A stretch of DNA of 64,000 nucleotides from Bacteroidetes bacterium GWB2_32_14 (GTDB lineage: Bacteria; Bacteroidota; Bacteroidia; Bacteroidales; UBA12077), in NCBI GenBank assembly GCA_001768235.1, contig MENK01000017.1, positions 1 through 64,000 on the forward strand, written 5' to 3'. Below are positions 1 through 64,000 of this stretch, in pieces. The notes below the pieces were generated by a model. The model saw only the letters and a list, made by a program, of their open reading frames with translations, was not told where the DNA came from and searched no databases. Every line of letters begins with the position of its first letter. Position 1 is the first letter of the stretch. The translations under genes and the position numbers were made by a program.

Positions 1-118
1 CTTCTTCTGTTTGCAATGAGTCATAAACTTCAGCGTCTTTTTGACACGAGTTAACTAAAAGCAGAATTCCTAAAACAACAGCGACAGAAACTGATGTGTT
101 AAATAAAAACTTTTTCAT
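1..118 (-). CDS. Putative lipoprotein, N-terminal part only (cut by window edge)
   Basis: An open frame runs from an ATG at 118 to the left window edge on the minus strand (39 codons). The translation starts MKKFLFNTSVSVAVVLGILL and continues to a lipobox (LVNSC, Cys about residue 25). This is a typical lipoprotein signal peptide, followed by a polar mature start (QKDAEVYD). The product should be lipid-anchored in the envelope. Nothing beyond the signal can be assigned because the rest of the gene lies outside the window. It is divergent from the AlbA_2 gene at 498. Confidence 0.7.
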   Translation of the reverse strand, partial: MKKFLFNTSVSVAVVLGILLLVNSCQKDAEVYDSLQTEE

Positions 119-497
119 TTGAGTAATAATTTAAAGGTTAATAAAAAGATTTAAAGTGATAACTAAGTAAAATCAAATTTTTGAATGATCAAAGCCTAAA
201 ATATAAGGATAAACAGACACGAATATCTTATTATAAATCAAATTTAGAAGTTTCAAAAGGTATGTAATTTGTTTAAAATCATTATAAATTAGACAGTTAT
301 CGATATTCGATAAACAATTTTTTTAAAAAAGGAAAATATTTCGCATTATCGTTTAACAATAAAAGTTATACGCGAAACAAAACAATGATTTATTAAAATT
401 AATTTAAACATTCCTTCGTTTACTATTTTTAAAAAGAAATAGATTTATTTTTATTTTGAACTCGTGTTATTTACAAAAAGAGATTTAATTTTAGTAA
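119..497. other. AT-rich intergenic region between divergent genes
   Basis: About 380 bp of very AT-rich DNA separate the divergent lipoprotein gene and the gene at 498. It presumably holds both promoters. I see no open frame of note, no hairpin with a T-run and no clean TAnnTTTG element. Confidence 0.5.
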
Positions 498-1154
498 ATG
501 AAATTTGAAAGCGCCGTGATGAATGAACATGTTATTAACCTGATCCGACAAGGAGAACACCAGAGACTTGATTTTAAACATTCAATAACTGATTCAAAAA
601 AGATTGCACGTTCACTGGTTGCTTTTGCAAATACCGATGGAGGTAAATTATTGGTTGGCGTAAAAGATAATGGAGTTATTGCAGGTGTTCGCGATGATGA
701 AGAGTTTTACATGGTTCAGGCTGCAGCCCAGCTGTATTGTAAACCTCCAATGAATTTTGATTCAAAAATCTGGGAAATAAACGGGAAATCAGTTCTTGAA
801 ATTACAATAGCCAAGAGTGAAAACAGTGTTTATTCTGCTCCAAACAAAGACGGTAAATGGATGGTTTACATCCGGGTAAACGATCAGAATTTTACTGCAA
901 ACAGTATTCTATTAAGAGTGTGGGAAAAGAAAAAGAGCAAAAAAGGAGTCCTGATTCGTTATTCCGATATTGAAAAACTTCTTTTCGATTATCTCCTTGA
1001 AAATAAAACAATTACTTTTTCGAAGTTTAAAAAAATGGCGAAAATATCAAAATATAAAGCCGAAAAAATCCTGATAAACCTTGTTGTTCTTGATTTGGTT
1101 GAGATTATATTTACCGAGAACCAGATATTTTATAAAGCTACAGATAAACTGTAA
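498..1154 (+). CDS. AlbA_2 (Schlafen-type) putative nucleic-acid-binding protein
   Basis: This 218-residue cytoplasmic protein carries an AlbA_2/Schlafen-like domain over roughly residues 10-135. Family hallmarks are an N-terminal E-x-x-x-L-D-F-K stretch (EHQRLDFKHS), the ALVAFANTDGG-type segment (here VAFANTDGGKLLVGVKDNG) and the following GVRDDEE. Family members are annotated as transcriptional regulators or ATP-binding proteins, and the biochemical role is generally unproven. The C-terminal ~70 residues (ISKYKAEKILINLV) look like a winged-helix segment, which would fit a DNA-binding regulator. It stands alone, divergent from the lipoprotein gene. The start at 498 is used; a second ATG eight codons in is possible. 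Confidence 0.75.
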   Translation: MKFESAVMNEHVINLIRQGEHQRLDFKHSITDSKKIARSLVAFANTDGGKLLVGVKDNGVIAGVRDDEEFYMVQAAAQLYCKPPMNFDSKIWEINGKSVLEITIAKSENSVYSAPNKDGKWMVYIRVNDQNFTANSILLRVWEKKKSKKGVLIRYSDIEKLLFDYLLENKTITFSKFKKMAKISKYKAEKILINLVVLDLVEIIFTENQIFYKATDKL

Positions 1155-1299
1155 TTTCTTTTTTTGAAATTATCTGAAAAACAAATTCATAATTAAAACA
1201 AATGTCAAATTATTGAATAAAATAATTTTGTTTTACTGATCGTTTTTATATTTTTAAGCCAGAAAAAAGAAAACTAATCCTTAACTAAAAAAGTTAATT

Positions 1300-2283
1300 A
1301 TGATGAAATTAAATTTATTTAAAAAAGCAGCTTTGGGGATGTTATTATTTACCGGATTAACTGCTACATTAAATGCACAAACTGTTAACGATGCCCTGGC
1401 AGCGTTTAATAAAGGAATAGAGTTGTCGCAAACAGACAAATTTGATGAAGCAATAGCATCTTTTACAAGCGCTATTGATATTTTTAATCAAACCGAACCT
1501 GAAAATGAAACTAAGGCAAAAGCTCAGGAACAGATTGTAGTGGTTCAGTACAAAAAAGCAAGTGGGTTATTAAAAGAAAAAAAATATGATGATTGTATTG
1601 CTGCATTTGATAAATTGGTTGAGTATTCAACATCATTTAACAATGAGAAATATCTGAAAAGAGCAAATAGTGCAATACCAAAAATACATTATGCAAAAGG
1701 GAAAGATTTGTATGATACCAAACAATATGATGAGGCATTAGGATCGTTAAATAAATCTATAGAGCTTGATCCAAATTATCCAATGGCATATGTCAGGAAA
1801 GCGCAGGTTTTTGAAGATAAGAATGATGCTGAATCCTTTAAACAAGTTATTGATTTGGCAATTGAAGTATCTATTCAATCAAACGATTTAAAATCTGAAG
1901 AAACGGCCAAACAGATTGCCGGAAATTTCTTTTTACGAAGCGGGGCTGATGCATTTAAAGCAGAGAAATATAGTAATGCCGCTACTTATTTTAATTCGGT
2001 TTTAGAATATAAAGAAGGCGATACCGATATTTATTATCAATTGGCTGCAATCTATAATAAATTATCAAAATGGGATGAAGCAATTACCGCAGCAAATAAA
2101 TCGTTAGAATTATTTAAAGAACAGGGAACCACAAAAGATGCCCGGATATATTTCGAATTAGGAAATGCATATGTTGGAAAAGCAGATAATGCTGCTGCTT
2201 GCGATGCATATAAAAAAGCAAATAAAGGAGATTATGCTGCTGCATCAAAATACCAGATTGAACAGGTATTAAAATGTCAATAA
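1300..2283 (+). CDS. Secreted/periplasmic TPR-repeat protein
   Basis: The 327-residue product begins with a signal peptide (hydrophobic stretch MLLFTGLTATLNAQ, probable cleavage after NAQ near residue 27). Several tetratricopeptide repeats follow: FNKGIELSQTDKFDEAIASF, a repeat near 130-160 (AKGKDLYDTKQYDEALGSLN with SIELDPNYPMAYVRKA) and others near 205-275. Such proteins are usually scaffolds in the periplasm or outer membrane; no partner is suggested by the neighbourhood. It is a single-gene unit ending in a clear terminator. ATG ATG at 1300/1303 leaves a one-codon ambiguity in the start. Confidence 0.8.
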   Translation: MMKLNLFKKAALGMLLFTGLTATLNAQTVNDALAAFNKGIELSQTDKFDEAIASFTSAIDIFNQTEPENETKAKAQEQIVVVQYKKASGLLKEKKYDDCIAAFDKLVEYSTSFNNEKYLKRANSAIPKIHYAKGKDLYDTKQYDEALGSLNKSIELDPNYPMAYVRKAQVFEDKNDAESFKQVIDLAIEVSIQSNDLKSEETAKQIAGNFFLRSGADAFKAEKYSNAATYFNSVLEYKEGDTDIYYQLAAIYNKLSKWDEAITAANKSLELFKEQGTTKDARIYFELGNAYVGKADNAAACDAYKKANKGDYAAASKYQIEQVLKCQ

Positions 2284-2303
2284 AAAATTCACTATATATT
2301 TTT

Positions 2304-2328
2304 AAGGTGGTTTCAGCCACCTTTTTTT
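2304..2328 (+). terminator. Rho-independent terminator of the TPR gene
   Basis: A 7-bp stem AAGGTGG / CCACCTT with a 6-nt loop is followed directly by a T-run, 20 bp after the stop codon of the TPR gene. Confidence 0.8.
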
Positions 2329-2434
2329 ATTTTTAAAATTACAGAATAAGTTCAACTAAATTATCAGGCCAAATTAGGGGTTTAAAATGGCTTTATTTGC
2401 CTTTTCGACAATAAAACCACCAATGGCTCAAAAT

Positions 2435-2465
2435 AAAAAAACGCTTGAAATTTCAGGCGTTTTTT
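2435..2465 (-). terminator. Bidirectional-looking terminator downstream of the receptor array
   Basis: An almost loop-less palindrome (ACGCTTGAAA / TTTCAGGCGT with one G-T pair) is flanked by an A-run on the left and a T-run on the right. It can therefore terminate transcription from either strand. It sits just beyond the 3' end of the minus-strand receptor gene that stops at 2487. Confidence 0.75.
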
Positions 2466-2486
2466 AGATTCCGGAGATGTTAAACA

Positions 2487-4796
2487 TTACTTTTTCTGAA
2501 AATCGGTAATGTTATTTGATATTTTCAGTATTTTATAAATTTCTCCCTCGGTATTTCGAATCGGGGTATATGTTTCTGCAAAAACAAACTGTTTATTGTG
2601 AATGTTTACTGTTGATGTTTCTTTACGAACTTTTCCTGAGCGTAAGTCTTTCCAGAATTTATCATAATCGGTTTGTTGCTGATCGGTAAATTCCATATTC
2701 CCGGAATGGTGAGTACCTAAAACTTCCTGCCTGTTAACGCCAAGCAAATTTAAATAGTTGTCATTTACATTTTGTATGTAACCATCGATGTCATACTCGA
2801 CAACAAAACTTGAAATATTGAGAGCTTCAATCAATCCTTCCATTTCTGCGCTTTTGCGGGCCGATTCTTCCTGGGTAGCTTGTAGTTCCTCCATGTTCTG
2901 ACGGACTTCTTCTTCCTGGGCAGCCATTTCTTCGGCTTGTTGCTGCGAACGTTCTAAAAGCTCGCTGGTACGAATATTTATTCTCACTGATGATAATGTT
3001 GCTGCAATACTTTCTGCCAGTTTTTCAACAAACTCAACTTCATGTTTTTCGAAAATGTTGAATGATGCAATTTCCAAAACTCCCAGAACTGTTTCTTCCA
3101 GTTTAAGAGGGACAATAAGCAGGCTGTTGGGATTAGCTCCGCCTAAACCAGAAGTAATTTCAATATAATCCTGCGGCAAGGATGTTAAAAAGATTGTTTT
3201 CTTTTCCAGGGCGCAGGTTCCGACCAGTCCTTCGCCCAGTTCAATTCGCTTCTGCAAGAACTTGCGCCTGTCGTATGCAAATGCAGAAAGCATTGATAAT
3301 TGAATATTTTCTTTATCGCCGTCATTTAATATAAATATCCCGCCCTGGTTGGCATTCAGGTAATTTACAAGGTTCATAATTATTTCTGTTGCCAGTATTT
3401 CCAGGTTGTCATTATTCAGGCGGAGGATATCCGCAAATTTAGCCAGCCCTTCGTTTGCCCAACGTCGTTTCTCGTCTTCAACTTTTCGCTTTTCTTCTTC
3501 TTCTTTTGCCTTTATAAGGCTGTTTCTCATCTCGATAAGTGATTTTCCCAATACATCCTCGTTGCTTAATAATGAGAATTCATAACTTAACTCGCCTTTG
3601 CCAATATGATTTGCAAACTCGACTTTTTTATTTAGCCCGTCGATAGAGCTATTTAAAGCGTTTGCCATTTCTTCAATTTCGTCGCCTGAATTCATGTTAA
3701 GGCGCATTTTTTCATCAATATGGCCTCTTGAAAGTAAATTAAGCAATTGAGTGATTTTTGTTATTGGATTGGTAATATTTCTGCCAATATAGTGAATTAC
3801 CAAAATCATTACGAAGATACCAGCAAGTCCGACAAGTAAAGAAATCCTGAAGTTTCTGGCTGCTTTGCTCATAATATTTGAAACCGGAACGGAAATAGCG
3901 ATTGACCATGGAGTTTGTGTATTACCAACAAAAATTGGAGCAAAGGAATAATACGTTTCAACTCCTTTTGAATTTTTATTTATGTAATTAAAACTTTCTC
4001 CGTCTTTAATTTTTTGAGGGATATTAAATTTCTTCACATCATCGGGGTAAACATCTTCGATTTTCTGATTTAAAAGCCCCATGTCGGGATGGCCGGAAAT
4101 AACTCCTTTATTTGAAATTAAAAAAGCCACGCTTCCTTCGAAGGGTTTAATTTTTTCAACGATTTTCTGAAATTGTATTAAGGTTATATCAAAAGCAATA
4201 ACACCAATAAATCGTCCATTTTCAACCATTGGAGCCTTAAGGCTTGCCATAAGCAATGTTTCTTGTTTTGATGTTGTAACTGCATCAAGGTAAGGTTCTG
4301 AAATAGATGGAACTAAAATAGCTTTTGTTTCGGTATATAATGGAGGGTCGCCGGTCATGCTTCTGTATTCAATACTGTTTTTTATTGAGCTGCCTTCTCT
4401 CCAAAAAGTATGGCAAATACGCCCATAGGGTTTGTCGTAATTTTTATCAATAGCACCAAGTTCCCAGCTGTCCCAAAGGCCATATACATTGGGATTGTTT
4501 TTAAATACATTCGAGTACATTCTATGTACTATATCCTGCCATTGGTCTTTTGGAAATTCTTTATACAAATAAAAGGCATCTGCAAGAGTTCTCACCACGC
4601 CAAAATCGGCATCGAGCTGAGCTTTAATATTTTTTGCTGCTTCCAACACATGCCGGTTGGTAATTTCTGTTGCATCATTATATGCCATTTTTCGGGCATT
4701 TAAACTAACATACCCTATAGCAATAACATAGATTATAATACTTGATGAAATAATAAAAAGTTGTATTTTTTGCTGGATTTTCAGTTTTAGCTTCAT
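2487..4796 (-). CDS. Cache-HAMP-GAF-PAS membrane receptor, no output domain (copy 1)
   Basis: The product is a 769-residue inner-membrane sensor. Order: short basic N-terminus, TM1 (~12-31), periplasmic double-Cache region (~35-315, including WDSWELGAIDKNYDKPYGR), TM2 (~317-338), HAMP (~339-395), cytoplasmic GAF domain (~460-610), a coiled coil with EEMAAQEEEVRQNMEELQAT (~620-650) and a C-terminal PAS domain (~655-765). There is no histidine kinase, GGDEF, phosphatase or methyl-accepting signalling domain after the PAS, so output must pass through a partner. It is the last of three tandem paralogues on this strand and is strongly similar to the other two. Ligand is unknown; dCache domains usually bind small organic molecules. 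Confidence 0.8.
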   Translation of the reverse strand: MKLKLKIQQKIQLFIISSSIIIYVIAIGYVSLNARKMAYNDATEITNRHVLEAAKNIKAQLDADFGVVRTLADAFYLYKEFPKDQWQDIVHRMYSNVFKNNPNVYGLWDSWELGAIDKNYDKPYGRICHTFWREGSSIKNSIEYRSMTGDPPLYTETKAILVPSISEPYLDAVTTSKQETLLMASLKAPMVENGRFIGVIAFDITLIQFQKIVEKIKPFEGSVAFLISNKGVISGHPDMGLLNQKIEDVYPDDVKKFNIPQKIKDGESFNYINKNSKGVETYYSFAPIFVGNTQTPWSIAISVPVSNIMSKAARNFRISLLVGLAGIFVMILVIHYIGRNITNPITKITQLLNLLSRGHIDEKMRLNMNSGDEIEEMANALNSSIDGLNKKVEFANHIGKGELSYEFSLLSNEDVLGKSLIEMRNSLIKAKEEEEKRKVEDEKRRWANEGLAKFADILRLNNDNLEILATEIIMNLVNYLNANQGGIFILNDGDKENIQLSMLSAFAYDRRKFLQKRIELGEGLVGTCALEKKTIFLTSLPQDYIEITSGLGGANPNSLLIVPLKLEETVLGVLEIASFNIFEKHEVEFVEKLAESIAATLSSVRINIRTSELLERSQQQAEEMAAQEEEVRQNMEELQATQEESARKSAEMEGLIEALNISSFVVEYDIDGYIQNVNDNYLNLLGVNRQEVLGTHHSGNMEFTDQQQTDYDKFWKDLRSGKVRKETSTVNIHNKQFVFAETYTPIRNTEGEIYKILKISNNITDFQKK

Positions 4797-4835
4797 AGCT
4801 TTTAAATTTTTTCTTTTTAAAGAATAAATCTTTAA

Positions 4836-7142
4836 TTATTTAAAATCTGATAATTCGTTTGATATTTTTAAAATCTTGGTAACATTTCCATATTCATCGA
4901 ATAACGGGGTATATGTTTCGAAAAAATTGTATGTTTTGCCGTTTACAATTGCTTTAGTTCTTTCCTTACGGATATGCCCCAGGCGTAAATCTGTCCAAAA
5001 TTTGGTATATTCTGTTTTTTGAGTATCATCAAATTCCATTTTGTCGGAATGATGAACACCAATAACATCGGAACGTTTAAGATCTAATATATTGAGGTAA
5101 TTATCATTTACTTTGGTAATATACCCGTCGAGGTCGTATTCAATAACATAACTGGATTGGTCTAGTGCACTAATGAGGCTTTCCATTTCGGCATTTTTAC
5201 GGGATGCTTCTTCTTGTGTAGCCTGTAATTCTTCCATATTCTGGCGCATTTCTTCTTCCTGGGCAGCCATTTCTTCTGATTGTTGCTGAAATTTTTCCAG
5301 AAGTTCGTTGGTCTTTATATTTATCTGTACAGATGAAAGGCTTGATGCAATGTTTTGAGCCACTTTCTCTACAAATTCTATCTGGTAATCTTCGAACTTT
5401 TTAAACGAAGCAATTTCTATAACACCATACACCTTTTCTTCAAGTTTTAAAGGCACAACCAACAAAGAATCAGGATTTGCCCCACCTAATCCGGATGTTA
5501 TCGAAATATATTCCTGGGGAATATCTGTCATATAAATAGTTTCCTTCTCAACAGCGCAAGTGCCAACAATTCCATCACCCATTTCTACTGTTTTTTCAAG
5601 AAACTTTTTAGTATCGTAAGCAAATGCAGAAATTAATTTGAGATAAACCGCATTTTTATCATCATCATTTAATATAAATAAACCGCCCTGGTTTGCATCA
5701 AGATAATAAACAAGGTTTTTAATTATTTCGTTTGAGAGGATATCCAGGTTATTGTTGTTTTGGCGAAGAATATCGGCAAATTTAGCCAGCCCCTCGTTAG
5801 TCCAACGGCGTTTTTCATCTTCAATTTTTCGTTTGTCTTCTTCTTCCCTGGCTTTAAGCAAACTATTCCTCATATTTATTAAAGCAAGCCCCAGTTCGTC
5901 ATCATCGCTTACAAGATTAAAATTATATTCAAGATTTCCTTCTCCAATATGGTTTGCAAAATCGGTTTTTTTGTTTAATTCGAGAATAGAAGTATTTAAT
6001 GCGTGATACATTTCTTCTATTTCGTCGCCACTGGTAACAGCCATGTTCATTTTTATACTTGTCTGGCCACGTGCAATTTTTTTAATAAATTCTGTAATTT
6101 TTTGTATGGGGTCGGAAATGTTTTTTGTAACTATGTAAATCACTGAACTTAATATAATTATGCCGATTATCCCCACGAGAATTGAAATCATGAAATTTTG
6201 GTCAGCCATGGCCATAATTGAATTAATTGGCACGGAAAGTCCCAGGTACCAAGAAGTTTCTGTGCGGCCAATTTTTATAGGAGCAAAAGCAACAAAGTGG
6301 GAGTTATCGTTTTTGTCTTTAATAATGATTGAAAAATGTTCGTTTTTTTCAATATTCTTCAGAAGATTAAACTTTTCGCCTGTCTTTAATTGAAATTCTG
6401 CTACCTGGTTAAGCAATTCTGTTTGCGGATGGCCTGCATATTTTCCTTCCTGGGTTAATAAAAAAGCAAATGTTCCGGGAAATTGTTCAATGTTAATTTT
6501 TTTGACCATATCCTGAAATTTTTCAAGAATAAGGTCAACACCGACCATTCCATGGTATTCGTTATTTATAATTACGGGTGATACAAGACTTGTCATTAGT
6601 TTAATGTCTTCCATATCGTCTGTATAGACATCAAAATAAATTGGCAAAACAAGTTCTTTTGCATGAGATTTAATATATGCATAAACAGCAGGATCTCCTT
6701 CGAGACTTCTGATGTCTTGTTTAAAATGAACAGCCCCGTTTATTCGTGAATAAACATTGGCAATACGGCCGGTAGGCCTATTCCATGTCGGATCAAATTT
6801 ATTTAATTCCCAGCTATCCCATAACTTGAAAAAGTCAGGATTATCGCGATAAACTTTATCGTACATGTTAATAAACAGGGGGTCCCATGTAGTGCGGGGC
6901 ATTTGATTGTATATGGAAAATGCTTTTGAAAGTGTACGTACCGCTGAAAAGTATTCGTTTATATCGGACTGAATTAAATATGCATTTTTTTCGGCATATG
7001 AATTTACCAGTTCTACCGAGTTATTATAAGCTGCTCTTTTTGCATTTATACTGATATAGCCTATTGCAATAACGTATATAGCTACAGAAAGGCTAATCAG
7101 GTATAACTGCATTTTGTTTTTTAAATTGAGCTTAATTTTCAT
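4836..7142 (-). CDS. Cache-HAMP-GAF-PAS membrane receptor, no output domain (copy 2)
   Basis: This 768-residue paralogue has the same architecture: TM1 (~12-31), periplasmic Cache region with WDSWELNKFDPTWNRPTGR, TM2 (~318-338), HAMP, GAF, coiled coil (EEMAAQEEEMRQNMEELQAT) and PAS. Its C-terminal PAS resembles copy 1 (HHSDKMEFDDTQ versus HHSGNMEFTDQQ), while the Cache portion is the most divergent of the three (for example EQFPGTFAFLLTQEGKYAGH). This fits a shared signalling module with diversified ligand recognition. It lies 39 bp upstream of copy 1 and is probably co-transcribed with it. No catalytic output domain is visible. Confidence 0.8.
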   Translation of the reverse strand: MKIKLNLKNKMQLYLISLSVAIYVIAIGYISINAKRAAYNNSVELVNSYAEKNAYLIQSDINEYFSAVRTLSKAFSIYNQMPRTTWDPLFINMYDKVYRDNPDFFKLWDSWELNKFDPTWNRPTGRIANVYSRINGAVHFKQDIRSLEGDPAVYAYIKSHAKELVLPIYFDVYTDDMEDIKLMTSLVSPVIINNEYHGMVGVDLILEKFQDMVKKINIEQFPGTFAFLLTQEGKYAGHPQTELLNQVAEFQLKTGEKFNLLKNIEKNEHFSIIIKDKNDNSHFVAFAPIKIGRTETSWYLGLSVPINSIMAMADQNFMISILVGIIGIIILSSVIYIVTKNISDPIQKITEFIKKIARGQTSIKMNMAVTSGDEIEEMYHALNTSILELNKKTDFANHIGEGNLEYNFNLVSDDDELGLALINMRNSLLKAREEEDKRKIEDEKRRWTNEGLAKFADILRQNNNNLDILSNEIIKNLVYYLDANQGGLFILNDDDKNAVYLKLISAFAYDTKKFLEKTVEMGDGIVGTCAVEKETIYMTDIPQEYISITSGLGGANPDSLLVVPLKLEEKVYGVIEIASFKKFEDYQIEFVEKVAQNIASSLSSVQINIKTNELLEKFQQQSEEMAAQEEEMRQNMEELQATQEEASRKNAEMESLISALDQSSYVIEYDLDGYITKVNDNYLNILDLKRSDVIGVHHSDKMEFDDTQKTEYTKFWTDLRLGHIRKERTKAIVNGKTYNFFETYTPLFDEYGNVTKILKISNELSDFK

Positions 7143-7243
7143 ATTTTACAGGTTTGTTAAAATTCAAATTTTTAATATTTTCTATTGCTCAAATGTAATT
7201 TTTCAAAATTAATTCTAATATTAAAAATCCAAGTTATTTATTT

Positions 7244-9541
7244 TTATTTATGTTCAGATGTATCAATAGCAAGTAAAAGAATCTTTTCTATCTCATCATC
7301 AATATAAACGGGGATGAAAGAAATAATACAATTAAGCATTTTCCCTGTTTTTGTTTTTAGTTTGGAATATTCCTGGTGAGTATTACCGGCCATTACATTA
7401 TTCCAGGTTTCCTGGAGTTTATTCTTATCGTTTTCAGCAAAAAAGGATTCTGCTTTTAACCCGGTTATTTCACTTACAGAATACCCCAGTTTTTGAGAAA
7501 ATAAACTATTCGCATAAAGAATATCGGAATTAAAGCTAAATTCAGCTTTTAATAAAAAGCGATCAACGGCTTCAAGAACTCCTTTAAATTCGGCTTCGCG
7601 TCGGGCCGATTCTTCCTGCGTGGCTTGCAGCTCTTCCATGTTTTGTCTCATTTCTTCTTCCTGGGCTGCCATTTCTTCGGATTGCTGTTGCGATTGTTCT
7701 AAAAGTTGTGATGTGCGAATATTAATTCGTACAGATTTTAACGTGGAAGCAATACTTTCGGCAACCTTTTCTATAAACTGAATTTCATGTTCTTCGAATT
7801 TATTAAACGATGCTATTTCAATAACACCCATAATTTCGTTTTCAATGAGTAATGGAATAAGCAATAGGCTGTTAGGGTTAGAACCGCCTAATCCGGATGT
7901 TATCTGAACATAGTTTTGAGGTATTTCAGTAATATAAATGGTTTCTTTTTCAACGGCACAGGTACCAACCAATCCTTCGCCAATCTTGATTTGTTTTTTA
8001 AGATGTTTTTTCCTGTCGTAAGCAAATGCTGCGAGTAATTCTAAAACCACATTTCCCTTATCCTGATCATTTTTTATGAATAACCCGCCCTGGTTTGCTT
8101 TGATATAGTATATAAGATTTTTAATAATTTCATTAGCCAATATATTTAAATCGTTGTTGTTTTGGCGTAATATTTCGGCGAATTTGGCTAATCCTTCGTT
8201 TGTCCAGCGGCGTTTTTCATCTTCGGTTTTTCGTTTTTCCTCTTCGTTGCGGGCCTTGAGTAAGCTATTTCTCATTTCTAACAGGGATTGGCCCAAAACA
8301 TCTTCCGGACTGAGTAATTCAAAATTCGTGTTTAATTCTCCGGCGCCAATTTGATTAGCAAATTCAACTTTTTTATTTAATCCTTCAATTGATAAGTTTA
8401 GCCCGTTAGCCATTTCTTCAATTTCATCGTGTGAATTTACTGTTACAACCATCTTTTTGTCGATATGCCCTTTTGATATCAGTTTAAGCAGATGGGTTAT
8501 GTTTGTAATAGGGTTCGTAATATTACGGCTAATGATATTAATAACAAGAACCAATATTAATAAACCAATAAAGCCAACAATAAGCGAAATTCTAAAGTTT
8601 CGGGTTGCTTTATACATAATTGTTTTAACAGGAACAGAAATTGCAATAGACCAGGGTGTGTCTGTATTAACAACGTTTATGGGAGCAAATGAAATATAAT
8701 GCTCCATCCCGGTAACATCATTTGTAATAAAATTAAAACTTTTTCCTTCTTTAATTTTCTCAGTAATTGAAAATTTCCCGTCTTCCCGGGGAAATAAATC
8801 AGCAATTTTTTTATTTAAAAGAGATTTATCGGAATGGCCTGTAATTATCCCCCCGTTAGATACCAGGAAAGCATAACTGCCATTGTATGGTTTTATTTTT
8901 TCTACCATTTTTTGAAAACGATCCAAGGTAATATCAACAGCGACAATACCAACGTATTTGCTTCCATCCATTATTGGAGCATTAATCGTTGTCATTAGAA
9001 ATTTTTCGGCTTTATTATCTGTAAAAACATCTTCGTATGGTTCCCATATTGACGGGGTTGTTCTTTTTTTAATCTCTGCATAAAGTACCGGATCGCCCTC
9101 CAGGCTTCGATATTCAAAATTATTTTTTATTATTTCTTTTTCTCTCCAGTATATAATTACGAAGCGGCCAGTAGGTTTATTGTAATTGGGATCAACAGCA
9201 TTTAATTCCCAACTATCCCAAATGCTGTAAATATGGGGTGCATTTTTAAAAATAGATCCATACATTTTTGTAACCAGGCTTTGCCATTTATCAATAGGCA
9301 TTTCTTTATAAGTAACAAAAGCTGTTGCCAGGGTATTCACCATTGATAAATCTGCATCGAGAGATGCTTTTATTTCGTTTGCAGATTTCTGAACAATTTG
9401 ATTCGTAACTTCAATGGCATCGGCATAAGCCATTTTTCTTGCATTTAAACTGATATAACCAATAGCTATTATGTAAATAATTATGGATGATGAAATAATA
9501 AACAGCTGAATTTTTTGGTTTATTTTAAGTTTAATTTTCAT
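7244..9541 (-). CDS. Cache-HAMP-GAF-PAS membrane receptor, no output domain (copy 3)
   Basis: This 765-residue paralogue is closest to copy 1 in the membrane and Cache region (MKIKLKINQKIQLFIISSSI against MKLKLKIQQKIQLFIISSSI). It shares the HAMP, GAF and the QEEEMRQNMEELQATQEE coiled coil. Its terminal PAS (after ~residue 645, RFLLKAEFSFNSDILYANSL) differs from the PAS of copies 1 and 2 and looks exchanged. The first gene of the array, it lies about 100 bp upstream of copy 2. Like the others it has no kinase or other enzymatic domain. The hybrid kinase at 10457-13321, on the same strand upstream, is one possible partner (inference). Confidence 0.8.
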   Translation of the reverse strand: MKIKLKINQKIQLFIISSSIIIYIIAIGYISLNARKMAYADAIEVTNQIVQKSANEIKASLDADLSMVNTLATAFVTYKEMPIDKWQSLVTKMYGSIFKNAPHIYSIWDSWELNAVDPNYNKPTGRFVIIYWREKEIIKNNFEYRSLEGDPVLYAEIKKRTTPSIWEPYEDVFTDNKAEKFLMTTINAPIMDGSKYVGIVAVDITLDRFQKMVEKIKPYNGSYAFLVSNGGIITGHSDKSLLNKKIADLFPREDGKFSITEKIKEGKSFNFITNDVTGMEHYISFAPINVVNTDTPWSIAISVPVKTIMYKATRNFRISLIVGFIGLLILVLVINIISRNITNPITNITHLLKLISKGHIDKKMVVTVNSHDEIEEMANGLNLSIEGLNKKVEFANQIGAGELNTNFELLSPEDVLGQSLLEMRNSLLKARNEEEKRKTEDEKRRWTNEGLAKFAEILRQNNNDLNILANEIIKNLIYYIKANQGGLFIKNDQDKGNVVLELLAAFAYDRKKHLKKQIKIGEGLVGTCAVEKETIYITEIPQNYVQITSGLGGSNPNSLLLIPLLIENEIMGVIEIASFNKFEEHEIQFIEKVAESIASTLKSVRINIRTSQLLEQSQQQSEEMAAQEEEMRQNMEELQATQEESARREAEFKGVLEAVDRFLLKAEFSFNSDILYANSLFSQKLGYSVSEITGLKAESFFAENDKNKLQETWNNVMAGNTHQEYSKLKTKTGKMLNCIISFIPVYIDDEIEKILLLAIDTSEHK

Positions 9542-9725
9542 ATCGTTTTTCTTTACTATTTATATTCAGGGAGTGTTTAAATATGTAGTGTTTAAATCAT
9601 TTTAAACAGGCTAAAATAATAAATCGGGATTAATTCTATAAACAAAATCAGTATTAATTAACTTCTAAACTTACATTTTTTTGTGTAAAAATCAAATTTA
9701 TGAATATCAATTATTCGTATAATTT

Positions 9726-10445
9726 TTAATAAATCTGTATGGAATGTTTTTTTAATTCTTTCGAAAGGCTTTTAGCATCGCCTAAAATGCTATTCATTAA
9801 ATTCCAAAACCCGGCTTTGTGGTTTTTTTCAATTGTATGACAAAGTTCGTGAATTATAACATAATCTATCAGGTTATCGGGAAGTCGCATCAGGTGAATA
9901 TTTAAGTTAATATTGTTAATTGCTGAACAACTGCCCCAGTTTGATTTATTATTTTTAAGAAAAACTTTTTTATAGTTAAAATTCAGTTGCTCTGCCAACT
10001 GTTTTGTTCTTCCGGGTAAAAATTCTTTTGCTTCTATCCGTAAAGCCCAATCTATGGATGTTCGTATTAATTTTTGGATATTTTGATTTTCAACATCTGA
10101 ATTATCGGGGTATCTTAAATCTATAGTATCGGGAGTTAAGCGTGCTGTAAACTTAATGTTGTTATGGCTTGATATATTTAATATTCGGCTTCGGGTTTTA
10201 AATTCCGATTTTTCGTTGAAGCAGGTATATTTTTTTTCAAAAGCTTTTATCTTGGGAAGGTTTTCATAAATCCAGGGTTTACGTTTTTCAACAATTCTTA
10301 AAGCATCGGAATAGCTCACGAATAAAGGCATATTAACAATTACTCCTTTAAGTGGTTGTATGGAAATACGAATAGCTTTTGAACGTGAGTTTTTTCGGAA
10401 TTTAACATTTCCTATCCCTTCAACAAAATACAATTTATCTGCCAT
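9726..10445 (-). CDS. YgjP-like (DUF45/SprT-like) zinc metallopeptidase
   Basis: This 239-residue protein has the DUF45/YgjP arrangement. An N-terminal beta-rich part (RKNSRSKAIRISIQPLKGV) is followed by the WGSCS signature (NKSNWGSCSAINNINLN) and the HExxH-type zinc motif HELCH with a downstream His in the KNHKAGFW segment. The second zinc-binding His pair and catalytic Glu are therefore present. No signal peptide is seen, so it is probably cytoplasmic. Family members are predicted metal-dependent hydrolases; the substrate is unknown. It begins 11 bp after the stop of the upstream hybrid kinase and is probably co-transcribed with it. Confidence 0.85.
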   Translation of the reverse strand: MADKLYFVEGIGNVKFRKNSRSKAIRISIQPLKGVIVNMPLFVSYSDALRIVEKRKPWIYENLPKIKAFEKKYTCFNEKSEFKTRSRILNISSHNNIKFTARLTPDTIDLRYPDNSDVENQNIQKLIRTSIDWALRIEAKEFLPGRTKQLAEQLNFNYKKVFLKNNKSNWGSCSAINNINLNIHLMRLPDNLIDYVIIHELCHTIEKNHKAGFWNLMNSILGDAKSLSKELKKHSIQIY

Positions 10446-10456
10446 TTACCAAGAAA

Positions 10457-13321
10457 TTACTTATCGAGAAATTTTGAAATTTTGTTCAAAAGTAAATTTA
10501 TTTCGATAGGTTTAATAACAAAATCATCGTATCCAATTTCAATTATCTCTTGTTTATCAGATTCCATAGCATAGGCTGTTTGAGCAATAATAGGTATTTT
10601 ATTTCCGTTTTGTTTAAGTTGTTTTACCGCCTGATGCCCATTTAAAACAGGCATTTGAATATCCATGAGAATTAAATCAAAATCCGGATTATTACCAATG
10701 AAATCAAGAACTTCCTTCCCATTTTTAGCCCAGGTAATATGTATATTCGTTTTTTCAAGTATTGCTTCAAGGAACTTGAAATTTGTTGGAGCATCTTCGG
10801 CAATAAGGATTTTTTTTCCTCTCCAGTTCTTTTGTCCTAAGAGGGTTAATTCTGCTGATAATTCTTTCGTATTCACTTCTTTTTTATAAGGGAGCGAAAA
10901 ATAAAAGGACGAACCGATACCTACTTCTGACTCGAACCACATTTTTCCCCCCATGGTTTCAACAAGGCTTTTTGATATTGTTAATCCCAGGCCGGTACCA
11001 TTATATTTTCGGGTGCTTGTTTCATCTGCCTGCCTGAAACGTTCAAAAACGAAAGATTTTGTTTCGTTCGGGATTCCTATGCCGGTATCTTTTACATAAC
11101 AGATTAAATTATTGTCAGCAACGGAATACCCGAATTCTATTTTCCCGCTTTCTGTGAATTTAAATGCATTGTCGAGTATATGAGTAAATATTTGTTTAAA
11201 TCGTTTAGGATCGGTATATACTATTAAATCGTTATTTTTAATTTCTTTCTTTAAAATGAGCTGAACTTTTGTAATCTCTTTGGTTTTCTTAACATTTTCA
11301 AAATTGATTAAAAGATCATCAAGAATGGTGTTGATGTTTGTGTTCATTTTATTTACAGAAAGCTGTTCGGCTTCCATTCTTGATATATCTATAATATCGT
11401 CAATAATGTTTAATAAATTATTTGCGCTTCGTTCGAGAATGGTTAAGTATTCTTTTTTCTCATCAGGAGTTATATCAGGGTTTTTAAGAAGAGCGGTAAA
11501 TCCTATAATTGCGTTCATCGGGGTTCGGATTTCGTGCGACATGTTGGTTAAAAATGCTGTTTTTAACCTGTCGGACTCCTCTGCTTTTAACCTGGCTTCG
11601 TTCAAACGTTGTTCAAAGTCTTTTTGATTCGATATGTTCCTGTAAATAACATATCCTCCCATTTTTATATTGTTAAAAATAACCTGTGTTGCAAGAATTG
11701 AAACATATATCTTGGAACCGTCTTTACGCAAACGAATCCCCTCTGATGAAACATCTAAGCCGCATTCAATTTGATTAAAATTATCCTGAGACTGATCTTT
11801 TAATTCTTCAGGAACAATAAAATCATCCACGTTTTTATTTTGAATTTCGGATTGAGTAAAGCCAAACATCCTTGTAAATTCTTTGTTTATACGGATAACA
11901 TTATTATTGCTTCCTATGAGGACAATAGCTTCGGGAGCACTTTCAAAAAGCCCCTCGAAAAATGCCTCTTCTTCAACTTTAAGGGTCTGAACTTTTTTCA
12001 TTTCCCGAATCATTTTATTGGCCGATTGGGCAAGCGATTTAAATTCGGAGAAATTAATTTTATTCTCGTCGATTAAAACAAAATCATGAGCAGCCTTTTT
12101 AAAAAAAACCAAGAATGAATCGATATTTGATTGTGCTTTTTTTGAAACATAAAGAGCAAAAACATAAAGAAATATAAGAAGGATAATTAATACAGAACCA
12201 ACTATCAAAAGATTTTTTCTAATAGATTTGTTTAACTCTGCTTTAAGCTGCACGAGTGTTTTATCAATATCATCAATATAAACACCGGAACCAACCATCC
12301 ACTCCCATTCGGGAATACCTTTAACAAAAGAAATTTTGCGCGAAATTTCTGACGATGTAAGTTTGCTCCACGAATAATAAATAAAATCACCATCCGGATT
12401 CTTAACAGCATTTCTTTCTTCCTGTAATACTTTTAATCCCGTGGGATCTTCAAGTTCCCAAAGGTTTTTAGGCTTGTTTATGAGCTTCCCGTCAGTAATC
12501 AGGGCATCGCCGTTATAGGTGTTGATAAAGATATATCCCTGCGATCCAAACCGGATATTTGAAACCCAGTCGAGAACTTCTTCCTGAACATCTTTCGTGT
12601 AATCATCGATATATTCACCGGTTCCTATATACCAGTTAAAGTGCTTAAATTGTTTTATAAACGAGATTTTCTGATGAGCCATTTCCCGTGTGCCTGGTTT
12701 TTTCCAGTAACCATATGTAAACCCCTCGCCAGATGTTTTTATAACAGAAATTTCATCACGCACCACGTAATTTCCCATTTCATCTTGTAAATCAAGAAGG
12801 TTTTTCCCTTCATAGTCGAGTGCAACAGGATAAAGAATATCGATCCCGTCAAGAGTCCCTATGAAAAAATACCCGCGGCCGTTGTTAAACCGGATAGGCC
12901 GCAATGCATCTTTTATCAGCTTTTGAATTTCGTGTGCCGGTTTTTTACCCTTGTTTTCTGAATAAATATTTTCGGCAATACTTATGGCCTCGTACGTGCG
13001 GTTTTTTAGCAATTCTTTCAATTGCTTATCGGTTTGCTGGCGTTTAAAATTTATATAGTCAACAGCGTCAAGGGTTTCTTTTCTGATTGATTCTTTCTGA
13101 GAACTTATATAGTCTCTCTGGGTTTCCTGAATAGTATCTTTAAAATGCTTATATTCTTTATAAATCCAGAAATAACCGATAATTATGGTTAGTATAAAAA
13201 ACGCCAAAAAGGTCTCGAAAAGCAGAACCCTCACGATTTTTTTTTCTTTTCCAAAAAAGGTAAAAAACCAATTTAATACTGAAAAATTAAATTTCATTTT
13301 TCTGGTTTTACTTTGCATCAA
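10457..13321 (-). CDS. Hybrid histidine kinase with two Cache domains
   Basis: The 954-residue sensor has TM1 (~28-50) and a periplasmic region with two consecutive Cache_2-type domains (~100-240 and ~245-365; the repeated signature is GYFFIGTLDG and GYIFINTYNG with WYIGTGEYIDD / WMVGSGVYIDD). TM2 (~373-395), a PAS domain (~450-570), HisKA with the phospho-His in SHEIRTPMNAIIGF, HATPase_c (N box ILDNAFKF, G boxes DTGIGIP and GTGLGL) and a C-terminal receiver with Asp in LILMDIQMP follow. It should autophosphorylate and pass the phosphate to its own receiver; no downstream phosphotransfer protein is nearby. ATG at 13321 is used, and 13297 is an alternative. Confidence 0.88.
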   Translation of the reverse strand: MMQSKTRKMKFNFSVLNWFFTFFGKEKKIVRVLLFETFLAFFILTIIIGYFWIYKEYKHFKDTIQETQRDYISSQKESIRKETLDAVDYINFKRQQTDKQLKELLKNRTYEAISIAENIYSENKGKKPAHEIQKLIKDALRPIRFNNGRGYFFIGTLDGIDILYPVALDYEGKNLLDLQDEMGNYVVRDEISVIKTSGEGFTYGYWKKPGTREMAHQKISFIKQFKHFNWYIGTGEYIDDYTKDVQEEVLDWVSNIRFGSQGYIFINTYNGDALITDGKLINKPKNLWELEDPTGLKVLQEERNAVKNPDGDFIYYSWSKLTSSEISRKISFVKGIPEWEWMVGSGVYIDDIDKTLVQLKAELNKSIRKNLLIVGSVLIILLIFLYVFALYVSKKAQSNIDSFLVFFKKAAHDFVLIDENKINFSEFKSLAQSANKMIREMKKVQTLKVEEEAFFEGLFESAPEAIVLIGSNNNVIRINKEFTRMFGFTQSEIQNKNVDDFIVPEELKDQSQDNFNQIECGLDVSSEGIRLRKDGSKIYVSILATQVIFNNIKMGGYVIYRNISNQKDFEQRLNEARLKAEESDRLKTAFLTNMSHEIRTPMNAIIGFTALLKNPDITPDEKKEYLTILERSANNLLNIIDDIIDISRMEAEQLSVNKMNTNINTILDDLLINFENVKKTKEITKVQLILKKEIKNNDLIVYTDPKRFKQIFTHILDNAFKFTESGKIEFGYSVADNNLICYVKDTGIGIPNETKSFVFERFRQADETSTRKYNGTGLGLTISKSLVETMGGKMWFESEVGIGSSFYFSLPYKKEVNTKELSAELTLLGQKNWRGKKILIAEDAPTNFKFLEAILEKTNIHITWAKNGKEVLDFIGNNPDFDLILMDIQMPVLNGHQAVKQLKQNGNKIPIIAQTAYAMESDKQEIIEIGYDDFVIKPIEINLLLNKISKFLDK

Positions 13322-13463
13322 TAATACTTCTAATTATTTGTTTTTAAAAGTACAAAACATAAAAAATAAATCCAATTTAGATTAAAATGTAATGGTTTTA
13401 TTAAATTTGTTGATTCTTATAAATTAAAAACAGAGAATAATCCAAAATAAAACATCTCATAAA

Positions 13464-14780
13464 ATGAAAAATAACAAATTGTTGCGATACCTGGTAATAG
13501 CTGTAGTTGTGCTCATTATTTTTGCAGTAATAGGGAAAAAAGCAGGGTGGTTTGGGGGCGAGGTACTTATAAAAGTAAGTGTTGAAAAACCTGAAAGCAG
13601 GGCAATAACCGAAATAGTTACAGCAAGCGGGAAAATACAACCCGAAACAGAAATAAAAATTTCGCCCGATGTTTCTGGTGAAATTGTTGAGTTAAATATA
13701 CTTGAGGGAGATGATGTTAAAAAAGGAGATTTGCTTTTAAAAATTAAACCCGACATTTATATTTCTGCTGTTGACAGGATGAAAGCAACCGTGAATTCTG
13801 CCAAGGCAAATTACGCAAATTCACAGGCAATGCTTGAACAAATAGAGTCGAAACAGAAGCAAACAAAAAACTCGTTTGAACGCAGCAAAATATTGTGGGA
13901 GCAAAAAACCATTTCCGACTCTGATTATGAATCGGCGTTATCGGCTTACGAGATGATCAATGCCGAACTGGAAGCAGTAAAAAAATCGGTTGAATCATCG
14001 AAATATTCTGTTCAAAGTGCAGAGGCAACCTTAAAAGAAGCCCAGGAAAATCTGAATAAAACAATCATTTATGCACCTATGAGCGGAACAATATCGCGAT
14101 TAAATGTAGAAGCCGGCGAACGTGTTGTTGGAACCATGCAAATGGCGGGTACCGAGATTTTGCGTATAGCAAACCTCGACCGAATGGAAGTGAAAGTTGA
14201 AGTGAATGAAAACGATATTGTAAAAGTTAAATTGAATGATACTGCCCTCATCGAGATTGATGCATATCTTGGTGAGAAATTTAAAGGAGTGGTTACCGAA
14301 ATAGCAAATTCGGCAAATGTTACAGGAATGACTACCGATCAGGTTACCAGCTTCGATGTTAAAGTGCTGATGTTAAAAGAATCGTACACCCATTTATTAA
14401 AAAATAACAATACAAGTCCTTTTCGTCCGGGAATGTCGGCATCGGTCGATATTCAGACAAACACAAAACGTAACGTATTGTCCATACCAATACAAGCGGT
14501 AACAGCACGTGCAGATACTACGGATATTACCGGTGGTGTTGATTCTGTTAAAACCGACGATGAAATTAAAGAAATCGTTTTTGTGGTTTCGCACGATTCG
14601 GTGTATTTAAGGCCTGTAAAAACAGGTATTCAGGATAACAGGTACATAGAAATCCTTGAAGGGCTTACTCTCGACGAATCTGTTGTTGTTGCTCCGTACA
14701 GTGCAATATCAAGAAAACTGAAAGACAAATCAAAAGTTACTGTAGTTGATAAAGATAAACTCTTTGAAGAAAAAGAGTAA
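13464..14780 (+). CDS. RND/MacA-type periplasmic adaptor (membrane fusion protein)
   Basis: The 438-residue protein has an N-terminal membrane anchor (~7-25, LLRYLVIAVVVLIIFAVIG) and a biotinyl-lipoyl-like half (SGKIQPETEIKISPDVSGEI). A long alpha-hairpin coiled coil (~100-190), the second lipoyl half (IIYAPMSGTISRLNVEAGER) and beta-barrel and membrane-proximal domains complete it. It would bridge an inner-membrane exporter to an outer-membrane channel. Unusually, no MacB-type permease/ATPase or TolC gene follows; tsaB is next, 38 bp away. Its transporter partner must be encoded elsewhere. It is divergent from the hybrid kinase with ~140 bp between. Confidence 0.85.
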   Translation: MKNNKLLRYLVIAVVVLIIFAVIGKKAGWFGGEVLIKVSVEKPESRAITEIVTASGKIQPETEIKISPDVSGEIVELNILEGDDVKKGDLLLKIKPDIYISAVDRMKATVNSAKANYANSQAMLEQIESKQKQTKNSFERSKILWEQKTISDSDYESALSAYEMINAELEAVKKSVESSKYSVQSAEATLKEAQENLNKTIIYAPMSGTISRLNVEAGERVVGTMQMAGTEILRIANLDRMEVKVEVNENDIVKVKLNDTALIEIDAYLGEKFKGVVTEIANSANVTGMTTDQVTSFDVKVLMLKESYTHLLKNNNTSPFRPGMSASVDIQTNTKRNVLSIPIQAVTARADTTDITGGVDSVKTDDEIKEIVFVVSHDSVYLRPVKTGIQDNRYIEILEGLTLDESVVVAPYSAISRKLKDKSKVTVVDKDKLFEEKE

Positions 14781-14818
14781 TTTCGGAGTCTGTAATTTTC
14801 ATATTCAGGTATTTGATT

Positions 14819-15535
14819 ATGGCATTAATTCTTAGTATTGAAACATCAACACGGGTTTGTTCTGTTGCATTAATCAGGCAGGGAGTTGTTATTGGGCAAA
14901 AAGAAAGTAACGACGAAAAATCACATGCAAAATTACTTACCCTGTTTATTCACGATCTTTTAAAAGAAAATTCAATTGATTTTAAAGAGTTGAATGCCAT
15001 AGCTGTGAGCAAAGGGCCGGGATCATATACCGGTTTACGAATAGGTGTTTCAACAGCTAAAGGATTATGTTATGCACTCGATATTCCTTTAATAGCAATC
15101 AACACGTTGCAATCCATGTCGTACGGAATAATCCGACGTGTAAATTCAGGAGAAATGCAGGCCCCGGGTTTTGAAAACACGATTTTATGCCCCATGATTG
15201 ATGCCCGCAGGATGGAGGTTTACTCTGCCTTTTATAATTCAGATGGTGAAATCATACGCGATGTTAAAGCAGAAATTATTGATGAAAACTCATTTTCAGA
15301 AACACTTGATAAAACAAAAATGCTGTTTTTTGGCGATGGCACTGAAAAAGTAAAATCAGTAATTAACAGCCCAAACGCCATTTTCGTTGATGGCATAAAT
15401 CCTTCGGCAATGGATATGGCCACGTTAAGCGATCGGGCATATAAAAACAAACAGTTTGAAGATGTTGCTTATTTCGAGCCATTCTATTTAAAAGATTTTA
15501 TTGCAACAATTCCTCATAAAAATATTTTTATCTGA
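14819..15535 (+). CDS. tsaB: tRNA t6A biosynthesis protein TsaB
   Basis: The 238-residue protein matches TsaB (YeaZ). It opens with the ASKHA-fold beginning ALILSIETSTRVCSVALI, has the KSHAKLL segment and the KGPGSYTGLRIGVSTAKGL motif (~residues 65-83). TsaB is the scaffold partner of TsaD in making threonylcarbamoyl-adenosine at position 37 of ANN-decoding tRNAs, in the cytoplasm. Length fits the family. I use the ATG at 14819 rather than the TTG two codons earlier. It lies 38 bp after the adaptor gene. Confidence 0.92.
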   Translation: MALILSIETSTRVCSVALIRQGVVIGQKESNDEKSHAKLLTLFIHDLLKENSIDFKELNAIAVSKGPGSYTGLRIGVSTAKGLCYALDIPLIAINTLQSMSYGIIRRVNSGEMQAPGFENTILCPMIDARRMEVYSAFYNSDGEIIRDVKAEIIDENSFSETLDKTKMLFFGDGTEKVKSVINSPNAIFVDGINPSAMDMATLSDRAYKNKQFEDVAYFEPFYLKDFIATIPHKNIFI

Positions 15536-15577
15536 TAAATTGCATCCTATTTGTTTTAAAATAAAGAAGCAAATAAA

Positions 15578-16357
15578 ATGAATTATATAATAAAATTAAC
15601 AGGAATACTTCTCTTATTTAGTTTACAGGCCACGTTTTTTTATGGACAGGACTCTGTGAATAAAAATTCATACAAAACGGGCGAAAGGCTAAAATATATA
15701 GCCCATTTTGGGATGTTAAACGCGGGTTCTGCTTCTCTTGTAATCAAAGATTCCGTGTATTCAGGGAAAAAGGTATATCATGCCAAAGCACATGCAAATA
15801 CAATTGGCCTGGCAGATAAAATTTATAAAGTGCGCGATATTTACGAGAGTTTCTATAATCCCCAGACAGGATTGCCTTATATGTCCATACGAAATATAAA
15901 CGAGGGAAATTACAAGTATTACAACGAGGTACGGTTCTTTCATAGCGAAAAAAAGTTGCTGAGCCAGCGTTCCGGTGAGCACGAAGTACCTGAAAATATT
16001 CTCGACATGGTCTCCGCTTTTTATTATATGCGCGATGCCATGTTCGGCAAGATAAAAAAAGTGGGCGACCAGATTGTTCTCGACACCTATTTTGCCGATG
16101 AGATTTTTCCCCTTAAAATGCGGTATGTTGGTGACGAAACAATAAAAACAAAAATGGGGAAATTTTATTGCATGAAATTTTCGCCGGTTGTTGAACCGGG
16201 ACGTGTTTTCGACTCCGAAGATGATGTTACTATCTGGATTTCCAAAGACAAAAACTATATTCCTCTCCAGATACGTATCGATTTAATTATCGGTTCCATT
16301 AAATGCGACCTTGTTGAATACTCAGGATTAAAATACAAGCTTATCTTCAGGGAATAA
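15578..16357 (+). CDS. DUF3108 domain protein, exported
   Basis: The 259-residue protein has a signal peptide (GILLLFSLQATFFYGQ, cleavage near residue 23) and a DUF3108 beta-rich domain over most of its length. Recognisable segments are YKTGERLKYIAHFGMLNAGS near the start of the mature part, and MVSAFYYMRD and VWISKDKN-like (TIWISKDKNYIPLQI) later. The fold is predicted to resemble LolA/LolB-type lipid-binding barrels; the function is unknown. It follows tsaB by 42 bp and may share its transcript. Confidence 0.85.
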   Translation: MNYIIKLTGILLLFSLQATFFYGQDSVNKNSYKTGERLKYIAHFGMLNAGSASLVIKDSVYSGKKVYHAKAHANTIGLADKIYKVRDIYESFYNPQTGLPYMSIRNINEGNYKYYNEVRFFHSEKKLLSQRSGEHEVPENILDMVSAFYYMRDAMFGKIKKVGDQIVLDTYFADEIFPLKMRYVGDETIKTKMGKFYCMKFSPVVEPGRVFDSEDDVTIWISKDKNYIPLQIRIDLIIGSIKCDLVEYSGLKYKLIFRE

Positions 16358-16500
16358 AACACACCTGAAATGTCTAAAACGCATAGAGTGCCTAAAAATT
16401 AACGTTTCCCAAAAAGAAAATATGAATCAGCTCTCTCTTTTCTAAAGGGGTTGGGGGATTTTATTTTTTATTTGTATTTTAGATCTACACTAGAAAACAA

Positions 16501-16878
16501 ATGGGTAAAATCCAATACAATAAAGATTTAAGAGATTACTCAAAAGAATTAAGGAATAATTCAACAAAAGGGGAAATTATTCTTTGGAAAAAGGTTTTAC
16601 GAGCCCGCAATTTTCATGGATATCAATTTAATCGCCAATTTGTTATAGGAAATTATATTGTTGATTTTATAAGCAGGAAGCTAAAATTAATTATTGAGAT
16701 AGATGGTTATTCGCACCAGTTTAAAAGCAAAAAAGATGCAGAAAAAGATAAAAACCTAAGCAATTTAGGATATACGGTTTTAAGATTTCAGGAGAACGAA
16801 GTCCGGTATTATTTGGATGATGTTGTTTGGAAACTGGAGAAATTTTTGGAAAATATAGAAGATTCTAATCCCCCTTAA
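16501..16878 (+). CDS. DUF559 endonuclease-domain protein
   Basis: The 125-residue cytoplasmic protein is a complete DUF559 domain, a Vsr-like branch of the PD-(D/E)xK nuclease fold. The N-terminal part LRNNSTKGEIILWKKVLRA is typical. The presumed catalytic residues are in IVDFISRKLKLIIEIDG (Asp and Glu) with the YSHQ segment after it, and the ending GYTVLRFQENEV is characteristic. The actual substrate of the family is not established. It lies inside a cluster of hairpin repeats (see the element at 16431-17043), which suggests it travels with them. Confidence 0.85.
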   Translation: MGKIQYNKDLRDYSKELRNNSTKGEIILWKKVLRARNFHGYQFNRQFVIGNYIVDFISRKLKLIIEIDGYSHQFKSKKDAEKDKNLSNLGYTVLRFQENEVRYYLDDVVWKLEKFLENIEDSNPP

Positions 16879-16879
16879 T

Positions 16880-17043
16880 CCCCCTTTTTCAAAGGGGGAA
16901 AATTTAATCGGCTCCCTTTTCCAAAAGTGAAAACACAAATCAACTATCCCTTTTCCAAAGGTGGAAACATAAATCAACGCCCTCTTTCCTAAAGGGGAAA
17001 CACGAACCAACTCCCCCTTTTCTAAAGGGGGTTGGGGGGATTT
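16880..17043. repeat. Tandem degenerate hairpin repeats, about 33-35 bp period
   Basis: Five units start near 16880, 16913, 16948, 16980 and 17013. Each has the pattern CCCyTTTtCcAAAGGGg followed by an AAAyAyrAAyCAAC spacer. The first (16880-16898, CCCCCTTTTTCAAAGGGGG) and last are perfect or near-perfect hairpins; the middle three are degenerate. Confidence 0.8.
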
Positions 17044-17154
17044 AAAAACTTTTTCACCTTGATTTTTTTGTCAGAAAAGGGGAGAATTTTAAAAAGCAAT
17101 TGAAAAATTTAAAATGCTTTAAACAGGTATTCGTAATTGGTTATTGGCAATTGA

Positions 17155-18192
17155 TCATCGATGCAGGATCGTTGTTTTAGCAAATTCAATTAACGTTTCA
17201 GCGTTTTTTCCCGGGTCGTCCTGTTCAAGAGCAACTGGAAACACCGTGTTTTTTTCGCGGCTGTCAACACCAAAACTATAGCTCTTGTCGTAATAAGTAA
17301 GTGTAATATCGGCAACATCATCTAAATGGCCTGATTTAAGGCGTTCCAAAGCCTGTTTTACATGCTGGCCACCCAGGCGTTTGCCTATTTTTAAAATACA
17401 TTCCTCGAGAAAGGCCGGGTCGAAGCCGGCATACTCGGCTACAAGGCGTTTAATTCGAATGGATTTGGCTATTTCCATTTTAAGTACGGGTGCCTGCCGC
17501 ATGATATCAAATAATTCGCCCGGGATCCAGTTTGTTCCAATAGAATGACTTTCGTCTTCGAGCCAGATAGGGCGTGATGCATCTAACTGTAAATACTGGT
17601 ATATTAAATTGTTTTCGAACTGTTCGTTGGAGGGTTGTTTTTCCTGCCCCAACGCCCCGAAGGCGGAGCCTTTATGGTTTGCCAGTTTTTCCAGGTCGAT
17701 AACCTGTTCGCCTTTTTCTCTTATTTTGTGAAGGGTTTCTGTTTTGCCGCTGCCGGTTAATCCGCCAAGAATAATAATTTTTTGTGCCCCGGACAGCTTC
17801 GATTTGCCATAGCGCCTGAACGATTTATACCCTCCCGACAGCGTGTAGGTTTTTATGCCAACCATTTCGAACAGCCAGGCCATGCTCGCGCTACGCATAC
17901 CCCCGCGCCAGCAGTAAACCAGCAGTTGGTTGTTAATGGCAAGCTCCTGTGCTTTTTCGGCAAAAGGTTTCATCTTGGGGCCCACGATCTCAAGCCCTTT
18001 TAAGACTGCCGTGTTGCGGCTTATTTGTTTATAAACAGTACCCACAAGTGCACGTTCTTCGTTATCGAACAAAGGAATATTCACAGCTCCCGGGAAGTGC
18101 CCTGTTTCGAACTCGCGCGGAGAACGGACATCTACTACAGGAATGCTTTTCGACAACTCTAAAAAATCGGATATGTTTAGTTTCTGAACCAT
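17155..18192 (-). CDS. mnmH: tRNA 2-selenouridine synthase
   Basis: The 345-residue enzyme (also called SelU/YbbB) has an N-terminal rhodanese domain (~1-130) with the active-site Cys in LLVYCWRGGMRSASMAW. A P-loop domain (~135-345) with Walker A GGLTGSGKTET follows. It replaces sulfur by selenium in the wobble 2-thiouridine of tRNAs for Lys, Glu and Gln, through a geranylated intermediate, using selenophosphate. Presence implies that selD is encoded elsewhere in this genome. Length and both domains are normal. It stands alone, bounded by repeats on one side and the RiPP island on the other. Confidence 0.92.
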   Translation of the reverse strand: MVQKLNISDFLELSKSIPVVDVRSPREFETGHFPGAVNIPLFDNEERALVGTVYKQISRNTAVLKGLEIVGPKMKPFAEKAQELAINNQLLVYCWRGGMRSASMAWLFEMVGIKTYTLSGGYKSFRRYGKSKLSGAQKIIILGGLTGSGKTETLHKIREKGEQVIDLEKLANHKGSAFGALGQEKQPSNEQFENNLIYQYLQLDASRPIWLEDESHSIGTNWIPGELFDIMRQAPVLKMEIAKSIRIKRLVAEYAGFDPAFLEECILKIGKRLGGQHVKQALERLKSGHLDDVADITLTYYDKSYSFGVDSREKNTVFPVALEQDDPGKNAETLIEFAKTTILHR

Positions 18193-18650
18193 GGGTTTTT
18201 ATAACGCTGCTAAATTACATAAAAAACATTCTCTTACTTAAACGGATTTGAAAAATCAACCTGTTTTGCCTTTGATCTCTGAAAAGACGGGCAGGGATAT
18301 GAAAAAAGCGAATAATAGAATAGAGTTCCGGTATTAGTTAAAAGTTGATTTTAAACACGCTCCAATCAGGCCTCTTGCAAAAACGTGTTGTAAAACACGT
18401 CGATGGTTGGGTTACCTTTTTTAAAAAACAGGCACATGTAAGTGGAAGAGGGAAAGATTTAAGGAATAAAACAAGAATACTTATACGCTCTTTTTTAGGG
18501 TACAAGTGTTGTATAAACAAGTTGGGCATAATTTACAATGCCGTAAGACAAATTCTTATGAACATATGATAGGATAATATTGAATTGATAAATAATAAGC
18601 TAATTTAAATATTAGCATAATAATAATTTATTCACTAAAAACAATGTATT
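18193..18650. other. Intergenic region with left island boundary and RiPP promoter
   Basis: About 460 bp contain no convincing gene. The left copy of the 37-bp island repeat is at 18409-18445, preceded by a small GTGTT/AACAC hairpin (18385-18398). The last ~100 bp before the precursor gene are very AT-rich and should hold its promoter, but I see no clear TAnnTTTG element. Confidence 0.5.
18409..18445 (+). repeat. Left copy of 37-bp direct repeat flanking the RiPP island
   Basis: The 37 bp beginning GGGTTACC and ending GGCACATGTAAGTGG match 24619-24655 at 36 of 37 positions, in the same orientation. A shorter upstream block (TGTAAAACAyGT) is also shared (18389-18400 and 24587-24598). Confidence 0.85.
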
Positions 18651-19190
18651 ATGAATTTGAACAGCGATTTATTTAGAGCAAAATTTTCATTGCTAATTGT
18701 AAAAATGTGGAAAGATGAAAAACTAGAAAAAGAGTTTATTATTAATCCATTAGTAGTATTAAAAGCTGAAGGTTTTGAAATACCAGAAGGAATAGAGGTA
18801 AAAGTGTACTCAAACACTAAAGATGTTAAGTATTTACCTCTCACGAAGGAAATAGACTTATCTAAAGAAGAAGAGCAAAAAAGATTAATTGCTTTGTTTA
18901 GTCGTCATATTCCAATACCCAAAGGAAAAGAGGTTAGGTTTGTGCAAAGCTCAGATGATGAAATAGCACTTATTATTCCTCCAAAACCTCCTAAAGAAAG
19001 TATTGAGACATTGAGCCAAGTACAATTAACCAACCTGGCTGCATCTAGTGGTTTTGAAGCAACATATCATGACACTACACAAACATTAGAAGCGGAAACA
19101 ACCGAACTTGTAGTCGCCGAAACAACCGAGGCAATGCATGCCGAAACAACTGTAGCTGTAGTTGCAGAAGTAGCTCTCGTCTTAATTTAA
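18651..19190 (+). CDS. Proteusin-like RiPP precursor: doubled NHLP leader and AETT-repeat core
   Basis: The 179-residue protein looks like a radical-SAM-modified peptide precursor. Residues ~15-66 resemble a nitrile-hydratase-like leader (NHLP), as in EFIINPLVVLKAEGFEIPEG followed by IEVKVYSNTKDVKYLPL. Residues ~76-114 resemble the second half of another copy (IPIPKGKEVRFVQSSDDEIA, ending IIPPKPPKE). A short ETLSQVQLTNLAASSG segment (119-134) ends the leader. The C-terminus is built of 8-residue units: AETTELVV (148-155), AETTEAMH (156-163), AETTVAVV (164-171) and AEVALVLI (172-179), with a degenerate unit at 140-147. There is no Cys in the whole protein. It is 83 bp upstream of two radical-SAM genes. 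NHLP leaders plus PoyD-like epimerases define proteusins; the doubled leader and octad core are unusual. The assignment is by pattern, not database search. Confidence 0.8.
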   Translation: MNLNSDLFRAKFSLLIVKMWKDEKLEKEFIINPLVVLKAEGFEIPEGIEVKVYSNTKDVKYLPLTKEIDLSKEEEQKRLIALFSRHIPIPKGKEVRFVQSSDDEIALIIPPKPPKESIETLSQVQLTNLAASSGFEATYHDTTQTLEAETTELVVAETTEAMHAETTVAVVAEVALVLI

Positions 19191-19210
19191 CTATTTTTCA
19201 ATTCAGTTCT

Positions 19211-19250
19211 GGTTTCATAAAACTTCCATAACTAGGAGTTTTATGAAACC
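19211..19250 (+). promoter_or_regulatory. 14-bp perfect hairpin between precursor and maturase genes
   Basis: GGTTTCATAAAACT (19211-19224) and its exact complement (19237-19250) enclose a 12-nt loop. There is no strong T-run, so it is more likely a partial terminator/attenuator or 3'-end stabiliser. It would let precursor mRNA exceed that of the downstream enzymes. Confidence 0.6.
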
Positions 19251-19273
19251 TTAAAGAATAAAAGGATTAATCT

Positions 19274-20725
19274 ATGAAGGAAATATTTTATAACCTAATT
19301 GGCAAACAAGGAGAAATACCGGGTGATTACCTGCAAGATATAGGAGAAACCAAACGAGTTCTGGAGCGTTGGACAATTGATGATGAATTTAGAAAAATGG
19401 ATAACATTGAGGAAGGTCTTAGGATGATAAAAACTCCAAGAACGTTGTTGGAAATACTTCCTTTTATTGATAAAAAGGAAGGCACTGAGCTTCGAATAAA
19501 AGAGCGTAACAATGAAGACAATACCTACCCATTAAGTGTTAGAAGATATAGACACTTTATAAAGGAAAAGATGGCAGGGAGAAAAGATATAAGAATTGGC
19601 ATCTTACCGGAAAACCAAAAGTTTAAATACTGGCGCAATCGACAAATAAACAGATGCATTGGAGAATTAGGACCAATAAAAGCGGACGGTTTGGTTCATG
19701 CACCACTTGCTTTTGAATTATCAAAGGGATGCTCTGTTGGATGTTGGTTTTGTGCTGTATCATCACAAAAGCTTACAAAAGTTTGGAGATATACTAATGA
19801 AAATGCAAAACTTTGGAAAGATTCTATCAATATCCTGAAAGAAACCATTGGAGACTGCATTAAGTATGGAGTTTGTTATTGGGCTACAGAACCATTTGAC
19901 TGTCCGGATTATGAGAAATTTATTGAAGATTTTGTCCTGCTTACCGGAAGATGCCCACAAACAACAACAGCTATTCCTGATAGAGAAATAGAAAGAACTA
20001 GAAAGTTTTTAAAATTAATGGATAAACTAAATGGTGGTATTAATAGATTTTCAATCCGTTCAAAAGAGGCTTTATTTAAGGTACATACTAACTTTACAGC
20101 ACAAGAGCTTACATATGTTGAATTAATTCCTCAAAACTTAGAAGCTTCAAGTCAATACAAAAAAGCATATGCAGGAAAAGCCCGTGAAGTAAAATTGTTT
20201 TCAAACAATTCAAAACTTAATGATAATGTACAAAAAGAAGAAAATGCATCAACCATTGCATGCATAAGCGGTTTCATTATTAATATGACAGAAAAGAGTG
20301 TTGAGCTAATTACTCCATGCCCAGCTTCTGTAGATTGGCCATTAGGATATTGGTCTTTAGACAAACAGTACTTCGAAAATGCACAAGAACTTTCAATCGT
20401 TTTAAATTCAATGATTGATAACCACATGAATCCTTCACTTCCACTTTTAAATATACTTAAACTAAGAAAAGACTTAACTTGGGCTAACTGTGCTGAGGAT
20501 GAATCTGTTGAAATAGTATCAAAGTACTTGTCTATTAAGTTCGACAGATTAATTTTTACTAATAAAATGCTAGAGCTTATTTCAGAAAGTAAACATACAG
20601 CTTTTGAAATAGCCATAATTCTAGAAGATATTTATAAAATCGAACTTTCTCTTATAATGCTTCAAATGAATGAATTTTATGAGAAAGGATTATTTGATGA
20701 AGAACCTTTAAAGCTGTCAAAATGA
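19274..20725 (+). CDS. Radical SAM RiPP maturase, PoyD-like amino-acid epimerase family
   Basis: The 483-residue radical SAM enzyme has its [4Fe-4S] motif CSVGCWFC at residues 153-160 (Cys153, Cys157, Cys160; CxxxCxxC). It is preceded by the conserved FELSKG and followed by AVSSQKL. The length, motif position and pairing with an NHLP-type precursor match the PoyD/OspD family that converts L-residues of a precursor core to D-residues. The alternating Val/Ala/Leu-rich octad ends of the precursor would be plausible targets. It overlaps the next gene by 4 bp (ATGA), implying translational coupling. Family assignment is from recalled motif and context, so another rSAM peptide modification remains possible. 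Confidence 0.7.
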   Translation: MKEIFYNLIGKQGEIPGDYLQDIGETKRVLERWTIDDEFRKMDNIEEGLRMIKTPRTLLEILPFIDKKEGTELRIKERNNEDNTYPLSVRRYRHFIKEKMAGRKDIRIGILPENQKFKYWRNRQINRCIGELGPIKADGLVHAPLAFELSKGCSVGCWFCAVSSQKLTKVWRYTNENAKLWKDSINILKETIGDCIKYGVCYWATEPFDCPDYEKFIEDFVLLTGRCPQTTTAIPDREIERTRKFLKLMDKLNGGINRFSIRSKEALFKVHTNFTAQELTYVELIPQNLEASSQYKKAYAGKAREVKLFSNNSKLNDNVQKEENASTIACISGFIINMTEKSVELITPCPASVDWPLGYWSLDKQYFENAQELSIVLNSMIDNHMNPSLPLLNILKLRKDLTWANCAEDESVEIVSKYLSIKFDRLIFTNKMLELISESKHTAFEIAIILEDIYKIELSLIMLQMNEFYEKGLFDEEPLKLSK

Positions 20726-22788
20726 AAAATAGAATTAACCCGGAAGTATGCTTAGTTTGTATGCCTTTTTCAAGTATCGTTAGACCATCAATAGCACTAG
20801 GCTTACTTCAAGGTCATTTAGATAAAGCAAACATTTCTTGTAAAACAAAATATGCAAACATTCAGTTTGCTGAGAATATTGGATTAAAATATTATACAAT
20901 GATTGGCTCACTGGCTCCAAGTGATTTCTTTTTAGCCGATTGGATGTTTAATAAGTTCATATTTTCGTCAGAAGTATCAGACACAGAAGATTACATTACA
21001 CGTATATATGAGTCCTTTATTATACAGGCATACCCAACAATGAATTACAATGAATGCAAAAATTTGCTCCTTGGTTTAAAAGAAAAATCAAGCCGATTTA
21101 TCGAAGATTTGGCCATTCAAATTATAGAAGAGAAATATAGAATCATTGGAAGTACTTCATCGTTTCATCAGCATCTAGCATCAATTTCTCTTTTTAAAAA
21201 AATAAAAGAACTTGATCAATCTATCACAACAATTCTGGGTGGTGCAAATTGTGAAGGTAAAATGGGACTAACAACACATAAATCTTATCCTTGGGTTGAT
21301 TACGTTGTTTCAGGAGAAGCAGATGAATTTTTCACATCTTTAATATCAAACATTTTAAATGGCTTAGAATATAAAAATTTAGAAAATTCGTCAGCTGTTT
21401 TAACTCCTGAAATCCGATTAAATAATTATCAGGAAATTGAAGCTGAAAACATGTTTGTTGTCTCAAAAAATTTAGATGATTTACCATATTCTAATTTTGA
21501 TGACTATTTCATTGATTTGAAAAAATCAAATTTGTCTGAAATTGTAAAACCAGCATTGCTTCTGGAATCATCAAGAGGTTGCTGGTGGGGACAAAAGCAT
21601 AAATGTACTTTTTGTGGGTTAAATCATCCAAAAGCACATTATAGAAAAAAATCGCCTGATAGATTATTGGCAGAATTAGATTTTTTAGAGAAAAAATATA
21701 GTGTTAGTATGTTTGAAATGACTGATAATATTCTTTCGATGGAATATTTTAAAGAAGTAATACCAAGGTTAAATAATAAAGAGAAAAGTCGTTACTTTTT
21801 TTATGAAACGAAATCAAATCTTAATGAATCTCATATTCGTGAAATGAAGGATGCTGGAATTACATGGGTTCAACCAGGTATTGAAAGTCTAAATACTAAG
21901 ATTCTTAAATTGATGAATAAAGGAGTGATGGCTTGGCAGAATATTAAAACATTAAAACTTGCTCGTAGTTATGGAATTCGTTTATCATGGAATTTTTTAT
22001 GGGGTTTCCCAAAAGAAGATGACAAATGGTATGAAGAGGTTTCTGAATGGCTTCCACTGATTGAACATCTTCAACCACCTTCATCTTTTTTACAAATACG
22101 AATTCATAGACATAGTACTTATTTTAATAATAAAGAAGATTATAATTTAAATTTGAAATATCTTCCAGCATTTAAGTATGTATTTGGTTTAGATGAGGTA
22201 AGTTTGATTGATGCATCATATACATTTAAACCAGAAGGATGGGCCGATCCTGTATGGGATTTTAATGATAATCAATACAAAGAAAGACCATCGACCAGTA
22301 AAGTAGGAAAATTAATCATTGATTGGCAAAGGAGTTTTATGAAATTTCAATTACCTGTTCTTTCAATATCTGAAAAAAATGAAAAGATAGAAGTACTTGA
22401 TACACGAAAGTGTAGTTATGAAATTCAATATAAAATTCAAGATTTAGAAAAAGATGTTTATATCTCTTGCGAAAGGATGGATTTTAAAAAAAATATTTAT
22501 TCTGAATTTATAAATAAAGGTATTGACTTATTAGAAATTGATTTGATAGTTGAAACACTTAAAAAGAAGAAGCTTATTCTTGAAATCGACGATCGTTTGA
22601 TTGCTCTGGGGTTAAGAGGAGAAATTCCTCATTTACCATCTCGAAATGATTTTCCGGGAGGAGGAATTAATCAATCAGTAATAGAATTAAAAAATAATAA
22701 AACAATTTGGGAAATTGAAGAAACAAAGAATGAGTATTTGAGTAAAATTACATCAACAAAACTATGCCCAACTCGTGCTCATAAATAA
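20722..22788 (+). CDS. RiPP maturation radical SAM protein 1 (B12-binding-type N-terminus)
   Basis: The 688-residue protein has an N-terminal B12-binding-like Rossmann region (~8-250) with MPFSSIVRPSIALGLLQ, GGANCEGKMG and DYVVSGEADEF. A radical SAM domain with the unusual cluster motif C287-x7-C295-x2-C298 (RGCWWGQKHKCTFCGLNH) follows. These strings are hallmarks of the family called RiPP maturation radical SAM protein 1, known from NHLP- and bacteriocin-type clusters. Its chemistry is not established. The N-terminal part lacks an obvious DxHxxG cobalamin motif. A C-terminal winged-helix-like extension (~600-688) is present. The start overlaps the epimerase gene by 4 bp. Confidence 0.82.
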   Translation: MKNRINPEVCLVCMPFSSIVRPSIALGLLQGHLDKANISCKTKYANIQFAENIGLKYYTMIGSLAPSDFFLADWMFNKFIFSSEVSDTEDYITRIYESFIIQAYPTMNYNECKNLLLGLKEKSSRFIEDLAIQIIEEKYRIIGSTSSFHQHLASISLFKKIKELDQSITTILGGANCEGKMGLTTHKSYPWVDYVVSGEADEFFTSLISNILNGLEYKNLENSSAVLTPEIRLNNYQEIEAENMFVVSKNLDDLPYSNFDDYFIDLKKSNLSEIVKPALLLESSRGCWWGQKHKCTFCGLNHPKAHYRKKSPDRLLAELDFLEKKYSVSMFEMTDNILSMEYFKEVIPRLNNKEKSRYFFYETKSNLNESHIREMKDAGITWVQPGIESLNTKILKLMNKGVMAWQNIKTLKLARSYGIRLSWNFLWGFPKEDDKWYEEVSEWLPLIEHLQPPSSFLQIRIHRHSTYFNNKEDYNLNLKYLPAFKYVFGLDEVSLIDASYTFKPEGWADPVWDFNDNQYKERPSTSKVGKLIIDWQRSFMKFQLPVLSISEKNEKIEVLDTRKCSYEIQYKIQDLEKDVYISCERMDFKKNIYSEFINKGIDLLEIDLIVETLKKKKLILEIDDRLIALGLRGEIPHLPSRNDFPGGGINQSVIELKNNKTIWEIEETKNEYLSKITSTKLCPTRAHK

Positions 22789-22918
22789 TTTCCTTATGGC
22801 AGTAAAATCGGGGGTTGTGACCCGCATCTGTTTCGGTGTAACTGAACAGTTAAGTAACTCGCAATCGGCAACTATTCATAGTGCAACACGTTGGCAACAG
22901 ACACATACACTATAAATT

Positions 22919-24412
22919 ATGGAACTATATCAACAATTAGGGTTCTCAAACAACCCTTTTTCGACTTTTTCTGCAGAAGAGGAAAAATCATTTTTAAATG
23001 ACATCTATATAAATCCTCTTTTCTATGAGACGTTAAAGTCTGACTTATTAAGTGGTCATAGTAGATTTATTCTTGGTGCAAGAGGGATAGGTAAAACAGC
23101 TTTAATTCTTCAGTTAAGGAATGCACTTGATAAAGATGGAGCTTTTACTATTATTATAGATGAGTTTGATGGAGTGTCTTTAAAAAACAATCAAGTTGAA
23201 TTAACTCGCTTAATTATTGAGCGGGTTATTACAAATTTTTGTATAAAAATAGCTAAAGATCCTAAGGGACTTAAAAAATTAGATAAATATCAAAAAGAAA
23301 AATTATCATTTATTATAAAAGAGTTTTTTCAGACATTAAGTAAGAGCCAATATGAGAAACTTTACAATAAAACAGATAATATTAGAACGAGAAATACATT
23401 AAAAAATATTTGGAATAACTTTTTTAATAAACCGATTAACTTTCTTATTTCAGGAGGTATAGAAATAGTTGCAGAAACAGCTAGAAAGTCGATGGGTTTA
23501 CCTTCCATCGATGGTAAAGAATTTTATAAAAATTATGTTCCTGAGCTAACTATTGAACAAATTGAAAGAGAAAAGAAACCAGAAAAATTTCTTTCAAATA
23601 TCAAGCCACTTAAAGAAATACTGAATGATTTGACAGAGATTATTCATGCCGCTGGGTTTAAGACTTCTATTGTGTTCTTTGATAAAATTGATGAATACAC
23701 AAAGTTGAACGGAGGTATTTCTGCAGTTTCAGACTTTCTTTCAGCCTTTTTAAAGGATACGACTATATTAATGAATAAATCATACTCATTGGTTTTTAGT
23801 TTGTGGGATGTTTTAAAGCCAGAATTAACAAATAATGGAGTCAGGTTTGATAAAATTAAACCAATAGATATAACATGGCAAACGGATAATTTGAGAGAAA
23901 TATTAAATAAAAGAATAAGATTCTTTAGTGGAGGTAAAAAAGTAATTAATGACATAATATTATCTGATAATAAGTTGAATGAGATTATTACATTGTCAAA
24001 TAATTCTCCTCGTTACTTATTTCGTCAACTTTCATATATTTATGACCAACAAGCTGAAATTAACAAGGTTTCCAAAGTGTTAACAGATGAAGCAATTGAT
24101 AAGGGACAATTGGTTTTTTCAAAGAGTTTTGAGTATTATGCTATTTATCCAACTAAAAGAGGGGCTAAAGAAGATATTTTGACAAACATAAATCGACTGT
24201 TGAAAATAGGGAAAACTACAATAATGACAAAAGACTTTGTAGATGCTTATAAAGTGAGTACTCCAACTGCAATATCATATATAAAAATTGTTCAAGAATA
24301 TAATTTAGTGCGAGAACTTACAGAAACTGATGGTGGTGCGAAGATGTATGACGTTCTAGATCCTGTTTTGAGACACTTAATAAAATATGGTATTACAGAG
24401 ATAAAAAAATAA
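22919..24412 (+). CDS. ORC/CDC6-like AAA ATPase with C-terminal winged helix
   Basis: The 497-residue protein opens with a GFSNNPFSTFSAEEE segment and carries Walker A GARGIGKT (53-60). A Walker B-like IVFFDKIDEY occurs near residue 250, a NNSPRYLFRQL sensor-2-like segment near 360, and a C-terminal helix-turn-helix (VSTPTAISYIKIVQEYNLV) near 445-465. This resembles the ORC-CDC6/Sll1717-type AAA ATPases of accessory regions, several of which occur next to defence genes. A direct role in peptide maturation is not expected. It is separated from the RiPP genes by 130 bp of higher-GC spacer and is flanked by CGTTGGCAAC (22890-22899) and CCAACAACGG (24419-24428). This suggests it is a separately acquired cassette. 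Confidence 0.65.
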   Translation: MELYQQLGFSNNPFSTFSAEEEKSFLNDIYINPLFYETLKSDLLSGHSRFILGARGIGKTALILQLRNALDKDGAFTIIIDEFDGVSLKNNQVELTRLIIERVITNFCIKIAKDPKGLKKLDKYQKEKLSFIIKEFFQTLSKSQYEKLYNKTDNIRTRNTLKNIWNNFFNKPINFLISGGIEIVAETARKSMGLPSIDGKEFYKNYVPELTIEQIEREKKPEKFLSNIKPLKEILNDLTEIIHAAGFKTSIVFFDKIDEYTKLNGGISAVSDFLSAFLKDTTILMNKSYSLVFSLWDVLKPELTNNGVRFDKIKPIDITWQTDNLREILNKRIRFFSGGKKVINDIILSDNKLNEIITLSNNSPRYLFRQLSYIYDQQAEINKVSKVLTDEAIDKGQLVFSKSFEYYAIYPTKRGAKEDILTNINRLLKIGKTTIMTKDFVDAYKVSTPTAISYIKIVQEYNLVRELTETDGGAKMYDVLDPVLRHLIKYGITEIKK

Positions 24413-24618
24413 CTACTACCAACAACGGCTCTTACCCAATGTAGGGTTAAGTGTGTGTGGAGTTTAGCATTATACTTTAGCAAAACGCTCCCTGTTCTGC
24501 AAAAGTTTCCAGTGAACAAGCTTTTACAGATTTACCTCTCTTTTTTTCAAATAGTTCGAACTGAAACACCCCGGGGATGATGCTTTTGTAAAACATGTTA
24601 TATAGCATACCGCTGACC

Positions 24619-24655
24619 GGGTTACCTTTTTTTAAAAACAGGCACATGTAAGTGG
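24619..24655 (+). repeat. Right copy of 37-bp direct repeat flanking the RiPP island
   Basis: This copy differs from 18409-18445 at one position and has the same orientation. The interval between the two copies is about 6.2 kb and contains exactly the precursor, both radical-SAM genes and the ATPase. Confidence 0.85.
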
Positions 24656-24772
24656 GGAACGATTCATGTTCAAAATATAATTTTTAAAAAAATAGAAATT
24701 TCATTATAAAACGGGATAAAAGAGATTATTGCAAACATTGCTGATGCAAAAGAGATTCTGATGAATTATAAA

Positions 24773-24804
24773 TTTCTTTTATAAAAGGGTGTGTAATACT
24801 TTTG
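24773..24804 (+). promoter_or_regulatory. Possible Bacteroidota-type promoter
   Basis: TACTTTTG (24797-24804) fits the TAnnTTTG -7 element. TTTC at 24773-24776, 20 bp upstream, could be the -33 element (consensus TTTG). It lies 56 bp before the start of the membrane-protein gene at 24861. Confidence 0.4.
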
Positions 24805-24860
24805 TTTCATAACACGGGGCTATTGGCAGGAATAGCAAAATCTGACTAAAAATAGAACAA

Positions 24861-25370
24861 ATGAGTATATTTATTTTATATAGCATTAATAAGCGGGAGT
24901 TAAATAAAATCAACCTGGCAAACAGGTTGTTTTTTATTTTTTATGGCATATTATTAGGAATCTTTGGCTGGCTGGGATTGATTTCAGATTGGAAAGGTTT
25001 CAGGGGTTCATATTTTTTTATTTTAATCTTCACCTGGATAGTTATATTTTTTGCCCTTTCGTGTTATTTCCGGCGAAATAACAAAAAATTAAACCGCATT
25101 GGAGAACTAACGATATCAATGGAAGGAATTCATAAAGTGATTAACTGTGAAAAGGTGTTTTTTGATCACGATAAAATAAATAGCATAAAAACCAGGAGTT
25201 TTTTATTGACCCCGTTTTTCCCGGCCAATATTGACGGAACCAGGTCGTATTTAATAACAATAGATCACGGTAAATCAGTAAAAGAAGAAATGATAATTTC
25301 AAGCCAGTCGGTTGATAAACCGGAAACGAATTTTAAAGATGTTGTCAAAGGATTAGCAAAAAGAGTTTAA
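24861..25370 (+). CDS. Small membrane protein of unknown function
   Basis: This 169-residue protein is not recognised. Two hydrophobic helices are seen (~22-42, RLFFIFYGILLGIFGWLGLI, and ~50-68, YFFILIFTWIVIFFALSCYF). A soluble C-terminal part (~75-169) follows, with a beta-rich pattern resembling a PH-like fold of bacterial membrane-associated proteins. It is a single gene just outside the right island repeat and faces the AIM24 gene. A long hairpin follows. Confidence 0.6.
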   Translation: MSIFILYSINKRELNKINLANRLFFIFYGILLGIFGWLGLISDWKGFRGSYFFILIFTWIVIFFALSCYFRRNNKKLNRIGELTISMEGIHKVINCEKVFFDHDKINSIKTRSFLLTPFFPANIDGTRSYLITIDHGKSVKEEMIISSQSVDKPETNFKDVVKGLAKRV

Positions 25371-25393
25371 TACAAACTCGCGATTAAAATAAA

Positions 25394-25422
25394 GATTTCC
25401 AAAGGGTTAATCTTTGGAAATC
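25394..25422. terminator. Hairpin between convergent genes
   Basis: A perfect 11-bp stem (GATTTCCAAAG / CTTTGGAAATC) with a 7-nt loop lies between the convergent genes ending at 25370 and 25454. No long T-run is present on either strand, so its strength as a terminator is uncertain. Confidence 0.55.
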
Positions 25423-25453
25423 CCGGCATTAAATATCCTGTGAATTTGATTTC

Positions 25454-26221
25454 TTATCCTTCAAGGAAATTACCCAGTATCGATCGGCTTTCTTTGTGCG
25501 ATGCAGGGCTCATGATGGATAACCTGCGTATGAGTTTGCTTATAGGCATAGATTGCAGCCAGATTTTTCCTGTTCCCCGCAGGGTTGCCACGAAAAACCC
25601 TTCGCCGCCAAAAACCATCGATTTAAGGCTGCCTGCAGCTTCCACGTCGAAATCGATTTGTGGTTCGAAAGCCACCACGCAGCCTGTATCTATACGCAGG
25701 GTTTCGTTATTCAGGGTTCGTTCAATTACAGTTCCCCCGGCATGTATAAAAGCCTTACCATCGCCATCAAGTTTCTGTAAAATAAACCCTTCGCCGCCCA
25801 CGAGGCCTGCCCCAAGCTTACGGTTAAAGTGGATTGATATTTTTGTACCCATGGCGGCACACAAAAACCCGTCTTTCTGAACAATGAGTTGCCCCCGGCT
25901 TTGTTTTAAATCAACAGGGATAATTTTACCGGGATAGGGCGCTGCAAAAGCTACTTTCTTTTTACCAAACCCCCGGTTTGTAAAATGGGTCATGAAAATG
26001 GATTCGCCTGTAATAAGCCTGCTTCCAGCCGATAACAACTTGCTCATGAGCCCCTGGTTGGGTGTTGAGCCATCGCCAAGCTTGGTTTCGAAAGTAATGC
26101 CATCTTCCATAAACATCATGGCTCCGGCTTCTGCAACAACGGTTTCCTGCGGGTCGAGTTCAATCTCTACCAGCTGAATGTCATCGCCAATAATTTTGTA
26201 ATCTATTTCGTGTGAGGTCAT
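25454..26221 (-). CDS. AIM24 / TIGR00266 family protein
   Basis: The 255-residue cytoplasmic protein belongs to the AIM24 (TIGR00266, tryptophan-RNA-attenuator-like fold) family. It shows the expected order: [20 protein letters not shown] near the start, the [11 protein letters not shown] segment near 75, and [17 protein letters not shown] near the end. Bacterial members form beta-sandwich assemblies of unknown role; the mitochondrial homologue affects inner-membrane structure. Length is normal. It stands alone, convergent with the small membrane-protein gene. Confidence 0.88.
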
Positions 26222-26375
26222 AATGAATTATAAATTTAAAGTTAAATGTTAAAAGCCTGCCTATTGACAGACAGGTAAAAATTGTTAGTTGCTACATTCT
26301 ATAATTAGTACAGAATATCGAAATTTAAACAGATTCGTTTTTGTCTTGATACCTGATACTAAACACTCAATACTA

Positions 26376-29222
26376 TCACTCAGTAAACCATTTAATCAGA
26401 ACTTCCTTTACTTCTTCAATACGAACGGGTTTAGCCAGGTAGTAATTCATACCACTATCGAATGCTTGTGTTTTATCTTCCTCACGTGCATTGGCTGTCA
26501 TGGCTACAATGGGTAATGAATATCCCATGCTTCGTATTTCGGCTGTTGCCTCAAGCCCGTCTTGTTCGGGCATCATAATATCCATGAAAACAATATCAAA
26601 TTTATTTTCTTTAATCTTTTTAACACAATCTTTCCCGTTTTGAGCTAAAATAATTTCATAACCGAGGTTTTTAAATATAGTTTGCGCTACTTTCTGATTA
26701 ATGATATTGTCTTCGGCAACCAGTATTTTAATATTCTTTTTTAATTTGTTCAACTCGGGCAGTTCTTTGTCTGTAACTCTGAGGCTGGTAAAATTTTCTA
26801 TGAGTATCTCGTAAATTTCAGATGCTTCGTAAGGTTTAATCAGGTAATAATCGACCCCGTTTATTTTACATTTAATATAGTTTCCGGGTTGATCGTTCGA
26901 ACTGATAATTGCAATGAGGTATTTTGATGAAAGCCCATTTTCGTGAATTTTACGGGCAAGTCCTATTCCGTCGAACTCGGCACAATCGTTAATTATCAGC
27001 AGGTGATATTTGTTTTCAGCACCCGAACTGTTTTTCTCGAGTAAGGCGATTGTATCTTCCCCGGGGATTATTTCTTTGTTGTTTGTTTCAAAGCTGTTAA
27101 AGGTGTGAAGGATTATTTTATCGTTTTTAGGGTTTTTATTAATGATTAACACGTTAATCTGGTTGTAATCTGTAATCTTTGAAAAATCGGTTTCTTTCTT
27201 TAGTTTCTCGTTAGAGAATACCTGTATGGTGAATGAAAATTTCGATCCGGTATATTGTGGATCGAAAGAGATTGATGAGGGGCTTTCGACCCAAATCTCG
27301 CCACCCATAAGTTCAACAAGCTGTTTTGCAATTGTTGTTCCAAGTCCTGTACCGCCAAACTTGCGGGTAGTAGAACCATCGGCTTGTGAAAACGAGCTGA
27401 ATATTTCTTTTAACTTTTCCTTTGGTATTCCTATTCCCGTGTCTTCAATTGAAAACTGAAGCGTAATGTATCCTTTCTGCATTTTAACCATTTCAATGGT
27501 AATCAGGATTTTTCCCTCGAAGGTAAATTTTATGGAGTTCCCGATGAGGTTCGACAGAACCTGTCGTAACCTGAACGGGTCGCCAATGAGTTGATCGGGA
27601 ACATTCTTTTTAATTTCGGTAATCAGCTCAATTCCTTTTTCTTCGGTTCTCAGCCTGAATAAAGATGCTGTTGATTCAATTTCTTCGCGCAGGTTAAATG
27701 GGGTTTCTTCAATAACCATTTTGCCGGCTTCAATTTTTGAGAAATCAAGAATATCGTTAATAATCGATAAAAGAAGATCGGCCGATTTTTTAATAATATG
27801 TACCGCGTCGGCTTGCTTGTCGTTAAGGTTTGTACCACCCAAAGCATCAGCCATTCCTATAATCCCGTTCAATGGAGTACGAATTTCATGGCTCATTTTT
27901 GCAAGAAACTCCGATTTGGATTTATTGGCTGCAATTTCCCGTTTACGGGCAATTTCTATGGGCGTAATATCGATAAAAGCTTCAAGGGAAATATTTTCAT
28001 TATCCAGGATATAAGGAATTTCCTTCTTGTAAATAATGATTTCGTTATCGTTATCATCGTAATAAATATATTCGTTCTGATTGTCGGTATAACTGAACGA
28101 GTCGCTATCCTGAAAGTTCCTCGAAATAAGAAACTGATCGCTCAGGTTCTTGCCTACCAGCTCTGATTCATTTTCAAAAGCAAAAATGTTTAATGCTGTT
28201 TTATTCATACTTAAAACAGTTCGGTTTTTATCAACCATCATTATTCCAATGGGCAACGATTCCATTATTTCTTTTAGCGACGATTCCGATTTCCTGATCT
28301 GTTTTTCTTCGTGAAACCTCCGTTTAATAAATATCAAAAAGAAAATAATGATAAATAATAAAATCAGAATTGTTAATGACCCGACAATTATAGCGTTACT
28401 GATTATTGATTTTAAAACGATTTTTGTTTCCAGCGAGAAAACAATACCTATATCGTTATTTAGAATCCGAATCGGCTGGTAAACGGATATGATATCATTT
28501 TTATTCCCGTTAAATTTTACCTGGTTATGTACGGAACCTTTATATCCATTTTTAATATCAACTGCAATCTTTTCAATCTTGCTTATTTGTATGGAGTCTC
28601 TGGTTAAATTTTGATTAAATATTTCCCCGTTTGAATTTACCGACCATTGCCACAGGGTATTTCCCAGGTGATAATTCTCGAATACATTTTTAATAAAATC
28701 CTGAATATCAGCTTTAATAACAATATTAACAACAGCCTTGTTGTTTACAAATACAGGTAAAGTATAATTATACGAACCATCCGCATTTATACTAACATCT
28801 TCTTTTGCAAGCAATTCCTTTTGTTTTTGAGATATATAATAATCGGAAATAAAATGATTGGTTTTATCCTTGAATAAACTGAAAACATTTTTATTTTCAT
28901 CTATAATCTTAATATTCCTGATAAGATTTTGATATTTAAAGTAAAATAACTCCAGCTTACGAACACGCATTTCGGTTTTTTCAGGACTGTCGAAAAAATT
29001 AGCGATATCTGACGAAAAAACAATGTAATTAATCTCGTTTTCAAACTCATAACCCGATTGTTCAATTTCCCATCCGCAGATTTGAATTTGTTTATCAAGC
29101 ATGTCGGTTTGGAATTTAACCTGTTGATTATAAATATAATAATAATAATAACTGTTTACTAAAACGATTATTAACAGGACGATCATTAATAAGTAATAAA
29201 ATCTTTTCATACTCCCTTTCAA
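26376..29222 (-). CDS. Hybrid histidine kinase with a degenerate and a canonical receiver
   Basis: The 948-residue sensor has TM1 (~8-30), a periplasmic sensor region (~35-270), TM2 (~273-300) and a PAS domain (~315-430). HisKA with His in SHEIRTPLNGIIGM, HATPase_c (DTGIGIP, GGTGLGTTIAKQL) and two receiver domains follow. The first receiver (~685-800) has LLIINDCAEFDG where an LMDxxMP loop is expected, so it looks degenerate. The second (~815-945) is canonical, with ILVAEDN, Asp in IVFMDIMMP, and Thr and Lys in AMTANA and AKPV. Its start overlaps the stop of the upstream sensory lipoprotein gene by 4 bp, so the two are probably translated together and act as one sensor. Confidence 0.86.
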   Translation of the reverse strand: MKGSMKRFYYLLMIVLLIIVLVNSYYYYYIYNQQVKFQTDMLDKQIQICGWEIEQSGYEFENEINYIVFSSDIANFFDSPEKTEMRVRKLELFYFKYQNLIRNIKIIDENKNVFSLFKDKTNHFISDYYISQKQKELLAKEDVSINADGSYNYTLPVFVNNKAVVNIVIKADIQDFIKNVFENYHLGNTLWQWSVNSNGEIFNQNLTRDSIQISKIEKIAVDIKNGYKGSVHNQVKFNGNKNDIISVYQPIRILNNDIGIVFSLETKIVLKSIISNAIIVGSLTILILLFIIIFFLIFIKRRFHEEKQIRKSESSLKEIMESLPIGIMMVDKNRTVLSMNKTALNIFAFENESELVGKNLSDQFLISRNFQDSDSFSYTDNQNEYIYYDDNDNEIIIYKKEIPYILDNENISLEAFIDITPIEIARKREIAANKSKSEFLAKMSHEIRTPLNGIIGMADALGGTNLNDKQADAVHIIKKSADLLLSIINDILDFSKIEAGKMVIEETPFNLREEIESTASLFRLRTEEKGIELITEIKKNVPDQLIGDPFRLRQVLSNLIGNSIKFTFEGKILITIEMVKMQKGYITLQFSIEDTGIGIPKEKLKEIFSSFSQADGSTTRKFGGTGLGTTIAKQLVELMGGEIWVESPSSISFDPQYTGSKFSFTIQVFSNEKLKKETDFSKITDYNQINVLIINKNPKNDKIILHTFNSFETNNKEIIPGEDTIALLEKNSSGAENKYHLLIINDCAEFDGIGLARKIHENGLSSKYLIAIISSNDQPGNYIKCKINGVDYYLIKPYEASEIYEILIENFTSLRVTDKELPELNKLKKNIKILVAEDNIINQKVAQTIFKNLGYEIILAQNGKDCVKKIKENKFDIVFMDIMMPEQDGLEATAEIRSMGYSLPIVAMTANAREEDKTQAFDSGMNYYLAKPVRIEEVKEVLIKWFTE

Positions 29223-30205
29223 TTAATAATTTTAAGCAAATACCACCCGGTTTCTTTTAGCTTTGAACTATAAATAACAAACTTATGCGTGTTTTGATAA
29301 AAATATGTTTTGTTTTTCCCGTTTAGCAACAAATTTACTGCTTTTCGAATATCTTTTTCTTTGTGGTTCAACAACGAAGGCCCCGCGGGTAAAAATTCAT
29401 CATTTATAACGGGTTTGTAATAATTCTTTTCTTTATGCCCGGGAATACATACAATACACGATGCTTTTCGGGTGCTACATATAATTTCCCCATTCGGGTT
29501 TACAAGAAGAAGCATTTCCGAATTGGATGAAAAATATTTTTCTTGTATTGTTTTTAGCATAATATCAGATGATACAATTCCCACGAAATGATCGCGAAAG
29601 GAAACAGGCGAAACAGCAGATATAATCCAACCCCTGCCGGCAGGATCGGCATAAGGTTTTTTTATCCAGTATGATTTAGTATCAAAAAAAGGTTTGTTTT
29701 TTACTGACTGGAAGGCTGTAAACCCGGTTAAATTTATTGATGGGGCAAATTGTTTTGTAAAATCAACATAGGGATAAATACGTAAAAATGAATTGCTGTC
29801 GAGAAAATAAACCTGCGAAACAATTGAATTCCGGTTGTAAAGAGTTATAAACAACGAATCCATTTTTTCTGAATTCACGATGATTTTTTTCTGCCCGGAT
29901 GATAATCGGCGGACTGAAGGCAAAAAAACTGCAGACGAATTTTCAGAAAAAAGGGTATAAAGAATTTCGTTTTTATGAAAAACATAACGGGGATTGTTTT
30001 CCCATTTAACATCTGCCAGGAAATTAATATTATGTTGAATTTGTGAAGATAACGCGGCTGTTTCTTCGGAAACCTGCTGAAGCTCTGAGTTTATTTTATC
30101 TGAAAGGAGGATTATGTGTGCGAGATTGGTATCCTTTTCGTGCTGGTTTTTGCACGAGAAGAAAAGAAAAAGAAATGTTGCTGTTATATACAAGCCACTT
30201 TTCAT
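29219..30205 (-). CDS. Lipoprotein with PDC/Cache-like sensor domain
   Basis: The 328-residue protein has a short lipoprotein signal ending in LFFSCK (Cys about residue 18). A ~300-residue region with PDC/Cache features follows: SVRRLSSGQKKIIVN, LRIYPYVDFTKQFAPSINLT, a WIISAVSPVSFRDHFVGIVS segment and LLVNPNGEIICS. It should be anchored in the periplasm and bind a ligand. The stop overlaps the start of the hybrid kinase (29222) by ATGA. I infer a stand-alone ligand-binding subunit for that kinase. A CxxC pair (CSTRKASCIVC, ~245-255) may form a disulfide. Confidence 0.7.
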   Translation of the reverse strand: MKSGLYITATFLFLFFSCKNQHEKDTNLAHIILLSDKINSELQQVSEETAALSSQIQHNINFLADVKWENNPRYVFHKNEILYTLFSENSSAVFLPSVRRLSSGQKKIIVNSEKMDSLFITLYNRNSIVSQVYFLDSNSFLRIYPYVDFTKQFAPSINLTGFTAFQSVKNKPFFDTKSYWIKKPYADPAGRGWIISAVSPVSFRDHFVGIVSSDIMLKTIQEKYFSSNSEMLLLVNPNGEIICSTRKASCIVCIPGHKEKNYYKPVINDEFLPAGPSLLNHKEKDIRKAVNLLLNGKNKTYFYQNTHKFVIYSSKLKETGWYLLKIIN

Positions 30206-30325
30206 TGATAAACTCAGAAATTATGTTCTAAAATTTGAACATACAATTTATGAAAAAAAATATGATTCGTAAAAGAATTGTGACCAAACGATTGGTTTTG
30301 AATATAAACCAGTTAATCTTGTTTA

Positions 30326-31255
30326 TTAACGATGTTTTGTATCGTCGTTGGAAAGAATACGAATATAATTCAGATACCGCAATTCACTGATCTCTCCATT
30401 TTCAACAGCCTGAATAACTGTACAACCCGGCTCGTGCACATGGGTGCAATTATAAAACTTACAGTTTTCGGATGCTTTAAATATCTCGGGGAAAAAATGA
30501 AAAAGTTCCTCGTTTTTTATATCAAACAACCCGAATCCACGAATACCGGGAGTATCAATAATATAACCACCTGTTGAAAGTTCAAACATTTCCGCAAATG
30601 TTGTAGAGTGTTTTCCTGATTTATGATAATCGGATATTTTGGATGTTTTTAAATCAAGCAGGGGATCAATCACGTTAATCAATGATGATTTCCCGACACC
30701 CGAATTACCTGCAATTACACTTGTTTTACCTTTAAGCAATTCTCGTATGGAATCGAGATTTGTTTTTTTCTCAATCGAAATGGAGAAACACTCATATCCA
30801 ACAGCCTTATAAATATCAATTAGATAATTCATATAAGCTATTTGACCCTCGTTGTATAAATCTGTTTTATTAAAAACAAGTTTAGTAGGAATCCGGTATG
30901 CTTCGGATGAAACTAAAAACCGATCGATAAACAGGGGAAAGGTTTCGGGAAAGGCAACGGTTACCATAAGAATTGCCTGATCAATATTTGCCGCGAGAAT
31001 ATGTGTTTGTTTCGAAAGGTTGGTCGATTTACGTATGATATAATTTTTGCGGGGTTCTACGGTATGTATTATTCCTTTGTCTGAATCATCGGAATCTTCA
31101 AAATATACAATATCGCCTACAGCAACAGGATTGGTGTTTTTAATACCATCGACACGCATTTTGCCCCTGATGTTGCAAAAAACTATTTTCCCTGATTCAA
31201 CTTCTTTTACAGAATACCAACTACCGGTAGATTTTAATACAAGTCCTTTTTTCAA
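30326..31255 (-). CDS. rsgA: Ribosome small-subunit-dependent GTPase A
   Basis: The 309-residue protein has the RsgA (YjeQ/YloQ) order. An N-terminal OB-fold (~1-75) and a circularly permuted GTPase with G4 FNKTD before G1 GNSGVGKSS (~170-185) and G3 DTPG are followed by a C-terminal zinc finger with [14 protein letters not shown]. It checks late assembly of the 30S subunit. The start codon is TTG at 31255: no in-frame ATG lies upstream, and the next ATG would remove the OB-fold beginning. It stands alone, divergent from the exonuclease gene. Confidence 0.93.
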
Positions 31256-31333
31256 TATTTTTTTGATTATACAGGTTACGAAATTATTAAATATTTAAGT
31301 ATTATTGCCATATCGATATTAAAATCATTATGT

Positions 31334-32104
31334 ATGGTTAAAAAGATTTTTTCATACAACGTAAATGGTATTCGTGCAGCATTAGCTAAAGATTTTATTG
31401 GATGGCTTAAAACAGCAAACCCGGATATCATTTGTATTCAGGAAATAAAAGCCAGTTCTGACCAATTGGATACAAGTGTTTTTGAAATTTTAGGATACAA
31501 TCAGTATTGGTTTTCGGCACAAAAAAAAGGATACAGCGGTGTGGCTGTTTTTACAAAAGAAAAACCAGACAACATCATTTACGGAATGGGAATTGAAAAA
31601 TACGATTCCGAGGGAAGAACCCTCAGGCTCGATTTTGGAGATATTACTTTAATCAACTCTTACTTCCCATCAGGAACAACAGGCGATATTCGTCAGGATT
31701 TTAAAATGGAGTACCTGGCTGATTTCCAGAAATACATTAACAAACTAAAAATTGAACGACCCCAAATTATTGTAAGCGGCGATTTTAATATTTGTCATAA
31801 ACCCATTGATATTAATCATCCCGAGCGACATACAACCTCGTCGGGGTTTTTGCCCGAAGAACGTGCATGGGTTGACCAATTTATAGCGAGCGGATTTATT
31901 GATACCTTCAGGGAATATAATAAAGAACCGAATCAATATAGTTGGTGGAGTTACCGTGCAGGCTCACGTAATAAAAATTTGGGTTGGAGAATTGATTACC
32001 ACATGATAAGCGAAACATTAAAACCACAATTAAAGGGAGCAGGAATACTGCAACAGGTTGTACATTCAGACCATTGCCCGATAGTTGTGGAAATGGAAAT
32101 TTAA
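31334..32104 (+). CDS. xth: Exodeoxyribonuclease III
   Basis: The 256-residue enzyme is a complete EEP-family AP endonuclease/exonuclease III. Motifs in order: YNVNGIRAA (Asn), ICIQEIKA (catalytic Glu), [20 protein letters not shown] (Asp and Asn), and the C-terminal SDHCPIVVE with catalytic Asp-His. It acts in base-excision repair on abasic sites. Its stop codon overlaps the 3' end of the convergent barrel gene by 4 bp. Length fits the family. Confidence 0.94.
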
Positions 32105-33264
32105 AAACTCACTCTAAATCTTAGAAAAAGCATATTCAGTTTTTCTTCGAAACCATCGAATTTTCCAAAAAATCGTTGGCCAAAAAGCGCAATTTCCAGG
32201 TTATTGCCTGCCGAATAAATGAACGATGGATTGATAAAATAACTGTTCCCAAACGAAGGGAAATACATTGCTGCCAACGAGGCATTTAATAAAGGGTGAA
32301 TAGGGTATGAAACCTGCCCCATCCACGAAAATTTACTGAACGAAGTGGTTTTTACCGATAGAGGCATAAAATAAATATCGGTAAAAGAAGAAAGGTTGAG
32401 TTTATCGAAATAGCCGTTGTAAATACCTTCGAAGGTAAACGACAGGGAATTGCTGAACATGTAATTGATGCCGGCAGAAACCAGAAACACACCGGTTGTA
32501 TCTGAAAAGTTTTTTTGCGGATGAAAATAACTTGCTTCGCCATTAAAGCCAATGTTGAAAATATTCCCCGTCCATCCAGTTCCAACAACAAAATCGGTTG
32601 TATCAAGTATGCCTCCCAGAAATTGCAAGTCGTAACCCCATTGATTAAACCTGTACAAAGCAGCAGCTGTTATGTTTTTATGCCGGTCGATTTTTATTGC
32701 AGCTTCGGCAACCGATGTATAACCAGGATAATACTGTACGCGCAAAGCATCGCTACCCGGGCGTTCTTCGTAGTCGAAATCGAAATACGAGTAGGCATTA
32801 AAAATATCGTTGGGATTCCATGCAAAGGACTGCCCCCAGTTAATTCGTTGCCGGCCCAGGGTTACTACAAGATTGTTTTTATTGTACTCAACGTACAAAC
32901 GGTCAAACGTGGTTGTTAATACCGCCGAATGAGTTGATATTAAATTATTACTTAACGAACTCATGTACCCGTTATCGTAGCTTACAATTGAATCGTAATC
33001 AGGAATCAGCTTAACAAAATCACCGTAAATCAGACGGGTTCGAACATCAGTGGTAAATGTGAAATTGCTATTAATATACCACTTAAAATTTAAGCGGTTA
33101 TGAATTAAGTTGTCGATTCGATAATAATCATCCACATCTTCGAACATGACGGTATTCATGTATTTTACGTAGCCATTGAGAGATACTTTCGGAGTAATTG
33201 TATCTTGAGCATTCGTATTGAATGCTATAAAAAAGATGATGAATATGAGAAGTAGTTTTTTCAC
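32101..33264 (-). CDS. Outer-membrane beta-barrel protein, possible part of the exporter cluster
   Basis: The 387-residue protein has a signal peptide ([13 protein letters not shown], cleavage near residue 19). A long series of amphipathic beta strands with aromatic girdles follows (for example [20 protein letters not shown], and a terminal LFLRFRVSF ending in Phe). This is a typical outer-membrane barrel terminus. The [20 protein letters not shown] segment resembles DUF1302/alginate-export-type porins. It lies ~120 bp downstream of the ABC ATPase at the end of the TetR-LolA-FtsX operon, on the same strand, and could be the outer-membrane station of that exporter (inference). Confidence 0.75.
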
Positions 33265-33385
33265 AATTTTTCAAAAAATTTAATATTTTAAAACACAAAG
33301 GGCACAAAGTTTTCGGAATCACAAAGGACACAATAAATAACTTTAAAACGGCTAACTGTTTTTGTCAAATTTCAACTGTTTCCTG

Positions 33386-34084
33386 CTACTGCCTACTTAA
33401 TTCTCTTTTCTCGTCCGAAACTACATGTCCATCTTCAACTGTAATTATCCTTCGGGCTTTGTTTACTACCCGCTGATCGTGTGTTGAGAAAATGAATGTA
33501 ATATTTTCTTCTTTATTCAAACGTTCCATTATATCGAGTAATGTTTCTGTTGATTTGGAGTCTAGGTTTGCCGTGGGTTCATCGGCCAGAATAAATTTGG
33601 GTTTCGAAGCCAACGCTCTTGCAACTGCAACACGTTGTTGCTGGCCCCCCGACATCTTCGCCGGACGGCTTTCTGCTCTTTCTCCCAATCCAACAGCATT
33701 AAGCAATTCCATTGCCCGTTCTGTTCTTGCTTTCCGGGTTTTACCCTGCAGCTCCATAATAAACTCAATATTTTCTTTTGCCGTAAGCACCGGAATTAAA
33801 TTATATGCCTGAAATACAAACCCGATATTTCGTAACCTGAAATCGATCAACTTCGAAGAACTTAACTGACTAATATTCGTTCCATCAATAATTATTTCAC
33901 CTTCGGTAATTGAATCGAGGCCACCGATTAAATTTAACAGGGTAGTTTTTCCGCTCCCCGAAGGGCCTACAATAGCTGCAAATTCGCCTTGCTCGAAGTT
34001 TAAGCTGATTCCGTCAACAGCCTTTACTTTTACTTCTGAATCGTTATAGATTTTTACCAGATTTTTTAATTCTAAAACTTTCAT
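33386..34084 (-). CDS. LolD/MacB-type ABC transporter ATPase
   Basis: The 232-residue protein is a complete ABC ATPase of the LolD/MacB class: Walker A GPSGSGKTT (~40-48), Q-loop FVFQAYNL, signature MSGGQQQRVAVARAL, Walker B FILADEPT and switch FSTHDQ. It would energise the two FtsX-type permeases encoded upstream (34505 and 35753). Between them lies a frameshifted four-helix-bundle gene whose last codon overlaps this start by 3 bp. Start and length are normal. Confidence 0.92.
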   Translation of the reverse strand: MKVLELKNLVKIYNDSEVKVKAVDGISLNFEQGEFAAIVGPSGSGKTTLLNLIGGLDSITEGEIIIDGTNISQLSSSKLIDFRLRNIGFVFQAYNLIPVLTAKENIEFIMELQGKTRKARTERAMELLNAVGLGERAESRPAKMSGGQQQRVAVARALASKPKFILADEPTANLDSKSTETLLDIMERLNKEENITFIFSTHDQRVVNKARRIITVEDGHVVSDEKRELSRQ

Positions 34085-34456
34085 ATTATTTTTGATTTTA
34101 GATGTTCGATTTTTGATTTATTTTTTATACTTGCTACAAAAATTGATATAAGTTCATTTGTTTCTTTAATTAATTTTTCGGTTGTTTCGTTTTTAAGTAA
34201 CCCTGATTCTTCAATAAGTTCTAACCAATAAATTGTTTCGTCAGATTCCTCTTCACAAATCTTTAACTTATTTTATAAAATCTTTATCAGATTTTGCCCT
34301 GGAAACAACACGATAATTTGCTCCAACAGATGTTGCAGAGCGAAGTATTTGTTTTGATATGATTTGTGAACTATTTAATTGTGGTAATAAATTCACAAGC
34401 TTTATTATCTCCAAAGCAAACACTTTCGTTCTTTTTTTCAAATTGGATGAGTTCAT
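34081..34456 (-). pseudogene. Four-helix-bundle (23S rRNA IVP-type) protein gene with a 1-nt frameshift
   Basis: The first 62 codons (from ATG at 34456) encode the N-terminal part of a four-helix-bundle protein: FALEIIKLVNLLPQLNSSQI, ILRSATSVGANYRVVSRAKS. They end at a stop at 34268. Removing one base from a run at 34271-34274 restores the frame, and the protein continues LKICEEESDETIYWLELIEE, with the rest of helices 3-4, to a stop at 34081. The restored product would be ~124 residues, the usual length. It is either a pseudogene or a sequencing error in a homopolymer. It sits inside the ABC exporter operon. Confidence 0.85.
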
Positions 34457-34504
34457 ATTTTGTTGTTTAAATCGGCAATCATAATTCTAAGCTCGTATTT
34501 CAGT

Positions 34505-35725
34505 TTACATATCAATGCGTAATGCTTCTGCCGGATTTAGATGAATTGCTTTACGTGCCGGGTAAATTGCAGAGAGTATTCCTGTTAAAACAACGAGTAT
34601 TGAAACAACAATTACATCTTTGAATCCAATTGCAGGGTATATAATTGCATCGTAACCCAATGAGTTTAACCCTTCTGCCCACATGCTCAGGTTGAGCCCG
34701 GTTCTGGCAGTCAGGGCTGTTAAAATCAGGGCTAAAACAATACCAACAATACCCCCTGTTAATGAAAGAAATACTGTTTCCAGCACAATCATACTAAAAA
34801 CCCTGACTTTATTCATTCCAACGGCCATTAACATTCCCAATTCCTTAACCCGCTCCAGTATAACCATTAACATGGTATTAACTATTCCAAAACCTAAAGC
34901 CAATAAAATAATTCCAACAAAAATGTACATCATTAAATTCATGCTTTCGGTCATCATTTTCATATCAGGTAAAATTTCGGTCCATTTTAGAATCTGAAGT
35001 TCTGGATATGAAGATTTCAGTTTATTTAAAACAGGATCTTCCATGTTATTTTCATGGAGTAAAATAGCTATTTCGTGTCCTGCCCTTTCGTTAATTTTGA
35101 GCAAGTTGCGAAGGTCATCGACTTTAACAAATGCTTTCATTTCGTCGTAGGCCGTATTTGCTGTTTTGTAAATCCCTGCAACACGGAATGCTCCACCGGT
35201 AATCGTTCCATCCATTTCGGTAATCGTTACAACGATTTTAGATCGGACTTTAACCTTCAGTTTCTGGGCCAGTTTCTCGCCAATGACTATTGGATTGCTC
35301 TTAACTCCTTTGAAATAAGCACCATCAACAACTTTAGTATATAAATTAGTTACCTGTTTTTCGTTTTCGGGGTCAATTCCAACAAGCTGAACTCCCGCAC
35401 CTGTTTCGGCTGATGCGATCATACAAGTGGCAATTACTCTTGAAGATACTGCCTTAACTTCCGGGTTTTTCAGGATTTCGTTTTGTAACGACTTAACATC
35501 AGGAATAAAATCGTGCACCTCGTATGTTTCGAGATATTGTGCCTGATGAACCTGTATGTGAGATATCTCTGTATTAATTACAGATTCAATTCGCTGGTTT
35601 ACCCATCCAAGCATAAAAGCAATAGTATAAACACCTGCAAAAACACCCAGGGCAATAGCTGTAATTATAACCAGGCTTCTGGTTCTGTTACGCCAAATAT
35701 TTCGCCACGATACTGACCAAATCAT
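34505..35725 (-). CDS. FtsX/MacB-type ABC transporter permease
   Basis: The 406-residue permease has TM1 near 18-40 (ITAIALGVFAGVYTIAFMLG) and a periplasmic MacB_PCD domain (~45-255, with GIDPENEKQV). A FtsX core of three helices (~270-400, including ILLALGFGIVNTMLMVILER and VKELGMLMAVGMNKVRVF) follows. It should form the membrane unit with the paralogue at 35753 and the ATPase at 33386, a LolCDE-like arrangement. It begins 27 bp after the upstream permease. Confidence 0.9.
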   Translation of the reverse strand: MIWSVSWRNIWRNRTRSLVIITAIALGVFAGVYTIAFMLGWVNQRIESVINTEISHIQVHQAQYLETYEVHDFIPDVKSLQNEILKNPEVKAVSSRVIATCMIASAETGAGVQLVGIDPENEKQVTNLYTKVVDGAYFKGVKSNPIVIGEKLAQKLKVKVRSKIVVTITEMDGTITGGAFRVAGIYKTANTAYDEMKAFVKVDDLRNLLKINERAGHEIAILLHENNMEDPVLNKLKSSYPELQILKWTEILPDMKMMTESMNLMMYIFVGIILLALGFGIVNTMLMVILERVKELGMLMAVGMNKVRVFSMIVLETVFLSLTGGIVGIVLALILTALTARTGLNLSMWAEGLNSLGYDAIIYPAIGFKDVIVVSILVVLTGILSAIYPARKAIHLNPAEALRIDM

Positions 35726-35752
35726 AGTTTTAGTTGTTAAATTAATAAATTA

Positions 35753-36970
35753 CTATGCCCTCAGGGCTTTTGAAATAATAAGATTTTTAACTTTAAAAAT
35801 AGGATACAACGATACAACGAGTGTAATTATAAATACAGTTAATACCTGGTTGATAAAAACATTCGGGGCTGTTCCAAAGAATAAATACGGGTCAAACCCA
35901 TATTGAGCATAAATCTCGGCCATTTCGGCCGGCAATATGATTGGATTATGAACTAAAATCAGGATTATTGGTACGCTTACAGCAAATCCGGACAATACAC
36001 CAACCAGTCCAATAAGGATAGTTTCGTAAAACAAAACTGTTGCCAATTTAAATTTTTGCATACCAACAGCAATCATTACACCCAATTCTCTTTTTCGCTC
36101 GGCAACCATCATAATAATGGTGCCAAATATTCCAAATCCAATGACAATATAGAGTATTCCAAGCATAAGATAAGCACTGTACTTATCGCTTTCGATATAC
36201 TGAACCAGCTCAGGATTTAATTCTTTCCAGTTTAATACAGCAAGTGTGCCATTCGCTATTTCTGAAATTTTATGCTGAGCCGAAAGCACATTGGTATAAT
36301 CGTCAACCATTATCATTAATGAGGTTATCATTCCTTCGGCAGAAAAGAACTGCTGTGCAAGTGGCAAATCCATAAAAACACCGATATTATTCATTTGTGG
36401 AGTGCTGAATGTAAGAATTCCCTTTATGCGATATTTACCTGCCGCGGTAACTCCATGATATCCCTGGCTTATTAAAATGATCGTGTCATTTACTCCAAGG
36501 TTTAAATGTTTGGCAACATTAAGGGTCACAAGGACTCCATTGTCACCCTTTTCTAAAAATTCTCCTTGTGAAATCCAGTTTTGAAGATTTGATGTTTGTT
36601 TATCATTTTCAGGTTCAATTCCGATAACAGCCCCTCCTCGTGTATTTTGTCCTGATGATACTAGTGCGAAGGACTCCAATCTTTGAGCAATGGTAGTTAC
36701 TTCTTTTATATTTGCAAATTTTAGCAATTGATCCCGTGATGGGGAAAATACATTATTAATTGATTTGTTTTCATTGAATTCCGGGTTCTGAACCTGAATA
36801 TATCCGGTTGAAAGCTTAACCATCATATCAATCATGTTGGAATAAGTCCCGTCCTGCATAGAATTCATTATGGTTGATATAATAACTCCGAAAAATATGC
36901 TGGCAACTGTAATTAAGGTTCTTCTTTTATTACGCCACAGATTTCGCCACGCTAAACGTATGTTTTTCAT
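35753..36970 (-). CDS. FtsX/MacB-type ABC transporter permease
   Basis: The 405-residue permease (from ATG at 36970) starts MKNIRLAWRNLWRNKRRTLI, the standard start of this class. TM1, a periplasmic domain containing GIEPENDKQTSNLQ, and a FtsX core (MLGILYIVIGFGIFGTIIMM, ERKRELGVMIAVGMQKFKLA) follow. I prefer 36970 to an upstream ATG at 37000, because residues before it would be a random polar extension. With the second permease it would form a heterodimeric LolCE-like or MacB-like exporter. Confidence 0.88.
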   Translation of the reverse strand: MKNIRLAWRNLWRNKRRTLITVASIFFGVIISTIMNSMQDGTYSNMIDMMVKLSTGYIQVQNPEFNENKSINNVFSPSRDQLLKFANIKEVTTIAQRLESFALVSSGQNTRGGAVIGIEPENDKQTSNLQNWISQGEFLEKGDNGVLVTLNVAKHLNLGVNDTIILISQGYHGVTAAGKYRIKGILTFSTPQMNNIGVFMDLPLAQQFFSAEGMITSLMIMVDDYTNVLSAQHKISEIANGTLAVLNWKELNPELVQYIESDKYSAYLMLGILYIVIGFGIFGTIIMMVAERKRELGVMIAVGMQKFKLATVLFYETILIGLVGVLSGFAVSVPIILILVHNPIILPAEMAEIYAQYGFDPYLFFGTAPNVFINQVLTVFIITLVVSLYPIFKVKNLIISKALRA

Positions 36971-37003
36971 AATTAATTTTTTACAATTAATAATTAACAA
37001 TTA

Positions 37004-37168
37004 CTAATTTTTATTTTTTGATGATTTTAATATTGCTGTTAAAATTTTAAGAATTTCCTCAGAATCTTCTAATAGTTCATTTGCAATACCTGCATCTAAA
37101 AATTTGCTGTCTCTTAATAATCGGGTTTTATCTAACATTACATTTTCTGATTTACCTTGATTTTCCAT
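37004..37168 (-). pseudogene. Remnant of a four-helix-bundle protein gene (C-terminal end)
   Basis: A 54-codon frame encodes MENQGKSENVMLDKTRLLRD followed by SKFLDAGIANELLEDSEEIL and KILTAILKSSK. The second half resembles the last helix and tail of four-helix-bundle (IVP-type) proteins, while the first three helices are absent. I read it as a decayed second copy of the kind seen at 34081-34456. It lies between the LolA-like gene and the first permease. A short real peptide is less likely. Confidence 0.55.
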
Positions 37169-37188
37169 TACTAATTATTCATTGCTTT

Positions 37189-37938
37189 TTATCTTACTTT
37201 TTTCATGTTCTGTTGTGAGAAGAAAGAGTCATCAATAGGAATATTAAATTTCATGGTATTAATTGTTACTACAGTTTTTTGATTTTTTTTATCTGCTGGC
37301 ACAATTTCAATTTTTCCGGGTATTTTTCTTCCATCAAAAAGCGTAATATCTGATGCTATTTCTGTTTTTACAAGGTACTCATCCTCATCAAAATACTCCG
37401 ATTTCATTTGAATATATTCTTCTTTGCTTATCCATTTCACAATTTTTCCCCAAACCACGGCTGCATCTTCATGTGGTAATAATTCAATTTTCCAACAATC
37501 CCATCCATCAATTGTTTCCGAACCAATTATTTTATGTTCAAAATCAACTACAATAGACGATTCCTTTAAAATATCATCATTGGTATAATCAGAACCCATC
37601 CAACCATCAGCCATCATAGAAGGAGGCAGTTTCACCATTCTGCCAATGCTTGGCATCCAGTTCCACATTTCGGTGCCTACTTTTAAAAATGCCTGTCCTT
37701 TTTCTTTTGCAGGTGCGGTAATCAGGGTTAAAGCATTATCTTTACCTTTGGTCCAGTTTTTAAATTCTATGGTTCGTTCCCAGGTAGGCCTCACAATGGT
37801 CATAATCATATAACTTTCGCTTGATTTTTCGCCATTCCATTTTTCGTCTGCTTTTTTTATTATTCCCGTGGCATCCTGGGCTTTAACCGAAAAAGAAAAG
37901 CCAACTATGATTAACATTATAAAAAGACGTGTTTTCAT
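37189..37938 (-). CDS. LolA-like outer-membrane lipoprotein-sorting protein
   Basis: The 249-residue protein has a signal peptide (IMLIIVGFSFSVKAQ, cleavage near residue 20). A LolA-like concave beta-sheet domain follows, with ADEKWNGEKSSESYMIMTIV, TWERTIEFKNWTKGKDNALT, WNWMPSIGRMVKLPPSMMAD and GSDYTNDDILKES. These segments typify the group annotated as outer-membrane lipoprotein-sorting protein. It would carry a lipid-like substrate across the periplasm. It follows the TetR gene by 5 bp and precedes the permease genes, so it is probably the periplasmic carrier of this exporter. Confidence 0.88.
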   Translation of the reverse strand: MKTRLFIMLIIVGFSFSVKAQDATGIIKKADEKWNGEKSSESYMIMTIVRPTWERTIEFKNWTKGKDNALTLITAPAKEKGQAFLKVGTEMWNWMPSIGRMVKLPPSMMADGWMGSDYTNDDILKESSIVVDFEHKIIGSETIDGWDCWKIELLPHEDAAVVWGKIVKWISKEEYIQMKSEYFDEDEYLVKTEIASDITLFDGRKIPGKIEIVPADKKNQKTVVTINTMKFNIPIDDSFFSQQNMKKVR

Positions 37939-37943
37939 GTTTT

Positions 37944-38528
37944 TTATCGTTTAAATAATTCAAGTATTCTTTGTATTGATTTTTCTAGTCTTTCTTCATT
38001 TATATATTCTGGAGAATAAACAAGTTGCATGCTCAAACCTTTCATTAAAGATGAAAAGAGTAACATTTCGGTGTCAGGATCAGGAAAGGAGCTTTTAAAG
38101 TAATAATATAAAACAGTAAGTACTTTTTGTGATATGTTACTTATCTCCGAATTGGCAATTTCTATTATATTGGGCTGCAATAAAAGAATGTAGTACAATT
38201 TATAAAACTCCCTGTTTTCTTTTTGCAGCTTAAAACTTTCTCTAACAAAATATTCAAATTCATCACTTGTTAAAATATCATCGTGATTTTTATCGAAAGA
38301 TGAATAAATTTCGTGAATAGTTTCAATTAAGATCGATTTCAGCAAATCTTCTTTGCTTTCAAAATAATTATACATCAACCCTTTCGACATACCCGCTTTT
38401 TGAGCTATTTTACTAATGGGTGTAACATGATAGCCTTCGTTAGCAAATAATTCGAGAGCAATACGCATAATGTGATTTCTTTTCTCTTCTCTGATTTCCT
38501 TGAATTTTTCTGCCGTTCTTGGTGCCAT
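37944..38528 (-). CDS. TetR/AcrR family transcriptional regulator
   Basis: The 194-residue protein has the TetR helix-turn-helix at ~20-60 (LFANEGYHVTPISKIAQKAG, MSKGLMYNYFESKEDLL) and a helical ligand-binding C-terminal domain. It is the first gene of the operon continuing to the LolA-like protein (5 bp away), two permeases and the ATPase. It most likely represses this operon and is induced by the substrate or a membrane-stress ligand. I see no obvious palindromic operator in the ~150 bp upstream, which is shared with the divergent kinase gene. Confidence 0.9.
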   Translation of the reverse strand: MAPRTAEKFKEIREEKRNHIMRIALELFANEGYHVTPISKIAQKAGMSKGLMYNYFESKEDLLKSILIETIHEIYSSFDKNHDDILTSDEFEYFVRESFKLQKENREFYKLYYILLLQPNIIEIANSEISNISQKVLTVLYYYFKSSFPDPDTEMLLFSSLMKGLSMQLVYSPEYINEERLEKSIQRILELFKR

Positions 38529-38687
38529 TGCTATTAAATTTTTACAATCAAAACCCGTTATTGACTGAACGATTGGTCAAAGATAAAAACATTTAATATT
38601 CAATTACAAATTTTTTCATAAAATTTTTTATTCACCAAAAGAAATGTTTAATTTTCAAAGAATTATTCTAATTTGAAAATTCTCTTT

Positions 38688-41516
38688 ATGAAGAATTTTA
38701 TTAATTTGCTCATATTCATCATCTTATTTTTTAATCTCTTTTTAGTTCATTCGCAAACAAATAATTCTGACAGTATTAAAAATATACCGGCAGATAAAAA
38801 AATCGATTTTTATATTCAATCCGGAATATTAAATAAACAAACAAATTTTAGAATAGCCGAAAATTCTTTTTTATTAGCAAAAAAAACGGCAGACAGCATT
38901 AAATCCTATGATAAATCAATAGAAAGCTTGTATCACCTCGGGAAATTGTACTATTATCATTTTGAATTTACAAAAGCACTGGAAGTATTTAATGCGCTTA
39001 TAGAAAAAAACTCATTGTTATTATCGGATCAAATCCGGGCAGAGTCAAACCATTTTCTCGGGTTGACATACATTCGGTTTAATAATTACGAAAAATCATT
39101 GGTGTATATTCAACAGGCATTGTATTACTATGAATCAAAGGGGAGTAAGCCTGAAATAGCTCTTGCTTTAAAAGATATTGGGAATGTATATTTATCTTTA
39201 GGGAATCAGAATTCTGCACTCGATCAATACCAAAAAGCTCTTGTAATTTTTCTTGAACTGAAAGATGATGAAGGAATAGCCATGTGCTATAACAACATTG
39301 GAATGATTTTTAGTCAAAAAGAAAATTTTCCCTTAGCGCTGGATTATTTAAATAAGGCATTAGAACTAAAAAAGAAAAATAAAAACTTACAGGGTTATGC
39401 AAATACACTGGGAAATATAGGAAATGCTTTTATTAAAGCGGGGGAATACAATAAATCTTTAAATTATTTTTTTCAGGCATTAGAAATATATAAAGAATTT
39501 AATAATCCAAGCGGGTTGTCTGAAATTTATAATTGCCTGGGTGATGCTTATTTGGGTCAAAAAGACTATAATAATGCGGTTAAATACTTAAATAATGGAA
39601 AAGAAATTGCAGAACAAAACAACTTAACAAACCTGATAATTTTAAATTCCGAACTTTTTTCAAAGGTTTACTTGGAAAAAGGAAATTACAAAAGGGCAAT
39701 TGAGTTTTACAAACAATATAGTACATTAAAAGATTCCGTTTTTGAATCATTAACAAATCAGCAAATAGCAGATTACAGGACAATTTATAATAATTTAAAA
39801 ATAGAGAATGAATTAATCTTGCAGGAAAGACAGATTCTCAGGCAGAAGTATCAATTTAATTTTATACTTGTAATATTAATTACATCTCTTGTATTTCTTA
39901 TTTTATTGATTCTTCAAAACAGGCAAATCAGGAAAAAAAGCAGGAGAATACAAAGCATCAACCGGGAGTTGGATGAACGGGTTCAGAAAAAAACTTCCGA
40001 GTTACGAATTTCTCAGTTTTCGGTAGATTTAGCAATCGATGCCATAATCTGGATGAAAAAAGACGGGAGGTTTATTTACGCGAATAATTCGGCTTGTAAC
40101 CTGCTTGGGTATTCTGAAAGTGAAATTTTAGAGTTGTCGGTTTTTGACATTGTTCAAGAGTTCTCTCAGGATGTATGGCAGGAGTACTGGAACAAACTAA
40201 AAAAAAATAAATCATATGTAATCCAACTGTACTACAAAACAAAACAAGGATCAGAGATTCCGGTTGAAGCGGCATTTAATATCAGGGAATTCGAAGGGGA
40301 AGAATATAATTTTACTTTTAGCAGGAATATTACCGACAGAAAAATTGCAGAAGAGAAATTGAAAAATGCAAAAGAAAAAGCTGAAAAATCGGATCGCCTG
40401 AAATCTGCATTTCTTGCCAACATGTCGCATGAAATAAGAACCCCCATGAATGCAATTACAGGCTTTACAAACTTGTTAATCGATCCTGAATTAACATACA
40501 AGGAAAAACAAGAAATTACAGGGTTAATTAAAGCCAGCAGCAACGATTTATTAAATCTTATTAACGATATAATTGACATTTCAAAAATTGAAGCCGATGT
40601 ATTGACAATAAATAAATCACTTCATTATGTAAATGAGATTTTAACTGATATGTACAAGCTTTTTAGTCAGGATATTAGCTTGAAAATTAAACATCTTGAG
40701 CTAATTCTTGACTTAGAGCAGGACTCGGACAGAATAGCAATTTATACAGATTATGCACGGTTTAGGCAAATACTAAATAATTTATTAAATAACGCGATTA
40801 AATTTACCGAAGAGGGACAAATTAGTTTTGGATACAGGCAAATTTCTGTTGGAAACCGAAAACTCCTTAGGTTTTTTGTGAAAGATACCGGAATTGGTAT
40901 TACAAAAGAAAACCAGGTTTCAATTTTCGATCGCTTTAACAGGTTAAATGATGAACGCAGAAAGATTTACAAAGGAACAGGGTTAGGCCTTGCCATTTCT
41001 AAAAAACTTGTTTCAATGCTTGGAGGTGATATCGGGGTTGAATCTGATGAAGGCATGGGTTCTGAATTTTATTTTTCGCTTCCATACCAGGAAATGGATA
41101 AATCTGTTATTCCTTATTCCGCGAATATTTTAGAAAAACAATCAATTGACTGGAGTTCGAAAAGCATCCTTGTTGTTGAAGATACACCATCGAACTATAT
41201 TTTAATTGAGAATTTTTTGAAATCATCAAAAATGAAAATTTTATGGGCAAAATCAGGAAAAGAAGCAATTGATATTTTTAAAGAAAATCCACACATTGAT
41301 TTGATTTTAATGGATATTCAATTACCAGGAATAAATGGCTATGAAGCAACCAAATTAATTAAAGCACAGAATAATTCTGTTCCGGTAATTGCCCAGACGG
41401 CCTATGCTCTCGCGGGAGAAAAGGAATACAGTATTAGCGAAGGTTGTGATGATTACATTTCAAAACCAATTAAACAGGAAAACCTGATTGAGGTACTAAT
41501 GAAATTTTTAAAATAA
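38688..41516 (+). CDS. TPR-containing hybrid histidine kinase
   Basis: The 942-residue sensor has a signal/anchor segment (~1-25) and about seven TPR repeats in the periplasm (~45-370; for example NIGMIFSQKENFPLALDYLN). A TM helix (~382-402, FILVILITSLVFLILLILQN), a coiled coil, a PAS domain (~440-560), HisKA with SHEIRTPMNAITGF, HATPase_c (DTGIGI, GTGLGLAISKKL) and a receiver with Asp in LILMDIQLPGINGYEA complete it. The TPR region presumably senses a protein partner. I use ATG at 38688; a TTG at 38673 is less likely. It is divergent from the TetR gene. Confidence 0.86.
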   Translation: MKNFINLLIFIILFFNLFLVHSQTNNSDSIKNIPADKKIDFYIQSGILNKQTNFRIAENSFLLAKKTADSIKSYDKSIESLYHLGKLYYYHFEFTKALEVFNALIEKNSLLLSDQIRAESNHFLGLTYIRFNNYEKSLVYIQQALYYYESKGSKPEIALALKDIGNVYLSLGNQNSALDQYQKALVIFLELKDDEGIAMCYNNIGMIFSQKENFPLALDYLNKALELKKKNKNLQGYANTLGNIGNAFIKAGEYNKSLNYFFQALEIYKEFNNPSGLSEIYNCLGDAYLGQKDYNNAVKYLNNGKEIAEQNNLTNLIILNSELFSKVYLEKGNYKRAIEFYKQYSTLKDSVFESLTNQQIADYRTIYNNLKIENELILQERQILRQKYQFNFILVILITSLVFLILLILQNRQIRKKSRRIQSINRELDERVQKKTSELRISQFSVDLAIDAIIWMKKDGRFIYANNSACNLLGYSESEILELSVFDIVQEFSQDVWQEYWNKLKKNKSYVIQLYYKTKQGSEIPVEAAFNIREFEGEEYNFTFSRNITDRKIAEEKLKNAKEKAEKSDRLKSAFLANMSHEIRTPMNAITGFTNLLIDPELTYKEKQEITGLIKASSNDLLNLINDIIDISKIEADVLTINKSLHYVNEILTDMYKLFSQDISLKIKHLELILDLEQDSDRIAIYTDYARFRQILNNLLNNAIKFTEEGQISFGYRQISVGNRKLLRFFVKDTGIGITKENQVSIFDRFNRLNDERRKIYKGTGLGLAISKKLVSMLGGDIGVESDEGMGSEFYFSLPYQEMDKSVIPYSANILEKQSIDWSSKSILVVEDTPSNYILIENFLKSSKMKILWAKSGKEAIDIFKENPHIDLILMDIQLPGINGYEATKLIKAQNNSVPVIAQTAYALAGEKEYSISEGCDDYISKPIKQENLIEVLMKFLK

Positions 41517-41520
41517 GAAC

Positions 41521-42315
41521 TTAATAACTAATCAGTTTCGATTTTCTTAATTTGTATTTTTCTTGTTCCGGAAGATCCCGTTTAAACTCGTAAATTGGTT
41601 TTTCCCATGCTCCATACATTGGATTAGGTAAAACAATAAAACGATCACCAAAGTCATTCTTATATTGCTCTACAAGGTCAAAACCGTTATTTTGATTACG
41701 CTTATCAAAAATTTCCGAAAAATCACCCAGGTTATCTCCTATAAGAATAATTATCTCGTAATTTTCACTTACTTTTTCCCTTCTCGATTTTTTTGAACTA
41801 TCCGTTTCTTTAAGTAACAAATGGTTGCTATCGGCAAAGGCAAAACCTTCTGATTGTAGATTTTTCAGGGTATTCTCGTGTTCATCAAGAGAACGATTGG
41901 AAATATAAAAAACATCTACACCCATTGATTCTGCATATTTTGAAAATTCAACAGCTCCGGGCAATGCTTTTGCCTGGGCTCTTGATGTCCATTTGATCCA
42001 GTTTTCATTTGTAAATGACTCGCCTGTTTCAATGCATTTAGCTTCTGTAGGGCTATTATCAAGCATTGTTTCATCAATATCAACTACAACAGCCTTTTTT
42101 GTTTCTGTGCCAGAATTAACCACCTTTTCGTTTAATTTGAATTTTGCAAGGTTAAATCCTTGGTAATACAAAGCTTTCATCTCTGCAGACTGTTGATACC
42201 ACAATACCGACATGATTAAATGATCCTGGCTGGTGATTTCTTTTTCTACAGTATTTTTTTTACATGAATAAAAAAGAACTGTGCCACTTATAACGAGAAT
42301 GATTATTTTTTTCAT
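41521..42315 (-). CDS. 5'-nucleotidase/acid phosphatase, lipoprotein e(P4) family
   Basis: The 264-residue protein has a lipoprotein signal with Cys in TVLFYSCKK (about residue 18). A class C acid-phosphatase HAD domain follows. The nucleophile motif is VVVDIDETMLDNSP (~residues 71-83), followed by the cap region (WTSRAQAKALPGAVEF), VFYISNRS (motif II) and IILIGDNLGDFSEIF (motif III). It dephosphorylates nucleotides and other phosphomonoesters at the outer membrane or periplasm. It ends 4 bp from the convergent TPR kinase. Confidence 0.92.
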   Translation of the reverse strand: MKKIIILVISGTVLFYSCKKNTVEKEITSQDHLIMSVLWYQQSAEMKALYYQGFNLAKFKLNEKVVNSGTETKKAVVVDIDETMLDNSPTEAKCIETGESFTNENWIKWTSRAQAKALPGAVEFSKYAESMGVDVFYISNRSLDEHENTLKNLQSEGFAFADSNHLLLKETDSSKKSRREKVSENYEIIILIGDNLGDFSEIFDKRNQNNGFDLVEQYKNDFGDRFIVLPNPMYGAWEKPIYEFKRDLPEQEKYKLRKSKLISY

Positions 42316-42652
42316 GTGTATTAATTTTTTGTGATGTTTAGATTGTTTGTATTTTATTCATAAAGTAATTTGTTGTCAGTTTTTTTTGCCTGCCGCAGGC
42401 TTCCTCACACGGCCTAAACACAAGCCGGCCGATAACTCCGAGTGGCTCAGCGAAGCTAATATCCGTACATATCTTTTCGAATAAGCATCTTCTCAAGTTT
42501 ATTCATTTTTGTTTCGTGCAATTTTTTGCATGGATATTTCATAATATTCAGTTTATAAAAACTGGATGTTAAAAATAATACTTTTTAACTTACCCGCTGT
42601 AACTTTTTTTTTGGTTGAACGTCTTACATTCGAATATAGTATAATTTTAGTA
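42316..42652. other. Intergenic region with GC-rich patch
   Basis: About 340 bp between divergent genes hold a GC-rich patch (42388-42465) unlike its surroundings, starting with a GCCTGCCGCAGGC hairpin (42388-42400). No gene, tRNA cloverleaf or clear promoter is visible. An upstream extension of the sigma-factor frame to 42566 looks non-coding. Confidence 0.5.
42388..42400. repeat. REP-like GC-rich hairpin
   Basis: GCCTG-CCG-CAGGC is a 5-bp GC stem with a 3-nt loop after a T-run. A related CCTGCC...GACAGG inverted pair occurs at 26256-26275. Both fit interspersed palindromic repeats common in Bacteroidota genomes. Confidence 0.5.
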
Positions 42653-43138
42653 ATGACTGTTGAGGAATACAATAGATGTGTTGATCTTTTTTCAGACAAT
42701 ATTTATCGCTTTATCTTAAAAAATATTAAAAATAGCGATGAGGCAAAAGATATTGTACAGGATTCATTCGAAAAATTATGGATACGATCCAGCGAAGTTT
42801 CGTTTGAGAAAGTAAAATCATATTTATTTTCTGTTGCATATCATACAATGATTGATAAAATAAGAAAGAATAAACGAATGACAACAGTTGATAGCTATGA
42901 TACTTTTACTATTTCACATTATGATAATTACAATAACATAAATGAAGTATTAAATGAACTTATAAACAAATTGCCCGACATACAACGTTCGGTTATTTTA
43001 CTTCGTGATTATGAAGGATATTCTTACGATGAAATAGCTCAAATAACCGGTTTAACAGAAACACAGGTTAAAGTTTACATTTATAGAGGCAGGTTGGCAT
43101 TAAAGAAATCGATTGGTAGTATTGAAGCATTAATTTAA
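42653..43138 (+). CDS. ECF-type RNA polymerase sigma factor
   Basis: The 161-residue protein (from ATG at 42653) is a compact sigma-70 ECF factor. Region 2 is ~5-70 (DNIYRFILKNIKNSDEAKDI, VQDSFEKLWIR) and region 4 is ~105-155 (LPDIQRSVILLRDYEGYSYD, EIAQITGLTETQVKVYIYRG). It directs RNA polymerase to a dedicated promoter set. The upstream frame (29 codons) is excluded because the core begins exactly at this Met. The next gene, 15 bp downstream, is a membrane protein that probably acts as its anti-sigma factor. Confidence 0.9.
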   Translation: MTVEEYNRCVDLFSDNIYRFILKNIKNSDEAKDIVQDSFEKLWIRSSEVSFEKVKSYLFSVAYHTMIDKIRKNKRMTTVDSYDTFTISHYDNYNNINEVLNELINKLPDIQRSVILLRDYEGYSYDEIAQITGLTETQVKVYIYRGRLALKKSIGSIEALI

Positions 43139-43152
43139 TTATAAACTCATAT

Positions 43153-44235
43153 ATGACTGATATTAACATACATAATTACGAATCTTTTTTACTTGACTAT
43201 TTTGAAGGAAAGCTTTCTGATAGTCAGGCAGAAAAACTCATATCATTCATATATTCCGAACCTGAATTAATTGATGAATTCGAAAATAGTCAAAAACTAA
43301 TTAAATTAAACCCGGGAAACACCAATTTTTCGTTTAAGCAAAATCTTTACAGGCAGGAAATATTTTCAAACAACACATCAAACTTTGATGAATTATGTAT
43401 TGCAAAGCTGGAAGGGGATTTAACAAAGAGGGAGCTCGAAGAATTTAATAAGCTTTTGTCAGAAACCCCGAATCTAAATAAAGACTTTTCAATATTTGAA
43501 AAAACAGTTAGTACTCCCGATTTATCTGTTCGTTTTGAAAATAAAGACGGATTAAAACAGAAACAAATAGTAGCGAATTCTTACAGTCGATTTTTTTATT
43601 ACTCAATAGCTGCTTCGATTGCAGTTCTTTTTTCAATTTTAATCCTTACCCCTGAAAATGTTCAGTTAAATAAATTTGATCAAAATGCGATTTTGTATTC
43701 AAACAGAAATAAAATACAGCCAACGAATAATAATGTCGAAATCCCAAATACAGAAAAAATTACAAACAAGATAGAAGGTATAAAATTAAATAATACAAAT
43801 ATATACGAAATATCAAATAGCAAAAAGGTTGAAGATACCAGCCAGATTATTTTCTCCCCGGATTTTGATAAAACACAAGTTATGGCACAATTAAATCCGG
43901 TTGCTGTTGGGATTTCAAATAACAAAAGTAAAATTCAGTTTGTAAAGGTAACTTTACCTGAAATGAAAGATAATACGCTTTATTCTGATATAAATAATGA
44001 AGAAACATCATTAAAAAGCATTGTTCTCGAAACAGTAAACACTCAGGTATTAAAAAAAGACAAAGATTTAAGTAAAATATCTGCATGGGATATAGCACAA
44101 CTTGGAATAAACGGGATTAATAAAATTACCGGGAGTAATATTCAATTAAATAAAAAATACGATAATAAGGGTAATCTGGCAAAAGTAGAATTTGATTCTA
44201 AACTTTTTGCATTTTCAACTCCCGTAAAAAAATAA
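43153..44235 (+). CDS. Putative anti-sigma factor, single-pass membrane protein
   Basis: The 360-residue protein has two related N-terminal modules, ESFLLDYFEGKLSDSQAEKL (~10-35, then ISFIYSEPELIDEFE) and CIAKLEGDLTKRELEEFNKL (~82-101). These resemble cytoplasmic anti-sigma domains. One TM helix follows (~158-177, SIAASIAVLFSILILTP), then a long low-complexity, Asn/Lys/Ile-rich periplasmic part (~180-360). Topology and its place 15 bp after the ECF gene support an anti-sigma function. No FecR or zinc-binding HxxxCxxC motif is seen. Confidence 0.72.
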   Translation: MTDINIHNYESFLLDYFEGKLSDSQAEKLISFIYSEPELIDEFENSQKLIKLNPGNTNFSFKQNLYRQEIFSNNTSNFDELCIAKLEGDLTKRELEEFNKLLSETPNLNKDFSIFEKTVSTPDLSVRFENKDGLKQKQIVANSYSRFFYYSIAASIAVLFSILILTPENVQLNKFDQNAILYSNRNKIQPTNNNVEIPNTEKITNKIEGIKLNNTNIYEISNSKKVEDTSQIIFSPDFDKTQVMAQLNPVAVGISNNKSKIQFVKVTLPEMKDNTLYSDINNEETSLKSIVLETVNTQVLKKDKDLSKISAWDIAQLGINGINKITGSNIQLNKKYDNKGNLAKVEFDSKLFAFSTPVKK

Positions 44236-44315
44236 GTTTTCTCCTGTAACTTTTTAATACAATTACCCGTCGTACTAAAAAATCAAAAATATTAATCTAA
44301 TAATAATTTAAAACT

Positions 44316-45182
44316 ATGAAAAAAAATCTATTAACTTTATTTATCTTCTTATTTACTTTAAGTGTTTTTGCACAGGAAAGTGATTCTACATTAACAGAAA
44401 TGAAAGAAGAATTAAACTCGGATACAACAAACTTGCGCTTTAAAAGAAAAACAGTTAAAATAATTGAAGAAGGAGACGAAACAAAAATCCTGGTACAAAA
44501 GAAAAAAGAATATGACTGGGAAGATTGGACATCTGATGAAACCCGCTTTAAAGGCTCGTGGTCTGGCTTTTCTGTAGGGATGAGCAACTATCTTGATAAA
44601 GATTTCTCTTTAAGCCGTACTGCAGACAATGAATACATGGATTTAAATACAGGCAAATCGTGGAATATGAATCTTAATTTTGCCCAGTATAGTATAAACT
44701 TAATTAATAATAAATTTGGAATAGTAACAGGATTAGGCCTCGAGTGGAATTACTACCGTTTTGATAACAACAATACTATTTATAAAGATGCTAATGGCGT
44801 TATTGCTTCTGATGATACGAGTTATGCATCAGTAAGTGTTGTAAAATCAAAATTATCAACAACCTATGCAATGGTTCCGGTTTTGTTAGAATGGCATTCA
44901 TCTGCAAGTCAGCATAAAGGAGTTGTTATATCTGCCGGTGTTATAGGAGGAGTAAAATTAGGTTCAAACACAAAAGTTCTTTATAAAGAAGAAGGAGATG
45001 AAAATAAAGACAAAAAACGCGATGATTATAATCTATCTCCTTTCAAATATGGTGTTACTGCAAGAATTGGTGTTGGAGACTGGTTAATTTATGGGAATTA
45101 TTATCTTACTTCATTGTTCGAAAAAGATAAAGGACCTGAATTGTACCCGTTTTCTATTGGTATAGCACTCTCTTTTGAATAA
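44316..45182 (+). CDS. Outer-membrane beta-barrel protein (PorT-like)
   Basis: The 288-residue protein has a signal peptide (LFIFLFTLSVFAQ, cleavage near residue 18). A charged linker (EEGDETKILVQKKKEYDWED, ~50-70) precedes eight or so amphipathic strands ending IGIALSFE with the usual outer-membrane terminus. The pattern fits small PorT-like/OmpW-size barrels. It follows the anti-sigma gene by 80 bp and ends in a clear terminator, making it the third gene of the sigma operon and a likely target or sensor of envelope status. Confidence 0.75.
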   Translation: MKKNLLTLFIFLFTLSVFAQESDSTLTEMKEELNSDTTNLRFKRKTVKIIEEGDETKILVQKKKEYDWEDWTSDETRFKGSWSGFSVGMSNYLDKDFSLSRTADNEYMDLNTGKSWNMNLNFAQYSINLINNKFGIVTGLGLEWNYYRFDNNNTIYKDANGVIASDDTSYASVSVVKSKLSTTYAMVPVLLEWHSSASQHKGVVISAGVIGGVKLGSNTKVLYKEEGDENKDKKRDDYNLSPFKYGVTARIGVGDWLIYGNYYLTSLFEKDKGPELYPFSIGIALSFE

Positions 45183-45206
45183 TTTAAAAAAGTAAAAATA
45201 ACTTTT

Positions 45207-45230
45207 AAGGCTGCTTTTTGCGGCCTTTTT
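45207..45230 (+). terminator. Rho-independent terminator of the sigma/anti-sigma/barrel operon
   Basis: An 8-bp stem AAGGCTGC / GCGGCCTT (one G-T pair) with a TTTTT loop is followed by a T-run, 24 bp after the barrel gene. Confidence 0.8.
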
Positions 45231-45367
45231 ATTTTTAGCTAATGAAGTAAAAGGGAAACAGATAGAAACAGAACCTTTAATTAATCTATAAAAAAGCCTG
45301 TTCAATACATTTTAAAATTATTATTTTTAATGAATTTTTGTATCTTTAGTTACCCAATAAATGAAAG

Positions 45368-47419
45368 ATGAAATACAGTTTTCTTTTCGTTGTGTTATTT
45401 TTCCCTCTTTTTCTCTTTTCCCAATCCAAGGAAATTGATAGCATGGTTTCATTACTTAACCGGCCCGACGATACTGTTAAAATCAAGATTCTTATTGATA
45501 TTTACAGTAAGTATGAAAATGGTAAAATCACCGACGGGGAAAAGTACCTGGAGCACGCAAAAACAATCGCAGAGGAAATTGAAAATGAAAAATGGCTGGC
45601 TCATGTTTCTTTGAATTACGGGAAATATTACAACATTATCGGGGAATTTGAAAGTTCACTTAGATACCTGGGTTTAGCAAAAGAAACATATCAAAAGTAT
45701 AACCTGAAAACAGGTTTGGGTACAGCTTACAACAACATGGGCGTTACTTACGAAAAACAAGGTAACTACAATGATGCCATGGAAAGTTACATTGAAGCAC
45801 TGAATATTTATGAAACATTAACCGATTCTTCAAGCCTTGCAAAAACTTACCTTAATTTAGGCTTACTTTATTTCAGGCAAGATGATTACGAAAAGTGTGG
45901 TGAGTTTTACAACAAATCACTTGAAATCAGAATTAAGTTAAAAGATAAACCCGGGATGGCCCTTGTATATAATAACTTAGGTATTTTAAATTACTATTTA
46001 GAAGATTATGATAACGTGAGCAATTATTTTGAAATGGCTTACAAAACATACAAGGAACTGGGATACCTTAGGCAACAGGCAATGGCCTTGGCCAACCTTG
46101 CAGAAATTCAAAATATTCTCGGGCAAAAGGACAAATCATTAAAATACTATTTTGAAGCGCTCAAAATAGAACAGGATTTAGAAAATAAAAATGAACAAAT
46201 ATCAACCCTTTTATTGATCAGCGATGTATATTTATCCCGAAATGACTATGCAAACGCTCTTAGATATACAAACGAAGGACTTGCTCTTGCAAAAGAAACC
46301 AAAGCAAAACCAGAACTTTCGGCCAGCTATTCATCATTATATCAAATAAACAAGGAAATAAAAAATTATGATGAAGCGTTAAAATACCTCGAACTACATA
46401 AACTTTACCAGGATTCATTATTCAGCGAAACCAAAACGAAACAAATAGCAGAACTTCAAACAAAATACGAAACAAAAAAGAAAGAACAGCAAATAGAAAA
46501 TCTTGAAAGCGAAAAAATAATTAATGCATTAAAAATTAAACGCCAACGCAATTTTTCAATAACTCTTTTAGCAGGATTTTTATTCATTTTTCTTTTCTTA
46601 CTCATTTTATTTAAACAAAATAATAAAATACGCTTAGCGAACAGGTTATTATCTTACCAAAAGAAGCAGATTACAGATAGTATTGAATATGCAAGTCGCA
46701 TCCAGACAGCAGTTCTTCCACCCGCCGAATTTATTTCAGGTATTATTCCGGAGCATTTTATTCTTTATAAACCACGGGACATTGTTAGTGGTGATTTTTA
46801 CTGGATTTCACAAAAAGAAGGTAAAACGATTGTTGCCGCGGTTGATTGTACCGGACACGGCGTTCCGGGTGCATTTATGAGTATGCTCGGGTTTGCATTT
46901 TTAAATGAAATAGTGAATAAAGATTTAGAACTAAAACCCAATATTATTCTAAATAATCTTCGTGAATATATTAAAGAATCTTTGCACCAAACAGGCCAGG
47001 AGAATGAGGCCAAAGATGGGATGGATATAGCTCTTTGTGTTATTGATCAGCAATCAGATACCTTGCAATTTTCGGGAGCATACAATTCTCTTTTGCTCAT
47101 CAGGAATAATGAGATAATCACTCTCAAAGCCGATCGTATGCCTATCGGTATTCATTTATCAGAAAAAAAATCATTTACAAATCACGAAATAACAACTCAA
47201 AAAGGAGATAATATTTATATTTTCTCCGATGGTTATATCGATCAGTTTGGAGGAAAAGATGACCGCAAATTCAAGATTAAACCGTTTAAAGAGCTATTGT
47301 TATCGATTCAGGAAAAAACAATGAGCGAACAAAAGAAAATACTTGAAAAAAGATATTCTGAATGGAAAGGGAATCATGAACAAATTGACGATGTTCTTGT
47401 AATAGGAGTACATTTATAA
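45368..47419 (+). CDS. TPR-SpoIIE (PP2C-type) serine phosphatase
   Basis: The 683-residue protein has a signal peptide (LFVVLFFPLFLFSQ, ~1-19). Six or seven TPR repeats follow (~60-350; for example NMGVTYEKQGNYNDAMESYI), then a TM helix (~398-417, ITLLAGFLFIFLFLLILF). A SpoIIE domain (~430-683) has metal-binding Asp residues in KPRDIVSGDFYWIS, AAVDCTGHGVPGAFMSMLG and IFSDGYIDQFGG. It likely dephosphorylates a cytoplasmic STAS-type anti-anti-sigma protein or partner in response to a periplasmic TPR signal. No partner is adjacent; the SpoIIAA-like protein at 50566 is a speculative substrate. Confidence 0.87.
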   Translation: MKYSFLFVVLFFPLFLFSQSKEIDSMVSLLNRPDDTVKIKILIDIYSKYENGKITDGEKYLEHAKTIAEEIENEKWLAHVSLNYGKYYNIIGEFESSLRYLGLAKETYQKYNLKTGLGTAYNNMGVTYEKQGNYNDAMESYIEALNIYETLTDSSSLAKTYLNLGLLYFRQDDYEKCGEFYNKSLEIRIKLKDKPGMALVYNNLGILNYYLEDYDNVSNYFEMAYKTYKELGYLRQQAMALANLAEIQNILGQKDKSLKYYFEALKIEQDLENKNEQISTLLLISDVYLSRNDYANALRYTNEGLALAKETKAKPELSASYSSLYQINKEIKNYDEALKYLELHKLYQDSLFSETKTKQIAELQTKYETKKKEQQIENLESEKIINALKIKRQRNFSITLLAGFLFIFLFLLILFKQNNKIRLANRLLSYQKKQITDSIEYASRIQTAVLPPAEFISGIIPEHFILYKPRDIVSGDFYWISQKEGKTIVAAVDCTGHGVPGAFMSMLGFAFLNEIVNKDLELKPNIILNNLREYIKESLHQTGQENEAKDGMDIALCVIDQQSDTLQFSGAYNSLLLIRNNEIITLKADRMPIGIHLSEKKSFTNHEITTQKGDNIYIFSDGYIDQFGGKDDRKFKIKPFKELLLSIQEKTMSEQKKILEKRYSEWKGNHEQIDDVLVIGVHL

Positions 47420-47479
47420 AAAAACGCAGTATATTTATAACACGATAATTTGGCTATATATTATATAAATTAAATAATT

Positions 47480-48193
47480 ATGAAACTACTTTTAATAAGC
47501 AATTCAACCAATGCAGGTGAGGCATATTTAGAATATCCCAAAAAGTATATGAAAGATTTTCTGGGGGGAAAAATTAAAAAAGTTCTTTTTATTCCTTACG
47601 CGGCAGTTACTTTTTCATTTGATGAATACCTGAAAAAGGTTCAGGAACGGTTCTCTGAAATAGGATATGAGGTAGAATCAATTCATAATTATCCTTTTCA
47701 GGATAAAAAACAAGCGATTAAAGATGCAGAAGCAATTGTTGTAGGAGGAGGAAATACATTTCAACTTTTAAAACTTATTCAACAGCAAGATCTTATAGAA
47801 ACAATACGTTACGAAGCATTAAAAGGGAAACCGTATGTTGGATGGAGCGCGGGTTCAAACCTGGCTTGCCCGACAATTTGTACAACGAACGATATGCCCA
47901 TTGTTGAGCCAGATAGTTTTCATGCAATAAACCTTGTTCGTTTTCAGATTAATCCTCACTACCTCGATGCTCACCCCGACGGACATGCCGGAGAAACCCG
48001 CGAGCAACGTTTAGAGGAATTTCTTGTTGCTAATCCATACGTGTATGTTGTAGGATTAAGAGAAGGAACAATGCTTAAAATTGAAGATGCTGTAATAAAA
48101 CTGATAGGGCCACGAAAGGCTCGTGTTTTTAAACATGGGCAGGAACCGAGAGAGCTTGGACCAGAAGACGATTTTGATTTTTTGTTTGAATAA
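47480..48193 (+). CDS. pepE: Dipeptidase E (alpha-aspartyl dipeptidase)
   Basis: The 237-residue cytoplasmic enzyme is a family S51 peptidase. Motifs include LLISNSTNAGEAYLEYPK at the start, VVGGGNTFQLLKLI (~87-100), the nucleophile elbow GWSAGSNLACPTICTTND (Ser about residue 121) and HYLDAHPDGHAGETREQR-like (NPHYLDAHPDGHAGETREQR) with the catalytic His. It cleaves dipeptides with N-terminal aspartate. Length matches the E. coli enzyme (229). It is a single gene ending with a terminator. Confidence 0.93.
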   Translation: MKLLLISNSTNAGEAYLEYPKKYMKDFLGGKIKKVLFIPYAAVTFSFDEYLKKVQERFSEIGYEVESIHNYPFQDKKQAIKDAEAIVVGGGNTFQLLKLIQQQDLIETIRYEALKGKPYVGWSAGSNLACPTICTTNDMPIVEPDSFHAINLVRFQINPHYLDAHPDGHAGETREQRLEEFLVANPYVYVVGLREGTMLKIEDAVIKLIGPRKARVFKHGQEPRELGPEDDFDFLFE

Positions 48194-48222
48194 ATACAAA
48201 TCAAAAAATTTATGAATAAATG

Positions 48223-48248
48223 GCTGTTAATTTTTGACAGCTTTTTTT
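48223..48248 (+). terminator. Rho-independent terminator of pepE
   Basis: A 7-bp stem GCTGTTA / TGACAGC (one G-T pair) with a 5-nt loop is followed by seven T residues. Confidence 0.78.
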
Positions 48249-48409
48249 GCATCAAATTTTATTTTTTTTCGTCTTTGTTTTGTTACAAATGTTAAAATAG
48301 TGTTAAATACTACAACGTTGTGGATTAAAGTTAAAAAAAATTATAAATTGTAACAGATATAAATTATCGTCTATAAGATATCATAACATTAACTATAAAG
48401 AATGATAAT

Positions 48410-49093
48410 ATGATTAAAACAAACCAACTCGTAAAAGTTTTCAGAACAGATGAAATTGAAACTACGGCTCTGAATAAAGTTGACCTTGAAGTACAAAAGG
48501 GAGAATTTGTAGCTATTATGGGTCCATCGGGATGTGGAAAATCTACCTTGCTAAATATAGTAGGATTGCTGGACAACCCCACGGATGGACAATTGTGGTT
48601 CGACGGGAATGAAGTCTCAAAATTTAAAGAGAGGCAAAGAACCGAACTGAGAAAAGCAAATATTGGTTTTGTTTTCCAGAGTTTTAACCTGATTGACGAA
48701 CTTACTGTTTATGAAAATGTTGAACTACCATTATTGTATCTTAAAGTATCGGCTTCTGACAGGAAAAAGATGGTAGAAACTGTTCTGGAGAGAATGAAAA
48801 TTTCGCATCGTAGAAAGCACTTTCCACAACAACTATCCGGTGGTCAGCAACAAAGAGTTGCAATTGCAAGAGCTGTTGTAGCAAATCCAAAGCTAATACT
48901 TGCCGACGAGCCTACAGGAAACCTTGACTCAGCAAATGGTGACGAAGTAATGAAACTTCTTACAGAACTAAATAAAGAAGGAACAACGATTGTAATGGTT
49001 ACACACTCTCCTTCTGATGCAGAATTTGCTCACAGAATTGTTCAGTTATTCGATGGGCATATTGTTACCGAAAATATTAAAAAACTTTTGTAA
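48410..49093 (+). CDS. LolD/MacB-type ABC transporter ATPase without adjacent permease
   Basis: The 227-residue ATPase is complete: Walker A GPSGCGKST (~39-47), Q-loop FVFQSFNL, signature LSGGQQQRVAIARAV, Walker B LILADEPT and switch VMVTHS. The class normally works with FtsX-type permeases, but the next gene is a DUF2807 protein and the window holds no further permease here. It either serves permeases encoded elsewhere or, less likely, shares those at 34505/35753, which already have their own ATPase. Confidence 0.9.
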   Translation: MIKTNQLVKVFRTDEIETTALNKVDLEVQKGEFVAIMGPSGCGKSTLLNIVGLLDNPTDGQLWFDGNEVSKFKERQRTELRKANIGFVFQSFNLIDELTVYENVELPLLYLKVSASDRKKMVETVLERMKISHRRKHFPQQLSGGQQQRVAIARAVVANPKLILADEPTGNLDSANGDEVMKLLTELNKEGTTIVMVTHSPSDAEFAHRIVQLFDGHIVTENIKKLL

Positions 49094-49150
49094 CCGGGGT
49101 TATTCAAAAACTCAATAAACCATAGTTTTTGATTCAAAAAATAACGATTG

Positions 49151-49834
49151 ATGAAAACAATTAAATTGATATTTTTATTAACCATTCTTTCATTACATGG
49201 TTATTCCCAAAATATGGAAGAACGAAAAACAGAAGCATTTGATAAAATAGATATTTTCGGGAATATTAAAGTGGAAATGAAAGCAGGACAAGGCAATACA
49301 ATACAAGTTAAATCAGAAAACATTCCATTGAACGAACTGGAATCGACAGTTAAAAACGGGAAGTTAAATCTTAAAATTAAATCCAATCTTTTTAAAGATG
49401 AGTTTGTTCATGTTTTTGTTTATTATACTGATTTAAAAGAGATTTATGCAAATGGATCGGCAGAAATAAAAATTCTTGATACTTTAAAAACCAAGAACAT
49501 AAATATAACTTCAACAACCGGGGCCCGGGTAATTTTAAAAGTAGATGCAGATACTTTAAACCTGAATGCATACCAGGGAGCACAAATTGAGATTAAAGGA
49601 AATGCAATATATATGAATTCTTTTGTGAACAATGGAGGAATTTTATCAGCCACTGATTTAATCAGCGAAGATGTAAAAATTAAAATGAATACCAGAGGAA
49701 AGGCAGAAATCACAGTAAGTAAAAAATTATCAGCGCAAATAAATACAGGTGCGAAACTGAGTTATTTTGGAATGCCTGAAACCGAAGATATAAAAACATC
49801 TCTTGGGGGTAAAGTTTCAAAATGGGATGAATAA
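49151..49834 (+). CDS. Head-GIN domain (DUF2807) exported protein
   Basis: The 227-residue protein has a signal peptide (LIFLLTILSLHGYSQ, cleavage near residue 19). A DUF2807 beta-helix-like domain follows, with a start typical of head-GIN proteins (AFDKIDIFGNIKVEMKAGQG). Regularly repeated strand units are seen (AEIKILDTLKTKNINITSTT, ARVILKVDADTLNLNAYQG). It is predicted to be periplasmic or surface-bound; the function is unknown. It follows the ABC ATPase by 57 bp. I use ATG 49151 rather than the TTG just before it. Confidence 0.85.
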   Translation: MKTIKLIFLLTILSLHGYSQNMEERKTEAFDKIDIFGNIKVEMKAGQGNTIQVKSENIPLNELESTVKNGKLNLKIKSNLFKDEFVHVFVYYTDLKEIYANGSAEIKILDTLKTKNINITSTTGARVILKVDADTLNLNAYQGAQIEIKGNAIYMNSFVNNGGILSATDLISEDVKIKMNTRGKAEITVSKKLSAQINTGAKLSYFGMPETEDIKTSLGGKVSKWDE

Positions 49835-49854
49835 CACAATATTCGGATAATGAA

Positions 49855-49880
49855 AAGAGCTGTCAATTTTGACAGCTCTT
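49855..49880. terminator. Strong hairpin between convergent genes
   Basis: A 12-bp perfect inverted repeat (AAGAGCTGTCAA / TTGACAGCTCTT) with a 2-nt loop lies between the DUF2807 gene and the convergent small acidic-protein gene. It resembles the pepE terminator sequence (GCTGTyAATTTT...GACAGC). T-runs are weak on both sides. Confidence 0.65.
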
Positions 49881-49904
49881 ATGAATATCAGGCAATTACT
49901 TTTT

Positions 49905-50156
49905 TTAATTATCGTCATCCTCGTCGTCATAATTAAAGTCTTCTTCTTCATCTAAATAATCTTCATCTTCAAAATCATCCTGATCTATATCCGACTCATA
50001 ATCTTCAATATCTTCAAATTCGTCAATTTCATTAAAAATTTCCTTTTTAAAATATTTATCTTTTTTGGTTAAGGGAATTTTTTTTGCTTTCAAATCATTT
50101 CCATCATCTACAGGCTTTATTTTTTTAGCCTTATGAAAATTTTTGTTCGATTTCAT
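49905..50156 (-). CDS. Small bipolar basic/acidic protein
   Basis: The 83-residue protein is not recognised. Its first ~40 residues are Lys-rich (FHKAKKIKPVDDGNDLKAKK). The remaining ~40 are almost wholly Asp/Glu with aromatics (EDIEDYESDIDQDDFEDEDY, ending DDEDDDN). It is probably disordered, with one end able to bind nucleic acid or a negatively charged surface and the other mimicking it. The coding frame is long for this AT-rich region, and composition is consistent, so I believe it is expressed. Confidence 0.6.
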   Translation of the reverse strand: MKSNKNFHKAKKIKPVDDGNDLKAKKIPLTKKDKYFKKEIFNEIDEFEDIEDYESDIDQDDFEDEDYLDEEEDFNYDDEDDDN

Positions 50157-50565
50157 TTTAAATGATTATTGGTTATTTATTATTAAAATTTGGTTTATAA
50201 ATAGTATAGCGAAGTATTAATTGAAAGTGCCTTTCTTGATTGTAGTATATCAATAAAAATAACAGATTTGTAGTTTAAAATCAAGTGCAATTTATATAAA
50301 TTTTTATTTATCAAAAAAACTTTATATAAAATTTTAATAAAAACAAATTATTTTTTTATCAGATTATAATTGTAGCTTCGGGTTACAAGCCTGGTACTGA
50401 ATTATGATTCAAAAATAAAATCTTTTTAGTATATTTGAGATGTTCGTCTTTTAAAGATTATTTAACTAATTAAAGAGTTATAAATTTAAGTTAACCTAAA
50501 CAAAATCACAATTTGTTTTGTTAGAAAACAATTTTAAATCTAAGTTGAATTAATAACCAGGCCAG
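50157..50565. other. AT-rich intergenic region
   Basis: About 410 bp between divergent genes, very AT-rich, contain no credible gene. A TATATTTG element at 50430-50437 could be the -7 promoter of the SpoIIAA-like gene. Confidence 0.5.
50430..50437 (+). promoter_or_regulatory. Possible -7 promoter element (TAnnTTTG)
   Basis: TATATTTG fits the Bacteroidota -7 consensus. No convincing TTTG -33 box is seen about 20 bp upstream. The start codon of the next gene is about 130 bp away. Confidence 0.35.
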
Positions 50566-50970
50566 ATGAAAAAAATAATAGCAGATTTTGATTATGCAGA
50601 AATTACCTACAATTCATTATATAAAACAGGAATGATTGTATGGAAACGCAAAACAACTACCGAAGAATATCAAAACGGGTTCGAAGTATTAATTGAATGC
50701 AGCAAAACTCACCCGATAGAGAATTTTTTATCTGACATCCGTAACCAGGGAGTTGTTTCGCCGGAAACAAGAAAATGGTTCGAAACGGTTATGATTCCTA
50801 AGGCGATTGACCATGGGTTAAAACGTGCAGCTACCATATTCGATGGCAATGTTTTTAAAAAATATTACATTAATATGATTATACAGGCAACCAATAAATT
50901 TGGAATGCCGTTAAAACTTTTCAATACAGAAGAAGAAGCATTGGAGTGGTTTAAGAGCTTTAATAAATAA
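50566..50970 (+). CDS. SpoIIAA/STAS-like small protein
   Basis: The 134-residue cytoplasmic protein shows the alternating strand/helix pattern of SpoIIAA-like (STAS/SEC14-type) proteins: an N-terminal beta part (ADFDYAEITYNSLYKTGMIV), a FLSDIRNQGVVSPETRKW segment near 60-75 and a C-terminal helical end. The usual phosphorylatable Ser/Thr of anti-anti-sigma factors is not obvious. It may bind lipids or be a partner in a phosphatase-controlled switch. Two SpoIIE phosphatases lie in the same window, but there is no direct linkage. Confidence 0.6.
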   Translation: MKKIIADFDYAEITYNSLYKTGMIVWKRKTTTEEYQNGFEVLIECSKTHPIENFLSDIRNQGVVSPETRKWFETVMIPKAIDHGLKRAATIFDGNVFKKYYINMIIQATNKFGMPLKLFNTEEEALEWFKSFNK

Positions 50971-51157
50971 GATATTTTCTCACGTGTTATTGGGTTTTAT
51001 TTAGTATTGTACTTCATAAAACAAATATATTTTTTCAAGTATTTTAAACAATTTATTTCTATAACTGTTCTATCTTAATAATTCTAAGGTAATTCAGGGG
51101 ACAGAATTTCGCTAAAAATAAATCATCCCTTTATAGTTTAAAATACTAAAAATCACC

Positions 51158-51165
51158 TACCTTTG
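51158..51165 (+). promoter_or_regulatory. Probable promoter of typA
   Basis: TACCTTTG fits the TAnnTTTG -7 element and lies 20 bp before the typA start codon, leaving a very short 5' leader. A possible -33 box, TTTA (51137-51140), is a poor match and slightly close. Confidence 0.5.
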
Positions 51166-51185
51166 CACGCTCAAAAATTTGAATC

Positions 51186-52982
51186 ATGCAAAAAATCAGA
51201 AATATTGCAATTATAGCACACGTAGATCATGGGAAAACTACTTTAGTCGATAAAATGCTCTTGTTAGGAAAACTTTTCCGGGAAAATGAAAATCCCGGAG
51301 ATTTAATTCTTGACAGTAATGATTTGGAACGCGAAAGAGGAATTACCATTTTATCTAAAAATGTATCTGTAATTTATAAAGATTATAAAATAAATATAAT
51401 TGATACTCCCGGTCATGCCGATTTTGGAGGTGAAGTTGAACGGGTATTGAATATGGCCGATGGTGTTTTGTTGCTTGTTGATGCTTTCGAAGGCACAATG
51501 CCTCAAACCCGTTTTGTTTTACAAAAAGCTCTCGTGCTTGGATTAAAGCCCATAGTTGTAATTAATAAAGTTGATAAACCCAATTGCAGGCCGGAGGAAG
51601 TTCAGGAACAGGTTTTTGAACTGATGTTTAATCTTGATGCAAACGAAGACCAGCTCAATTTTCCAACAATTTACGGATCCGCTAAGCAAGGATGGATGTC
51701 AAACGACTGGAAAAAACCTTCGACAGATATTACTGCTCTTATGGATAGTATTATTGAATTTATTCCTCAGCCAAAAACGTTAGTTGGAACACCTCAACTA
51801 TTAATCACTTCTCTTGATTATTCTCCATATGTTGGACGAATTGCAATTGGCAAGCTGTTACGGGGAACATTAAAACAGGGAATGCAGGTTTCTCTGGTTA
51901 AACATGACCGATCAATAATACGAACAAAAATTAAGGACCTGTTAACTTACGAAGGGCTAAGTAAAAAGAAAACGGAAATTGTTGAAGCAGGCGATATTTG
52001 TGCTTTAGTTGGTATTGAAGATTTTATTATTGGTGATACTATTGCTGATTATGAAAACCCGGAGGGGCTTGACCCAATTGCTATTGACGAACCTACCATG
52101 AGTATGTTGTTTACAATAAATAACTCACCATTCTTTGGAAAAGATGGTAAGTTTGTTACATCAAGACATTTAAAAGAAAGACTAGACAGGGAATTGGAAA
52201 AAAACCTTGCTCTTCGCGTTGAAAAAACCGATTCTGCTGACGCATTTACTGTTTTTGGAAGAGGGGTTTTGCATTTGTCTGTTTTAATCGAAACCATGCG
52301 TCGTGAAGGATACGAGCTACAAGTTGGCCAGCCACGTGTAATTATTAAAACAATTGATGGAGAAAAGTGTGAACCAATAGAATATTTAACCGTTGATCTA
52401 CCCGATGAATATTCAGGTAAGGCAATAGAAATAATTCAGCAACGCAAAGGGGAAATGCGAAACATGGAACGCAAGAATGATAGAACATTACTGGAGTTTT
52501 ATATGCCTTCGAGAGGGATTATCGGGTTAAAAAACCTAATGATGACAGCAACAGCAGGAGAGGCTGTAATTGCTCACAGGTTTAAATCTTTTGAACCTTA
52601 CAGGGGCGATTTTGAAAAACGGAATGTAGGTTCGTTAATAGCCATGGAAACAGGATTGGCAATTGCATATGCAATGGATAAGCTTCAGGACAGAGGACGC
52701 TTTTTCGTATCGCCAATGGAAGAAATATACGAAGGACAAGTTGTTGGAGAAAACACAAAATCAGGTGATTTGGTTGTGAATCTTACAAAAACGAAAAAAT
52801 TAACAAACATTAGGGCTTCAGGCACGGATGATAAAGTCCGGCTGGCTCCGCCAATTAAATTTTCACTCGAAGAAGCACTTGAATATATTCAGGAGGACGA
52901 ATATGTTGAATTAACACCAAAACATATCAGGCTTCGTAAAATCTATTTAAAAGAACACGAAAGAAAAAGATCTATAAAATAG
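51186..52982 (+). CDS. typA: Ribosome-associated GTPase TypA/BipA
   Basis: The 598-residue translational GTPase has G1 AHVDHGKTT (~11-19), the switch region with RGITI, G3 DTPGHADFGGEVER, G4 NKVDKP and G5 SAK. EF-G-like domains II, III and V and the C-terminal domain specific to BipA follow (MPSRGIIGLKNLMMTATAGE near 440-460). It binds the 70S/50S ribosome and assists 50S assembly, particularly under cold or stress. Length and all G motifs are normal. It is followed by efp, 53 bp away. Confidence 0.96.
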   Translation: MQKIRNIAIIAHVDHGKTTLVDKMLLLGKLFRENENPGDLILDSNDLERERGITILSKNVSVIYKDYKINIIDTPGHADFGGEVERVLNMADGVLLLVDAFEGTMPQTRFVLQKALVLGLKPIVVINKVDKPNCRPEEVQEQVFELMFNLDANEDQLNFPTIYGSAKQGWMSNDWKKPSTDITALMDSIIEFIPQPKTLVGTPQLLITSLDYSPYVGRIAIGKLLRGTLKQGMQVSLVKHDRSIIRTKIKDLLTYEGLSKKKTEIVEAGDICALVGIEDFIIGDTIADYENPEGLDPIAIDEPTMSMLFTINNSPFFGKDGKFVTSRHLKERLDRELEKNLALRVEKTDSADAFTVFGRGVLHLSVLIETMRREGYELQVGQPRVIIKTIDGEKCEPIEYLTVDLPDEYSGKAIEIIQQRKGEMRNMERKNDRTLLEFYMPSRGIIGLKNLMMTATAGEAVIAHRFKSFEPYRGDFEKRNVGSLIAMETGLAIAYAMDKLQDRGRFFVSPMEEIYEGQVVGENTKSGDLVVNLTKTKKLTNIRASGTDDKVRLAPPIKFSLEEALEYIQEDEYVELTPKHIRLRKIYLKEHERKRSIK

Positions 52983-53001
52983 ATATTTTAATGATTTACA
53001 T

Positions 53002-53009
53002 TATTTTTG
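53002..53009 (+). promoter_or_regulatory. Possible promoter element of efp
   Basis: TATTTTTG fits the -7 TAnnTTTG consensus, 26 bp before the efp start. A clear -33 box is missing, so efp might also be read from the typA transcript. Confidence 0.4.
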
Positions 53010-53035
53010 CATCTCGAAAATGTTAATAAATTTTT

Positions 53036-53602
53036 ATGGCAACAACCGCAGATATTAAAAATGGATTATGTATTGAGTACAATAACGATTTGTACACCAT
53101 TGTTCAGTTTCAGCATGTAAAACCCGGGAAGGGTGCTGCATTTGTGCGAACAAAACTTAAAAACTTAAAAACAGGAAAGGTAATAGAAAATACCTTTAAT
53201 GCCGGAGTAAAAATTAATACTGTTCGTATAGAGCATAGGCCTTATCAGTTTTTGTACAGCGATGATATGGGATATCATTTTATGCACCTTGAAACTTTCG
53301 AACAGGTTTCTTTCGATAAAGAATTAATTAATGCCCCTGACTTATTAAAAGAAGGACAAAGCGTAGAGGCTGTTTATCATGCCGATACGGAAACTCCTTT
53401 ATATTGTGAATTACCACCATTTGTTGTATTGGAAGTTACATATACCGAGCCCGGGATTAAAGGAGATACAGCATCAAGCAATGCACTCAAACCTGCTACT
53501 GTTGAAACCGGGACTACTATTATGGTTCCTTTATTTATTGTTACAGGTGAGAAAATTAAAGTAGATACCCGCGATAAATCATATAGCGAAAGAGTAAAGT
53601 AA
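53036..53602 (+). CDS. efp: Elongation factor P
   Basis: The 188-residue protein has the three OB-type domains of EF-P. The modified-lysine loop is [15 protein letters not shown], with Lys32 at the tip as in E. coli (Lys34). It relieves ribosome stalling at polyproline sequences. No epmA or epmB (lysylation) gene is nearby. A deoxyhypusine-synthase homologue lies 1.4 kb away on the opposite strand, which invites but does not prove a link. Length and ending ([12 protein letters not shown]) are normal. Confidence 0.96.
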
Positions 53603-53666
53603 ATTTTTACTTTAGGATAGTTTTTTTTATATTTATTCAGAATAATTTATTAGAATTTCTGAAAAA

Positions 53667-54905
53667 ATGGATATTTCCGGCAAAGCATCAATAAACAGGT
53701 TAAAGCTTTATACATTCAAGCTGAACACATTGCTTGCTGTAACTAAATCGATTAATGCAAATCTTTCAACAGAAGAATTATTAAAACGTTATGAAATAAT
53801 TCTGCGCGAAGATTTGAATATTGGGAAGATACTTATTTTTAAATATACTAAAGGCTGGAATCTGATACTGAAATCAGGGTGTTCTGATGAAATTGTTCAA
53901 CAAATAAATGTTGAAAGAGATCTTCTTGAACATAAAGAAATTTCATTTATTACAGCATCACCCAACCCATCCCTTAGAGTATTTGATAATATTATTCCGG
54001 TATTTAACAATAATGTTCCCATTGCATTTGTTTTAATTGGCGATATTGAAGAAGAAAGCGAAGGTGTTAGTCCTACTATTAAACATCTTCATTTTATTCA
54101 GACTCTTTCGAATATTATTATTGTTGCAATTGAAAATATTCGCTTATACCAGGAATCCTTAAAACAGGAAGCGTTAAAAAAGGAGCTTGAGCTTGCTAAG
54201 AAAATGCAGGCAATGCTTATACCCGAAAATGATAAGTTACCACATAACGAAAAGATATTTGTTTCTACTTTTTATCATCCACACCAAGAAGTTGGCGGCG
54301 ATTACTACGATTTTATCAATCTGAATAACGATGAGGTTGGATTTTGTATTGCCGATGTTTCAGGAAAAGGTATTTCAGCTGCATTGTTGATGTCAAATTT
54401 CCAGGCAAATCTGAGAGCTTTATTTAATGTTAAAACTCCTCTGCCCGAAATTATAAAAAGACTTAACGAACGGGTAATGGCGAGTGCAAAGGGAGAAAAA
54501 TTTATTACCCTGTTTATTGCTAAATATAGTTATAAAACGCATAAACTTGAATATATCAATGCGGGGCATAATCCTCCAATTTTCTATAAAACAAAGGATA
54601 AAGAATTGGTTTTTTTACGCGATGGTAGTGTTGGAATGGGAATGCTTGAGGAGATACCAACCATTAAACATGGTTCATTAGAAATAGATCAGCACTCAAA
54701 GCTTTTCTGTTATACTGATGGTTTAGTAGAGCTTATAAATGAAGATGGGGTTAGCTTTGGAACCCAGGAAATTGAAAAATCGTTAACAAACGACGATGGA
54801 ATTGATGAGAATATACAGGAAATTATTAAGAAACAATGTATTATGGAAGGCAGCATTGCCATCTTTGATGATATTTCAATAATAGGAATAGAGTTTTATA
54901 TCTAA
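53667..54905 (+). CDS. GAF-SpoIIE (PP2C-type) phosphatase
   Basis: The 412-residue cytoplasmic protein has an N-terminal GAF-like domain (~20-165). A coiled-coil linker (KQEALKKELELAKKMQAMLI) and a SpoIIE domain (~190-410) follow, with metal-binding motifs EVGGDYYDFINL, CIADVSGKGISAALLMSNF and FCYTDGLVEL. It should dephosphorylate Ser/Thr residues of a STAS-type partner. It follows efp by 64 bp and ends in a strong terminator. Unlike the TPR phosphatase at 45368, it has no membrane segment, so it should read a cytoplasmic signal. Confidence 0.88.
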   Translation: MDISGKASINRLKLYTFKLNTLLAVTKSINANLSTEELLKRYEIILREDLNIGKILIFKYTKGWNLILKSGCSDEIVQQINVERDLLEHKEISFITASPNPSLRVFDNIIPVFNNNVPIAFVLIGDIEEESEGVSPTIKHLHFIQTLSNIIIVAIENIRLYQESLKQEALKKELELAKKMQAMLIPENDKLPHNEKIFVSTFYHPHQEVGGDYYDFINLNNDEVGFCIADVSGKGISAALLMSNFQANLRALFNVKTPLPEIIKRLNERVMASAKGEKFITLFIAKYSYKTHKLEYINAGHNPPIFYKTKDKELVFLRDGSVGMGMLEEIPTIKHGSLEIDQHSKLFCYTDGLVELINEDGVSFGTQEIEKSLTNDDGIDENIQEIIKKQCIMEGSIAIFDDISIIGIEFYI

Positions 54906-54939
54906 AACAAAAACCCCGATTTTTCGGGGTTTTTGTTTT
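54904..54939. terminator. Strong bidirectional terminator
   Basis: A 16-bp perfect stem (AAAACAAAAACCCCGA and its complement) with a TTTT loop lies between the phosphatase gene and the convergent deoxyhypusine-synthase homologue. It has T-rich tails on both strands. The left arm begins inside the stop codon of the phosphatase gene. Confidence 0.88.
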
Positions 54940-54959
54940 AATCATATTTTAAAATTCAT

Positions 54960-55934
54960 TTACCAATTTAAAATCCAGGCAAAAATTAAAGGAGCAACAA
55001 TTGTTGCATCCGACTCAACAATAAATTTAGGGGTATTAATATCCAATTTTCCCCAGGTAATTTTTTCATTTGGCACGGCTCCGGAATAAGATCCATAGCT
55101 TGTTGTAGAATCTGAAATCTGGCAGAAATAACTCCAGAAAGGGATGTTATGCATTTCCATGTCCTGATACAACATGGGTACAACACATATTGGAAAATCA
55201 CCGGCAATACCGCCACCAATCTGGAAAAATCCAACCCCTTTTCCTCCTGAGTTCTTAATGTACCAATCGGCAAGTGTTGTCATGTATTCAATACCCGACT
55301 TCATTGTCGATGGTTTAAGATCTCCTTTAATGCAATAGGAAGCAAAAATATTTCCCATGGTACTGTCTTCCCATCCCGGAACGATTATCGGAAGATTTTT
55401 TTCAGCAGCAGCAATCATCCATGAGTTTTTCCGGTCGATTTCGTAGTACTGTTCTAAAACGCCTGAAAGAATCATTTTATACATGTATTCATGAGGTAAA
55501 TATCGTTCCCCTTTATCATTGGCTTCTTTCCATAATTTGTAAATGTGCTTTTGCAATCGTCGGAAAGCTTCTTCTTCAGGAATACAGGTATCTGTAACCC
55601 GGTTAAGTCCTTTTTCTAAAAGTTCCCATTCTTCCTGGGGTGTAAGGTCGCGGTAATGAGGAACTCTTTTGTAATGACTGTGAGCAACAAGATTCATTAA
55701 ATCTTCTTCTAAATTTGCTCCTGTGCAGGAAATGATCTGAACTTTATCCTGACGAATCATTTCGGCAAGGCTTTTGCCAAGTTCGCCTGTACTCATTGCT
55801 CCTGCAAGGGTAATCATCATTTTACCCCCTTCTGCTAAATGTTTTTCGTAACCAACGGCTGCATCTTTAAGTGCAGCAGCATTAAAATGCAAAAAATGCT
55901 CTTCAATAAATTGAGATATGGTATTTCTTTTCAT
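54960..55934 (-). CDS. Deoxyhypusine synthase family protein
   Basis: The 324-residue protein is a full-length DHS-fold enzyme. Features include the NAD-binding LAGAMSTGELGKSLAEMI (~43-60), ISCTGANLEEDLMNLVAHSH (~73-92), GVGFFQIGGGIAGDFPI (~235-251) and the catalytic Lys in KITWGKLD (about Lys296). In eukaryotes DHS transfers aminobutyl from spermidine to eIF5A. Bacterial relatives more often act on a free amine, as homospermidine synthase does. It is the last gene of a minus-strand set with arginine decarboxylase and agmatinase, so a polyamine role is most likely. Exact product is unknown. Confidence 0.85.
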   Translation of the reverse strand: MKRNTISQFIEEHFLHFNAAALKDAAVGYEKHLAEGGKMMITLAGAMSTGELGKSLAEMIRQDKVQIISCTGANLEEDLMNLVAHSHYKRVPHYRDLTPQEEWELLEKGLNRVTDTCIPEEEAFRRLQKHIYKLWKEANDKGERYLPHEYMYKMILSGVLEQYYEIDRKNSWMIAAAEKNLPIIVPGWEDSTMGNIFASYCIKGDLKPSTMKSGIEYMTTLADWYIKNSGGKGVGFFQIGGGIAGDFPICVVPMLYQDMEMHNIPFWSYFCQISDSTTSYGSYSGAVPNEKITWGKLDINTPKFIVESDATIVAPLIFAWILNW

Positions 55935-56033
55935 AGTATCTGTATTTTTTTATTCTTTTTAATTGATAAATGCCTAAATTTTAGAGTGCCTAAAATACTT
56001 AAAGTTTAATTTTTAAGTACTTTTAACTTTAGT

Positions 56034-56888
56034 TCACTTTAAGTATTTTTTATTATAAACGTAACTTAATAGTTTATAATAGAGTTTTGCTGCAAGAAAA
56101 TCGGGCCCTTTGTTCGCTTTATTTGGACAAAGTTCCATGATATCGAAGCCAACAACATGTTTATTTTGAACTACAAGTTTTATAAAATCAATAACCTGAA
56201 ACCAGTTTAACCCACCGGGTTCGGGTGTTCCTGTTGATGGCATTATGGAAGAGTCGAACACATCGAGATCGATAGTTATAAAAACAGTATCTGTAATTTT
56301 TGATAATGCTTCCTGCATCCAATCTGGATTTGAATGGATTTGATGAGAGAAAAAACAATTTTCTTTTTTCAAGTATTGTTTTTCTTCAACATCCATACTG
56401 CGAATACCAATCTGTACCAGGTTGGTTGTAAATTGGGCTTCGTGAACAGCACAGGCATGGTTACATGCTGATTCTTCATATTCTTTTCTTAAATCTGCAT
56501 GTGCATCAAATTGTAAAACAGTAAGATTTTTGAAGTTTTCTTTGAATGCACGAATAGACCCTATGCTAACGGAATGCTCTCCACCAAACAGGGTTACAAA
56601 TTTACCCTGTTTTATATATCCAGAAGCAATATCGTGTACAACATCAACCATTTTTTCAGGTGATGAGTTTTCTGTTACAGGATTGGCTAAAAATACGCCG
56701 TTTTTATATACTTCGGAATCGGTTTCAATATCGTAAAGTTCCATATTTGCAGAAGCATCTAAAAATGCATCGGGACCTTTGTCGGAACCTTTAATCCAAG
56801 TGCTTGTACCGTCGTAAGGAACAGGGATTAGTACTATTTTAGCTGTTTCAAGCTTTGCATATTCATCAGGGATACCAGCGTAATTCAT
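56034..56888 (-). CDS. speB: Agmatinase (ureohydrolase family)
   Basis: The 284-residue enzyme has the ureohydrolase manganese motifs GGEHSVSIGSIRAF, QFDAHADLR and TIDLDVFDSSIMPSTGTPEP. The substrate-loop EPGGLNW and terminal region fit agmatinase rather than arginase. It converts agmatine to putrescine plus urea. It starts 26 bp after the decarboxylase that makes agmatine. The stop codon lies inside an AT-rich interspersed repeat (see 55972-56045). Confidence 0.9.
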   Translation of the reverse strand: MNYAGIPDEYAKLETAKIVLIPVPYDGTSTWIKGSDKGPDAFLDASANMELYDIETDSEVYKNGVFLANPVTENSSPEKMVDVVHDIASGYIKQGKFVTLFGGEHSVSIGSIRAFKENFKNLTVLQFDAHADLRKEYEESACNHACAVHEAQFTTNLVQIGIRSMDVEEKQYLKKENCFFSHQIHSNPDWMQEALSKITDTVFITIDLDVFDSSIMPSTGTPEPGGLNWFQVIDFIKLVVQNKHVVGFDIMELCPNKANKGPDFLAAKLYYKLLSYVYNKKYLK

Positions 56889-56914
56889 GTTATAGGTTTA
56901 ATAATTAAAAGGAT

Positions 56915-58306
56915 TTAATACCCCAGAATCTGAAGCATATCAAGAGGAGTTTGCTCATCAGAAAATAATTCATAAATGAATTTTCCTTTTTTATCTTTAT
57001 CAATAATGATTTGTTTTGGAAAAGGGATTAAACAATGTTGTATTCCTCCAAAACCACTGAGAGAATCCTGGTAGGCGCCGGTATTAAAAAATCCAATATA
57101 CAGAGTTTCTCCGGATGATACTTTTGGCAGATAAATAGCATTGCTATGCTGCTCGGAGTTGTAATAATCGTCGCTATCACAGGTTAAACCACCAAGAAAA
57201 ACCCTTTCGTAAGTATTGTTCCACTTATTAATGGGTAACATAATAAATTTCTTATTTATTGCCCAGCTATCGGGGAGTGTAGTCATAAACGAACTATCGA
57301 TCATGTTCCAAACCTCACGGTCGTTTTGTTTTTTCTGGCCTAAAACAGAATAAATTAAACCACCGCTTTCGCCAACTGTGAACGATCCGAATTCGGTAAA
57401 AAGATTGGGCTCTTTTAAATTGTTTGCTTCACAATAAAGTTTTATTTGTGACACAATCTCTTCGACCATATATTCGTAATCGTAATCAAAGGACATGGTA
57501 TTTTTTATAGGAAAACCACCACCAATGTTTAATGAATCGAGTTCGGGACACACTTTTTTGAGTTCGCCATAAACATTCAAACACTTTCCTAATTCACTCC
57601 AGTAATAAGAATTGTCTTTAATCCCGGTATTAATGAAAAAGTGAAGCATTTTTAATTTGATATTCGGATTTTCGCGAATTTTCTTTTTATAGAATGGAAC
57701 AATATCTTTATAACCAATTCCGAGCCTTGATGTATAAAATTCGAACTTGGGTTCTTCTTCTGAAGCAATTCGTATTCCGACCTGGAAAGGTACTTCAACT
57801 CTTTCTTCGAATTGGTTTATCTCGTAAATATTATCGATTACAGGAATCGTGTTTTTAAAACCGTTATTTATTAACCGGGCAATATTATCGATGTATGCTT
57901 CGCGTTTATACCCATTACAAATAATGTACGTTGATTTGTCGATTTTCTTATCTTCAAAAAGTTTTTCTACAATATTGATATCAAACGCAGAAGAAGTTTC
58001 GATATGGATATCGTTTTTTAAAGCTTCGTGTAATACATGCTTAAAATGAGAGCTTTTAGTGCAATAACAATAAAAATAATCACTTTTATAGTCTGTTTTT
58101 TCCATTGCATTGGCAAACCATTTTTTAGCTCTTTTTATTTGATTTGATATCTGGGGGAGATATGTGAATTTAAGAGGCGTTCCGTATTGTTCAATAATAT
58201 CCATTAATGGAATTTTGTGGAACAGGAGATTGTCATCATCCAACTCAAACTCTTTTTGAGGAAAGTCAAAGGTTTGTTCAATTAAATCAGCGTATTTGAT
58301 TTTCAT
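56915..58306 (-). CDS. Arginine decarboxylase, fold-III PLP enzyme
   Basis: The 463-residue protein is a PLP alanine-racemase-fold decarboxylase of the short Bacteroidota arginine-decarboxylase group. The PLP-binding Lys is in YFYCYCTKSSHFKHVL (~residue 80). The segments LNIGGGFPIKN and LFTEFGSFTVGESGG (phosphate-binding Gly and Glu) follow, and ICNGYKREAYIDN lies between. The family includes enzymes for related amino acids, but the adjacent agmatinase makes arginine the best substrate. It is the first gene of the polyamine operon. It is shorter than the ~630-residue SpeA of E. coli, as expected for this group. Confidence 0.82.
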   Translation of the reverse strand: MKIKYADLIEQTFDFPQKEFELDDDNLLFHKIPLMDIIEQYGTPLKFTYLPQISNQIKRAKKWFANAMEKTDYKSDYFYCYCTKSSHFKHVLHEALKNDIHIETSSAFDINIVEKLFEDKKIDKSTYIICNGYKREAYIDNIARLINNGFKNTIPVIDNIYEINQFEERVEVPFQVGIRIASEEEPKFEFYTSRLGIGYKDIVPFYKKKIRENPNIKLKMLHFFINTGIKDNSYYWSELGKCLNVYGELKKVCPELDSLNIGGGFPIKNTMSFDYDYEYMVEEIVSQIKLYCEANNLKEPNLFTEFGSFTVGESGGLIYSVLGQKKQNDREVWNMIDSSFMTTLPDSWAINKKFIMLPINKWNNTYERVFLGGLTCDSDDYYNSEQHSNAIYLPKVSSGETLYIGFFNTGAYQDSLSGFGGIQHCLIPFPKQIIIDKDKKGKFIYELFSDEQTPLDMLQILGY

Positions 58307-58432
58307 TCATAAAAAGGTATAATTGATTAATAAAGCGCAAAATAAACAAAATTAATTCAGAATATTTTATAAAATGTAAATGAATTTAAAGTTACGAATT
58401 AAATTGATGGGATCAAATTTTATAAAATAATA

Positions 58433-58455
58433 AAAGCCGCTGATTATGCGGCTTT
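58433..58455 (-). terminator. Terminator of the SPOR-protein gene
   Basis: An 8-bp GC-rich stem AAAGCCGC / GCGGCTTT with a 7-nt loop, A-rich on its left side (T-rich on the minus transcript), lies 20 bp after the minus-strand stop at 58475. Confidence 0.78.
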
Positions 58456-58474
58456 AAAAAATATTTCAGGTAAA

Positions 58475-59587
58475 TTAATAATATAATATCCAGGTTTGTA
58501 CTTTCTTTTCCTGTGTTAAAAATTTATATTCTGCAAGAGCTTTTTGTTTATCGGTAAATGAACTATAACTTACTGCATGCATCCCGTTTCTTTCAGCAAG
58601 TTTTTCTGCGGGGTAACCTTGTTCCTGTAGTTTCTTTAAGTATGAACTTGCATAAGCATCGTTTTTAAAACTTCCTGCAATAATATAATATTTTTTTTGC
58701 CCCGGAACAGCTTGTTGAGTAGCTGTTATTGATTGTTTTTGTTCAACAACTTTTTCTTCTTTTGGTTGTTGTCCCCGGGTTGTTGGTTCTTCTTTAATTG
58801 TTTTTTCTTTCGATTCTTTTTTTGATTCCAGCTTAGTTGTTTTTCCAATTTCTTTTGAATTTTTAGTAAGTACCTTGCTTACAATATTAAAATTGAGCAA
58901 AGCCCAAATAAAAATTGCTGCAAGAGGCAGTCCAATAGCAATAGACCAAACAAGGCCTTTGTTAATTGATGAATTTGATTTTTTTGATTCGTATTGTATA
59001 ACTGGTTTTGTTTTTGTCATAACAGGTTGTGTAATTTCAGTTTTAGGAATTTCCCTAACAGGTTCATCTACTGGTATAGTTTCTTTAACAGGTTCTTTAA
59101 TTTCTTCAATTATTTCCACTGATTTTTTAGCTGGTTCTTTTATCGTTTTTTTCTGAGCTTCTTTCGTTTTTGGTTCTTTTGTTTTTTTTGGTTCAACAGG
59201 AATTTTATCCTGTTTTTGTTCTTTTTCAACAACATCGTGAACTACTGGTATAAACTGAACTTTTCCTTGTTTGTCGGATGTAAAGCTTCCAAAAGATTTT
59301 ATTTCATAAGGGTTTTCGTTATCGAGCTGGCTCTTTACTTCTTCAATAAATTTTTTAATTTTTTCAGATGCTTCTGCTTTACTAATTCCTTCTTTTGAAA
59401 TAATGTATTTCTCAAGTAGCTCGTCGTTAAATTTTAAAAAAGGACTGAAATAAACATCATTAAGTTTTTCTTCAAGAGTATTTGCATCTTTACTTTTTGA
59501 TGTGGTTCTCACCAAAAATGCTCCATAGTTTGGTATAATAACCCTGTTATTCGTGGCAAGTAATTCCTGAATATAAGTTGCAATCAT
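58475..59587 (-). CDS. HU-CCDC81-like / SPOR-domain membrane protein
   Basis: The 370-residue protein combines two N-terminal HU/CCDC81-type modules (~1-110, with YIQELLATNNRVIIPNYGAF and NPYEIKSFGSF), a Lys/Glu/Pro-rich linker (~120-215), one TM helix (~216-236, VWSIAIGLPLAAIFIWALLN), a second charged linker and a C-terminal SPOR domain (~295-370, YYIIAGSFKNDAYASSYLKK). SPOR domains bind denuded peptidoglycan at division sites. The cytoplasmic HU-like part could touch DNA or a cytoplasmic partner. This is a characteristic Bacteroidota architecture for an envelope/division protein. Confidence 0.88.
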   Translation of the reverse strand: MIATYIQELLATNNRVIIPNYGAFLVRTTSKSKDANTLEEKLNDVYFSPFLKFNDELLEKYIISKEGISKAEASEKIKKFIEEVKSQLDNENPYEIKSFGSFTSDKQGKVQFIPVVHDVVEKEQKQDKIPVEPKKTKEPKTKEAQKKTIKEPAKKSVEIIEEIKEPVKETIPVDEPVREIPKTEITQPVMTKTKPVIQYESKKSNSSINKGLVWSIAIGLPLAAIFIWALLNFNIVSKVLTKNSKEIGKTTKLESKKESKEKTIKEEPTTRGQQPKEEKVVEQKQSITATQQAVPGQKKYYIIAGSFKNDAYASSYLKKLQEQGYPAEKLAERNGMHAVSYSSFTDKQKALAEYKFLTQEKKVQTWILYY

Positions 59588-59750
59588 GATTTTTAGTATT
59601 TAATGTTTGCAAATAAAAATATAAAAGTAAGAAATTTATAATTAATATGATACAAATTGTAATTACAGGAAATTAACAAAAACAAAATTTATCGAAACTC
59701 TTTTAAAGATGTATGTTAATAAAAATCAGTCAAATAAAAATCAGTAATTT

Positions 59751-62700
59751 TTAGTTTGCAGAAAACGCTTTATTTATAGCATAAAGCAAGTTTTCCACGG
59801 TTATTGGTTTACACATGTAATTATAGAAATCAGCACTATTACAAAGATTTTCAATGTCAACCTGGTCGTATGCTGTTTGAACAATAATTTTAAGGTTTTT
59901 ATTTAATTTTTTTATTTGCCGTGTAGCTTCTATACCATCCATTACAGGCATTTTTATATCCATCAAAACCAGGTCAATTTGATTATTGCTGGCACATATT
60001 TCAACTGCTTGTTTCCCGTCTTTTGCCCACAGGATTTTTGCTTTTGTTGGAGACAATGCTTCTTCAATAAACAAGTAATTTGTTGAAATATCTTCTGCAA
60101 CAAGTACTACCTTATTTTGCCAGTTAAATTCATGTTCCTGCTGGTCTTCGTTTGTATTTTTCTCGAATTTTTGTTCAACAGGTTCTAACGGGAGAGTGAA
60201 AAATATATTTGTTCCCTGGTTTGGTGTTGACTGGGCCCAGATATCGCCACCTAAATAATGAATAATTTTTTTAGCTATTGTTAATCCTATTCCAATTCCA
60301 CCATATTCGCGGGTAAATGATTCGTCTGCCTGGCGAAACATTTCATATATGCTTTCGAATTTTTCGCTTGCAATTCCTATTCCGGAGTCAATAATATAAA
60401 ACTGAATTGAATTATCTTCTTTCAGCGAGTAACCAAATTCTATAAATCCTTTAGAAGTAAATTTTACAGCATTTTCGATTAAATTAAAAAATACCTGGTA
60501 GAGTCTTTGTGGATCTGTTATTATTGTAAAATTTTTTCTTTTAACACCTTTATTTACCGATAAACGGATTTCTTTATTAGGCATAGTCAAAATCCGACTG
60601 CTGAATTCCTGATACAAGTCAGAAATAAGGTTATTTACATAACATTCTGTTTTTTTAATTTCAATTTTTCCTGATTGGATTTTTGAAATATCAATAATAT
60701 CGTCAATAATTTTAAGCAGGTTAAAGCTATTTTCGTTTATCAGGGTGTTTAATTTAACACGTTCTTCGTAAGGCACATCCTCGTCAAGCAATAAATTAGA
60801 GAACCCAATAATTGCATTCATTGGTGTTCTGATCTCGTGCGAAAGGTTTGCCAGGAATGCAGTTTTTAATTTATCGGCTTCTTCGGCTTTTTCTTTTGCT
60901 TTAATCAGTTCTTTTTCACTTTGTTTACGCGTGGTGATATCTTCAGATATAAATACAAAATGAGTTATTTCGCCTTTATCGTTTTTAACGGGTGAAATTG
61001 AAACCAGTTCCCAGTATTTGTCCCCGTTTTTCTTAATGTTTTGAAACTCCCCCTGCCAGTCTGAGCCTGTTACAACAATATCCATAATATCCTGATAAAT
61101 ACTTTTTGAAAGTTCTTCGGACCTGAGGATACTTATTTCTTTACCGGCGACATCATTGGCCGAATATCCTGTAATTTGGGTAAAACTGGGATTTACATAT
61201 TCAATTTCACCTTTAAGGTTAGTAATAACAACACAGGTAGGTGAGTGTTGGATAGCATTTGATAATAGTTTAAGTTGAAGTTCTGTTTTTTTCTTGTTTG
61301 TAATATCAAGCGAAACGCCTCCAATATGCCAATTGTTATCGGTTCCCCTGAATCGAAACTTGTGAGTTAAAAATGAATTTAGATTTCCTGTACGGTCGGG
61401 AAGTTCTTCTTCTAAAACCAATATTTCTCCTGCAATAGTATTGTGGTCTTCCTGAATTATTCGTGTAGCATATTTTTCAGAAAAAAGTTCTTGTGGTAAT
61501 TTCCCGATACTATTTTCACTCAGGATTGAATTTTGTAAATACTTATTAATGTAAACCATCCTGCTTTCTTCATCTTTAATAAATACACCAACAGGAATGT
61601 TGTCCATAAAAAAGGAGAATTGCTGTTCGGTTCTTTTTAGAGCCTCTTCAATTTCAACGCGTTTTGAAATATCTTTAAAATCTTCAATTATTCCTAATAC
61701 TTCACCATTGTGGCCCTTAAAGGCTACGGAAGTAATTATACCGGGAATAATAACGTTATGGGCATTCTTCTTTTTTATATCCTGTTCAACATGTTCTTCT
61801 CCGTTTTTAATCCTGTTTAACGGGCACTCGGAAGTATGACAATGAGGCCCCGGAAATATATCATAACATTTTTTACCCTCGGCATTTTCTTTGCTTATTC
61901 CCGACATGGTTGTAAATGTCCGGTTTACACGCAGTATATTGTGATCGTTATCGATTAAGCGCATGCTGTTTCCCGTGGTATTGAAAATCTGGTTTAACTC
62001 GGCATTGGTTTTTAAAATTTCTTTCGATTTTTCGGCCAATCGTTTATCCACGGAATCGTGTAGATCGAAAAACTTATGTAATATGATATTAAAAGAAAAG
62101 TGAAGAATAAGAAAAACGGAAGAGAGAATAAGGATTATTATCAGCAACGATTTGTATACGGTAACCTGGAATTGATTTTCAAGCTGGGTAATTTCTTTTA
62201 TAAAAACAACACCTGTAAATCCATCATATTTAAAACTGTTTTGAATGTCAACAATATCGTAGTAGTAATGTTTATCGTTAAATTTTACTTTCCCGGGTTG
62301 AATTTTATTGTCAATAATTTTTATTTGTGAAAACAGGGGGTTGTTATATTGCGAGTGGATTAAAAGATTACTGCCAGAACCCTGGTCGGAAATTGAACTT
62401 ACAATTGATGCTGATGTTTGGTTCTTATTAAAAATACTGGCAACATGTATGGTAAATTTATTTGATATTTGATCAACAACTTCGTTTTCTCGCAACCCAA
62501 ACTCGATACACCCAATATACCTGCCATTAAGAAACATGGGTTCAACAATTTTATAAAATAAATTTCCTTCACAGAACTCGAATCCTGAAACTTTTTTATT
62601 TGATTTGTTTACTCTGCCAACAAATGATTCTGATGATGCGGACTTCATGTACATTCCCGGGCCAATCTCTGTATTTAGCGCGAGGTTGTTATCTGCAGTA

Positions 62701-63038
62701 TAAAAGTTTATAATAAAATAGTATGGATCTTCGGATTTTAAAACACTGTAAAAAGGAAATACTTTTTTATACAGGTCATCGGTATTGTTTTTGGAGAAAT
62801 CAGCTTTAATTTCAGGATTATTTAAGAAAAATTGTATCTTCTCCCTATAAATAGTGTTGGTGTTATATAATACATTTTTTAATTCAACCTGAATGACCTC
62901 ATTGTCTTTTTGAATTTGCCAGTTAAGATAATTTTTCTGATTATTTATATTTAGATAAAAATAGATCGCACAAAGTACTAACAGTACAGACATTACTGCT
63001 AATATTGTTTTAAATTTAAATCTTTTTTCGAAATCCAT
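59751..63038 (-). CDS. Multi-PAS hybrid histidine kinase
   Basis: The 1095-residue sensor (from ATG 63038) has TM1 (~11-30), a periplasmic Cache-like domain (~40-300), TM2 (~300-325) and three PAS domains (~345-450, ~465-580, ~585-710). HisKA with SHEIRTPMNAIIGF, HATPase_c (DSGIGIA, GGIGIGLTIAKKI) and a receiver with Asp in LVLMDIKMPVMDGIEA follow. The first PAS has a cluster of Cys and His (CYDIFPGPHCHTSECPL). An upstream ATG at 63119 would add a second hydrophobic stretch and is less likely. It is the closest minus-strand gene upstream of the SPOR gene. Confidence 0.85.
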   Translation of the reverse strand: MDFEKRFKFKTILAVMSVLLVLCAIYFYLNINNQKNYLNWQIQKDNEVIQVELKNVLYNTNTIYREKIQFFLNNPEIKADFSKNNTDDLYKKVFPFYSVLKSEDPYYFIINFYTADNNLALNTEIGPGMYMKSASSESFVGRVNKSNKKVSGFEFCEGNLFYKIVEPMFLNGRYIGCIEFGLRENEVVDQISNKFTIHVASIFNKNQTSASIVSSISDQGSGSNLLIHSQYNNPLFSQIKIIDNKIQPGKVKFNDKHYYYDIVDIQNSFKYDGFTGVVFIKEITQLENQFQVTVYKSLLIIILILSSVFLILHFSFNIILHKFFDLHDSVDKRLAEKSKEILKTNAELNQIFNTTGNSMRLIDNDHNILRVNRTFTTMSGISKENAEGKKCYDIFPGPHCHTSECPLNRIKNGEEHVEQDIKKKNAHNVIIPGIITSVAFKGHNGEVLGIIEDFKDISKRVEIEEALKRTEQQFSFFMDNIPVGVFIKDEESRMVYINKYLQNSILSENSIGKLPQELFSEKYATRIIQEDHNTIAGEILVLEEELPDRTGNLNSFLTHKFRFRGTDNNWHIGGVSLDITNKKKTELQLKLLSNAIQHSPTCVVITNLKGEIEYVNPSFTQITGYSANDVAGKEISILRSEELSKSIYQDIMDIVVTGSDWQGEFQNIKKNGDKYWELVSISPVKNDKGEITHFVFISEDITTRKQSEKELIKAKEKAEEADKLKTAFLANLSHEIRTPMNAIIGFSNLLLDEDVPYEERVKLNTLINENSFNLLKIIDDIIDISKIQSGKIEIKKTECYVNNLISDLYQEFSSRILTMPNKEIRLSVNKGVKRKNFTIITDPQRLYQVFFNLIENAVKFTSKGFIEFGYSLKEDNSIQFYIIDSGIGIASEKFESIYEMFRQADESFTREYGGIGIGLTIAKKIIHYLGGDIWAQSTPNQGTNIFFTLPLEPVEQKFEKNTNEDQQEHEFNWQNKVVLVAEDISTNYLFIEEALSPTKAKILWAKDGKQAVEICASNNQIDLVLMDIKMPVMDGIEATRQIKKLNKNLKIIVQTAYDQVDIENLCNSADFYNYMCKPITVENLLYAINKAFSAN

Positions 63039-63344
63039 TAACTGTTTATAATTCTTAACAGTATTTAAAAGCACCAGCAAATAAAACAAAAAATTTGATA
63101 CAAAAAAAACTACGGTCAATAGGTTTGTAAACTTTTTATTAAGAATAGATAAAAAAACATATTCTATATTTGTTAATAAAAAGAGACTTTATTCTATAAG
63201 CTCCATAATATCAATGCAATATAAAAAGTCTGGTATTTTCATTAAACGTTAAAATTTTGACGAATTGTTTTTATATTTTTATAATTGAATTTTAAAAGGG
63301 TTGTTTTAATAATCAAGAGAACAAGTATAAACAAAAAAGAACCT

Positions 63345-63352
63345 TATTTTTG
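63345..63352 (+). promoter_or_regulatory. Possible promoter element for the acyloxyacyl-hydrolase gene
   Basis: TATTTTTG fits the -7 TAnnTTTG element, 54 bp before the start at 63406. No good -33 box is visible. Confidence 0.35.
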
Positions 63353-63405
63353 TAAAGCGGGAAAAAATAAACATAAAAAATCTCTCTTAGAATTAATATA
63401 AAAAG

Positions 63406-64000
63406 ATGCTTTGGAAATATTTTCTCATTTTTTCATTTTTAATTCAAGCTGTTTTATTGTTTGGAAACGATACTATTTCAAACCCTGTAAATTTTGCTAT
63501 AAAACCACAATATGGATTAATTCTTGCGCATTCAAGCAAGATAGAGCATTTAACAAATACAAATCCGCATGGAGTTGAGGCAGAGCTGTCCTGGTTACGC
63601 ATAAAGGGAAAAAACTACCAGCAATGCAACTGCTATTCAAAGGCGGGCTTATCATTTTTATATATAAATTATTCGAATCCGGGAATTGTTGGCAGTTCGT
63701 ACAGTATTATTGGTTTTGCAGAACCTTTTTTAATCAGGACAAAATTTCTGCAATTATCGGCACGAATGGGAATAGGTATTAGTTATCTCGATCATATTTA
63801 TGATGAAATTGATAATCCCGAGAATTTATTTTTTTCAACCCGTTTTGCATTTATTACTCACATTGATTTAAATGCTTATTTTAAAATAAGCAGGAATTTT
63901 AATCTCATGGCCTATGCTAAATACAACCATATTTCGAATGGAGGCATTAAATCGCCAAACTATGGGATGAATTTTCCCACATTTGGTATAGGGTTTAACT
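63406..64000 (+). CDS. PagL-like acyloxyacyl hydrolase (lipid A deacylase), 3' cut
   Basis: The frame starts at 63406 (ATG) and runs off the window after 198 codons. A signal peptide (LIFSFLIQAVLLFGN) is followed by beta-barrel strands and the catalytic signature MAYAKYNHISNGGIKSPNYG, with the His-x-Ser-Asn motif typical of PagL-like/acyloxyacyl hydrolase proteins. These outer-membrane enzymes remove acyl chains from lipid A. The C-terminal strand(s) lie outside the window. Confidence 0.85.
   Translation, partial: MLWKYFLIFSFLIQAVLLFGNDTISNPVNFAIKPQYGLILAHSSKIEHLTNTNPHGVEAELSWLRIKGKNYQQCNCYSKAGLSFLYINYSNPGIVGSSYSIIGFAEPFLIRTKFLQLSARMGIGISYLDHIYDEIDNPENLFFSTRFAFITHIDLNAYFKISRNFNLMAYAKYNHISNGGIKSPNYGMNFPTFGIGFN

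Follow-up and report, generated by a model that had tools for sequence, protein, structure and literature searches.

Among the described systems closest to the locus reported here are the proteusin clusters of polytheonamide and aeronamide (poy, aer), which, in the accessible parts of the sources, combine an NHLP leader, a PoyD-family epimerase and a cobalamin-dependent C-methyltransferase with a Cx7Cx2C motif. The same combination is present in our locus. However, the poy and aer precursors carry an NX5N (hexad) core with N-methylated Asn and are served by more maturases, whereas the core described here is acidic, is organised in octads and becomes hydrophobic towards the C-terminus. The epimerisation carried out by PoyD follows a 1,3 pattern, and the activity of proteusins is described as largely unknown save in a few cases (PMC8326336, accessible text). 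The Cx7Cx2C motif has been reported for PoyB/PoyC and for the bottromycin methyltransferases, and PoyC methylates Val (PMC5682303, accessible text). Another comparison is offered by pythonamide (ere) of Candidatus Eudoremicrobium, in which EreD epimerises and EreB C-methylates a proteusin core that is not of the NX5N type (PMC9259500, accessible text). Pythonamide shares with our locus the proteusin type, the pairing of an epimerase with a cobalamin-dependent C-methyltransferase and the lack of NX5N; the FkbM N-methyltransferase and the hydroxylase that the accessible text gives for pythonamide were not seen at our locus. By the window we mean the whole 64,000-nucleotide stretch of Bacteroidetes bacterium GWB2_32_14 DNA analysed here. 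A proteusin-like cluster in Bacteroidota has been reported earlier, from Kordia (PMC10734526, accessible text), and the present cluster would extend the set known from this phylum.

We read the locus as a minimal proteusin (RiPP) cluster whose product is predicted, by analogy with these pathways, to contain D-residues and C-methyl groups (probability about 0.78). The gene set appears to have been acquired, and its predicted D-residue-containing, C-methylated peptide is probably related to the pore-forming polytheonamides. Both the proteusin kind and the combination of genes are already known; it is the octad core that sets the cluster apart. The features of the locus are as follows.

18193-25453, no strand: stretch between mnmH and an AIM24-family gene, 7.26 kb (7,261 bp); approximate bounds of the putative insertion
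18409-18445, plus strand: left copy of a 37-bp direct repeat, within a wider 66-bp similarity (18380-18445)
18651-19190, plus strand: precursor gene, 179 aa
18651-19043, plus strand: NHLP (nitrile hydratase alpha-like) leader, residues 1-131, from TIGR03793, the structural model and Foldseek
19044-19187, plus strand: putative core region, residues 132-179 (48 residues), with 8 Glu, 1 Asp and 10 Thr; Lys, Arg and Cys are absent
19092-19187, plus strand: four octads, AETTELVV AETTEAMH AETTVAVV AEVALVLI (lag-8 self-match z = 4.9)
19211-19250, plus strand: 16-bp RNA hairpin in the gap between precursor and maturase genes
19274-20725, plus strand: PoyD-like gene, 483 aa, with CSVGCWFC; radical SAM peptide epimerase family
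20722-22788, plus strand: rSAM 1 gene, 688 aa, with CWWGQKHKCTFC; TIGR03975 radical SAM enzyme
22919-24412, immediately following the cluster: gene for an anti-phage P-loop ATPase, family DS41 (NF053860, 406.6 bits; cut-off 370)
24619-24655, plus strand: right copy of the 37-bp direct repeat, within a wider 66-bp similarity (24590-24655)

The three genes of the cluster had been proposed in a sequence-only reading of this DNA. All three ORFs were found at these coordinates, and the searches against TIGR03793, TIGR04517 and TIGR03975 were positive for the precursor, the PoyD-like protein and the rSAM 1 protein, respectively, each scoring above NCBI's curated cut-off (the family scan covered 19 of the 56 window ORFs of at least 100 aa). 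A search of the whole genome returned one NHLP match, one PoyD match and, above its cut-off, one TIGR03975 match. Gene order and overlap had been taken to argue for a functional unit: the order recurs elsewhere, as described below, but the overlap is limited to the two maturase genes (4 bases, ATGA, 20722-20725), the precursor and PoyD-like genes being separated by 83 bases. The hairpin located in this gap (fold z = -4.6; none of 200 shuffles reached its stability) could restrict read-through or shield the mRNA of the precursor. It is not universal: among 11 such gaps folded (without shuffles), those of L028 and L045 had no structure.

The precursor matched TIGR03793 (NHLP) with 54.0 bits (E = 1.2e-14, cut-off 50.9), and in the six-frame search of the genome the NHLP match reached 45.4 bits, which is under the cut-off. 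The assignment is thus borderline from the alignment score, near the line, and is supported by the predicted fold. The leader model contains two successive beta-hairpins (strands 49-54/59-64 and 94-99/104-109), the second of which, also NHLP-type, was absent from the earlier description, and the top Foldseek matches of the model were alpha chains of nitrile hydratase, aligned along some 140 columns. The proposed NHLP-type leader is therefore upheld by both the family score and the nitrile hydratase alpha-like predicted fold. The GG cleavage motif that is usual, although not universal, in proteusin leaders was not found anywhere in the precursor. The leaders of the uncharacterised AETT-core clusters end in GG, unlike that of the window; GG is also missing in L025, L027 and L028, and the Puia and Burkholderia relatives lack it at the same place, the leader ends being alike in Puia (L028, METGWEA) and the window (ASSGFEA).

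The PoyD-like protein scored far above the TIGR04517 cut-off (435.9 bits, 1.7e-130; cut-off 325) and its catalytic cysteines are conserved, in agreement with the candidate epimerase carrying CSVGCWFC that had been suggested. The cluster cysteines C153, C157 and C160 (Cx3Cx2C) are kept in 99 of 100 aligned PoyD-type ORFs, and C330 in 98, the remaining two being gapped there (the alignment left out matches under 120 bits as well as L004, which shares a contig with L088). In PoyD, a single additional cysteine, C372, is strictly conserved and has been proposed to donate the H atom (PMC8326336, accessible text); C330 presumably corresponds to it and is likely the H-atom donor of the window enzyme. 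A sequence search of solved structures with the PoyD-like protein gave no match at E 1 or better. Of 395 genomes from the phylum, 3 carry a PoyD match above the cut-off, the source genome counted.

Residues 133-179 are unstructured in the precursor model. The AETT repeat that had been described in this region is present, but the description was too small, since the repeat comprises four octads. Of 13 lags compared, the window core gives its highest score at lag 8 (z = 4.9, 2000 shuffles), lag 6 giving z = -0.4, and the Ala and Thr codons vary among the octad copies. Lag 8 is also the top lag in the cores of three Chromatiales genomes (z = 3.6, 3.4 and 3.0), which are close relatives of one another and not independent, and each of the four cores has a negative lag-6 score. 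A gap-free alignment of four octads could be made between the window and the Chromatiales cores, the Halochromatium octads reading AETTEVTV TETSEVQD TETSTTAV AEAEVAVV. With the lag-8 signal in both the window and Chromatiales, a chance repeat as the origin of the core was ruled out. No lag-8 signal was obtained from L017, L022, L036 or either L015 core (z at most 1.1), which speaks against a general rule. The polytheonamide-type cores L018, L045, L019 and L030 have lag-6 z values of 3.4 to 5.6, two such cores also showing some lag 8 (2.0 and 1.8) beside a stronger lag 6; the NX5N hexad core of polytheonamide-like proteusins was not found in the window core.

The AETT core has counterparts in other phyla, with homologous cores in three Chromatiales and two cyanobacterial genomes. 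In an alignment of cores only, made with precursor candidates under 300 aa, Halochromatium (L021; z = 10.3 against shuffles) and the first core of the cyanobacterium PMM_0086 (L015; z = 8.4) alone stood out among the best 25 listed. The shuffle test is not fully specific, as the hexad core L030 reached z = 5.0 and the Nif11-type L036 4.7. A core profile built from five cores (window, L021, two of L015, and L017) added Rhabdochromatium (L096; 1.0e-7) and a third Chromatiales genome, G1065 (1.2e-7). This profile matched 3 of 210 Chromatiales genomes, 3 of 386 cyanobacterial genomes, two of them taken as chance (G690, with E = 2.5e-4 in a 624-aa frame, and G712, with E = 8.9e-4 in a 620-aa frame), and, within the phylum of the window, 1 of 395 genomes, the source genome itself. 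A single AETT clade was not supported: in the PoyD tree, which left out rows under 195 bits, the window groups with both copies of L021 and of L016 and with the non-AETT L020 (99/97), L015 and L017 sit apart, and the AETT label, which included L022 with a core later missed by the profile, needs four changes. None of the 18 features that surround an NHLP match on a Thiodictyon plasmid was named as PoyD. The combination of NHLP leader, PoyD-like enzyme and AETT core had been presented as undescribed; the gene combination is known and the core has relatives, yet the literature searched, which lacks most subscription papers, yielded no described product built on a core of this type. The octad core class thus appears undescribed in the searchable literature, and further primary papers on PoyD homologues may list one.

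A scan of named genomes yielded 77 PoyD loci, and with the window precursor as query a precursor candidate was found in 25 of them. TIGR03975-type ORFs are present in 14 of these 25 precursor-bearing loci (within the DNA fetched), and the order precursor, PoyD, rSAM 1 in 8 of the 25. PoyD-type and TIGR03975-type ORFs accompany the homologous core in Halochromatium, Rhabdochromatium, G1065 and PMM_0086, as in the window, and thus in all three Chromatiales AETT-core genomes; in PMM_0086 there are three precursors and the rSAM 1 gene is cut by the contig end. Gene orders in two of the Chromatiales clusters, and the YcaO-type genes found in two, are as follows.

Halochromatium: PoyD, PoyD, precursor, HlyD, ABC1, ABC2, YcaO, rSAM 1
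G1065: precursor, HlyD, ABC1, ABC2, YcaO-type ORF, rSAM 1, second precursor, PoyD, PoyD
L131, 1913-3742, and L132, 13632-14888: YcaO-type genes of two Chromatiales AETT clusters, each placed between the transporter and rSAM 1 genes

Unlike the window, the Chromatiales AETT clusters have two PoyD copies (the Rhabdochromatium pair lies on a separate contig), NHLM transporters and an rSAM 1 enzyme without Cx7Cx2C. The YcaO-type gene, present where it could be read (2 of 3 clusters), is a further difference from the window; it scored 85.8 bits in Halochromatium and 59.7 bits in G1065, the latter under the cut-off of 75.65. The second G1065 precursor (L132, 10733-11368), beside the AETT-type cluster, is NHLP-like and has a run of serines as well as Cys in its core. 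Within Bacteroidota, the cluster of a Puia dinghuensis MAG (L028) resembles the window in gene order and in its non-GG leader end, but its core is rich in Ala, Val and Asn and has neither AETT nor octads.

In the source genome, the stretch between mnmH and the AIM24-family gene contains the RiPP cluster, the anti-phage ATPase gene and a small ORF. The distance between the matches to these flanking genes is 35-813 bp in 7 of the 18 further genomes searched (six of the genus and one of another family, the AIM24 match being fragmented in G004 and G010), the 11 others having no match to one or both. Because the flanking matches are nearly adjacent in these seven genomes, we read the stretch as inserted. 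A precursor homologue was found only in the source among 98 genomes searched, the 97 others including 19 of the same genus, and the cluster looks like an insertion and not a lineage feature. Comparison of the gap sequences of the seven short-gap loci with the window did not fix the boundaries, and none contained the 37-bp repeat. This repeat, with two copies in the source genome and none in 18 others searched, brackets the cluster and the ATPase gene, and each copy has its end 205 bases ahead of an ORF (starting at 18651 and 24861); it may mark an insertion or represent a promoter region common to both ORFs. The GC content of the stretch is 0.28-0.37 (1-kb windows), against 0.40-0.45 in the immediate neighbours; however, since parts further out are similarly low (0.34-0.37 on the left, 0.30 on the right), GC is weak evidence for acquisition. 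No tRNA was found in the window, and Rfam gave nothing above the gathering score at 16500-26500. PADLOC did not match the neighbouring ATPase, which NCBIfam did. The small ORF at 24861-25370 (169 aa) has no confident family, with a weak match to a Csx1-like TM+CARF protein (E = 0.0075). Elsewhere in the window, three genes in succession (2487-9541, minus strand) encode sensor-like proteins that resemble one another (765-769 aa; Cache, HAMP and GAF, with PAS in two) and lie near a gene for a 954-aa hybrid histidine kinase (10457-13321).

Family scans recognised no protease, transporter, immunity or further maturase gene in the 7.26-kb stretch. An HlyD-family gene (13464-14777) lies outside it and a transporter with a C39 peptidase is encoded on another contig, neither with a sign of a link to the cluster. 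The stretch without a recognised cleavage or export gene, the leader without GG and the acidic core, unlike that of polytheonamide, all speak against our preferred reading. Had the insertion left transporter and protease genes behind, the cluster could be a broken or silent remnant that yields no mature product, in keeping with the HlyD and two ABC transporter genes that adjoin the precursor in all three Chromatiales relatives and with the restriction of this GG-less precursor to one of 98 genomes. We nevertheless consider a remnant unlikely: the three ORFs are intact and have conserved catalytic residues, the octads keep Ala-Glu-Thr-Thr despite partly changed codons, and the Puia and Burkholderia relatives likewise lack GG.

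The rSAM 1 protein scored 639.3 bits against TIGR03975 (rSAM_ocin_1; 6.3e-192, cut-off 281.85), a family named by NCBI 'RiPP maturation radical SAM C-methyltransferase', so that the family assignment made earlier stands and can be extended: from motif and model, it is likely a cobalamin-dependent C-methyltransferase resembling PoyB/PoyC. Cx7Cx2C is present in it and in 43 of 57 homologous ORFs, the window being included in the 57 and one contig counted twice (L004 was kept although on the contig of L088). The structural model (mean pLDDT 88) resembles cobalamin radical SAM enzymes, its nearest PDB structures being OxsB, MgmA, TsrM, AprD4, TokK and CysS, and the Pfam B12-binding match was 21.5 bits (cut-off 32.1). 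By score, the window protein is closer to that of the polytheonamide-type cluster L018 (482 bits) than to the Chromatiales AETT ORFs (368-389 bits). Each of the three Chromatiales AETT genomes has rSAM 1 without Cx7Cx2C, a shortened CWWGRCxFC being readable in two, so the motif does not characterise the AETT family. This loss, together with the presence of the non-methylating cobalamin radical SAM enzymes OxsB and AprD4 among the nearest folds, would fit an enzyme with another activity, such as ring formation, crosslinking or dehydration, in which case the AETT family would be chemically apart from the polytheonamides. Such chemistry seems distinctly improbable to us, given that both the window and Halochromatium proteins score above the cut-off of a family named for C-methyltransferases and that the window protein keeps the spacing reported for PoyB/PoyC in the accessible text.

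Graspetide-like ester or amide crosslinks through the Thr/Glu-rich octads, whose TT-x5-E spacing presumably resembles that of graspetide cores, are very hard to credit, as no ATP-grasp enzyme was found among the seven proteins scanned (stretch and edge) and all Halochromatium ORFs from PoyD to rSAM 1 were assigned, none to ATP-grasp. Among the same seven proteins there was no lanthionine synthetase, and the core has no Cys, which sets the locus apart from landornamide-type (lanthipeptide) systems.

For the epimerised and C-methylated peptide that we favour, the families of the enzymes and the polytheonamide and pythonamide pathways suggest epimerisation followed by C-methylation. The leader would present the C-terminal core to both radical SAM enzymes. 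The PoyD-type enzyme would abstract alpha-hydrogens, with C330 returning hydrogen to give the D form, perhaps at Val, Ala and Thr in alternate positions. The rSAM 1 enzyme would then methylate unactivated side-chain carbons, the likeliest sites being Val beta-carbons in ELVV, AVV and VALVLI. The octads would place equivalent side chains at an even spacing, so that these have the same handedness along an alternating D/L chain. Leader removal and export would be provided by genes elsewhere, and the mature peptide would be linear and acidic, end in a hydrophobic tail and perhaps act on membranes. More speculatively, and with little confidence on our part, the AETT family might form a second structural class of D/L peptides in which, once PoyD has turned alternate residues into the D form, the octad repeat would set a wider helix of about 8 residues per turn, with a stacked Glu/Thr ladder at i, i+8, i+16 and i+24, and a role as an acidic cation-selective channel or ion carrier; polytheonamide, by comparison, has a six-residue turn and a methyl-Asn ladder. 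With only two enzymes, the cluster could be rebuilt in one experiment, and with an octad core that is conserved between this Bacteroidota genome and those of purple sulphur bacteria it allows a test of whether the length of the core repeat determines the epimerisation pattern and the geometry of the helix.

Other PoyD loci carry precursors of different types. Thr/Glu-rich cores with hydrophobic tails, window-like in make-up, were found at L036 (7594-7935), L047, L061, L080 and L083, with another type of leader, which we take to be Nif11-like. In the Flavobacteria (Mesonia, Chryseobacterium), the PoyD loci L068, L074, L076, L078, L079 and L089 have short precursors with Ser/Cys-rich core ends (...SASxNSCS), unlike the window.
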